Shown one piece after another: positions 1 to 36,968 of a DNA stretch of 36,968 bases (positions within the stretch are counted from its first letter, which is position 1; the number at the start of each line of letters is the position of its first letter). Made by a program: the position numbers and the translations under genes. The notes beneath the pieces were generated by a model that ran no database searches, was not told the origin of the DNA, and was given only the letters and a program-made list of their open reading frames with translations. This stretch comes from Syntrophobacteraceae bacterium. Its GTDB lineage: Bacteria > Desulfobacterota > Syntrophobacteria > Syntrophobacterales > Syntrophobacteraceae. The DNA is taken from positions 1 to 36,968 of the forward strand of contig JABUEY010000026.1 in the NCBI GenBank assembly GCA_013314815.1, written 5' to 3'.

Positions 1-2
1 AA

Positions 3-191
3 CTCAACCCGGTCGAGCACATATGGGAGAGCATCCGTGAGAACTGGTTCGGAAACGAGGCATTTGAAAGCATGGATGGGGTGGAAGACCAATGGGTCAA
101 AGCTCTCTTTGCTCTCGAAAATGACCCGGCAATGGTGCGGGCCCTGACCGCATTTCCATCGATCGTTAGCATTAATATGAACGCAACTTAG
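3..191 (+). pseudogene. IS630-family transposase, C-terminal remnant (5' end outside window)
   Basis: The frame is open from the window edge and encodes 62 residues ending at TAG. It begins LNPVEHIWESIRENW, the C-terminal signature of IS630-type DDE transposases, where the Glu of the PVEHIWE motif is the third catalytic acidic residue. The two Asp residues would lie upstream, outside the window, so I cannot tell whether the element is intact. No terminal inverted repeat was recognised between its stop and the next gene. It lies convergent to the EIIA gene at 234. The family call is firm; intact versus broken is undecided. Confidence 0.7.
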
Positions 192-218
192 TATAAGAGC
201 CTTTCCGTGAAGTGCGCC

Positions 219-233
219 TGCCAAGGTTTGGCA
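219..233 (-). terminator. Short perfect hairpin directly after the EIIA gene
   Basis: TGCCAA and TTGGCA form a 6-bp stem around a 3-nt loop, abutting the stop codon of the EIIA gene. No T-tract follows on either strand, so it may be an mRNA 3'-end or Rho-associated structure rather than an intrinsic terminator. Confidence 0.25.
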
Positions 234-1037
234 TCATCTTCCAGCCCCGGGATTGTCGGACCTTGTTCTTATCGCCAGGCAGTCATACAAAATGCGGTCT
301 GCCTGATAGGTGATTTCTCCTCTCTTGATAATTCTCCATCCACCGTTCTGGAAGATTCCATCGACGGCAAGCCTCTCTATCAACCCGGAAGCCGAATCGA
401 GATATTCCACCAGGTGGCGATCCTGACCCAGCACGACATGCCTGAAATTCGGTCCGGAAATTATGCTCACCGGTTCAACCACAAGGTTTGCCATATCATA
501 TTGCTGGGTTGCCACAGCGGCCTGTCTTGCCTGCAATTGAATCATGCGTGCCCGTGTATCGGGACCGGCCGTCTTTTTACTGGAGCTGATGAGATCGAGC
601 AGGTGTTCTCGTACCTCGTTGAGGTCGTTGGCCAGGCTCAGTTTCTGAGGCTCGGGATAAGCCATCAGGGCCTTGGCCAACATGGATGCTTCCCGAAGGA
701 AATGATTTCTCTGGTTTTCCGGCACGAGATACATGACGATGATCGATACTCGAATCCCATCCGGAGCACCGTAATCTATTCCCTGAGGACTCCATCCAAC
801 AACACAGAGAAGGTCTTCTTCAAACGGCACCCGCGCGTGCGGACAGGCCCAACCCTTGCCGAGTGTTGAATTGGCTGAGCGTTCTCTGGCCATGATGAGC
901 CCCACCACATCCGTTCCGGCAGGAAGCGATGGAATAGCTTCCATCACGTGGGCCAGGAACTGGAGAGCGTCTTCCTTATTGTCATCGGGCAGCTCAATGA
1001 GTCTGCCTTCCTGCAGTGCATCGAGCAAGGCATCCAT
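234..1037 (-). CDS. EIIA (PTS fructose/Ntr-type) domain protein with unknown C-terminal domain, linked to mgtA
   Basis: This 267-aa protein starts with a PTS EIIA type-2 domain (about residues 1-150). The phospho-acceptor His67 is visible in the CPHARV motif, which matches the NIPHG/AIPHG site of PtsN and fructose EIIA. Residues 165-267 match no family I recognise. ATG at 1037 is preferred over TTG at 1043 because a GGAGGTGAT ribosome site sits at the right distance; that site overlaps the end of mgtA, and the mgtA stop is only 2 nt upstream. The two genes are therefore one operon and probably translationally coupled. EIIA-Ntr proteins are known to modulate K+ transport by direct contact; I infer an analogous regulatory role on the Mg2+ ATPase. 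There is no EIIB or EIIC partner here, so a sugar-transport role is unlikely. Confidence 0.8.
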   Translation of the reverse strand: MDALLDALQEGRLIELPDDNKEDALQFLAHVMEAIPSLPAGTDVVGLIMARERSANSTLGKGWACPHARVPFEEDLLCVVGWSPQGIDYGAPDGIRVSIIVMYLVPENQRNHFLREASMLAKALMAYPEPQKLSLANDLNEVREHLLDLISSSKKTAGPDTRARMIQLQARQAAVATQQYDMANLVVEPVSIISGPNFRHVVLGQDRHLVEYLDSASGLIERLAVDGIFQNGGWRIIKRGEITYQADRILYDCLAIRTRSDNPGAGR

Positions 1038-1039
1038 GA

Positions 1040-3703
1040 TCAATCACCTCCATAACGGTTAAAAAACCATGTCTTCACGATGTGCGTGAGGATTGCGTAT
1101 GTAAAGAGAAAGGCCGCGATCCAGATCCAGTAGACGAGGGGCAACGGGACCATGCCGAGCGATTTCGCAAAGGGTGAATACGGCAGCCATGCACCAACAG
1201 CCATGATGGTGAGGGTGGTAAGCGTCATGTGCAACGATGCGCAGCTTCCAAAGAATGGTATTCGCCTGGTCCTTATGATGTGGACGATGAGTGTCTGGGT
1301 TAGAAGTGATTCCACAAACCACCCGGTCTGAAAAAGGCTCGCGAGCGCCTCTTTTTGCTGAGGTCCCGTAGCGGGATCACTGAAGGCGCTGCAACGGAAA
1401 AAGAACCACATCAAGGCATAGGTTGCATAGTCGAAAATGGAGCTCACCGGGCCGATGAAAACCATGAACCGCTTGACGTTTCCGATGTGCCACTTGAGAG
1501 GCTTTGCGATCTGCTCCCTATCGACGTTATCCGTGGGGATACCGGTCTGGGAGAGATCATAGAGAAGGTTGTTCGTCAGAACCTGCACGGGAAGCATTGG
1601 CAGAAACGGAAAAAGATAGCTTGCTCCCACAACGCTGAACATGTTTCCGAAGTTCGAGCTTGCGCCCATGCGGATGTATTTGACGATGTTTGCAAAGACC
1701 TTTCTTCCCTCGATGATTCCTTCTTCGAGCACCAGAAGGTTTTTCTCCAGAAGCACGATATCTGCGGCCTCCTTGGCAACGTCAACGGCCGAGTCCACCG
1801 AAATGCCCACATCGGCTGCTTTGAGGGCTGGGGCATCGTTCACGCCGTCTCCCATGAACCCTACCACATGGCCGCTCTCGCGCAGTTCCCGCACTATCTG
1901 TTCTTTTTGGACCGGGGTAATCTTGACGAAAACATCCGCCTCCCGTACGATCCGGGAAAACTCGTCCTTGGAGAGCAGAGAGAGCTCCGTACCAGAGACA
2001 AGGCGTTGCACCGTAAGCCCTACGTCCCGGCAGACCTTTCTTGCGACCAAGTCGTTATCTCCGGTTACAACCTTGATCTCGACACCGGTCTCCTTCAACA
2101 GCTTGACAGCCTCGGCGGCCGAGTCCTTGGGCGGATCGAAGAAAGCGATATAGCCCAGAAGAATCAGCCCCTGCTCATCGGCAACGGTATAGGTACTCCT
2201 TTCCCTTGGAAATTCGCGGTAGGCGATACCCAGCACGCGGTAGCCGTCCCTGTTGAGACGTTCTACTTCTTCGAATAGATCCTCTCGTATCATGTCGATC
2301 AGGGGATAGACCTCATCGCCGATCTGATACTGACTGCAGATGGTGTAAATCTCTTCCACCGCCCCCTTGCAAATGAGGACGTGATCGCCCTCGTAATCGA
2401 CCACCACCGACATGCGGCGGCGCTGAAAATCGAAGGGCAGTTCGTCTACCAGGGCGCAATTCTCCTCCACATCGAGATCGCTATGCTCGAGTATCGCCCG
2501 GTCGATCAGACTGCGCAAACCGGTCTGGTAATAGCTATTGAGATAGGCATAATTTAAAACGTCTTCGCTCACATTCCCGGTGATATCCACGTGCCGCTTC
2601 AGAACAACCTTATCCTGTGTGAGGGTCCCTGTCTTATCCGTACACAGAACATCTATAGCGCCGAAGTTCTGGATGGATGGAAGGCGTTTCACGATGACCT
2701 TCTTTCTGGCCATGGTGAGCGCCCCCTTCGCAAGGTTTACGGTCACGATCATGGGCAGCATCTCAGGGGTAAGACCCACGGCAATTGAAAGACCAAAAAG
2801 AAGCGCCTCCACCCAGTTGCCCTTGGTCATACCCACAATAAAGAACACCGCACAAACCATGACCACCATGAACCGGATCATGAGCCAGGTGAAAGAGCGG
2901 ACACCTATGTCGAAGCTGGTTTCTTCACGGCGCTCGGTGAGGCGCTGGGATATAGAGCCGAACATGGTCCTCGTCCCTGTATTCACCACGACTCCGCGCG
3001 CCGTACCGCTCGTAACACTGCTGCCGAAAAAACAGGCATTAGGCAGTTCCAATGCCGCTGTGTGGCCACCAGACCCATTGGCGCCTTTTTCGACAGCGAT
3101 TGACTCACCGGAGAGAACAGACTGGCTTACGAAAAAGTCCTTCGCTGTAAGAAGGCGCAAATCGGCCGGAACGATCGATCCGGCATGCAGGATGACAACG
3201 TCGCCGGGCACGACCTCCGATACCCTTACCTCCGTCTCCTTGCCATCCCGCAGGACCAGGGTACGTGACTGAACGCGCTTTCCAAGGGAATCGACGGTAT
3301 TTCTCGATCGTCGATCCAGGATGTAGGAAAGCCCTACACTCAAGACCACCATGGCACTGACGATAAACGTTGACTTGATCTCACCGATGAACCCGGAGAC
3401 AAGGGCGATTATGAGCAATTGAATCACCAGTGGGCTCTTGCACCGCTCGAAGATATCGCCCCAAAAGCCCAGGCGTCTGGCTTGCGCCAGTTCGTTTGGA
3501 CCAAATTCTTCCAAGCGGCGCTCGGCCTCCTGCGAGCTCAAGCCCCGCGGACCGGTTTCAAGCGCCTTGAGCGCGTCCTGGGCCGTGAGGGAGCAAAGAT
3601 CCATCAAGCGACGCTCGAACTCGCTCGCTTCCTGTAATCTCCCTAGATTGAAGGATCTTGCAGTGGAACGCCTGGAGAACTGATTGAGTAATCCATCGAG
3701 CAT
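1040..3703 (-). CDS. mgtA: Magnesium-translocating P-type ATPase (P3B)
   Basis: This 887-aa protein matches MgtA/MgtB, inner-membrane P-type ATPases that import Mg2+ when it is scarce; E. coli MgtA is about 898 aa. Visible motifs are the actuator-loop LSGESIAVEK, GLTPEMLP in the fourth membrane helix (the P3-type version of PEGLP), the phosphorylation site DKTGTLT with Asp356, and the hinge motif MGDGVNDAPALK. Hydrophobic segments flank these in the usual P-type pattern. The frame is open from 3718, but GGGAGGA lies ideally before ATG 3703, so that start is chosen. The EIIA gene follows directly as a second cistron. Upstream is a long structured leader, which would fit mRNA-level control, but no known Mg2+ riboswitch was recognised. 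Substrate specificity is inferred from the family. Confidence 0.93.
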   Translation of the reverse strand: MLDGLLNQFSRRSTARSFNLGRLQEASEFERRLMDLCSLTAQDALKALETGPRGLSSQEAERRLEEFGPNELAQARRLGFWGDIFERCKSPLVIQLLIIALVSGFIGEIKSTFIVSAMVVLSVGLSYILDRRSRNTVDSLGKRVQSRTLVLRDGKETEVRVSEVVPGDVVILHAGSIVPADLRLLTAKDFFVSQSVLSGESIAVEKGANGSGGHTAALELPNACFFGSSVTSGTARGVVVNTGTRTMFGSISQRLTERREETSFDIGVRSFTWLMIRFMVVMVCAVFFIVGMTKGNWVEALLFGLSIAVGLTPEMLPMIVTVNLAKGALTMARKKVIVKRLPSIQNFGAIDVLCTDKTGTLTQDKVVLKRHVDITGNVSEDVLNYAYLNSYYQTGLRSLIDRAILEHSDLDVEENCALVDELPFDFQRRRMSVVVDYEGDHVLICKGAVEEIYTICSQYQIGDEVYPLIDMIREDLFEEVERLNRDGYRVLGIAYREFPRERSTYTVADEQGLILLGYIAFFDPPKDSAAEAVKLLKETGVEIKVVTGDNDLVARKVCRDVGLTVQRLVSGTELSLLSKDEFSRIVREADVFVKITPVQKEQIVRELRESGHVVGFMGDGVNDAPALKAADVGISVDSAVDVAKEAADIVLLEKNLLVLEEGIIEGRKVFANIVKYIRMGASSNFGNMFSVVGASYLFPFLPMLPVQVLTNNLLYDLSQTGIPTDNVDREQIAKPLKWHIGNVKRFMVFIGPVSSIFDYATYALMWFFFRCSAFSDPATGPQQKEALASLFQTGWFVESLLTQTLIVHIIRTRRIPFFGSCASLHMTLTTLTIMAVGAWLPYSPFAKSLGMVPLPLVYWIWIAAFLFTYAILTHIVKTWFFNRYGGD

Positions 3704-3783
3704 GAGGCTTCCTCCCATTCAGACAAGGCATGAGCAGTCGTCTAAATAAGACAACCCTCGGTCGCGGAATAGTTTCCATTAGA

Positions 3784-3813
3784 ATGCGAAGTGATGAATC
3801 CATCATTTCGCAT
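3784..3813 (-). promoter_or_regulatory. Long hairpin in the mgtA upstream region
   Basis: Two 13-nt arms (ATGCGAAGTGATG and CATCATTTCGCAT) flank a 4-nt loop. As minus-strand RNA it forms 12 pairs with one A-C mismatch; as plus-strand RNA the odd position is a G-U pair. It lies about 80 nt before the mgtA start. No T-tract follows on the minus strand, so a leader or regulatory role fits better than an intrinsic terminator. Confidence 0.35.
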
Positions 3814-3978
3814 GGAAGGGGGAGGGATGGCCTCTGCCGGATTGTTTCAGGATAGAAGTCAGACTGCCTCTTGCCTTCCACTTTCACCACGGATAAGAAA
3901 GTCGTGGAAGAAGCGGTCGGGTGAGGCGACAGGGGGGAAGGAAAACCTTGGATTATCGTATCACGGGCGCAACTTCCA

Positions 3979-3990
3979 CAAACTAGTTTG
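3979..3990. promoter_or_regulatory. 12-bp perfect palindrome upstream of mgtA
   Basis: CAAACTAGTTTG is its own reverse complement. It lies about 280 bp before mgtA between GGGCG (3965-3969) and a matching CGCCC, so it could be an operator or the tip of a larger stem. Function is unknown. Confidence 0.2.
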
Positions 3991-4225
3991 CGAATCGCCC
4001 CTACTGGGAGGTTGGTCTTCTTTGTCTCTCATGTAGTCTCTTCCTACTTAAAAGTTACCTGATGACCCGAGATAGAAAATAAGCAACCCTTCCCTCAGCC
4101 GCTGGGCAGAGAAAAGGGCCAAACCGCTCCAATTTGAAGCCTATGAAAGGAAAACCTCAAGGCAAACCCGACTTCCCCTCTCGTTTGGTTGAACAAGTTC
4201 TTGGAGCGGACAAGCGTCAGGAAGT

Positions 4226-4311
4226 TGGTGCCGAAGGCCGGACTCGAACCGGCACGGGTCTCCCCACCACCCCCTCAAGATGGCGTGTCTACCAAGTTCC
4301 ACCACTTCGGC
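4226..4311 (-). tRNA. tRNA-Leu (anticodon GAG)
   Basis: Read on the minus strand, the 86-nt gene has a 7-bp acceptor stem (GCCGAAG with CTTCGGC), a T-loop with GGTTCGAGTCC, a long variable arm as expected for class II tRNAs, and an encoded CCA end at 4226-4228. The anticodon stem CCATC/GGTGG holds the 7-nt loop TTGAGGG, giving anticodon GAG, which reads CUC and CUU leucine codons. It follows secG, an arrangement common in related bacteria, and may be processed from the same transcript. Confidence 0.95.
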
Positions 4312-4410
4312 AATGACTTTCCATTATACCAACATACTTGCAAAACACAAGCCCTTTGTGGCCTCGAAAGGCCTTGTGTGGGCATTGTGAATACGTCTTC
4401 CGCCAGGAAC

Positions 4411-4917
4411 CTAGGGCTTCTTGCCCGCGGCAGGTTTGTCCGCCTGCTTTTGCTGGGACTTGGCGGCGGGAGCCGCCTTCTTTTCGTCTTCGGCGGTCTG
4501 GGCCGGAGCGGGATTCGCGGCTCCTTCCTGGGCCCTGGAAGCCGCATCGGAAGGAGGCGAAGCCGTTTCCGCCGGGCTGGGAACCGCCTGGCTCGACGCC
4601 GGCTGGTCGGGTACCGGCTTGGCGTCGGGAAGCAGCGGACCGGCCGGCTTTTCGACGGGGGGCACGTCCTCCATGATCGACTTGGTCGACGGAGCTGCGG
4701 ACAGGTAGGAGAGGATCAGGCAGGTGAGCATGAACAACACCGCGGCGGCCGTAGTCATCTTGCCCAGGAACGTGGTCCCTCCGGATCCTCCGAAGAGGGT
4801 CTGGGATGCACCTCCGAAGGCCGCACCCATCTCTGCGCCACGCCCCGTTTGGAGCAGAACGATCAGGATCAGCGCAAAGCATGCGATCACGTGAAAAACA
4901 ATCAGTACACTGTACAT
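4411..4917 (-). CDS. secG: Preprotein translocase subunit SecG
   Basis: SecG is a small inner-membrane partner of SecYE that assists SecA-driven export. The N-terminal 75 residues are typical: a first membrane helix (about 3-22), the cytoplasmic loop LLQTGRGAEMGAAFGG, and a second helix (about 55-72). The 168-aa product is longer than E. coli SecG (110 aa) because of an Ala/Pro/Lys-rich, probably disordered tail (about 75-168), a frequent variation in this family. The start lies 8 nt after the tpiA stop, so the two genes are co-transcribed; the ribosome site is weak, which suggests coupling. Confidence 0.93.
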   Translation of the reverse strand: MYSVLIVFHVIACFALILIVLLQTGRGAEMGAAFGGASQTLFGGSGGTTFLGKMTTAAAVLFMLTCLILSYLSAAPSTKSIMEDVPPVEKPAGPLLPDAKPVPDQPASSQAVPSPAETASPPSDAASRAQEGAANPAPAQTAEDEKKAAPAAKSQQKQADKPAAGKKP

Positions 4918-4925
4918 GAATCAGC

Positions 4926-5696
4926 TCATTTCTTCGTAGTTTTGAATTGGACAATCCGCTTGAAGGAATTCACTTCGAGGCTGGCTCCACCCACAAGCAG
5001 CCCGTCGATATCGGGCTGATCCATCAGGGAATCCACATTGTCCGGTTTAACGGAGCCTCCATACAATATTCTCGTAGCGTTTGCAACACTTTTGTCGCAC
5101 AGGGCTCCGTAGCGTTCTCTAATGAATGCGTGCACTTCCTGAGCCTGGCCGGGGGTTGCGGTCTTGCCTGTTCCGATGGCCCAGACGGGTTCGTAGGCGA
5201 TCACCAGCAGCCTGGCTTCCTGCGGGTTCAATCCCAGCACGGCCTGCTGCACCTGTGCGTCCACGACCTTGAATGTGCTGCCGTCTTCCCGCTGTTCAAG
5301 GGTCTCCCCCACGCAGAGTATGGGCACCATCCCGTGCCTGAATACGGCGACCAGTTTTCTGTGCACCATGTCGTCCGTTTCTCCGAAAAGATGCCGCCGT
5401 TCCGAGTGGCCGATGATGGCGTAATCACAGCCCGCATCTTTAAGCATAACCGCAGAGATCTCCCCGGTGAAGGCTCCTTGTTCCTCGCAGTGGCAATTCT
5501 GAGCCGCAAGCTTGAAGTCCGGGCGGCTGATGGTCCTGCGCACTGCGTCGAGGGCGGTAAAGGGGGGAGCAATCACCACCTCGCGGTCCACGGATGGCGC
5601 CGTTTCTTTCTGCAGGTCTTCAGTGAAAGAGACCGCCTCACCGATCGTCTTGTGCATCTTCCAGTTGGCCGCAATGAGCGGCAGTCTGTTTTCCAT
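4926..5696 (-). CDS. tpiA: Triosephosphate isomerase
   Basis: This enzyme interconverts dihydroxyacetone phosphate and glyceraldehyde 3-phosphate in glycolysis and gluconeogenesis. The 256-aa length is standard for the TIM-barrel family. Visible motifs are AANWKMHK with the substrate-binding Asn and Lys, IIGHSERR with the electrophilic His, AYEPVWAIGTGKTAT with the catalytic Glu followed by the flexible loop 6, and the phosphate-binding GGSVKPDN. GAGAGGGG precedes the ATG. It sits between pgk and secG in the same direction, completing a gap-pgk-tpiA lower-glycolysis group. Confidence 0.97.
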   Translation of the reverse strand: MENRLPLIAANWKMHKTIGEAVSFTEDLQKETAPSVDREVVIAPPFTALDAVRRTISRPDFKLAAQNCHCEEQGAFTGEISAVMLKDAGCDYAIIGHSERRHLFGETDDMVHRKLVAVFRHGMVPILCVGETLEQREDGSTFKVVDAQVQQAVLGLNPQEARLLVIAYEPVWAIGTGKTATPGQAQEVHAFIRERYGALCDKSVANATRILYGGSVKPDNVDSLMDQPDIDGLLVGGASLEVNSFKRIVQFKTTKK

Positions 5697-5813
5697 GACC
5701 CCTCTCTTAACCTTTGTCGAGCACTCTGCAAAGGGGAAACATCGTCATCATCCCGCGCTCCAGGTTCGCCGGTGTCTTATGTCCACAAGGAGCAGCGGGT
5801 TACCTCTTCTCTG

Positions 5814-7007
5814 TTACACCCTGCGGCAACATTCTTCAAGGGCTTTGATACCGGGCAGTTCTCTTCCTTCGAGCATTTCCAGGAATGCTCCACCGCCCGT
5901 GGAGACGTAGCTTACCCTGTGCTCCATGCCGGCTCTTCTCACCGCGGCCGCCGAATCCCCGCCGCCGACCACCGTGACGGCGTCGAGGTCTCCGAGGAAT
6001 TCCGCCAGGGCATAGGTCCCCTTGTGAAACGGCGGGGTTTCGAACAGGCCGAGCGGACCGTTCCAGACGATGGTTTTGCAGTTCCTGAGAACGGATTTGA
6101 AGACTTCCAGGGTTCCTGATCCGACATCGAGAATCTGAGTGTCCGCGGGCACTCTCTCCACCGGCACCTGCTGAATGTCTCCGCAGCTTTCCGGGTGAGC
6201 CGAAACGACGGCGTCAACAGGCAGGTAGACCTTGACCCCTTTCTTTGTCGCCGCGTCGATCAGGCGCGCTGCGGTTTCAATCTGGTCGTCTTCCACCAGG
6301 GATTTGCCGACCTGTTTGCCCTGTGCCTTGAAGAAGGTGTTGGCCATGGCGCCGCCGATGAGAAGATAATCGGCCTTCGAGATCAGGTTGTCGAGTATGC
6401 CGATCTTCGTGGAAACCTTGGCTCCTCCGATCACCATGGCCAGAGGCCTTGCGGGTTGCTCCATCACCCGCCTGAAGTACTCGATTTCCTTTTCAAGCTG
6501 GTATCCGGCCGCGCAGACTTCCACATACCGGGTGATTCCATGCACGGATGCGTGAGCGCGGTGAGAAACGGCGAAGGCGTCGTTGACGTACACATCGGCC
6601 AGGGATGCCAGCTGTCTTGAGAACTCGTCGTCGTTCTTTTCCTCCCCGGCATGGAATCGCAGGTTTTCGAGAAGCAGGATATCACCATCTTTCATGGCTG
6701 AAACCAGCGCAGACACCTCCTGGCCCACACAATCGGGAGCCAGGCCGACAGGGCGTTCAACGAGTGTTGCCAGGTATTCACCGACGGGTGTCAGGGAAAA
6801 CTCCACGGATGCCTTCCCCTTGGGCCTTCCCAGGTGGGATGCCAGGATGAGCCTGCCGCCGCTGTCGATTACCTTACGGATACTCGGCAAAACCGCCTGG
6901 ATTCTCAGATCGTCCGCCACCCGGCGCTCCCTGTCCAGCGGCACGTTAAAATCCACTCGCATGAATACCCGCTTGCCTGCAAGGTCCACATTGTCCAGGG
7001 TTTTCAT
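5814..7007 (-). CDS. pgk: Phosphoglycerate kinase
   Basis: The enzyme transfers phosphate between 1,3-bisphosphoglycerate and ADP in the cytoplasm. The 397-aa length is typical. Motifs seen are RVDFNVPLD near the N-terminus, LASHLGRPKG, VNDAFAVSHRAHAS, the Gly-rich nucleotide-binding GGAKVSTK, and near the C-terminus GGGDSAAAVRRAG and STGGGAFLEMLEG. GGAG precedes the ATG. It is downstream of gap and separated from it by a 150-nt spacer with a strong stem-loop, so transcript levels of gap and pgk may be set separately by processing. Confidence 0.97.
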   Translation of the reverse strand: MKTLDNVDLAGKRVFMRVDFNVPLDRERRVADDLRIQAVLPSIRKVIDSGGRLILASHLGRPKGKASVEFSLTPVGEYLATLVERPVGLAPDCVGQEVSALVSAMKDGDILLLENLRFHAGEEKNDDEFSRQLASLADVYVNDAFAVSHRAHASVHGITRYVEVCAAGYQLEKEIEYFRRVMEQPARPLAMVIGGAKVSTKIGILDNLISKADYLLIGGAMANTFFKAQGKQVGKSLVEDDQIETAARLIDAATKKGVKVYLPVDAVVSAHPESCGDIQQVPVERVPADTQILDVGSGTLEVFKSVLRNCKTIVWNGPLGLFETPPFHKGTYALAEFLGDLDAVTVVGGGDSAAAVRRAGMEHRVSYVSTGGGAFLEMLEGRELPGIKALEECCRRV

Positions 7008-7124
7008 CGGAAGCGCTCCTCTCCTCTTCCACCTCGAAGCACTCTGCAGGTCACCTTTTGCACGGTGTCGCCGAGGGCACCGGGTGGCAATGCCGTGCCG
7101 AGGGGGGTATCCAGAATTTGGGGA

Positions 7125-7150
7125 AGGGCGGAGAACGGGGGCTCCGCCCT
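7125..7150 (-). promoter_or_regulatory. GC-rich stem-loop between gap and pgk
   Basis: AGGGCGGAG and CTCCGCCCT form a perfect 9-bp stem with an 8-nt loop, just 3' of the gap stop codon on the minus strand. There is no T-tract after it (TCCCC follows), so it looks like an mRNA-stabilising or processing element or a partial terminator rather than a classical intrinsic terminator. Confidence 0.5.
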
Positions 7151-7157
7151 GAAGCTT

Positions 7158-8168
7158 CTAATCGAGAGACCTGGCGACCAGGGCGGCCAGATCCACGAGT
7201 CTGCAAGAGTAGCCGTATTCATTGTCGTACCAGCTCAGCACTTTTACCATGCGGCCCTGCATCACACTGGTGAGGTTGGCATCGACGTTGGATGAATAGG
7301 ACGTATGGTTGAAGTCTATGGAAACGAGTTCTTCGTCGACGTACCGGAGTATTCCCTTGAGCGGACCTTCGGCGGCCTGTTTGAAGACTTCGTTGACTTC
7401 ATCGCGAGTTACATCGCGGCCTACCCGGCAGACCAGGTCCACGAGCGAGACGTTCGGAGTGGGCACCCGGATGGCCATGCCGTCGAGTTTTCCCTTGAGT
7501 TCGGGAATGACTTCGGCAACGGCGCGTGCGGCTCCGGTCGTGGTGGGGATCATGGACACCGCTGCGGCTCGGGATCTGCGCCGGTCCTTGTGCAGAGAAT
7601 CCTGCAGGCGCTGATCCATGGTATACGCATGGATGGTGGTCATGAGGCCGTGTTCCACGACGAAGCGGTCGTGCAGAAGCGAGGCGATGGGAGCCAGGCA
7701 GTTGGTGGTGCAGGATGCGTTGGAGATGATGTGGTGTTTTGACGGATCGTAGGAATCCTCGTTCACCCCGATCACGAACGTGGCGTCCATGCCTTTGCCC
7801 GGGGCGGTAAGAATGACCTTGCGTGCTCCGGCGTTGATGTGCTTGCGGCATCCGTCCCGGTCGGCATACCGGCCTGTGCCTTCCAGAACGACGTCCACGT
7901 TCATCTCGTGCCAGGGCGACTGTTCCGGGTCGGTGACCTTCAGGCATTTGTAGCTCTTGCCGTCGACGATCAACTGATCTTCCGTGGCGGAGACCTCGCG
8001 AGGCCACACGCCATGGACGGAGTCGTACTTCAGGAGATAGGCGAGTTCGGCTGGAGCTGCAAGGTCATTGATTGCGACAAGTTCGAGAGGAGCCTTCTGA
8101 TCCAGGAGAGCCTTGAAGATGGTGCGCCCGATGCGCCCAAAGCCGTTGATAGCCACGCGATTTGCCAT
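7158..8168 (-). CDS. gap: Glyceraldehyde-3-phosphate dehydrogenase, type I
   Basis: This 336-aa enzyme carries out NAD-dependent oxidative phosphorylation of glyceraldehyde 3-phosphate, or the reverse in gluconeogenesis. The Rossmann motif INGFGRIGR is intact. Asp35 in VAIND, which usually binds the adenine ribose of NAD, is present. The catalytic Cys153 lies in NASCTTNC and the catalytic His180 in TTIHAYT. The C-terminal WYDNEYGYSCRLVDL is standard. AAGGAGG lies before the ATG. It is followed by pgk and tpiA and preceded by a second, divergent GAPDH; this copy is the one that looks like the housekeeping enzyme. Confidence 0.96.
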   Translation of the reverse strand: MANRVAINGFGRIGRTIFKALLDQKAPLELVAINDLAAPAELAYLLKYDSVHGVWPREVSATEDQLIVDGKSYKCLKVTDPEQSPWHEMNVDVVLEGTGRYADRDGCRKHINAGARKVILTAPGKGMDATFVIGVNEDSYDPSKHHIISNASCTTNCLAPIASLLHDRFVVEHGLMTTIHAYTMDQRLQDSLHKDRRRSRAAAVSMIPTTTGAARAVAEVIPELKGKLDGMAIRVPTPNVSLVDLVCRVGRDVTRDEVNEVFKQAAEGPLKGILRYVDEELVSIDFNHTSYSSNVDANLTSVMQGRMVKVLSWYDNEYGYSCRLVDLAALVARSLD

Positions 8169-8258
8169 TGCCTGACCTCCTTGCCCTTTCGGGTCCGTTG
8201 TGCCCTGAGGCTGAAATGTTCATTCCATCTGATCGAACCGGGAGCGGACAGCGACAGA

Positions 8259-9593
8259 TCAGAGAAGCCCGGCAATGCTTACCGTGCGGTCTCCGAGCAT
8301 GTTTGTATAGCTGCCCAGTTCGTTGTCGTACCATCCGTATATCACTGCCTGAGTAACCGGCACTTCGAGTATTTTTTCCTGCTGGGAAGCGCTGAGTTGC
8401 CCTCCCGCGGTTTTTTCGATCTGGGAGATGTCCAGGTTCACCGACGGATTGCCGCTCCCGAGAGAACTCAAGTACTCGCAGGCGCTCAGAACGCGCTGCA
8501 TGTCAATGCGCACCGCTGATGTGCGGGTATGGTTTTCGTGGCCCTCGATCACCGCCGCCGCTCGAGGCAATCCCACAATGTCCGACGAAACATTCTGTTC
8601 CTCGGAATAGACCAGGTATCCTTCCGGGTAATGCATTACGGCTTCTTTGTATATATTATTGATTTTCTGTCGATTGATCGGATTTCTCATGCTCTCGTCC
8701 TGGATCATCATGACGAGGATGATGAGAGAGCCGGTGGTCACGGGAACACGCACCGATTCGGCGATGAACCCGATGCGTTTCATTTCGGGTATAACGAGCC
8801 CAAGAGCCTTGGCAGCCCCGGTGCTGGTAAGGATGATGTTGTTGAACACGGAACGGTTCTTACGCAGATCGGTGGCATTGGACTTGGGAGCCCGGTCGAG
8901 CACCTGCTGCGAGCTCGTGGCGGCATGCACGGTTGTCATGGACGCCGACAGGATCCTCCTGGCCCCAAAGTAATCCAGGAGCGGTTTGACCATGTACGAA
9001 AGACATGTGGTGGTGCACGAGGCATTGGATACGATCAGGTGCTTCTTGGGGTCGTAATCCGTATCGTTTATGCCCATGACCGTGGTAACCGCATCCGCCG
9101 GCATCTCCCTGCTCTTGTCCTTGATCTTGAAGGGCGCCGAAACAATGACTTTCTTGGCTCCCGCAACCAGGTGCCCCCGACACGAACCCCTGGAATCGTC
9201 AGGGGGAACAGTGGGATCCACAAAAGCGCCCGTCGCATCCACAACGATTTCCACTCCATGATCCCGCCAGCCGATGGCCGAAGGATTTCTGGCCTTGCGA
9301 AGGAAGGTGGTTTTCACTCCGTTGATCACCATGCTCCCTTCTTTTTCGTTCAGCTGTTCGATCACCCTGCCGGCCCGGCAGCCGTGCAGAAAGGTGTGAA
9401 GTGTCCCGTAAGTCGAATCCTTTTCGACAAAGTGAGCGATGTCCTCGAGACGGGTTCCTACTTCGCGTCCTATGTTTACGACCAGTTCGGAGAAATAGCG
9501 ACGTTCGACGTGGTGCCAGATGGAAAGCTTCGAGATCCGTCCAAGACCGTTTATTCCGAGTTTCATCGGCACCATGGTTTCTTGATTGCTCAT
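8259..9593 (-). CDS. Divergent GAPDH-family dehydrogenase (444 aa)
   Basis: This is a second GAPDH homologue, about 110 residues longer than the neighbouring gap product. Catalytic residues are kept: Cys193 in NASCTTTC and His223 in TTVHA, plus STGAAKALG and WYDNELGSY. It departs from the canonical enzyme in the cofactor site: the nucleotide loop reads INGLGRISK, with Ser in place of the third Gly, and the Asp of VAIND is replaced by VNIGR. Extra length comes from insertions around residues 45-145 and 310-400. It resembles the long GAPDH-like paralogs known in some gammaproteobacteria. I infer altered cofactor preference (possibly NADP) or a different aldehyde substrate. GGAGGAG precedes the ATG. 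It lies between the dikinase-like gene and gap. Confidence 0.85.
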   Translation of the reverse strand: MSNQETMVPMKLGINGLGRISKLSIWHHVERRYFSELVVNIGREVGTRLEDIAHFVEKDSTYGTLHTFLHGCRAGRVIEQLNEKEGSMVINGVKTTFLRKARNPSAIGWRDHGVEIVVDATGAFVDPTVPPDDSRGSCRGHLVAGAKKVIVSAPFKIKDKSREMPADAVTTVMGINDTDYDPKKHLIVSNASCTTTCLSYMVKPLLDYFGARRILSASMTTVHAATSSQQVLDRAPKSNATDLRKNRSVFNNIILTSTGAAKALGLVIPEMKRIGFIAESVRVPVTTGSLIILVMMIQDESMRNPINRQKINNIYKEAVMHYPEGYLVYSEEQNVSSDIVGLPRAAAVIEGHENHTRTSAVRIDMQRVLSACEYLSSLGSGNPSVNLDISQIEKTAGGQLSASQQEKILEVPVTQAVIYGWYDNELGSYTNMLGDRTVSIAGLL

Positions 9594-9638
9594 AAGCTCT
9601 CCTCCAGAATTTTTACTATGAACCTAAGGACCAACTGC

Positions 9639-9658
9639 CTCGATGTCAAAACATCGAG
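9639..9658. promoter_or_regulatory. Intercistronic hairpin between the dikinase-like gene and the long GAPDH gene
   Basis: CTCGATGT and ACATCGAG form a perfect 8-bp stem around a 4-nt loop in the 143-nt spacer. No T-tract follows on either strand. It may protect or punctuate the polycistronic message. Confidence 0.3.
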
Positions 9659-9736
9659 CCTGCCCGGGAAGACTGCCCCGAGCGTCTACTGCAGCCGCTC
9701 CTTGAGAACAGTGTTTCTTCATTCAGGACCTGGGAT

Positions 9737-12700
9737 TCAGGCGGACATGTCCACCTGTTCGGTTTCATGATCACCTACATAGATGGCTCCACTTCGGCCG
9801 TCTATGCCGATGATGTCCCCCGTACGCAGCACATGCCCGTCGATAACACACTTCTTTTCGCTTTCCCAGACTTTCATCTTGCTGAATCCGACGACACAGA
9901 TCTTTCCCAGCCGGTGTGCGACGATAGCGGCGTGGGACGTCGCGCCCCCTTTCCCCGTAAGAATGCCATCGGCAATGGAGATCTCGCGTATATCATCAGG
10001 CACCGTGTCTGAGCGGATGAGAATGATCGGCCTGTCCACGCGATCCTCGCGAAGCCGCTGAATGGAATCGAGGTCAAAGGCCACCGCACCCGACAGGGCG
10101 CCTCCACTGACCCCGATGCCGTTGCCAACATACCCGGCATGCAGTTTGTCCGAAGGCTTGAAAACAGGATAAACCCGCTTGATTCGGGGAGCCATGTTCC
10201 GTGACTGCAGGATGTTGACCCCTTCGGGCCTCGATCCCTGGAATGTGAATTCAACCTCCTGGGGAGCCCAGTTCTGGTCCTCGACAAGGATCTTCGCTAT
10301 TTCGACCAGGCGCTGGTAGACCCTCGGGAACAGGGTTTCCAGGGAAAAGGCCTTGCGTTCTCCCTCCCTCATGCGCTGTTTTTCGGAAAGCGGCAGGGTT
10401 TCCACAAGACCCCCGACCACGTCCTCCCCCTGGTTGCCCAGAGTGAAGTCGCCCACGGGGTCCACCTGGTCTTCGGAAGTCCAGGGTGTATGGGTGAACA
10501 TGACTCCCGCCCCCGACTGGGTGTCCAGGTTGCCGAACACCATCGCTTGAATGGTCACGGCGGTTCCCCAGTTTTCGGACAGCCCCATGATCTCCCTGTA
10601 AGTGACGGCCTTGGGTGAATACCAGGATGCCATGACCTGCCGAATCGCAGTGAACAACTGCTCCTCCGGAGAATCCGAGAAGTCCACTTTGTGCTTTTCG
10701 AGTACGGACTTGTAGGCGAGAGCCAGTTCCCGGATCTCTTTCGGGAGGAACTCCCTCTTCACATGCCTCCCATAGCGTTTCTTGTGGATATTCATTATGG
10801 CGTCGAATTCGTCTCTCTGTATATCGAAAGACATGGCCCAGGACTGGATGAACCTCCTGTAATTGTCCCATGCGAACCAGGCCTCCCCCGTCTGCTGGAT
10901 CAGCCCCTCGACGATTTCCTCGTTGATTCCCACGTTGAGGAAGGTGTTCATCATGCCCGGCATGGACACGGCCGAACCGCTTCGAACGGACAGCAGGAGC
11001 GAGTTGCCGGGCACACCGAATTTGCGGCCGGTTTTTCGTTCCAGGTGATGCACGTGGGTCATGACCCGCTCCCGGAAGTCCTCGCGGGAATGAGAGAAGC
11101 TCTCGATCACACTGCGGCACCTGAAGTACTCCGTCGTGATGACAAAGGCCGGGGGCACGTTGATACCCAGGTCGTGCAGCTTCGCCAGGGTGAATCCCTT
11201 GTTGCCCAGATGGATGAGGTCGTACGTCCTGGGGTTGGGATTACAGACTGACGTTATGGTCTTTTCCGGGTCGTAGCTCAACAGCAGATCGAGCTTGTTC
11301 GTGCTGAGTTCCTCGCGCTGGGTGGCCAGGGTGGTAAGGATGCTGCTGATGAAATGATCGAAGTACTGGAGTCCGAAGGTACGCGCGATGAGATCCCTGA
11401 GGAAGCTTTCGGACACCCGCTGATTTCGCTCCGCAAGAGTCTCCTCCTCCCTGTCGCGCCGGTACCGCGAGAGAAGTCGATGGCCCGTCAGCTGCCTGAT
11501 GATCAGTTCAAGATTCTCTTCGTGAAGGGAATGGTAATGGGTCTGGATGATCTGCTTGATGGCTTCGGAAAATCCACGAAAAAGATCCATGTACTGGGAA
11601 TGAGTGAAGCGGGGGATCTCCAGGGCCTTCATGAAGAGTTCCTTCTGGAGTTCCAGCCGGTTCGAGGTGATCCCGTCGATGGCGAGAGCTTTCATGAAAA
11701 GGGGGAGGAACTTTGCAATCCGGAAAAAGGTGGCCCGCGTAATGAAACTCAAGTTGAACGATAGGATAAGCTCCTCGAAAAGCACATTGGCCAGGTTTTC
11801 AAGGCGGAAAGTGAGACCGAGGGAATCGAATTTCGGTTCATTATAGGAACCGTACATGGACGGAATGTCAACGGCGATGTGTCTTTTGTAATAGATATTC
11901 TCGAGGACCTGAAGCTCGCTTGGGGTGAGGATGACTTCCTTGAGGTTCAGCAGGTAGTTCAGGATGGCATCGAGTTTCACGTAGTTGTCGGGGCTGTCGA
12001 GGGCCTGAAGCAGGGCGGTTGGATCGGGAAGCCCCAGGTTGGCCGCCCGCTGGAGGTGAACATGGATGTCTTTGAAACTCAAAGCGTATTTTTCGTGCAG
12101 CAGCTGGTAGAGCTGGATGATGAGAAAGGCCCGCTGCTTTTCGCGTTCCGATACTCCATCGACTCCATCGATGAGGGAGCGAGTCTCCTCCTCCGAAAGG
12201 TCCAGAAGGTCCTGCACATGGTGGATGGTCCTATTGTCGAACACAGCGCTGAAGATCGCGTGGACCTCGTCCACCAGGGGGCCCGAGGAGACGATTTCGG
12301 GATAGATCTCGGCGGGCACGAGTGCTTTGAGTTTACTCCTGTCCAGGGTGCGCCAGAATTCGATAATAGCCTGGATAAAGGACACGATGACGTTGTTGCT
12401 TTCCACGTGGCTTTGTTTGCGCAGGAAATGGATCAACCTGTCGCTTCTGCCCGTCAGTTCGTCCACATCCGTGGACACGGTTCTCAGCTGCCCTTCGGCA
12501 CCGATCTGGTTGAAATAGACGGGGAAGATCTTTGCCAGCTGCTTCACCATGTTGTACACGGGCCGGATGGGTGCGTGGAGTAGGCTGCTGACGTCCTTTT
12601 GAAAGAGGTCGGTATCCTTGATGTAGATCCCGCCAAGGGAGAGATTCACGATGAGAGCCGAGAGCAGCATCCTTGTGCGTTCGGGATTCTTCTTGATGAT

Positions 12701-13993
12701 ATCCAGCCAGATGCGGACATTGGGCAGATGTGCGGGGTTTACCTCGACCTGCCAGTGCCGGCTGACCCCCCCCAGCTGAGGCGTTTGAAAGCCCATTCGC
12801 ACGATGTGTTTGAGGAAGAAGTCGATGAGGTGCGGGTCTCCCGTGTCGGTTACTTCCATGCCGATGGTCCGAATGATCTGGAGTGCGGCTTCGGGATAGT
12901 TCCGGAAGCAGACACCGAGCACCTCGAAGATCTTTTCCAGGAAACTTTCGAGGGTGTCGCGCGGTTCCTGTTTGAGCCATTTGGCGATGTCGAAGTTGAT
13001 TTCCCGCAGCGTTTCTTCATGAATCCCCTCGAGGCCGCGCACTTCCATGATTTTGAGGCGCATGAGTATACTGTAGTGGGTGTTGCGCGCCGAGTCTTCG
13101 AAGCATTTCAGCTTTTCGGGCAGCTTGAAGTAGGTGCGCACGACCTCATGGAAGTCGGGCAGGGAGCACAGCCTTTCCACGGCAATCTTGTGATCGCTTT
13201 CGGGCACGATTTCCCCGTCGAGGATTCGCAGGTATTCCTTGTAGCGGGCATGCCCCAGAGGAGCACACAGCTCCATCCATGGCGCCGAATCCGACGGCTT
13301 CTGCCCCTGCTGCAGAAGCCACTCACAGGGATCTTCCCTCGACAGCCAGAACCGGCAGGTTTCCATGAGCAGGCGGCTCAGCAGGCTTCGAAGCTCCAGG
13401 AACGACTCGGACCGCGTCCACACTCGCAGAAGCTTAGCCGCAAGCCGCCTGGGTTGATAAAAACTGCGCATGACATGCTCGAAACAGGCGCCGTCCAGTT
13501 CGGCGACCTGTTGGAGCAGGGATCGCAATATGCCTTCGTGGCACCCGGTGATGGCTTCGAAGGAGGCGTCGACATCGGCCGTGGTCATCCCTTGGGGCAT
13601 GGGCCGCGCGATTTCGTCGGGCATTTCGTCGACGATCCGGAGCCAGAAATCCAGCAGATGGTCCGCCGCGGGACTCTGGACCTCGATCCGTTCGGACTGC
13701 CTGAGGGCTTCGAGGAGAATGTGGGAAAGCAGGTAGATCACGCCTCCATTGAGAGGATGGTTCTTGTAGAGGCGCATGTTGGAGATGGCGTATCGCTTGG
13801 TCTCCTGTATGACGTAGGTCCAGTTCCTGTAGCGATGATGATATTCGAGCAGGAGCTCCCGTGCCTGCTGTTCCTTCCCGGCGTAACCTTTCACCGCTTC
13901 AGAAAGGATCTCGAACAGGCGTGGAACCTCCACCTCGACCTTGGTGATGTCCATGTTCTTGGTTAGAGCATCGGATTCAATTCCGTAAAGCAT
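9737..13993 (-). CDS. PPDK-like ATP-grasp/phosphohistidine protein without a PEP-binding barrel (1418 aa)
   Basis: Three regions are visible. Residues 1-915 are long, mostly helical by composition, and match no family I recognise. Residues about 917-1270 are the ATP-grasp domain of pyruvate phosphate dikinase: GNKGFTLAKL, SVRSGSAVSMPGMMNTFLN, WGTAVTIQAMVFGN, NQGEDVVGG and an EVEFT segment before LQSRN. Residues about 1285-1405 are the swivelling phosphohistidine domain, with GGATSHAA and His1354. The protein ends 64 residues after that His, so the C-terminal PEP/pyruvate TIM barrel (about 400 aa in PPDK) is absent. It could form phospho-His from ATP but has no obvious site to make PEP; the acceptor is unknown. 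AAGGA precedes the ATG. Genomic neighbours are the long GAPDH gene downstream and rimI and EIIA-Man upstream. Confidence 0.85.
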   Translation of the reverse strand: MLYGIESDALTKNMDITKVEVEVPRLFEILSEAVKGYAGKEQQARELLLEYHHRYRNWTYVIQETKRYAISNMRLYKNHPLNGGVIYLLSHILLEALRQSERIEVQSPAADHLLDFWLRIVDEMPDEIARPMPQGMTTADVDASFEAITGCHEGILRSLLQQVAELDGACFEHVMRSFYQPRRLAAKLLRVWTRSESFLELRSLLSRLLMETCRFWLSREDPCEWLLQQGQKPSDSAPWMELCAPLGHARYKEYLRILDGEIVPESDHKIAVERLCSLPDFHEVVRTYFKLPEKLKCFEDSARNTHYSILMRLKIMEVRGLEGIHEETLREINFDIAKWLKQEPRDTLESFLEKIFEVLGVCFRNYPEAALQIIRTIGMEVTDTGDPHLIDFFLKHIVRMGFQTPQLGGVSRHWQVEVNPAHLPNVRIWLDIIKKNPERTRMLLSALIVNLSLGGIYIKDTDLFQKDVSSLLHAPIRPVYNMVKQLAKIFPVYFNQIGAEGQLRTVSTDVDELTGRSDRLIHFLRKQSHVESNNVIVSFIQAIIEFWRTLDRSKLKALVPAEIYPEIVSSGPLVDEVHAIFSAVFDNRTIHHVQDLLDLSEEETRSLIDGVDGVSEREKQRAFLIIQLYQLLHEKYALSFKDIHVHLQRAANLGLPDPTALLQALDSPDNYVKLDAILNYLLNLKEVILTPSELQVLENIYYKRHIAVDIPSMYGSYNEPKFDSLGLTFRLENLANVLFEELILSFNLSFITRATFFRIAKFLPLFMKALAIDGITSNRLELQKELFMKALEIPRFTHSQYMDLFRGFSEAIKQIIQTHYHSLHEENLELIIRQLTGHRLLSRYRRDREEETLAERNQRVSESFLRDLIARTFGLQYFDHFISSILTTLATQREELSTNKLDLLLSYDPEKTITSVCNPNPRTYDLIHLGNKGFTLAKLHDLGINVPPAFVITTEYFRCRSVIESFSHSREDFRERVMTHVHHLERKTGRKFGVPGNSLLLSVRSGSAVSMPGMMNTFLNVGINEEIVEGLIQQTGEAWFAWDNYRRFIQSWAMSFDIQRDEFDAIMNIHKKRYGRHVKREFLPKEIRELALAYKSVLEKHKVDFSDSPEEQLFTAIRQVMASWYSPKAVTYREIMGLSENWGTAVTIQAMVFGNLDTQSGAGVMFTHTPWTSEDQVDPVGDFTLGNQGEDVVGGLVETLPLSEKQRMREGERKAFSLETLFPRVYQRLVEIAKILVEDQNWAPQEVEFTFQGSRPEGVNILQSRNMAPRIKRVYPVFKPSDKLHAGYVGNGIGVSGGALSGAVAFDLDSIQRLREDRVDRPIILIRSDTVPDDIREISIADGILTGKGGATSHAAIVAHRLGKICVVGFSKMKVWESEKKCVIDGHVLRTGDIIGIDGRSGAIYVGDHETEQVDMSA

Positions 13994-14162
13994 CAGCGTC
14001 GATCCTTGTCAAAAGGAGAAGTCCGGTCTCCGTCATTGCCGCACAGAACTGAGGAGGAGTAACAGAACCGGGTCCTGTGAATACAAAGCGCCGCGGCTGC
14101 CTCATGGCGATCACACGCCACGGAAGCCGGGCAGCGGCGGGATCTTCCATCGTGCGCGATTT

Positions 14163-14714
14163 TCATGCCAAGGCAGGAAAGAGATCCCTGATGTTCAGTT
14201 CCATGAGAATCGCTGGTTCCTTCAGTATCCCGTAATAGCCGGGGCGCTCGCCGACCTGTCGAAAACCCAGGCTTTCATAAAGTGCCCTTGCGGCGTTGTT
14301 GCTCCTCCTCACCTCGAGAACGGCCGATTCGGCACCGCTTTCCAGGGCGCTCCTGAGTGCCTGGCACAGGAGCGCCCTGCCGATGCCCTGCCGGCGATAG
14401 GCCTTGTGGACGGCGATATTGAGAATCTGTATTTCGTCCGCCACGCGCCAGTAGACCAGGTAACCGACCACCCATCCGCCGTGTTCCGAGTCCACCCTGG
14501 TGGATCCCCCCGGAATGGTCGGGCATCTTCCGCGAACGCGGGCGGCCAGAATGTGCGAATGCAGCTTTTTCAATTCCCGGGCGAAAGACTCCTCGGTCCA
14601 GGGTTCCAGGTGGCTGTCCCTCTCGATTTCCATAACGGAAGGGATATCGGCAGGCAACAGGGGAACCATCTCGATGCACAAAGGCACGATGCCCGCCCCA
14701 CAGACCGGATTCAT
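14163..14714 (-). CDS. rimI: Ribosomal-protein-alanine N-acetyltransferase (GNAT), RimI-like
   Basis: RimI acetylates the N-terminal Ala of ribosomal protein bS18 in E. coli. The 183-aa product has the GNAT fold features: an N-terminal PADIPSVMEIERDSHLEPWTEESF segment typical of RimI, the beta-4 region DEIQILNIAV, the acetyl-CoA pyrophosphate loop YRRQGIGRAL, and NNAARALYESLGFRQVGERPGYY. The chosen ATG overlaps the EIIA-Man stop (ATGA), showing translational coupling; an internal Met16 is an alternative start nearer the usual family length. The substrate is inferred from homology; other GNAT roles cannot be excluded. Confidence 0.85.
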   Translation of the reverse strand: MNPVCGAGIVPLCIEMVPLLPADIPSVMEIERDSHLEPWTEESFARELKKLHSHILAARVRGRCPTIPGGSTRVDSEHGGWVVGYLVYWRVADEIQILNIAVHKAYRRQGIGRALLCQALRSALESGAESAVLEVRRSNNAARALYESLGFRQVGERPGYYGILKEPAILMELNIRDLFPALA

Positions 14715-15145
14715 GGCGTCCTCGCGGACCGGGCAAGCACTTCACTGGCAAGGGAAATGTGCCTCTGTCCGTACTCCTTCACCAGCGCGGCAGCCTCAAC
14801 GAGAGTGTGATCTGCCCGGCAGCCTGCGAGTTTGATCAGCATGGGCAGATTCATCCCGCACACGACTTCCACCTTCGGACCCAGGAACGACAGGCTGATA
14901 TTGGCGGGAGTTCCCCCGAAGAGGTCGGTGAGAATGAGTACCCCTTTACCTTTGTCCACCTCCCGGATGGCATCTCTCAATGCCTTGACCATCTCCTCCA
15001 CCGGTTGATCCGGTTTGAAGCTCAACGCGCGGCACGCCTCCAGTTTGCCCACTATGAGTTCGGCGGCCTGCAGCATCTCATCGGCCACCCTGCAGTGTGA
15101 AACCGCGACGACTCCTATGAGCTCATTCCGGTCTTCCCTGGACAT
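14711..15145 (-). CDS. PTS EIIA component, mannose family
   Basis: This 144-aa single-domain protein matches mannose-type EIIA, a phospho-carrier that takes phosphate from HPr. The acceptor His17 lies in GVVAVSHC, and the LTDLFGGTPANIS motif and CGMNLPML segment are characteristic. The frame opens with TTG at 15163, but GAGAGG is well placed before ATG 15145, only 10 nt after the rapZ stop, so that start is chosen. No EIIB, EIIC or EIID for a mannose permease is near. With RapZ and PtsN in the neighbourhood, a regulatory rather than transport role is more likely. HPr and Enzyme I genes, often next in this cluster in related bacteria, are not in this window. Confidence 0.88.
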   Translation of the reverse strand: MSREDRNELIGVVAVSHCRVADEMLQAAELIVGKLEACRALSFKPDQPVEEMVKALRDAIREVDKGKGVLILTDLFGGTPANISLSFLGPKVEVVCGMNLPMLIKLAGCRADHTLVEAAALVKEYGQRHISLASEVLARSARTP

Positions 15146-15155
15146 GCGGTACCTC

Positions 15156-16028
15156 TCATTCAAGATGGATATCCCGGTGGAATTCGGTCACGAAGTACTG
15201 GTTTTCTCTCAATACGAAAGCGATCCTGTCGGCTATGACCACCGAACGATGTTTGCCTCCCGTACATCCGATGGCAATCGTGAGATAGCGTTTCCCTTCC
15301 TTAATATAGCAGGGAATCAGCTTGAGGACGAGTCCGCTGTACTCGGTTATGAATTTCGTGGCTGCCGGCCACTGGAGGACCCATTCCCTCACCTGTTCGG
15401 TGCTGCCGTCATAGTCCTTGAGGTCCTCGACGAAATAGGGATTGGGAAGAAAGCGCACATCCATCACCATGTCCGCCTCGAAAGGCAACCCGTATTTGAA
15501 TCCGAAGGAAAGCAGTTGAATGCTCAGCAGTTCCTTTTCATTTACCAGGGAATAGGTTCGAGTGATATAAGCCTTCAGTTGATGGACACTGAAATCGCCG
15601 GTGTCCAGTATGCGGGTTGCCCGGGTGCGCAGAGCCCGCAGTTGTTCGCGTTCGTGCTGGATGGCATTTACCAGGATGGACTCGGAAGCGGCTACGGGGT
15701 GCACTCGGCGAGTCTGACTGTATCGGCGCTGAAGAATATCGATGGGCGCCTCGAGGAAAATAATATCCAGTTTGTAGCCGGCGGATTCGATATCCTTGAA
15801 GATCCTGTCATAATCCTTGAGAAACTTGCGTTCTCTGATATCGATGCCCAGTGCCACCCTCTGTATGTCCGGCATATCCCGCTCACAGAGTGCCAGAAAA
15901 TCAGGGAGAAGAGGTACGGGAAGGTTGTCGATGCAGAAGTAGCCGAGATCCTCGAATGCCTTGATCGCCGTACTTTTGCCTGAGCCTGAAAGACCGGAGA
16001 CGATAACCACGTAAGGTTTTCCCGTCAT
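15156..16028 (-). CDS. rapZ: RNase adapter / nucleotide-binding protein RapZ (YvcJ family)
   Basis: This 290-aa protein has the Walker A motif SGLSGSGKST (residues 11-20), the FCIDNLPVPLL segment, and the C-terminal IGCTGGKHRSVVIADRIA signature, all typical of RapZ. In E. coli, RapZ binds the small RNA GlmZ, guides RNase E cleavage and so controls glucosamine-6-phosphate synthase; in other phyla its target is unknown. It is first in a tight run with EIIA-Man and rimI. In many Proteobacteria rapZ lies by ptsN and rpoN, and here ptsN-hpf-rpoN lies directly upstream in the same direction. Confidence 0.93.
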   Translation of the reverse strand: MTGKPYVVIVSGLSGSGKSTAIKAFEDLGYFCIDNLPVPLLPDFLALCERDMPDIQRVALGIDIRERKFLKDYDRIFKDIESAGYKLDIIFLEAPIDILQRRYSQTRRVHPVAASESILVNAIQHEREQLRALRTRATRILDTGDFSVHQLKAYITRTYSLVNEKELLSIQLLSFGFKYGLPFEADMVMDVRFLPNPYFVEDLKDYDGSTEQVREWVLQWPAATKFITEYSGLVLKLIPCYIKEGKRYLTIAIGCTGGKHRSVVIADRIAFVLRENQYFVTEFHRDIHLE

Positions 16029-16206
16029 GCCGCAGATCCCTGTGAGAGAGAAGGATAGTTTATAGAGGAAGCTTATAGAGACGGTTATTATTACGTCGGG
16101 AGAAACAAGGCAAACATTAACCGCAGTGCGCCGGGATGGGATGGAATACAGGAAAGCGGTCCCGGCCGAACTTCACTTCCCGTCTATTGGCTGCCTGCAT
16201 CCGGTT

Positions 16207-16668
16207 TCAGAAGTCTTCATCCTCCTGCTCAATGATGGCATAGATTTCTTCTGTGTTCGTAACCTTGCCAAGTCTTTTGCGGACGGAACCGTTTTTCAGA
16301 AGCCTTGCGATCTTTGCAAGGACACGCAGGTGGACTCCCGCACAGGTCTCGGGAGCCACCAGGAGAAAGAACAGGTGCACAGGCTTGCCGTCCATGGAGT
16401 CGAAGTCGACTCCAGGAGTCGACCGTCCGAAAGACAGGACAAGCTGGTCCAGGTCTCTCAGTTTTCCGTGCGGTATTGCGATCCCATCTCCTATGCCGGT
16501 ACTTCCCAGGCGCTCTCGATCCAGCAATACCCCCATGAGTCGCTCGCGGTTCATGTGGGGTTTGTGTTTGAGCAACGCATCGATGAGTTCTTCCAGCACC
16601 TGCTTCTTGGTCGTTCCCTTGAGTTCAGGAATGATCGATTCGTGAGCAAGGATATCCGCGATTCTCAT
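16207..16668 (-). CDS. ptsN: Nitrogen-regulatory phosphocarrier EIIA-Ntr
   Basis: This 153-aa protein is a stand-alone EIIA-Ntr. The phospho-acceptor His67 lies in GIGDGIAIPHGKL, and the HLFFLLVAPETCAGVHLRVLA region is typical. In Proteobacteria PtsN is phosphorylated by the PTS-Ntr chain and regulates K+ transport, stress and nitrogen responses. It lies directly downstream of hpf and rpoN, the classical order. GAGG sits very close to the chosen ATG, so the exact start is not certain, but the fit to family length is good. Confidence 0.94.
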   Translation of the reverse strand: MRIADILAHESIIPELKGTTKKQVLEELIDALLKHKPHMNRERLMGVLLDRERLGSTGIGDGIAIPHGKLRDLDQLVLSFGRSTPGVDFDSMDGKPVHLFFLLVAPETCAGVHLRVLAKIARLLKNGSVRKRLGKVTNTEEIYAIIEQEDEDF

Positions 16669-16755
16669 TCATACCTCATGTTCGTCTGTTGATCTCGCTG
16701 GAATCATCGAGTCCACCTGGAAATTCGCATTTCAGGGTCCGACACCGAACGCCGC

Positions 16756-17289
16756 TCATCCAATGGTTTCGATAAGCCCGATTCGGCCGTCCTTCCTGCG
16801 ATACAAGACATTTATACGATTTGTGTGCCGGTTGGTAAAGACCATGAATTCACCGCTGTTGAGATTCAACTGCATCAGGGCCTCTTCGATGTCCATGGGC
16901 TTTGCGTAGACCTGCTCGGTTCTTATGACGCTCATTTCCTCGTCGTCGTGCAAATCCCTGGAACCAGCGGCAGGGCTGAAGTCCTTGATCCCGACGGCGG
17001 GTTTGCGCCTGCGGAACTTCTCCTTGCTTTTCTTGACCTGGGCCTCGATCGTATCGGCAACCAGATCGATGGCCGAATACATGTCGTCCGTTTCTTCGGT
17101 TCCGTTGATTCGAAAACCGTTGGCGTCTATGGACACTTCCGCGATGTGCCGGAATTTTTCGACTTTCAAGACCACATGAGCTTCCACGGGCTCTTCGAGG
17201 TACTTCTTCACCCGGGATATCTTTTCCTCAGCATAGGCTTTCAGCGGCATCGAAGGTTCAATATGCCGGAACGTCACGTTGATCAGCAT
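16756..17289 (-). CDS. hpf: Ribosome hibernation promoting factor, long form
   Basis: This 177-aa protein has the N-terminal sigma-54 modulation/S30AE domain (about 1-105), which binds the ribosomal small subunit in stationary phase. A linker follows, then the C-terminal domain (about 120-177) with PMDIEEALMQLNLNSGEFMVFTN-type sequence that dimerises ribosomes in long-form HPF. The length marks the long type, not the ~95-aa enterobacterial Hpf. It follows rpoN with a 71-nt gap; GGAG precedes the ATG. Confidence 0.94.
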   Translation of the reverse strand: MLINVTFRHIEPSMPLKAYAEEKISRVKKYLEEPVEAHVVLKVEKFRHIAEVSIDANGFRINGTEETDDMYSAIDLVADTIEAQVKKSKEKFRRRKPAVGIKDFSPAAGSRDLHDDEEMSVIRTEQVYAKPMDIEEALMQLNLNSGEFMVFTNRHTNRINVLYRRKDGRIGLIETIG

Positions 17290-17360
17290 AGCTGCAATAC
17301 TCCGTTGTCGACACGGTTTGAGGTTTACGGCGGGAGGGGTTCATGGATAGACCGCCCCCC

Positions 17361-18812
17361 TCAGCTTTCCCAGGAAGACTTCCTGCGTTTGTTGGACGGC
17401 AGTATGCCCAGCATTTCACGGTATTTTGCCACCGTGCGCCGGGCAATGCTGATGTTTTCCTTTTCGAGTACGTCGACGATTTCCTGGTCACTGTAAGGCC
17501 TGGAAGGATCCTCATCTCGAACGATCTGCCGGATGCGCTCCTTCACACTTTCCGAAGCTACGGCTTCCCCCAAAACGCTATTTATGGAACTGTTAAAGAA
17601 ATATTTCAACTCAAAAATCCCGTGGGGCGTATGCATGTATTTGTTCGCCGTCACCCGGCTTATCGTCGATTCATGCATTCCAACGTCTTCGGCCACATCT
17701 CTCAGGACCATGGGCTTCAGAAAGGCGACGCCCTTCTCGAAAAAGTCCAACTGCAGCTTGACGATGCTCTGAGACACCCTGTACAGCGTCCGCTGCCGCT
17801 GGTGGATACTCTTGATGAGCCAGGCGGCGGACTTGAGTTTGCCGTGGATGTAGTCCCTGGCTTCAGTGGGCAGAACGGCGTCTTCGCACAATGCATGCTT
17901 GTAGTAGGAACTGACCCGGAGTTTGGGCATACCGTCTTCGTTGAGTAGGATGACGTATTCACCGTCCACTTTCATGACATAGATGTCCGGGCTGATATAT
18001 TCCACGGACTCCTCGCTGAATGCGCTGCCCGGTCGTGGATCAAAATGCAGAATGATATCCACCGCCGCCTTCACTTCATCAGGCGACCTCTTCAAGGCTC
18101 GAACCAGGGCCTGGTAGTTCTTTGTTTCGAGATAGTGCAGGTAATGTTCCACGATCCGCACCACCAGGTCATCCTGAATGTCCAGGTTCCTGGCCTGGAT
18201 CAGCAGGCATTCCTGAAGATTCCGCGCACCCACTCCCACGGGATCGAACGACTGGATTCTCGACAGCACCTTCTCCACCGTCTCCGAATCGACCTTGCCC
18301 ATCTCCGCGATTTCCTCGATGGTGGCGTCGAGGTAGCCGTCCCTGTTCAGGTTGCCCACAATCAGGACTCCGACCTTTTTTTCCTCGTCCGTCAGGTCAG
18401 AAAAGCGCAACTGCCAGACCAGGTGGTCTTCGAGGCTTGCAGCTACGGAAAGCCGGTTGTCATACGAAGGCCACTCCTTGTTGGGATCCGTTTCCACGAG
18501 AACCGGGGTGCCCGTGTTGTATTCCTCCAGGTAGGACTCCCAGTCGAAATCCTCGCGGACATTTTCAGTGATGCGGACTTCTTCGAAGGGCGTTTCGGCC
18601 TCGGATTCAACCGGCACCGATTCGTCGCCTTCCACCGTTTCTTCCTGAGTCTCCGTTTCCTCCAGCAGCGGATTCGTTTCGAGTTCCTGGTGGATCGTGT
18701 CAAGAAGTTCGAGTCGAGACAGTTGGAGCAGTTTGATGGCCTGCTGCAACTGAGGAGTCATGATCAGCTGCTGGGTGAGTTTGAGTTGTTGTTTTAATTC
18801 GAGTGCCGCCAT
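17361..18812 (-). CDS. rpoN: RNA polymerase sigma-54 factor
   Basis: The 483-aa protein directs RNA polymerase to -24/-12 promoters that need enhancer-binding activators. The N-terminal region I is clear (ALELKQQLKLTQQLIMTPQLQQAIKLLQLSRLEL), followed by an acidic region II, the core-binding domain, and the C-terminal RpoN box ARRTVAKYRE, which contacts the -24 element. The frame is open 29 codons further upstream, but ATG 18812 is chosen because region I starts there and GGGAAGAA precedes it. The gene starts 13 nt after lptB, the conserved lptB-rpoN arrangement. Confidence 0.97.
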   Translation of the reverse strand: MAALELKQQLKLTQQLIMTPQLQQAIKLLQLSRLELLDTIHQELETNPLLEETETQEETVEGDESVPVESEAETPFEEVRITENVREDFDWESYLEEYNTGTPVLVETDPNKEWPSYDNRLSVAASLEDHLVWQLRFSDLTDEEKKVGVLIVGNLNRDGYLDATIEEIAEMGKVDSETVEKVLSRIQSFDPVGVGARNLQECLLIQARNLDIQDDLVVRIVEHYLHYLETKNYQALVRALKRSPDEVKAAVDIILHFDPRPGSAFSEESVEYISPDIYVMKVDGEYVILLNEDGMPKLRVSSYYKHALCEDAVLPTEARDYIHGKLKSAAWLIKSIHQRQRTLYRVSQSIVKLQLDFFEKGVAFLKPMVLRDVAEDVGMHESTISRVTANKYMHTPHGIFELKYFFNSSINSVLGEAVASESVKERIRQIVRDEDPSRPYSDQEIVDVLEKENISIARRTVAKYREMLGILPSNKRRKSSWES

Positions 18813-18825
18813 GGTTTCTTCCCGT

Positions 18826-19563
18826 CTAAGACAAGCTGAAATGATCCCCGAGGTAGGTCCGGCGGGCGAGGTCGCTGCCCGCGATAGTGATCGGGTCACC
18901 CGATTCCAGGATCTTTCCTTCGTGAAGTATATAGGCCCAGTCGCAGACTTTGAGTGTCTCCCTCACATTGTGGTCGGAAATCAGCACTCCGATTCCCCTG
19001 GCTTTAAGCGACCGGATGAGCCCCTGTATTTCAAGGACTGCGATGGGATCGATCCCTGCAAAGGGTTCGTCGAGAAGAATGAAATCCGGTTGTGTGACCA
19101 GTGCCCGGGTGATTTCCACGCGCCTGCGTTCTCCTCCTGAAAGGCGGTCAGCTTTGTTTGATGCCAGGTGAGCGATATTCAGGTCGCCGAGCAGGTCTTT
19201 GAGTCTCGACCTCCTTTCAGCCCGGCTGAGGTTCATGGTTTCGAGGATGGCCATGATGTTCTCTTCCACGGTCAGTTTACGAAACACCGACGGTTCCTGC
19301 GGCAGATAGGTAATCCCCTTTCTTGCACGCAGATACATGGGCAGGCCGATAATGTCCTCCCCGTTCAGATATACGGCTCCTGAATCGGGACGGATGATCC
19401 CCACCACACTGTAGAAGGTGGTCGACTTTCCCGCGCCGTTCGGGCCCAACAGTCCCACGATCCAGCCTGCGCGAACCTCGAGGTTCACGTGGTCGACTAC
19501 GCAACGGCCCTTGTACGATTTCACCAGGTCCTCGACAACGAGGGTCTTGGCCTCGCCCAGCAT
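18826..19563 (-). CDS. lptB: LPS export ABC transporter ATP-binding protein LptB
   Basis: LptB is the cytoplasmic ATPase of LptB2FGC, which extracts lipopolysaccharide from the inner membrane. The 245-aa protein shows Walker A GPNGAGKST, Q-loop region TYLPQEPSVF, ABC signature LSGGERRR, Walker B FILLDEPFAGIDP and the switch His in ISDHNVRETL, a phrase specific to LptB. AAGGA precedes the ATG and the lptA stop is 3 nt upstream. LptF and LptG are not in the window. Confidence 0.97.
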   Translation of the reverse strand: MLGEAKTLVVEDLVKSYKGRCVVDHVNLEVRAGWIVGLLGPNGAGKSTTFYSVVGIIRPDSGAVYLNGEDIIGLPMYLRARKGITYLPQEPSVFRKLTVEENIMAILETMNLSRAERRSRLKDLLGDLNIAHLASNKADRLSGGERRRVEITRALVTQPDFILLDEPFAGIDPIAVLEIQGLIRSLKARGIGVLISDHNVRETLKVCDWAYILHEGKILESGDPITIAGSDLARRTYLGDHFSLS

Positions 19564-19566
19564 GCT

Positions 19567-20133
19567 TCAATCCTTTCGGCTGGGGTGAAGTACCGCCTTC
19601 ACCGGAGTCTGCTCCCCTCCCTCCACCACGCTTCTTCCCTGGTCGATGTAGAGAGTGATGAGACGCCCCTGGATCTTGTCATGACCCTGTGAGACGGTGG
19701 GGTTGCCCATGAGGACGATCTTCTGCTCCTGGTGATAGTACACCGCCCTGTCCGCCGTCGCGATCTTGTCTCTTTGCGCCACCCGGACATCTCCCTCCAC
19801 TTCTATCCTGTCGATCCTGTCCACGATGGACGGCTGGTTGGGCTTGGTTCCCGGAGTGGCTGTCACTCTGAGCCGGTTGCCGGTAATAGTCAGGTCGTCC
19901 TGCTGAACCACCACGTGGCCTTCAAAGACGATGGACCTGTCCGACTGCCTGACTTCCATCCGGTCGCTGGCGATGTGAAGCGGCGAATCGGTATTGAGCA
20001 TCTTGTCCGTCGCAAGGCCCCTGGCCTTTTCGGCACAGTAAACGCCCGGCGGCAGAACAGTCACCAGGGAGAAGACAACCAGCGCCTTGACCAGAAAGGA
20101 CATCCCGAAATACTCCACTATACCCTTCATCAT
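19567..20133 (-). CDS. lptA: LPS transport periplasmic protein LptA
   Basis: LptA bridges the periplasm by stacking beta-jellyroll units that shield lipid A. The 188-aa product starts with a signal peptide: MMKG, then a hydrophobic stretch about 10-30 and a likely cleavage near VYCAEK. The OstA-like repeats LHIASDRMEVRQSDRSIVFEG and DDLTITGNRLRV follow. The frame opens at 20190, but AGGTGA, which overlaps the lptC stop, sits ideally before ATG 20133, so that start is chosen and coupling to lptC is likely. Confidence 0.93.
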   Translation of the reverse strand: MMKGIVEYFGMSFLVKALVVFSLVTVLPPGVYCAEKARGLATDKMLNTDSPLHIASDRMEVRQSDRSIVFEGHVVVQQDDLTITGNRLRVTATPGTKPNQPSIVDRIDRIEVEGDVRVAQRDKIATADRAVYYHQEQKIVLMGNPTVSQGHDKIQGRLITLYIDQGRSVVEGGEQTPVKAVLHPSRKD

Positions 20134-20137
20134 GTTT

Positions 20138-20725
20138 TCACCTGGACAAGTTCCCACTGAGCGGCGCAAGCACCAGGGACCCTCGAACACCGCCTTCCAC
20201 CACCGCCTGCCGCTCGGGAATCCTGAACTTCCAGCTGTTCCCCTCGAACTCTACCCCCGGTCCATTCAAACGGATAGCTGTATCCGAGTAGACCAGCCTC
20301 TGCTCATGGTCGTATGCGGCGCGTTGCGTGGTCAGTTCATACCCTCGAGGCAGTGCCGCGTGCACGGCATCCCATAGTTCGATGTTCTTCGTCCCCGCGT
20401 GAAGGACGCCCGAACTGCTCTCCAGCACAATCTCCTCGCCGCTGTCGAGGAAAAAGGTGAGCCGCACCGAGGTGAGAATCGTTTTCTGTTCATCCTGAAA
20501 ATACAGGGCTTCCGAAGCCCCAAGGGTCCAGAACCGCTTTCCCTGCTGCATTTCCGTAAACTCGATATCGGTCAGTTTCATCTCGGCCTCCGGCACTTCA
20601 GGACCGGGTGCCGGCCGGGTTTCCTTCTGGGTCTTCCCCTTGTAGAGACCGACGGCCAGCATGGCTGTGAGACTCAAGGCGAGTACAAGCAAGGTCCCCT
20701 GAGCAATTCTTCGAGAGAGTTTCAT
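20138..20725 (-). CDS. lptC: LPS export protein LptC
   Basis: LptC is a bitopic inner-membrane protein that passes LPS from LptB2FG to LptA. The 195-aa product has one N-terminal membrane helix (about residues 10-28) and then a periplasmic YrbK-like domain, with MKLTDIEFTEMQQGKRFWTL and later YELTTQRAAYDHEQRLVYSD. Sequence identity in this family is low, so position between kdsC and lptA supports the call. No strong ribosome site is seen before the ATG. Confidence 0.88.
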   Translation of the reverse strand: MKLSRRIAQGTLLVLALSLTAMLAVGLYKGKTQKETRPAPGPEVPEAEMKLTDIEFTEMQQGKRFWTLGASEALYFQDEQKTILTSVRLTFFLDSGEEIVLESSSGVLHAGTKNIELWDAVHAALPRGYELTTQRAAYDHEQRLVYSDTAIRLNGPGVEFEGNSWKFRIPERQAVVEGGVRGSLVLAPLSGNLSR

Positions 20726-21016
20726 GTTCGAGCCACCGCCGCAGCGTCTTCACCTGGATTTCCACAGCTTTCCACGCCGGCGCAACCCGACGCGCCACCG
20801 CGGAAAAAGCCGAACAAAGTCGATTGACTGCAAAACAACATCCCGTTCACTCTTGGAGTTCCTCAAGGCCCTGAATCGGGATGATAATCCTTTTCATAAG
20901 TGAAATTAATAAATTATCCTTTCTGTATACTGTAGCATGCAGGACACGTGCCTGTAAAGGCCTATTCGCTAAAGAAATTAGAGGGCGGGATGGTGGGAGG
21001 AAGGAAAAGCGGGTGT
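20726..21016 (-). other. Spacer between kdsC and lptC with AT-rich core
   Basis: This 291-nt gap breaks an otherwise tight operon. Its middle (about 20880-20940) is markedly AT-rich compared with surrounding coding DNA and may hold a promoter for the lptC-lptA-lptB-rpoN genes; GGATAAT on the minus strand is a possible -10. No gene was recognised; a 16-codon ATG frame here lacks a ribosome site. Confidence 0.35.
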
Positions 21017-21571
21017 TCAGCTCCGAAAGTCTTCGAAATAGCGACGAGTGACATGGTCCCAGAGGCCCTGGACGGCGAGAATGAGCTCGCACACCTCCCG
21101 GCAGGCTCCATGGCCTCCCGGCGCACGAGTTACATAGTGGGCGTAGGGCAATACATGAACCACAGCGTTTGGAACAGCCACGGCGAATCCCACACGGCGC
21201 ATGACGGGGATGTCGATCAGGTCGTCCCCCATAAAGCAGATCTGTTCGTCTTCCAGGCCCGTTTCGCGCCGGATTTTTTCGTAGGCCTCCATTTTCACCT
21301 TTATTCCCTGGTAGACTCTTGTGACCCCCAGTCCTCGAGCCCGATGGTCCACCGCCCGGCAGAATCTGCCCGTGATGAAGGCGACCTCGATCCCTGCACG
21401 CTGCAGCATCTTGATCCCATGACCGTCCTGAACATCGAACGCCTTGATTTCGGACCCGTCATCATGATAAATGATCCGGCCGTCGGTCAGGACTCCGTCC
21501 ACATCGAAGATCACGAGGCGGACTGGCAGAATGCGAGATCGAATCGAATCGTCCAGGTCGATCGGGATCAA
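21017..21571 (-). CDS. kdsC: 3-deoxy-D-manno-octulosonate 8-phosphate phosphatase
   Basis: KdsC removes phosphate from KDO-8-P to yield KDO for the LPS inner core. The HAD-family nucleophile motif RLVIFDVDGVLTDGRI is clear, followed by IKAFDVQDGHGIKML, the FITGR motif and MGDDLIDIPVM with the Mg2+-binding acidic residues. The TTG at 21571 is chosen because GGGGAGG lies 8 nt upstream and it gives the normal family N-terminus (184 aa). ATG 21628 and GTG 21637, overlapping the end of kdsA, are alternatives without a good ribosome site. kdsA lies just upstream. Confidence 0.92.
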   Translation of the reverse strand: MIPIDLDDSIRSRILPVRLVIFDVDGVLTDGRIIYHDDGSEIKAFDVQDGHGIKMLQRAGIEVAFITGRFCRAVDHRARGLGVTRVYQGIKVKMEAYEKIRRETGLEDEQICFMGDDLIDIPVMRRVGFAVAVPNAVVHVLPYAHYVTRAPGGHGACREVCELILAVQGLWDHVTRRYFEDFRS

Positions 21572-21614
21572 TTTCTTTTCCTCCCCGGGGACGTGGCGTC
21601 CATGCGCCTCCCCG

Positions 21615-22442
21615 TCAGCAGTCTCCATGAACCACACCGTAAAGGCGGTTCAGCTTCTCCAGCAGATGCGGCACATCGGACATCCTCAATGAATTCGGTC
21701 CGTCGCACAACGCGCTGTCCGGGTCCTGGTGCGCTTCGATGAATACTCCGTGAGCTCCCGCGGCGACGGCCGCACAGGCCAGATGTCCGACGAACCGGCG
21801 CTGCCCTCCCGAGCAACTGCCCTGTCCGCCGGGCAGTTGCACGCTGTGGGTGGCATCGTACACAACGGGGAATCCGGCTTCCGACATGATGGGAATGGAA
21901 CGCATGTCCACCACCAGGTTGTTGTATCCGAACTGGGTCCCGCGCTCTGTGATGAACACCTTGCGGTTCCCGGTATGCGCGACTTTCCGGGCGGCTTCGA
22001 CCATGTCCCATGGAGCCAGGAACTGGGCTTTCTTGAGATTCACGGGTCTGCCCGTTCGCCCCGCTTCCACGAGAAGGTCGGTCTGGCGGGCCAGAAAGGC
22101 GGGTATCTGAAGGATATCCACCACTTCAGCGGCCGCCTTGACTTCGTCCACGCTGTGCACATCGGTAAGGACAGGCACCTGCAGCTGTTCCCTGATCCGC
22201 CTGAGGGTCTCCAGTCCCTGGATGAGACCCGGACCCCTGAACGAATGAATGGATGTCCGGTTAGCCTTGTCGTACGAGCTCTTGAACACGAAAGGGATCT
22301 TCAGGCGTCGGCAGGTGTCACGAAGGAAATCCGCAACGGTGAAGGCCATCGCCTCGTTCTCAATGACACACGGTCCGCCGATCACAAAGAACCGGCTTCT
22401 CCCTATCTGCTGCCCCAGAACTTCCACATCGGGTGCCCACAT
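21615..22442 (-). CDS. kdsA: KDO-8-phosphate synthase (2-dehydro-3-deoxyphosphooctonate aldolase)
   Basis: The enzyme condenses phosphoenolpyruvate with arabinose 5-phosphate to give KDO-8-P. The 275-aa TIM-barrel protein shows FVIGGPCVIENEAMAF, KSSYDKANRTS, FRGPGLIQGLETL, PVLTDVHS, IPAFLARQTDLL and ITERGTQFGYNNLVVDMR, all characteristic. AGGAG, which overlaps the pyrG stop, precedes ATG 22442; a TTG one codon earlier is also possible. It forms a pyrG-kdsA-kdsC run. Confidence 0.97.
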   Translation of the reverse strand: MWAPDVEVLGQQIGRSRFFVIGGPCVIENEAMAFTVADFLRDTCRRLKIPFVFKSSYDKANRTSIHSFRGPGLIQGLETLRRIREQLQVPVLTDVHSVDEVKAAAEVVDILQIPAFLARQTDLLVEAGRTGRPVNLKKAQFLAPWDMVEAARKVAHTGNRKVFITERGTQFGYNNLVVDMRSIPIMSEAGFPVVYDATHSVQLPGGQGSCSGGQRRFVGHLACAAVAAGAHGVFIEAHQDPDSALCDGPNSLRMSDVPHLLEKLNRLYGVVHGDC

Positions 22443-22454
22443 CAATGGGGACTC

Positions 22455-24128
22455 CTAACAGACGCACTCTTTCTTGAAATCGTCCGGGCGTTTCCTTTTA
22501 GCCTCTTCGAGAGCATGCCCGACGAATGCCTTAAAAATAGGATGAGGCTCCATCGGGCGGGACTTGAACTCGGGATGGAACTGGCAGCCCAGGAACCACG
22601 GATGCCCCGGGAGTTCGATGATTTCGACAAGGTTTCTGTCCGGTGAAAGGCCGGTGAAACGGAGGCCGTGCTCGGCCAGGCGCTCGCGGTAATCATTGTT
22701 GAACTCATAGCGGTGCCTGTGCCGTTCCGACACTTCGTTGCATGCATAGGCATCGTGAGCCAGACTGCCCGGTTCGAGAACGCAGGGATAGGCCCCGAGA
22801 CGCATTGTGCCTCCGAAATCCGACGACTCGTCTCTGCGCACCGTCCTGTTGTTTTTGTAGTCGAACCACTCCCTCATCAGGAATATCACCGGGTGAGGCG
22901 TATTCTTGTCGAATTCCATGCTGTGGGCTTTTTCGATCCCGGCGACATTGCGGGCAAACTCCACCGTGGCGAGCTGCATGCCCAGGCAGATGCCCAGGAA
23001 GGGAATGCCGTTTTCCCTGGCATACCTGATAGCCTTGATCTTTCCTTCGACACCCCGCTGTCCGAAGCCTCCGGGTATCAGGATTCCGTCCGCCCCTTCG
23101 ATCAGGGCCTCGCCTCCCTCCTTTTCGACGTTCTCCGAGTCCACGTAGTCGAGGAAAAGACGGCAGCTGTGGGCTGCTCCCGCGTGAATCAGGGCTTCGT
23201 TGAGGCTCTTGTAAGACTCCTTGAGATCTATATATTTGCCGACAATGGCGATCTTGGCTTCGTAGAGGGGTTCCTTGATCCGGTGGACGAGCCTTTCCCA
23301 TTGGTCGAGAATAGGCGCACGGGTCCAGATGTTGAGAAGCCGGACGATCTTTTCGTCCAGGCCCTCCTTGTGAAACATGATGGGGACCTCGTAGATGCAG
23401 TCGACATCCTTGGCGGTGATGACTGCATCCGTGTCGACATTGCAGAAATGGGCGATCTTTGCCTTGATTTCGGGGGAAAGGAACTTCTCAGTGCGGCAGA
23501 GCAGAATGTCGGGCTGGATTCCGATGCTCCGCAGTTCCTTCACGCTGTGCTGCGTGGGCTTGGTTTTCACCTCGCCGGACGTAGCCAGGTAGGGGACCAG
23601 CGTCACATGAACATAAACGACGTTTTCTCTGCCTACGTCAGTCCGGAACTGGCGGATGGCTTCAAGGAACGGCAGACTCTCGATGTCTCCCACCGTGCCG
23701 CCGATCTCCACGATCACGATGTCGACGTTGTCCACCGAACCGCGGATGCAGGCCTTGATTTCATCGGTCACGTGCGGAATGACCTGCACGGTGCCCCCCA
23801 GGTAGTCGCCCCGCCTTTCCTTCGTGATGACCGAATAGTAGATGCTGCCGGAGGTGTAATTGTTCTTCTTCCCCATGGCGGCGTGAGTGAAACGTTCGTA
23901 GTGTCCCAGGTCGAGATCCGTTTCAGCTCCGTCGTCAGTGACGTACACTTCCCCATGCTGGAAAGGATTCATCGTTCCGGGATCCACGTTGATATACGGG
24001 TCCAGTTTCTGAAGAGTCACTCTAAGGCCCCGGCTTTCCATCAGTGCGCCGATGGATGCTGCAGCCAGCCCTTTCCCGAGGGAGGATAACACACCCCCTG
24101 TAATGAAAATAAACTTTGGATGGCGCAA
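22455..24128 (-). CDS. pyrG: CTP synthase
   Basis: CTP synthase aminates UTP to CTP using glutamine and ATP. The N-terminal amidoligase domain has [16 protein letters not shown] and [16 protein letters not shown]. The C-terminal class I glutamine amidotransferase domain has the nucleophile in FLGICLGMQ and the catalytic His-Glu in CQFHPEF. With TTG 24128 as start the protein is 557 aa and begins at the normal family position; AGGAAG sits 6 nt before this codon. The frame continues upstream without a better start. It is the first gene of the minus-strand block and shares the 24129-24676 spacer with a divergent gene. Confidence 0.95.
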
Positions 24129-24676
24129 GGTCGGCTTCCTTGGTTGCAATAATTGTTCCCATAACAAAAATATCGTCCGATCGGTACCGCAGCCAGTATA
24201 GCAAATGGCTTTTCAAAGTCAATCTCACCACGTGCAGCGGGGCGGACCGAAAAGGAAGTAGAGGCAAGAATCGAGGCTGCAAATAACATCCCAGCGCCGT
24301 TCACATCCCAACGTCTCCCGCAGCAACGTCAGTCACATCCCAACGTCAGTCGGCCTCACAACCCCATAACTGCAACAATCTCAACATCGTCATTCCTGCA
24401 ACATCGTCTCCTTCGCGGGAATGACGATGTTACAGGAATGAGGTTGTTGTGGGAATGAGGTGTGACCCTCGCGTGAATGGAATGGGAATGGAATGAGAAT
24501 GACGTTGCAGTGATATCGGGGTGAAAGAAATTTTTCTTGCTTTTTTCCCGAATATGGCATAGCTTGCCGGAGAATCCGGGCGAAGTGGTCGCAATTACTA
24601 ATCAATTCATATGAAGGGCAGGCCGGATCCCGTTGTTGTTTTATGAATCGGATGGTTTCGTAATGAGGATTGCAAC
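24129..24676. other. Gene-free divergent spacer between pyrG and the CBS-ACT gene
   Basis: About 550 bp must contain promoters for both directions. It holds a cluster of direct and inverted repeats at about 24301-24510. Near 24530 there is a palindromic AAGAAATTTTTCTT followed by a T-run. No open frame here has coding character. Confidence 0.5.
24301..24510. repeat. REP-like repeat cluster with core CGTCATTCC
   Basis: TCACATCCCAACGTC occurs twice, at 24301-24315 and 24333-24347. AACATCGTCATTCC (24383-24396) pairs perfectly with GGAATGACGATGTT (24418-24431), a 14-bp stem whose loop contains a further copy of AACATCGTC. CATTCCTG (24391-24398) also matches inverted CAGGAATG (24433-24440). More inverted copies of GGAATG run through 24451-24500. 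This resembles dispersed palindromic (REP/BIME-type) elements; the same core recurs near 30593 and 30619. Confidence 0.6.
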
Positions 24677-25285
24677 GTGATTGTTCGACACTGGATGACC
24701 ACCAAGGTGGTAACCATCAGGAAAGAGGCTTCAATACAGGAGGCCTTGGCGGTCATGAAGCAGGGGTCTATTCGTCATCTCCCCGTGGTCGACGCAAACA
24801 ACCAGCTGCTTGGGTGGGTTACCGACGCGGATTTGCGTGGAGTGCTCATTGCGTCGATGCTCGAAGAACTGACCCTTGAAGATGTAATGATCCGCAGGCC
24901 GTTTGCCGCCACACCCGAAATGTCCCTGGAAGAAGCGGCTCATATTATCCTCGAAAAGAAGATCGGGGGTCTGCCGGTAGTCGAAGAAGGACGTCTTGCA
25001 GGTATCATTACCGTCGTGGACATACTCTCCGCCTTCATAACATTCATGGGAATGTTTACCCACTCCTCACGCCTCGATGTAAAAGCCGCCGCAATCGATA
25101 GTCCGCTCCATGAAATAACCCGCTTAATCAAGCAGCACAATGCCGAGGTTATCAGTATTTGCCATCTGCCGCCGACGGAAGGGCAGGACTACACTTATTC
25201 CATTCGCCTGAAAAAGTGCGATCTGGAGCCGATCGTGGCGGACCTCGAGAAGAACGGGATCGAAGTGGTTTCCTCGATTTCATGA
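24677..25285 (+). CDS. CBS-domain pair plus ACT-domain protein (AcuB-like)
   Basis: This 202-aa cytoplasmic protein has two CBS domains, about residues 7-60 (HWMTTKVVTIRKEASIQEAL, IRHLPVVDANNQLLGWVTDADL) and 70-125 (MIRRPFAATPEMSLEEAA, GGLPVVEEGRLAGIITVVDIL). A C-terminal region of about 137-200 looks like an ACT domain. CBS pairs bind adenine nucleotides, and ACT domains bind amino acids or other small ligands, so a sensor role is likely. The layout resembles AcuB of Bacillus, linked to acetoin/acetyl-CoA synthetase control. The GTG start has GAGG at good distance. The next gene is an acyl-CoA ligase, a natural target for such control, though this is inference. Confidence 0.85.
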   Translation: MIVRHWMTTKVVTIRKEASIQEALAVMKQGSIRHLPVVDANNQLLGWVTDADLRGVLIASMLEELTLEDVMIRRPFAATPEMSLEEAAHIILEKKIGGLPVVEEGRLAGIITVVDILSAFITFMGMFTHSSRLDVKAAAIDSPLHEITRLIKQHNAEVISICHLPPTEGQDYTYSIRLKKCDLEPIVADLEKNGIEVVSSIS

Positions 25286-25440
25286 TGCACTGCGGTTCGC
25301 TCTTCTGTTCGTGCCGGCAGACGAAGGGGAAGAAGCATCGAGACCCGGTGCCGCCCTCGCGGAGCCTGCAATGGACGGCCTCGAATCGTTGATCCTTGGC
25401 TCCTGTTTGTCCGCCTCGATGGACGGCATGGGTGTACTCC

Positions 25441-25490
25441 GAAGACGGGCCGTCCCGAAAGCGGGGTTGCCGGTCTTCTGAAAGGTTTTT
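25441..25490 (+). terminator. Candidate intrinsic terminator or leader hairpin
   Basis: GAAGAC and GTCTTC close a stem with GGC/GCC and CCC/GGG inner pairs (one mismatch), and a run of six T (25485-25490) follows within 7 nt. It would end transcription from the CBS-ACT gene, or act as an attenuator before the ligase gene. Confidence 0.4.
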
Positions 25491-25492
25491 TC

Positions 25493-25517
25493 CAGGCCGG
25501 ACTCGAAAGCCGGCCTG
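25493..25517 (+). repeat. Perfect 8-bp hairpin upstream of the ligase
   Basis: CAGGCCGG and CCGGCCTG flank a 9-nt loop. No T-tract follows, so it is not an intrinsic terminator by itself; together with the preceding hairpin it could form alternative leader structures. Confidence 0.3.
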
Positions 25518-25662
25518 CAACGGGCTTGTCGGGATGGATTCCCGGAGCCTTATGCCGGTTGTCGATAAGCAGGAGGATGCGTCCTGCGTGATCGAAACCA
25601 GGGGGGAGCGTTGCGGCGGCGATGAAACGGTTGCTCGAAAACAAGATTTCAGGGAGGAAATG

Positions 25663-27306
25663 ATGATGGGGAAAATACCCGACGATTATCTGCCGCCGAA
25701 GGAACTGTGGCCCGAATATATCGTGCCCGGGGAATTCGCGGATACCCCTGTGGAGCTGAATCTTGCCGATTTTCTGCTCGACCGGCATATTCGTGAGGGC
25801 AGGGGCGGCAACCCCGCGATCAAGTTCATGGATAAGACGGTTACGTATTCAGAGCTGCAGGCGATGGTGAACAGGTTCGGGAACGCTCTGAAGGACGCGG
25901 GAGTAGAGTCGCAGGATCGAGTGGGGATCCGGCTGTTGAATACGCCGCAGGCCGTCGTAGCGATACTGGCCGTGGAAAAGATCGGCGCGATTCCCGTGCC
26001 TACGTCTCCTCTCTGGGCCCCCGATGAAGTGGCCTTCGTGGCCAATAACGCCGAGATGAAATTCTTCATCGTCAACGCTCAACTCCTGGCGGCCGTGAAC
26101 ACGGCCAAAGCCTCTTTCACGGCTGGGACGAGAGTGATTACGATCGGAGCGAAACCCGACGATCCAGCTGCCGCAGGATGCATGGCCTACGAGGAAATGC
26201 TGGCGGGGGGGGCGCAGCGGCTGGACCCCGTCATGCTCAAGGGGGACGATGTCGGAATCATCCTCTACACCTCGGGCACGACGGGCATGCCCAAAGGCTG
26301 TGTTCACTTCCTGCGCCAGTGCGTGATCGAAGCGAGGGTGGTGAACCGGTACGTGTACAAGCTGAAACCCGGTGATGTGCTGGGAGGCGCAGCCCCCATC
26401 TCCTTTGCAGCGGGCTTCGGGACATTCACCCTGATTCCCTTCGAGGGAGGCGCGGCGATATCCCTGATTCCAAGATTCTCTCCACAGGACATGATGGAAC
26501 TCATCGTTAAACACGGGATCACGGTGCTCACCGGTCTTCCGACCGCATACCGCGCACTGATGAAATATCCCGATTTCAGGAAATACGACATCAGCCGCAT
26601 TCGCCTTTTTACCTCCGGAGGCGATGCGCTTGGGGCGGAGACCCTGGAAGGCTGGAAAAAACTGACCGGCAAACCCATCTGGGAGGGACTCGGTGGCACG
26701 GAGATGCTCCACCTCGTTACTTCCAACACAATGAGTCCGGAGCCCGTGCCCAATTCTCTCGGTAAGCCCCTGCCCGGCGTCGAGGTCAAGGTGCTCAATA
26801 CAGGAGGCACCGAATGCAAACCGGGGGAAGTAGGAAGCATGCTCCTCAAGGGGCCTTCGGGCACGCTGTACTGGAAACCCTATGTCGATGACAACCGGCT
26901 CCTGAATTCACAGATCAAGGGTGTCACAAACGGTTGGAACCAGATGGGGGATGCAGTCTATACTGACGAAAGCGGCAACATCTTTTTTGTCTCCCGTGAA
27001 GACGATATGATCAAAAGTTCCGGGTATCGGATCGGTCCTGCGGAGGTCGAGGAAGCGATCAGCAAGTTCCCCGCAGTGGCTGATGTCGGCGTGGTGGGAG
27101 TACCGGATCCCGAGAAAGGCCAGGTAACCAAGGCGGTCATCGTACTGAAACCGGGTTTTGAGCCGGGAGACAGGCTTTCGGAAGCAATCAAGGAATATCT
27201 GAAGGAACGCATTGCCGTGTACAAGCTTCCCCGGGTAATCGAGTACGTGGAGAGTCTGCCGCGCACACCGACCGGGAAGCTGCTGCGCAGGAAGCTGCGC
27301 GAATGA
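25663..27306 (+). CDS. AMP-forming acyl-CoA synthetase, benzoate/2-aminobenzoate-CoA-ligase-like
   Basis: The 547-aa enzyme belongs to the adenylate-forming superfamily, which activates a carboxylate with ATP and joins it to CoA. Motifs in order are the P-loop ILYTSGTTGMPKGCVHF, SFAAGFGTFTLIPFEGG, LTGLPTAYRALM, GLGGTEM, GDAVYTDESGNIFFVSREDD with IKSSGYRIGPAEVEEAI, and the catalytic Lys in TPTGKLLRRKL. The N-terminus (YLPPKELWPEYI) and the aromatic-ligase-like core point to benzoate or 2-aminobenzoate-CoA ligases; the actual acid is unknown. ATG 25660, 25663 and 25666 are all possible behind GGGAGG; 25663 gives 5-nt spacing. An upstream CBS-ACT sensor and a downstream hydrolase-fold gene share its direction. 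Confidence 0.88.
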   Translation: MMGKIPDDYLPPKELWPEYIVPGEFADTPVELNLADFLLDRHIREGRGGNPAIKFMDKTVTYSELQAMVNRFGNALKDAGVESQDRVGIRLLNTPQAVVAILAVEKIGAIPVPTSPLWAPDEVAFVANNAEMKFFIVNAQLLAAVNTAKASFTAGTRVITIGAKPDDPAAAGCMAYEEMLAGGAQRLDPVMLKGDDVGIILYTSGTTGMPKGCVHFLRQCVIEARVVNRYVYKLKPGDVLGGAAPISFAAGFGTFTLIPFEGGAAISLIPRFSPQDMMELIVKHGITVLTGLPTAYRALMKYPDFRKYDISRIRLFTSGGDALGAETLEGWKKLTGKPIWEGLGGTEMLHLVTSNTMSPEPVPNSLGKPLPGVEVKVLNTGGTECKPGEVGSMLLKGPSGTLYWKPYVDDNRLLNSQIKGVTNGWNQMGDAVYTDESGNIFFVSREDDMIKSSGYRIGPAEVEEAISKFPAVADVGVVGVPDPEKGQVTKAVIVLKPGFEPGDRLSEAIKEYLKERIAVYKLPRVIEYVESLPRTPTGKLLRRKLRE

Positions 27307-27442
27307 AGCGAGGCCGGCGACTGCACGGATTCACGTGATCCACCCTGTCGAAATGACACTCTTCTCGATGGGGCAGTCCTGACTCACGGGTCGAATCGGC
27401 CGGAGGGCGCGCGTTCCGGACCGGCAGGGAAAGGAGAGGGAC

Positions 27443-28282
27443 ATGGAATACAGGATCACCGTATTGTGTGAAAACACCGTTTCGGCTCCCGGGCTTGTCG
27501 GCGAACATGGGTTTGCTGCTTATATAGAAACCCCTGAGACCGACATTCTCTTCGACACCGGGCAGGGCTTCGGGATTGTTCCCAATGCATTGAAGCTGCA
27601 GAAGGATCTGAAGAAGGTTTCGAAGGTCGTTCTGAGCCATGGTCACTTTGATCATACGGGAGGACTTCTCGCCTTTCTCGGGGTTGCCGGTACCCGTGAA
27701 ATCGTTGCACATCCCGACGTGTTGAGCGAAAGATTCTGGATGCTGCCGGCCGGTGAGGAAGACCGGCCGCTGTCCATCGGAATGCCGTGGGCGCAAGCCT
27801 ATCTCACGACGCGGGGAGCCCGCTTTCAGTGGGTTACGACTTTTGACGAGATCGCGCCTGGAGTCTTCATATCCGGTGAGGTTCCCAGGCGGACCCTCTT
27901 TGAACTCGGTTCACCGAAGTTCGTAGTGAACAACGGAAAGAGCCGCGAGCTCGATCCTTTCCTGGACGATTTTTCGCTCTTTCTGAAAACCTCGAAAGGT
28001 CTCGTGGTTGTTCTCGGCTGCGCTCATGCCGGTATCATCAACATACTCGAGCATGCCATCGCCCGGACGGGTGAAGACCGCGTTTATGCCGTACTGGGCG
28101 GCACTCACCTGGGGCTTTCCCCCGAACCCCAGCTGAAACCGACTCTCGATGCACTGAAAACATACAACATAAAAATCATGGCCGTCAGCCACTGCACGGG
28201 GCAGGCGCCCATCGCCAGGCTCGCCCGGGAATTCGGAGAGAGTTTTGCCTTCGGGAATGTTGGGTTCGTGCTTGAAGTCTGA
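27443..28282 (+). CDS. Metallo-beta-lactamase-fold hydrolase
   Basis: This 279-aa protein carries the zinc-binding signature SHGHFDHTGG (His66, His68, Asp70, His71), then GCAHAGIINILEHA and GGTHLG with further metal-site His residues and a C-terminal SHCTG. It fits the MBL subgroup often named after the archaeal methanopterin-pathway enzyme (ribofuranosylaminobenzene 5'-phosphate synthase-like), although that function is not shown for bacterial members. No signal peptide is seen, so it is cytoplasmic. GGAGAGG precedes the ATG. It lies 136 nt after the ligase and may hydrolyse a thioester or phosphate-containing product, which is only inference. Confidence 0.85.
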   Translation: MEYRITVLCENTVSAPGLVGEHGFAAYIETPETDILFDTGQGFGIVPNALKLQKDLKKVSKVVLSHGHFDHTGGLLAFLGVAGTREIVAHPDVLSERFWMLPAGEEDRPLSIGMPWAQAYLTTRGARFQWVTTFDEIAPGVFISGEVPRRTLFELGSPKFVVNNGKSRELDPFLDDFSLFLKTSKGLVVVLGCAHAGIINILEHAIARTGEDRVYAVLGGTHLGLSPEPQLKPTLDALKTYNIKIMAVSHCTGQAPIARLAREFGESFAFGNVGFVLEV

Positions 28283-28300
28283 CGCGGTTTTGGAAGAGGC

Positions 28301-29302
28301 TCAGCCTTTTTCGATCAGCTTTTCAACGGCCTGCTTCACCTCGTTCAGGGCAACCGCCCCGCCATCGTAGGACCATTCAAGATTGCGGGTTTCGTCCCAG
28401 TGGTCCCTGACAATGTGGACATTTTCGCCCACGGGTCCCCATACGTCCGGATCGGTCGGCCCGAAGACGACGACGGACGGCGCCCCCGATACCGCCGCCA
28501 GGTGACTGATTCCCGAATCGTTGCCCGCATAGACTGCGCATCGGGACAGAACAACACTCAGCCGTGCGAGCGACGGATTTTCCAGCACGTGTATTCCCGG
28601 CTTCACAAGTGAAAAGACAAATTCCCTCAGGTATTCTTCCGCCGGCCCAAGGACCAGCACCTTGGGATGGGCATACTTGGCGTTTATCCATTCAACCAGG
28701 TCTTTCCACCTCGAAAGAGGCCAGATCTTCCGGCGCCCTCCACTTCCCATATGAATGATCACGGGCCTTCTCCCCGCGGCGGGACCGCCTTTGAGCTCCC
28801 ATGGTGCAGGCGAAGGCGATTCATCCGGGGCGGGATCGATCCGGGCCGGCCTGTCGTCGACCGACCAGCCCAGGGCGATGAGTTGTTCCCTGATGTGTCG
28901 GGTTACGTGGGTCCCGGCATCCGGACCCGGGAACGATTCGACGAAATGAACCGGACATGCGAGACGAAGGGAAAGCCTGGCCGCAACGGTGCGGCTTTGG
29001 GCCCTGCCGAATACGAACGTGACGGAAATATCCGTGAACAGTGGGGGAAGTTGAGCCGTTCGCCACAGGGCTTCATGATGGAAGGGAGCGAGATCGGCAC
29101 GGTCGGATGAATAAACGCGCCCCACATAAGGGTGGTTCCTGATGAGGGAAACATATTCCGTGCGTGCCAGGAAGTCGAGTGTCGAACCCGGCGACAAGCG
29201 TTGCAAACCCTGGATGGCGGGAAGGGCGAGCAGAAAATCGCCCAGGGCTCCCCGGTGGATGATCAGCATCCTGCAGGGAAAAGCGGAATCGGGAGGCCCC
29301 AT
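28301..29302 (-). CDS. Glycosyltransferase family 9 (heptosyltransferase-like)
   Basis: The 333-aa protein has the two-lobed GT9 signature: HRGALGDFLLALPAIQGL at the N-terminus, HMGSGGRRKIWPLSRWKDLV in the middle, and GNDSGISHLAAVSGAPSVVVFGPTDP near the C-terminus. GT9 enzymes such as WaaC and WaaF add heptoses to the LPS inner core from ADP-heptose on the cytoplasmic face, which suits the kds and lpt genes elsewhere in the window. The frame stays open to 29461, overlapping the next gene; ATG 29302 is chosen because it falls just after that gene's stop. Its ribosome site is poor, and ATG 29269 is an alternative. Exact acceptor is unknown. Confidence 0.88.
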   Translation of the reverse strand: MGPPDSAFPCRMLIIHRGALGDFLLALPAIQGLQRLSPGSTLDFLARTEYVSLIRNHPYVGRVYSSDRADLAPFHHEALWRTAQLPPLFTDISVTFVFGRAQSRTVAARLSLRLACPVHFVESFPGPDAGTHVTRHIREQLIALGWSVDDRPARIDPAPDESPSPAPWELKGGPAAGRRPVIIHMGSGGRRKIWPLSRWKDLVEWINAKYAHPKVLVLGPAEEYLREFVFSLVKPGIHVLENPSLARLSVVLSRCAVYAGNDSGISHLAAVSGAPSVVVFGPTDPDVWGPVGENVHIVRDHWDETRNLEWSYDGGAVALNEVKQAVEKLIEKG

Positions 29303-29322
29303 CCTCAATCTTTCGAAGATGG

Positions 29323-29586
29323 TCAGGTGGTGTTGAGTTTCTTGTCGGACCAACGCCTGAGAAATCCCGAAACCTTCCTCACGGGAGTTGTGTCGACGAT
29401 TGCCCCCTCCCGACGCAACGCCTGCTGAAGGCAGGAACGGACCAACGCGCAGGACAGGCACTCCGCCTGCGGCTCAATGACCTGGTTTTCATCCTTGGGG
29501 CAAACCTTTTCAGGAACTCCGAAACAGGGAGGCCGCTCGTCCCCGGAAGACACCGGTGTTCTTCCCTCTGGCCTAAGTTCGTTCAT
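29323..29586 (-). CDS. Small Cys-rich protein of unknown function
   Basis: This 87-aa protein has five Cys (21, 29, 43, 46, 52) in a pattern CxxxxxxxC, then CxxC and CxxxxxC, with CPKDENQVIEPQAECLSC as the most distinctive stretch. Comparable small proteins occur in other Desulfobacterota, but I cannot name a function. The Cys arrangement would suit a zinc or iron-sulfur site. It begins 27 nt after the khpA stop and ends 20 nt before the glycosyltransferase start, so all three look like one operon. GAAG lies before the ATG. Confidence 0.65.
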   Translation of the reverse strand: MNELRPEGRTPVSSGDERPPCFGVPEKVCPKDENQVIEPQAECLSCALVRSCLQQALRREGAIVDTTPVRKVSGFLRRWSDKKLNTT

Positions 29587-29613
29587 GATCTTCTTTGCGG
29601 CGCCTTTGCTTCT

Positions 29614-29859
29614 CTATTCCAGGATTTCCAGAACCGCCCGCTTATGCAGTTTCGTCGCGGCTGCATTGACGATCGTCCGAAGTGCGTGTGCGTTGCGCCC
29701 TTCCTTGCCGATGATCTTGCCCAGATCCTGCTTGGCCGCACGGAGTTCAATCACGGAGATCTGATGCCCGGTGATTTCTTTTACAATGATTTCATCAGGG
29801 TATTCCGCCAGTGCGCGTGCAATTACTTCAACCAGTTCCTTGATTTGAATGTCGTCCAT
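29614..29859 (-). CDS. khpA: KH-domain RNA-binding protein KhpA
   Basis: The 81-aa protein is a single KH domain with the signature [20 protein letters not shown], which holds the RNA-binding GxxG loop (GKEG). It is the size and shape of KhpA (YlqC), a small RNA chaperone that pairs with KhpB in Firmicutes and affects cell division and envelope genes there. The frame is open upstream to 30012, but that part has no family similarity; ATG 29859 gives the standard N-terminus [18 protein letters not shown], with GGAG upstream. In many genomes khpA lies between rpsP and rimM; that context is absent here. Confidence 0.9.
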
Positions 29860-30828
29860 AATTTTTTCCGCTCCATCCCTAAGACCACACAGCAGGGGCA
29901 ACCGACGGGCCATCAAGCTTGAATTCGACAGCTTCAGTCTGCAACCTGGTTTAAATGTTTCGGATGTGCTTCCGGCAGCGATGTCAAAGGCAACAGGCGA
30001 GCAGGAAATCAACCGTGCAAGAGGACGTTGAGGAATTGACTCGAGAGCCTTGCGTTTACTCGCAGCCGATCAAGGTATGTGAACCATCCTTCATTTACTG
30101 CCTGTCGATCGTCAACCACAGCGACATTACGAGAAAGCGCCCTGAGTGTCAAGACCAAAACAATTAGTATATATAACAGCTTATATCGAGAAAACGATCA
30201 CAATCACAATTTCCCGAACAGGGTTCACATGTCGGAGGTCATCCAGAAGCCCGCCGTTTTCATTGTAATAAAGCAGGAAAAGGGCAGCAAGTCTTCCGTG
30301 AAAAAAATGAACAGGGTGCATAATGGCACTTCGGGACGGCATGCGGGTGAGTGCTTTGCAGCGGTAAAGGCGGGTGCCCCGGCATTAGCCGGCGGGCAGC
30401 ATGCAACCGGCACTCGACAATCCGGCAGGTTTGTGCTCCTGGAGTATCGGGAAGACTTCAAATTCATCCGGCAAACTCGCACCTCCGGTGCTTTTCATAA
30501 ATCCGGTGCCTTCCACGCAAAGGGTCGATGGCATCGCCACATTATTCCACATCACAACGTCATTGGGCATCACAACGTAACGAAAATCCCACCGTCATTC
30601 CCCCTGAACATACCCATCGTCATTCCCGCCTTTTCTATGACGTTGTTGCGGGTGTATTCCATTTTTTTGCGGCAACTTTCCGGGTACGTGTCTTATGAGA
30701 AAACGCCGGAAGAACCAGACCTCAGACACCCATTTCCGGGCAAGCTCGAATCATCAGACAAAAAAATAGTGCGGATTTTGGGTTACGGGTATATCTTGCT
30801 GAGTGGCAATGAAAAAGGAGGTCCGGCA
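29860..30828. other. Gene-free region between khpA and the RACo-like gene
   Basis: Nearly 970 bp without a convincing gene. About 30160-30220 is AT-rich, with TATATATAAC, and may hold divergent promoters. A REP-like cluster lies at 30541-30665. A plus-strand frame in phase with the RACo-like gene is open from 30079, but it has no domain similarity, runs through the repeats, and lacks a ribosome site. Confidence 0.5.
30541..30665. repeat. REP-like repeat cluster, second copy
   Basis: CATCACAACGT occurs twice about 20 nt apart. CGTCATTCCC occurs at about 30593 and again near 30619. TGACGTTGTTG near 30648 is the inverted form of the CAACGTCA-type repeats. The core and spacing style match the cluster at 24301-24510, so both are probably members of one dispersed family. 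Confidence 0.5.
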
Positions 30829-32403
30829 TTGTTTTCCTCTTCCCTCCCGGATCGGCGGCCCATGGTGGAAGTCCTTGACCTGGACATCGATCCACCGCAC
30901 CTCGGTGACAACAGGGGTGACCTGGACCGCCTCGAACGGGCAATTACCTGCAAAGGATTCGCGCCTTTGCGAGTGCGCCTGTCCCAGGTGGAGGAGCTTG
31001 TCAGGCGCATGCGGAAAAATGGATTCCGCGTGAGAATCGTGCTGGGGTATGCGTCGAGGCAGTGGGAGATCATAGACATCCTGCCTCGGTTTTCCTGTGA
31101 GCCTGTCCTGGGCTTTGCGGTGGACCTGGGGACGTCGACCATCGTGTTGTGCCTGGTGGACCTCGAGAAAGGCGAAGTCATCGATCGGCTCTCCCTCCCT
31201 AATCCGCAGCTGCCTTACGGGGAGGACATCCTTTCGCGCATTCTCTACGCCGGAGATGCAGACAATCGCAAGACACTCCAGCAACTCCTGCTCGACACAC
31301 TCAATGCCGGGTTCGGATCCATGCTCGCAAGACACGGTTTTTCATCCGGGAACGCCCGTGCGCTGGTTGTTGCCGGCAATACGGCCATGAGTCACTTCTT
31401 GCTCGGTCTGGATCCTTCGAACATCTGCAGAGAACCCTACATTCCCGCGGCCAATCATTTTCCTGGAGGGCATGCACTTGATCTGCGGCTGGATCTGCAT
31501 CCGCGGGCCGTGGTGTATGTCTTTCCCAACGTGGGAGCCTACTTCGGCGGAGACCTGATAGCGGGGGTTCTCGCATCGGGGCTGCACAGGTCCTCGGAGG
31601 TACAGATGCTGGTCGACGTGGGAACGAATGCCGAGGTGATTCTCGGCAACCGGGACTGGCTTGTGGCCTGTGCCGGAGCCGCCGGGCCGGCTCTTGAGGG
31701 AGGCGTTGTCGAACGTGGAATGATGGCCGCTGAAGGAGCCATCGACCGGGTCCGCATCGATGCATCGACGCTCGAGCCGTCCTGTCACGTGCTGGGAGAC
31801 GTCAAACCTTCGGGCATATGCGGTTCCGGGCTCATCGACCTTGTGGCGGAGATGTTCTATGCCGGCATACTGACGGTACAGGGCAGGATCAACACGGCAC
31901 TGAATTCCCGGCGAATCACGAAACAGGGGGGAGTTCCGGCTTACGTGCTGGTGTTCGGGAGTGAGACCGCCGATGGTGCGGACCTGCTGGTTTCCGAGCT
32001 TGACGTGGGGATCTTTCTCAAGTCCAAGGCCGCCATGTACACCATCCTTGCCGTTATCACGCGCAAAGTGGGGATCGATTTCACCGGCATCAGGAAGATC
32101 TATATCGCCGGGACATTCGGCAATGTCATCGATCCCGCCATGGCCATACGGATTGGAATGCTTCCAGACCTGCCCGTCGAGACCTACAGCGGCCTCGGGA
32201 ACGCGTCCTTGAAGGGAGCCGTGTCGACGCTCCTGTATCGGTCGCTTCTGGATGACGCGGAAAAGGTTTGCAATCGAATTGCTTATGTGGAATTGAATGT
32301 TAATATGGAGCTGATGAACGAATTCAGGGCCGCGTTGTTTTTACCGCATACGGACTCGCGGCTTTTTCCTTCGGTTCGTATTCCGGGTAGGGCGCGGGTA
32401 TGA
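30829..32403 (+). CDS. RACo/DUF4445-family ASKHA ATPase lacking the 2Fe-2S domain
   Basis: The 524-aa protein matches the middle and C-terminal domains of RACo, the ATP-dependent reductive activator of corrinoid proteins. Visible are the linker (PPHLGDNRGDLDRLERAI), GFAVDLGTSTIVLCLVDLEKG (actin-like phosphate-1 motif, about 95-115), NPQLPYGEDILSRI, VAGNTAMSHFLLGLDP, LVDVGTNAEVILGN, the CAGAAGPALEGG loop and GICGSGLIDLVAEM. RACo proteins normally start with a plant-type 2Fe-2S ferredoxin domain; none is present here or in the upstream sequence. TTG 30829 is chosen because AAGGAGGT precedes it by 6 nt. An electron-donor domain in trans or a different role must be assumed. No corrinoid protein or methyltransferase gene is near; ftsB-like follows directly. 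Confidence 0.88.
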   Translation: MFSSSLPDRRPMVEVLDLDIDPPHLGDNRGDLDRLERAITCKGFAPLRVRLSQVEELVRRMRKNGFRVRIVLGYASRQWEIIDILPRFSCEPVLGFAVDLGTSTIVLCLVDLEKGEVIDRLSLPNPQLPYGEDILSRILYAGDADNRKTLQQLLLDTLNAGFGSMLARHGFSSGNARALVVAGNTAMSHFLLGLDPSNICREPYIPAANHFPGGHALDLRLDLHPRAVVYVFPNVGAYFGGDLIAGVLASGLHRSSEVQMLVDVGTNAEVILGNRDWLVACAGAAGPALEGGVVERGMMAAEGAIDRVRIDASTLEPSCHVLGDVKPSGICGSGLIDLVAEMFYAGILTVQGRINTALNSRRITKQGGVPAYVLVFGSETADGADLLVSELDVGIFLKSKAAMYTILAVITRKVGIDFTGIRKIYIAGTFGNVIDPAMAIRIGMLPDLPVETYSGLGNASLKGAVSTLLYRSLLDDAEKVCNRIAYVELNVNMELMNEFRAALFLPHTDSRLFPSVRIPGRARV

Positions 32404-32787
32404 GTGGCGCAGATGGGTAGCAAGGCACCTGAAAAAGCACTGCAGGCAAGTCTTAGGCAGCGGGTGGGGGCCTTCATGAAGGGCCTGGTGGTTTTGCGCC
32501 TGCTGGTGGGGGTTCTCGTCATAACGAACGTTGTTCTGCTCTTCCTCATCTTCTTCTCATCCAAGGGGATTCCTGGTTATCGCAACCAGGCCGCCCAGGT
32601 CAGGGAACTCGAAACAAAAATCGCAAGACTGAAAAAAGAAAACCAGAAACTGTTTGAAAGAATACAGAGCTTCAAGAACGATCCGTTGGCCCGCGAAAGG
32701 CTCATCCGGCAAGAACTCGGCTGGGTGCGGGACAATGAGCTGACGGTCGAATTCGTCCAGCCGGACAGGGATGTTCCCGGCCGGTAG
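32404..32787 (+). CDS. FtsB/DivIC-like septum formation initiator
   Basis: This 127-aa protein has a single membrane helix (about residues 26-51), then a coiled-coil segment (about 60-95, ETKIARLKKENQKLFERIQSF) and the conserved end region DPLARERLIRQELGWVRDNE. This is the FtsB/DivIC layout; those proteins bridge FtsL and FtsQ in the divisome. Compared with the usual ~100 aa it has a longer cytoplasmic N-terminus. The GTG start abuts the stop of the RACo-like gene; ATG 32413 is an alternative. Confidence 0.85.
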   Translation: MAQMGSKAPEKALQASLRQRVGAFMKGLVVLRLLVGVLVITNVVLLFLIFFSSKGIPGYRNQAAQVRELETKIARLKKENQKLFERIQSFKNDPLARERLIRQELGWVRDNELTVEFVQPDRDVPGR

Positions 32788-32810
32788 GCAGACTCACAGG
32801 AAGAACCAGG

Positions 32811-32849
32811 GGGCGTCGAGGTGTGGGAGAATTTCCTTGACGCCCTTTT
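32811..32849 (+). terminator. Intrinsic terminator or attenuator before rpsF
   Basis: GGGCGTCGAGG (32811-32821) and CCTTGACGCCC (32835-32845) form an 11-bp stem with one G-U pair around a 13-nt loop, followed by TTTT. It would end the RACo-like/ftsB transcript, and its position in front of ribosomal protein genes also allows attenuation. Confidence 0.65.
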
Positions 32850-32866
32850 ATCCTGTGTGATAGCAA
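32837..32866 (+). promoter_or_regulatory. Candidate sigma-70 promoter for the rpsF operon
   Basis: TTGACG, which overlaps the descending arm of the terminator stem, is followed at 18 nt by TAGCAA, a weak match to TATAAT. The -35 match is good, the -10 poor. It lies about 80 nt before rpsF, as expected. Confidence 0.25.
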
Positions 32867-32885
32867 ACACTTTTTACCACAATAA

Positions 32886-32921
32886 GGCTCCTTGCTCCAA
32901 TCCGAGGACGAGAGTGGGGCT
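32886..32921 (+). promoter_or_regulatory. Possible rpsF leader structure
   Basis: GCTCC and GGGGC could close a hairpin containing TCCGAGGA just before rpsF. S6:S18 complexes are known to bind rpsF leaders through a CCG-containing bulge in several phyla; the CCG is present here but I could not confirm the full fold. Confidence 0.2.
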
Positions 32922-32945
32922 GCTGACCCAAAAGGAGAAGAAGGA

Positions 32946-33392
32946 ATGCGAAAGTACGAAACGTTTTTTATCGTTGATCCCGACCTGCCTGATGAGGTCA
33001 ACACGGTTGTTGACGAGAAGGTGAAGGCGGTGGTCGGTTCCAATGGAGGCGAGGTGCTCGCCTACATACCCTGGGGTAAGAAGAAGCTCGCCTATCCCGT
33101 CAAAAAGCATACGCGCGGACTTTATATTCTCATGGAATACGCGGGCGGTCCGGAACTGGTTGCGGAACTCGAGAGGAACATGCGCCTGGATGAACGTATC
33201 CTCAAGTTCATCACGGTGAAGCTCGAAGACCGCTTCGACCCGGAAAAGGAGCAGGCCCGCGCCGTTGTGACTCCTCCCTCCTTCGGTGAAGACGAGGAAG
33301 GTTCGGGTAAGCCTGCCGCAGCCTTTGAAGGTGAGGAAGAGCCGCAGGAGGACATCGAGGGAGAGGAAGTGGAAGAGGACGAGGAGGAATAA
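32946..33392 (+). CDS. rpsF: Small ribosomal subunit protein bS6
   Basis: bS6 pairs with bS18 on the 30S platform. The 148-aa product starts MRKYETFFIVDPDLPDE, typical for the family, and contains IPWGKKKLAYPVKKHTRGLYILMEY and MRLDERILKFITVKL. The last 40 or so residues are almost entirely acidic, an extension beyond the ribosomal core as also seen in E. coli, where the tail is glutamylated. The frame is open from 32892, but AAGGAGAAGAAGG precedes ATG 32946. rpsR follows after 63 nt. Confidence 0.95.
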   Translation: MRKYETFFIVDPDLPDEVNTVVDEKVKAVVGSNGGEVLAYIPWGKKKLAYPVKKHTRGLYILMEYAGGPELVAELERNMRLDERILKFITVKLEDRFDPEKEQARAVVTPPSFGEDEEGSGKPAAAFEGEEEPQEDIEGEEVEEDEEE

Positions 33393-33455
33393 CCGTCTTT
33401 TCCCGATGAATAATGTCGAGTGTGACGAAGTCTGTTTTTTCGCAGGGAGAATATA

Positions 33456-33701
33456 ATGGCCTTAAGACGCAGAAGAAGAACGTTTCATCGGCGCAAGGTG
33501 TGCCGTTTTTGTGTGGATAGCGAACTCAAGATAGATTACAAGGACGCGAAGACATTGCGATATTTCATTACGGAAAGAGGCAAGATCGTTCCCAGGCGGA
33601 TTTCCGGCAACTGCGCCAAGCACCAGAGAGTGCTGACGCTGGCCGTTAAGCGGGCGCGGCAGATCGCGCTTCTGCCCTTTACGACGATCCATACCGTTTA
33701 G
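33456..33701 (+). CDS. rpsR: Small ribosomal subunit protein bS18
   Basis: The 81-aa basic protein has [16 protein letters not shown] at the N-terminus, the [32 protein letters not shown] core and [12 protein letters not shown], all diagnostic. Cys residues in CRFCVDSE and GNCAKHQ resemble the zinc-type (C+) form of bS18. GGAGAAT precedes the ATG. In E. coli its N-terminal Ala is the RimI target, and a RimI-like gene occurs in this window. Confidence 0.97.
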
Positions 33702-33765
33702 CCGAGATATGCGGAGGGGCCCCACTCCATGATGGACAAACAGGAGCCCTGTCAACGAGAGAACC

Positions 33766-34722
33766 GTGAACGGCCAGAATCCGGCTCTGAGCAGAGAAGT
33801 CATCATTGGTGTCGTCGCAACGGTGCTGTTTTTCCTCTCCATGATGCTGATACCGGTGGTGGGGATTGCCGCGGGAGTTTTTACTCCGCTGCCGACCCTC
33901 ATTTCCTGCTGCCGGTGGGGCCGGCCGGCGGGTTACTTTGTACCGGCGGGTGCGGCCGTTGTGGGTTCAGTGGTGCTTTCGTACCTGGGAGCGGCTCCAA
34001 GTATTCCGTACTATTGCGCAATGTTGTGCCTTGGACTGCTGCTGGGGACGGGTGTTCGGCAGCAGTGGTCCCTGGAAAAGACCATTGCCGGATCGAGCCT
34101 TGCGGTGTTCGGGATGGGTGCGGCAGTCTTCTGGTTCACCTTCTCGGGTGCCGAAGGCGGGATGGTGAAGTACCTGGAAAATGACCTGAAAGGCGCCGTC
34201 TCTCTGGCTATTCAGCAGTATGCGACAGGCGAAGAGGAGAAGAGAATCCTCGAAGAGGCTTTCCATGCCATCGTGCCTGTCCTGGTGCGGATGCTTCCCG
34301 GGGCCGCCCTGGCATCGGCGCTGTTCATATCCTGGATGAACCTGCTCGTGATGAAGAGAACCTGCCCCGTTTTCGGCCTTCCGGTTCCCCAGTGGGGGGA
34401 ATGGTCTCGCTGGAAGGCCCCCGAGCAGTTTGTATGGGCCGTGATCGGAGGTGGGTTCCTTCTGTTCGTCCCCTCTTCGGGACTCAGGTTTCTGGCTGCA
34501 AACGTGCTGCTTGTTCTCGGCACGGTGTACCTGTTCCAGGGCCTGGCTATTGCGGCTTTTTATTTCGAGAAATGGAAACTCCCGAGGTTCCTCCGGGCTG
34601 TCATCTATGCTTTTCTGCTCCTGCAGCAGTTCGCCACCCTCGGAGTCATCCTCGTTGGACTTTTTGACATATGGCTTGACTTCCGACGCCTCTCGCGAAA
34701 GGCTCCACTGAAGGAAGAATGA
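33766..34722 (+). CDS. DUF2232 (YybS-like) integral membrane protein
   Basis: This 318-aa protein has about eight hydrophobic segments (for example EVIIGVVATVLFFLSMMLI near the N-terminus and FLLLQQFATLGVILVGLFDIW near the C-terminus) and fits DUF2232. Its place between rpsR and rplI is a conserved one for this family. It resembles S-component-like membrane proteins, but no function is established. GTG start with GAGAG upstream; an in-frame alternative was not evident. Confidence 0.8.
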   Translation: MNGQNPALSREVIIGVVATVLFFLSMMLIPVVGIAAGVFTPLPTLISCCRWGRPAGYFVPAGAAVVGSVVLSYLGAAPSIPYYCAMLCLGLLLGTGVRQQWSLEKTIAGSSLAVFGMGAAVFWFTFSGAEGGMVKYLENDLKGAVSLAIQQYATGEEEKRILEEAFHAIVPVLVRMLPGAALASALFISWMNLLVMKRTCPVFGLPVPQWGEWSRWKAPEQFVWAVIGGGFLLFVPSSGLRFLAANVLLVLGTVYLFQGLAIAAFYFEKWKLPRFLRAVIYAFLLLQQFATLGVILVGLFDIWLDFRRLSRKAPLKEE

Positions 34723-34834
34723 GGGAAATCTTCCCGTCCGGGGAGCCTGCCGGTCCGGTGATCGGGGCAAAGGGAGCAGGCTGTACTGGAAGCATGCGAA
34801 TTCGGATACATACCAGGCATTCGAGGAGATCGTT

Positions 34835-35281
34835 ATGAAAGTGATACTGACGGAAAACATTGCCTCTTTGGGGCAGATCGGGCAGATCGTGAACGTGGCT
34901 CCGGGGTATGCCCGCAACTTTCTGCTCCCGAAGGGGCTTGCCATGGAGGCTACCGGTAGGAACGTCAAGGAACTCGAACACCGGAAAAGACTCCTTGCCC
35001 AGAAGCGGGAGAAGGTTCACCAGGAGATGCTCTCGCTGGCCGAGAAGCTGAACCAGGTTAGACTGGTGCTGCGTCGGAAGGTGTCTGAAGACGAGAAGCT
35101 TTATGGTTCGGTGAGCGCCACGGACGTGTACGGTGAGCTGAAGGAGCTGGGATTTGACCTGCCGCGCAGGAGCATACAGCTGGAGCAGCCTTTAAAGCAG
35201 CTGGGTGAGTTTGCCGTGCCGGTGAAGGTGGACGCTCAGATCACCGCAAATGTCAGCGTCGTCGTGGAGAAAGAAGAATAG
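34835..35281 (+). CDS. rplI: Large ribosomal subunit protein bL9
   Basis: bL9 binds 23S rRNA near the L1 stalk and affects reading-frame maintenance. The 148-aa protein starts MKVILTENIASLGQIGQIVNVAPGYARNFLLPKGLA, the N-terminal rRNA-binding domain, followed by a long helix (about 45-80) and a C-terminal domain with LYGSVSATDVYGELKELGFDLPRRSI. GAGGAGAT precedes the ATG. dnaB begins 5 nt after its stop. Confidence 0.97.
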   Translation: MKVILTENIASLGQIGQIVNVAPGYARNFLLPKGLAMEATGRNVKELEHRKRLLAQKREKVHQEMLSLAEKLNQVRLVLRRKVSEDEKLYGSVSATDVYGELKELGFDLPRRSIQLEQPLKQLGEFAVPVKVDAQITANVSVVVEKEE

Positions 35282-35286
35282 GAGCC

Positions 35287-36627
35287 GTGGACGGCATCGC
35301 AGAAGAACTCAGGAGAATCCCCCCTCAGCAGATTGAAGCCGAACAGTCGCTGCTCGGGGGGATTTTGATTGACAACGAAGGCCTGCCTTCGGCGCTGGAG
35401 ATCCTCAGGGGTGACGAGTTTTACAGGGATGCTCACCGAATCATATACCGGGCGATTCAGGAACTGTTTGAACAAAACGAACCCATCGATCTGGTCACCC
35501 TGGCCTCCCTGCTCCAAGAAAAGAATCAACTCGATGCCGTCGGCGGTGCAACCTACCTCGCTTCTCTGCTCGAAACGGTTCCTTCCGCCGCCAATGTGGC
35601 GGCTTATGCCAAGATCGTCAACGAAAAGGCGCTCCTGCGCCGCCTGATCCAGGCGGCCGGCGAGATCAGTTCGTGGGCCTACGGTGGAGGCAAGAGCATC
35701 GAGGAGATCCTCGACCATGCCGAATCGGCGATCTTCAACATTACGGAAAACCGTCTCCGAAGCAGCTATTACCCTCTGAAGGAAGTTGTAAAGAAGAGCA
35801 TCGAGGCTATCGAGAGGTTCCAGGAATACCGAGACATGGTCACGGGCGTTCCCAGCCACTACAGGGACCTCGACAAGCTCACCGCAGGTTTCCAGAAATC
35901 GGATCTGGTCATCATCGCTGCCCGGCCGAGCATGGGAAAGACAGCCTTTGCCTTGTGCCTGGCCCGAAATGCCGCTGTGGAAAGCGGCGTGCCCGTAGGT
36001 TTCTTTTCCCTCGAGATGAGCAAGGAGCAGCTGGCGATGCGGCTGCTCTGCTCCGAAGCCAGGGTTGATTCTCACAAGATCCGAACCGGGTTTCTCAGCC
36101 GGGACGAAGCGGCCAAGATGCTCCGAGCGGCCGGGTCCTTTACGGACACCCCCATCCTCATCGATGATACCCCCGCCATATCCGCTCTCGAACTCCGTGC
36201 CAAGGCACGCCGCATGATGGCCGACCGCGGGCTGGGAATGGTTGTCGTGGATTACCTGCAGCTCATGCGAGGCCGGGAAGGGGCGGAACGCCGGGAACAG
36301 GAGATATCCGAGATATCGAGGTCTCTCAAGGCCCTGGCCAAGGAACTCAACATCCCGGTCATCGCCCTTGCACAGCTCAACCGCAAGGTCGAGGAGCGGC
36401 ACAACAAGCGCCCCGTGTTGAGTGACCTGAGAGAATCCGGGGCTATCGAACAGGATGCGGACGTCATCGCCTTCATCTACAGGGACGAGGTGTACAACCC
36501 GGCAACTCCCGACAAGGGGATTGCGGAAATACTCATCGGCAAGCAGCGAAACGGCCCGACGGGTGAAATCAAGCTGAGCTGCATCAGTACATATACCCGG
36601 TTTGAGGATCTGGCTTACGAAGGCTAG
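35287..36627 (+). CDS. dnaB: Replicative DNA helicase DnaB
   Basis: DnaB is the hexameric 5'-3' helicase at the replication fork. The 446-aa protein has the N-terminal primase-interacting domain (about 10-110, PPQQIEAEQSLLGGILID), a linker, and the RecA-like domain with Walker A AARPSMGKTAF (211-221), FFSLEMSKEQLAMRLL, the Walker B region MVVVDYLQLM and ALAQLNRKVEERHNKRPVLSDLRESGAIEQDADV. The GTG start has AGGAG 2 nt upstream and follows rplI by 5 nt, the common rplI-dnaB pairing. No intein is present. Confidence 0.97.
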   Translation: MDGIAEELRRIPPQQIEAEQSLLGGILIDNEGLPSALEILRGDEFYRDAHRIIYRAIQELFEQNEPIDLVTLASLLQEKNQLDAVGGATYLASLLETVPSAANVAAYAKIVNEKALLRRLIQAAGEISSWAYGGGKSIEEILDHAESAIFNITENRLRSSYYPLKEVVKKSIEAIERFQEYRDMVTGVPSHYRDLDKLTAGFQKSDLVIIAARPSMGKTAFALCLARNAAVESGVPVGFFSLEMSKEQLAMRLLCSEARVDSHKIRTGFLSRDEAAKMLRAAGSFTDTPILIDDTPAISALELRAKARRMMADRGLGMVVVDYLQLMRGREGAERREQEISEISRSLKALAKELNIPVIALAQLNRKVEERHNKRPVLSDLRESGAIEQDADVIAFIYRDEVYNPATPDKGIAEILIGKQRNGPTGEIKLSCISTYTRFEDLAYEG

Positions 36628-36776
36628 CAGGTCCTGGAAGCCCTGTTCAGGCACCGCGTCAGCGAACTCCAGGGTGCCGCGAATCTGCCACAATTCCGCC
36701 CTTGCTTCCGTTGTGTCCGGACTCGATGCGCTGGCGACGTGCCGAATCGGCCCCGGGATATGCAGAGGATATTCGA

Positions 36777-36968
36777 ATGAAAACGACGAAGGTATACTGG
36801 GATGAATCCGTGGAAGCCCTTTCCAGGGATCAGCTGGAAGCCCTGCAGGTCAGACGTCTCAGGGAGACCATCGAACGAGCCTCTTCGTCGGTGTTCTATG
36901 CAGAAAGATTCAAGGAAGCGGGCATATCGCCATCGGTCATTTCCAGCCCCGGAGATGTCGCCAGGCTG
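36777..36968 (+). CDS. Phenylacetate-CoA-ligase-like protein, N-terminal part (3' end outside window)
   Basis: 64 codons are visible from ATG 36777 to the window edge. The sequence YWDESVEALSRDQLEALQVRRLRETIERA, then FYAERFKEAGI and a SPGDVARL phrase, matches the N-terminus of PaaK-type AMP-forming ligases, which activate phenylacetate or other aryl acids. The catalytic region is outside the window. It starts 149 nt after dnaB, and that spacer holds no recognisable gene. It is the second aryl-CoA-ligase-like gene in this window. Confidence 0.75.
   Translation, partial: MKTTKVYWDESVEALSRDQLEALQVRRLRETIERASSSVFYAERFKEAGISPSVISSPGDVARL

Follow-up and report, generated by a model that had tools for sequence, protein, structure and literature searches.

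Comparison with described systems

PPDK (TIGR01828, e.g. 1kbl) joins ATP-grasp and phosphohistidine domains to a PEP/pyruvate barrel. PPDKL (PPDK-like phosphohistidine kinase), encoded in the window analyzed here (the whole stretch of 36,968 nucleotides), shares the first two domains at approximately 33% identity and keeps PPDK residues K22, R92, R135, E323, Q335, R337, and H455, but has no barrel, carries about 925 extra N-terminal residues, and has a partner, GapL. The closest published parallel found was VadK (Rv1127c) of M. tuberculosis, a barrel-less PPDK that controls methylcitrate-cycle enzymes and is encoded beside that pathway (PMC13400623). VadK is similar to PPDKL in its PPDK-derived ATP-grasp and histidine domains, its lack of a barrel, and its location beside the pathway affected; it differs in its size (~50 kDa), in lacking a large N-terminus, and in belonging to actinomycetes and the methylcitrate cycle, whereas PPDKL has 1418 aa and lies beside gap, pgk, and tpi. 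Rifampin phosphotransferase (RPH) and the HpeHI-type dikinases (PMC4844700, PMC12167813) likewise combine ATP-grasp, a swivelling histidine domain, and a non-barrel acceptor domain, which in HpeH is fused to the swivel domain, but their catalytic part is PEP-synthase-like rather than PPDK-like and their acceptors are phenolic compounds or antibiotics. A literature search found no paper describing PPDKL, its function, or its pairing with a GAPDH, so that a family strictly partnered with a protein of central glycolysis/gluconeogenesis appears to have no described function in the literature searched.

Reading frame, catalytic half, and distribution

The PPDKL reading frame was uninterrupted from its ATG start. 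The following features were assigned to it:

9737..13993 (-), PPDKL, 1418 aa; relatives are of similar length
11219..13993 (-), N-terminal region, residues 1-925; predicted alpha-solenoid (HEAT-like) with one beta-hairpin
12389..12793 (-), conserved core A, residues 401-535, from alignments; candidate acceptor site
11798..11908 (-), conserved core B with ENIYYKRHIAVDIPSMYGSYNEPKFDSLGLTFRLE, residues 696-732, from alignments and the AlphaFold2 model; candidate acceptor or lid loop
10193..11218 (-), PPDK-type ATP-grasp, residues 926-1267, from Pfam, alignments, PPDK comparison, and model match
9740..10165 (-), phosphohistidine (swivelling) domain, residues 1277-1418; the chain stops where PPDK enters the barrel

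Pfam searches placed PPDK_N at residues 971-1267 (E 7e-34) and PEP-utilizers at residues 1321-1402 (E 2e-16), and profile comparison with solved PPDKs placed the start of the PPDK-like portion at about residue 913. Residues K932, R1004, R1047, E1248, Q1263, and R1265 correspond, in this order, to PPDK K22, R92, R135, E323, Q335, and R337, and His1354 (codon 9932-9934, (-)), which lies in the catalytic motif GGATSHAA (T1352-S1353-H1354), corresponds to H455. Retention of K932, R1004, E1248, Q1263, R1265, and H1354 supports a dikinase mechanism. The predicted model of the catalytic half matched PPDK 1kbl (E 8e-36, 33% identity), and PPDKL scored 394.7 bits with the PPDK model, 89 with PEP synthase, and 37 with RPH, thus falling below the NCBIfam cut-offs for full-length PPDK (TIGR01828, 843 bits) and RPH (999). 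Judged by these comparisons the catalytic half is clearly PPDK-type; the likeness to rifampin phosphotransferase and glucan water dikinase drawn in the initial annotation holds in principle only.

The chain ends 64 residues after His1354, and no match to PEP-utilizers_C (PF02896 barrel) was obtained by Pfam search of PPDKL; the initial annotation had described the intact modules, the position of the end, and the absent barrel in the same way. A PPDK-type catalytic half with its barrel missing is also what would be expected of a damaged or split PPDK, or of one whose barrel is supplied by another protein, and this explanation was judged very improbable. Truncation or misassembly was ruled out because about 100 relatives, mostly of 1360-1460 aa, have the same layout, length, and end point. 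A frameshift near 9737, which had been named beforehand together with a separate barrel protein as a ground for abandoning the assignment, was excluded as well: only 143 bases lie between the stop and the next gene, and homologues end there too. The source genome (97.7% complete) encodes two complete PPDKs besides PPDKL and no free-standing barrel; its three PEP-utilizers_C matches are all within larger proteins, one in PTS enzyme I and two inside the complete PPDKs.

PPDKL is a widespread family of approximately 1400 residues in several phyla of mostly anaerobic bacteria. A search of genome contigs located relatives in 172 stretches, and 38 of 148 sampled Desulfobacterota genomes encode one; the layout was also found in Firmicutes, Riflebacteria, Calditrichota, and Bacteroidota. 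The relatives that were read over their full length all stop at the same place, and some have TSHAS instead of TSHAA.

N-terminal region

The N-terminus had been described as huge and novel, and the sequence searches agreed: Pfam gave nothing significant for residues 1-915, and searches of PDB sequences gave no relative with the single sequence and, with a profile, only a designed helical protein (E 1.1). Structure prediction and a fold search were performed as the initial annotation had proposed. The AlphaFold2 model (mean pLDDT 84.8) is a predicted alpha-solenoid with one beta-hairpin, and its matches, to importin-like and further helical-repeat proteins, were all weak and generic. The best of them (Z 8.8, rmsd 13.3) did not rise above the background expected of helical models, and the region may still have a known fold.

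In alignments across phyla, cores A and B were near-invariant, as much so as the ATP-grasp, and rich in Arg, Lys, and His, a composition that would fit a candidate site for binding a phosphorylated acid. Invariant residues of core A are W414, N419, H422, R427, W429, D460, T461, D462, K484, Q485, E500, R504, D511, E512, R516, R525, K526, H529, and E531. In the model core B forms the beta-hairpin, and its loop, which contains invariant residues, is predicted with low confidence. Both cores persist in a member from Riflebacteria with a genome lacking GapL, an observation more in keeping with a substrate site than with a docking site for GapL. Given the missing barrel and the very large N-terminus of its own, PPDKL probably has an acceptor other than pyruvate.

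GapL and its gene context

The genes that follow PPDKL on the same strand are:

8259..9593 (-), GapL, divergent GAPDH-family protein, 444 aa, next gene to PPDKL; from co-occurrence, residues, and trees
7158..8168 (-), canonical type I GAPDH (GapA); context gene
5814..7007 (-), phosphoglycerate kinase (pgk); context gene
4926..5696 (-), triose-phosphate isomerase (tpi); context gene

GapL keeps the GAPDH catalytic Cys (ASCTTT), His (HAxT), and Arg (SxRxP), with N-x-GR in place of the NAD-specific ND motif. The PPDKL and GapL genes are frequently neighbours, in some cases with an overlap or a gap of 2-6 bases, and in five genomes where PPDKL is located elsewhere GapL shares its strand with pgk at a distance of less than 0.8 kb. 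Among the 148 Desulfobacterota genomes, both genes were present in 37, one alone in 1 + 2 (incomplete genomes), and neither in 108; among 299 Firmicutes genomes, the same 5 carry both and 294 carry neither. Co-occurrence gave P = 2.6e-31 with kinship ignored, so the safer evidence is the agreement of presence and absence within four mixed families and the comparison of trees. Tree distances of PPDKL and GapL were correlated at r = 0.94, and every other pair among PPDKL, GapL, GapA, and PGK gave 0.54-0.72, PGK having been added as a second control because the GapA set may include paralogues. These patterns point to GapL as a near-obligatory partner of PPDKL; it is not always needed, since Riflebacteria have PPDKL without GapL.

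The initial annotation left the acceptor as a small molecule, a protein, or a polymer. An acceptor other than pyruvate remains the probable reading, but that account missed GapL and the triose-phosphate surroundings, which narrow the choice to the 3-phosphoglycerate / 1,3-bisphosphoglycerate / glyceraldehyde-3-phosphate node or to the partner dehydrogenase. The latter choice is the main rival to a metabolite acceptor, although it was rated unlikely: PPDKL would be a regulatory phosphohistidine protein, charged on His from ATP, that would bind GapL (or GapA) through its helical N-terminus and control it in the manner of VadK. VadK autophosphorylates and binds enzymes of the pathway encoded next to it (PMC13400623), strict pairing and matching trees also suit interacting proteins, and the predicted alpha-solenoid resembles helical-repeat scaffolds, which often bind proteins, a point that counts against a metabolite acceptor site. 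However, the 900-residue addition is absent from VadK, a complete set of dikinase residues is more than a regulator requires, and the N-terminal blocks are as invariant across phyla as a catalytic site, also in the Riflebacteria member that lacks GapL. Were PPDKL to regulate GapL, it would be a second, independent PPDK turned metabolic regulator; whether the acceptor is this protein or a metabolite, two genes are to be studied jointly, with a short list of acceptors.

Proposed function

Predicted PPDK-like charging, the loss of the pyruvate part, and a near-constant, unusual GAPDH suggest that PPDKL probably catalyzes a central step of sugar metabolism that has not been described before. The reading tentatively preferred here, from sequence comparisons and gene context, is that of a PPDK-derived dikinase in which the large helical N-terminus would serve as acceptor site in place of the lost C-terminal barrel. 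His1354 would be phosphorylated by ATP, probably together with Pi as happens in PPDK, and the histidine domain would then swing to the conserved N-terminal core (residues ~401-535 and 696-732) and deliver its phosphate to a compound at the 3-phosphoglycerate / glyceraldehyde-3-phosphate node; conversion of 3-phosphoglycerate to 1,3-bisphosphoglycerate is the likeliest reaction. GapL would reduce this product to glyceraldehyde-3-phosphate, probably with NADPH. The two proteins would together form a strongly driven route (ATP to AMP + PPi) past the near-equilibrium PGK/GAPDH steps, and PPDKL would be to 3-phosphoglycerate what PPDK is to pyruvate; alternatively, it may run in reverse and form ATP.

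A kinase and a GAPDH-fold reductase are the usual means of making and reducing an acyl phosphate, as in PGK/GAPDH and aspartokinase/ASADH, and exchange between phosphohistidine and an acyl phosphate is known from succinyl-CoA synthetase. PPDKL, co-occurring with GapL, is comparable to these pairs of a kinase and a GAPDH-superfamily dehydrogenase, but its kinase would be a phosphohistidine dikinase and its acyl-phosphate product is putative. To our knowledge, the characterized ATP-grasp/His dikinases transfer to enol or hydroxyl groups and not to carboxylates, which counts against a carboxylate acceptor. A role as substitute for a missing PGK was rejected, PGK being present in all 40 genomes searched; the PPDKL step would therefore duplicate PGK, which also counts against the mechanism.

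Phosphorylation of a triose-level hydroxyl (glycerate, dihydroxyacetone, glyceraldehyde, or 2-/3-phosphoglycerate to a bisphosphate), with GapL one or two steps away, would agree with the triose-phosphate gene context and with the hydroxyl targets of known dikinases that have no PEP barrel (RPH, PMC4844700; HpeHI, PMC12167813). It leaves unexplained why the strict co-occurrence is with GapL and not with a kinase- or mutase-type partner, and was considered rather improbable.

Taken in full, the preferred carboxylate reading would make PPDKL a new enzyme of central carbon metabolism, a '3-phosphoglycerate dikinase' converting 3-phosphoglycerate to 1,3-bisphosphoglycerate with ATP to AMP + PPi, or forming ATP from AMP + PPi in reverse, with a new all-helical acceptor domain, a dedicated GAPDH, and a driven bypass of PGK/GAPDH in energy-limited anaerobes; in this complete form it is a somewhat doubtful proposal. 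If PPDKL acts on 3-phosphoglycerate or its neighbours, the supposedly fixed PGK/GAPDH step has an unnoticed AMP/PPi-linked alternative, which would be relevant to sugar synthesis by syntrophs and sulfate reducers near the thermodynamic limit.

A link to the PTS, considered on account of the neighbouring EIIA, PtsN, and RapZ genes, was rejected because that gene order is mostly limited to close relatives, whereas the GAPDH link spans phyla.

Architecture and relatives of the PPDK-like protein

The PPDK-like phosphohistidine kinase (PPDKL) and its partner, a divergent GAPDH-family protein (GapL), were located in the window as follows.

8259-9593, minus strand, GapL, 444 aa
9737-13993, minus strand, PPDKL, intact reading frame, 1418 aa

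Pfam recognised two domains at the C-terminal end of PPDKL, PPDK_N and the PEP-utilising mobile domain, and found no match to the PEP-binding barrel. The chain stopped 64 residues past His1354, which lies within GGATSHAA, in agreement with the barrel-less dikinase proposed in the initial annotation. The host genome (Desulfobacterota, with Syntrophobacteraceae and Desulforhabdus as nearest named relatives; 4.06 Mb, 97.7% complete) contained three barrels, all accounted for by two complete PPDKs and PTS enzyme I, and therefore no separately encoded barrel completes PPDKL. Since the defining barrel is absent, PPDKL should not be classed as a PPDK.

With residues 1-916 as query, relatives turned up in 38 of 148 Desulfobacterota genomes and in 172 stretches of genome_contigs, Riflebacteria, Firmicutes, Calditrichota, and Bacteroidales among them. 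Approximately 100 full frames were mostly 1360-1460 aa long and ended shortly past the histidine domain; this similar length and common end point ruled out an accidental origin of PPDKL. The N-terminal region was split over two frames near residue 616 in one single-contig genome (G065:C1:682947-685584), and the protein was intact in relatives of the same genus.

Catalytic half and N-terminal region

In profile comparisons with solved structures, PPDK scored far above PEP synthase and rifampin phosphotransferase. PPDK residues K22, R92, R135, E323, Q335, R337, and H455 corresponded to PPDKL K932, R1004, R1047, E1248, Q1263, R1265, and H1354, each at least 95% conserved. Modelled on their own, residues 560-1418 (mean pLDDT 84) matched the PPDK structure 1kbl (E 8e-36), and the closest paralogue in the host genome was PPDK (271 bits; PEP-synthase-like proteins, at most 47 bits). 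The catalytic modules are of an already known kind, and ATP- and Pi-dependent autophosphorylation is likely because of the retained residues, the match to 1kbl, and the PPDK paralogue.

Residues 1-915, which the initial annotation had described as novel, gave no Pfam match above threshold. Residues 1-930 were modelled (mean pLDDT 84.8) as nearly all helix, with a sole beta-hairpin at 697-718 whose tip was of low confidence. The matches returned by Foldseek and VIA-align were all to generic helical-repeat proteins and did not rise above background. Conservation was uneven: residues 401-535 and 696-732, rich in Trp, Arg, Lys, His, Asp, and Glu, were as invariant as the ATP-grasp and, judged from sequence, look like a candidate substrate site rather than plain scaffold.

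Pairing with GapL

GapL retained the GAPDH catalytic residues Cys, His, and Arg, carried insertions, and scored 336.6 bits against the type I GAPDH model (cut-off 367.2); it formed a family of its own with members about 48-82% identical. N-x-GR replaced the ND of NAD-GAPDHs, which suggests NADP as cofactor.

In the closest groups, most of the loci with good coverage had PPDKL beside a GAPDH-family gene. Among the 148 genomes, 37 had both PPDKL and GapL, one (76% complete) had PPDKL alone, and two (62% and 79% complete) had GapL alone; families f4, f12, f13, and f51 were mixed, some of their genomes having both genes and others neither. Of 299 genomes from a Firmicutes phylum, the same five had both genes and the others neither. 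Spacing varied from overlap or 2-6 bases to loci far apart with both present. Tree distances of the two proteins correlated with r = 0.96 over 83 pairs; in a 16-genome comparison r was 0.94, against 0.54-0.72 for all other pairs among PPDKL, GapL, canonical GAPDH (GapA), and phosphoglycerate kinase (PGK). The two genes seem to travel as a pair, because Firmicutes, Calditrichota, Bacteroidales, and one Desulfobacteraceae member clustered together in both trees.

The exception was Riflebacteria, where the four genomes searched (G148, G149, G151, and G152; stretches L105, L107, L110, and L111) had PPDKL together with canonical GAPDH only and no GapL; in these genomes PPDKL may pair with canonical GAPDH or have no partner. 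A regulatory role of PPDKL, for which VadK, the barrel-less PPDK of M. tuberculosis, is a published precedent (PMC13400623), is weakened by the catalytic-looking conservation maintained in a genome lacking GapL.

Gene context and proposed reaction

The genes around PPDKL were gap, pgk, and tpi. PPDKL lay elsewhere in G014, G052, G088, G117, and G145, yet GapL was less than 0.8 kb from pgk on the same strand; about 0.2 kb separated GapL and pgk in G029, G101, and G129. PGK was found in 40 of 40 genomes searched, which ruled out replacement of PGK/GAPDH; the pair therefore adds to them. A divergent PGK of about 440 aa occurred in G033:C57, G153:C255, and G072:C43, and was the sole PGK found in G033 and G153. 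Immediately upstream of PPDKL, an rpoN-hpf-ptsN-rapZ-EIIA(man)-rimI cluster (14163-18899) was retained in close relatives, and an AcsV-like corrinoid activation protein (30079-32403) scored 485 bits against a family cut-off of 800.

Acyl phosphates are usually made by a kinase and reduced by a GAPDH-fold dehydrogenase linked to it; from this arrangement and the gene context, 3-phosphoglycerate is the favoured acceptor, which PPDKL and GapL would convert via 1,3-bisphosphoglycerate. The phosphate of His1354 would be passed to 3-phosphoglycerate at the N-terminal site, and GapL would then reduce the product; the PPDKL step could also run in the opposite direction. With ATP cleaved to AMP and PPi, textbook energies make phosphorylation of 3-phosphoglycerate considerably more favourable than with PGK. 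As a third option, PPDKL might phosphorylate a hydroxyl group of a triose, as known dikinases without the PEP barrel act on hydroxyl groups (PMC4844700, PMC12167813). The literature searched held no description of the PPDKL architecture, its acceptor region, or the GapL partnership.

Other dikinase-like proteins of the host genome

Proteins of 870-890 aa resembling PEP synthase were encoded at four loci: L119:4303-6954, L120:3907-6519, L120:11810-14482, and L121:3330-5957. The three scanned with Pfam had ATP-grasp and His domains, no barrel, and about 300 C-terminal residues without a match at 1e-5. In a 989-aa PPDK-like protein (L126:2347-5316, contig C229), Pfam recognised ATP-grasp only, and a simple search did not find the GGxTSHA motif. 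A 1252-aa protein (L122:1480-5238, minus strand, contig C148) combined an ATP-grasp and His domain of PEP-synthase-like type with a dual-specificity-phosphatase domain, placing kinase and phosphatase on a single chain.
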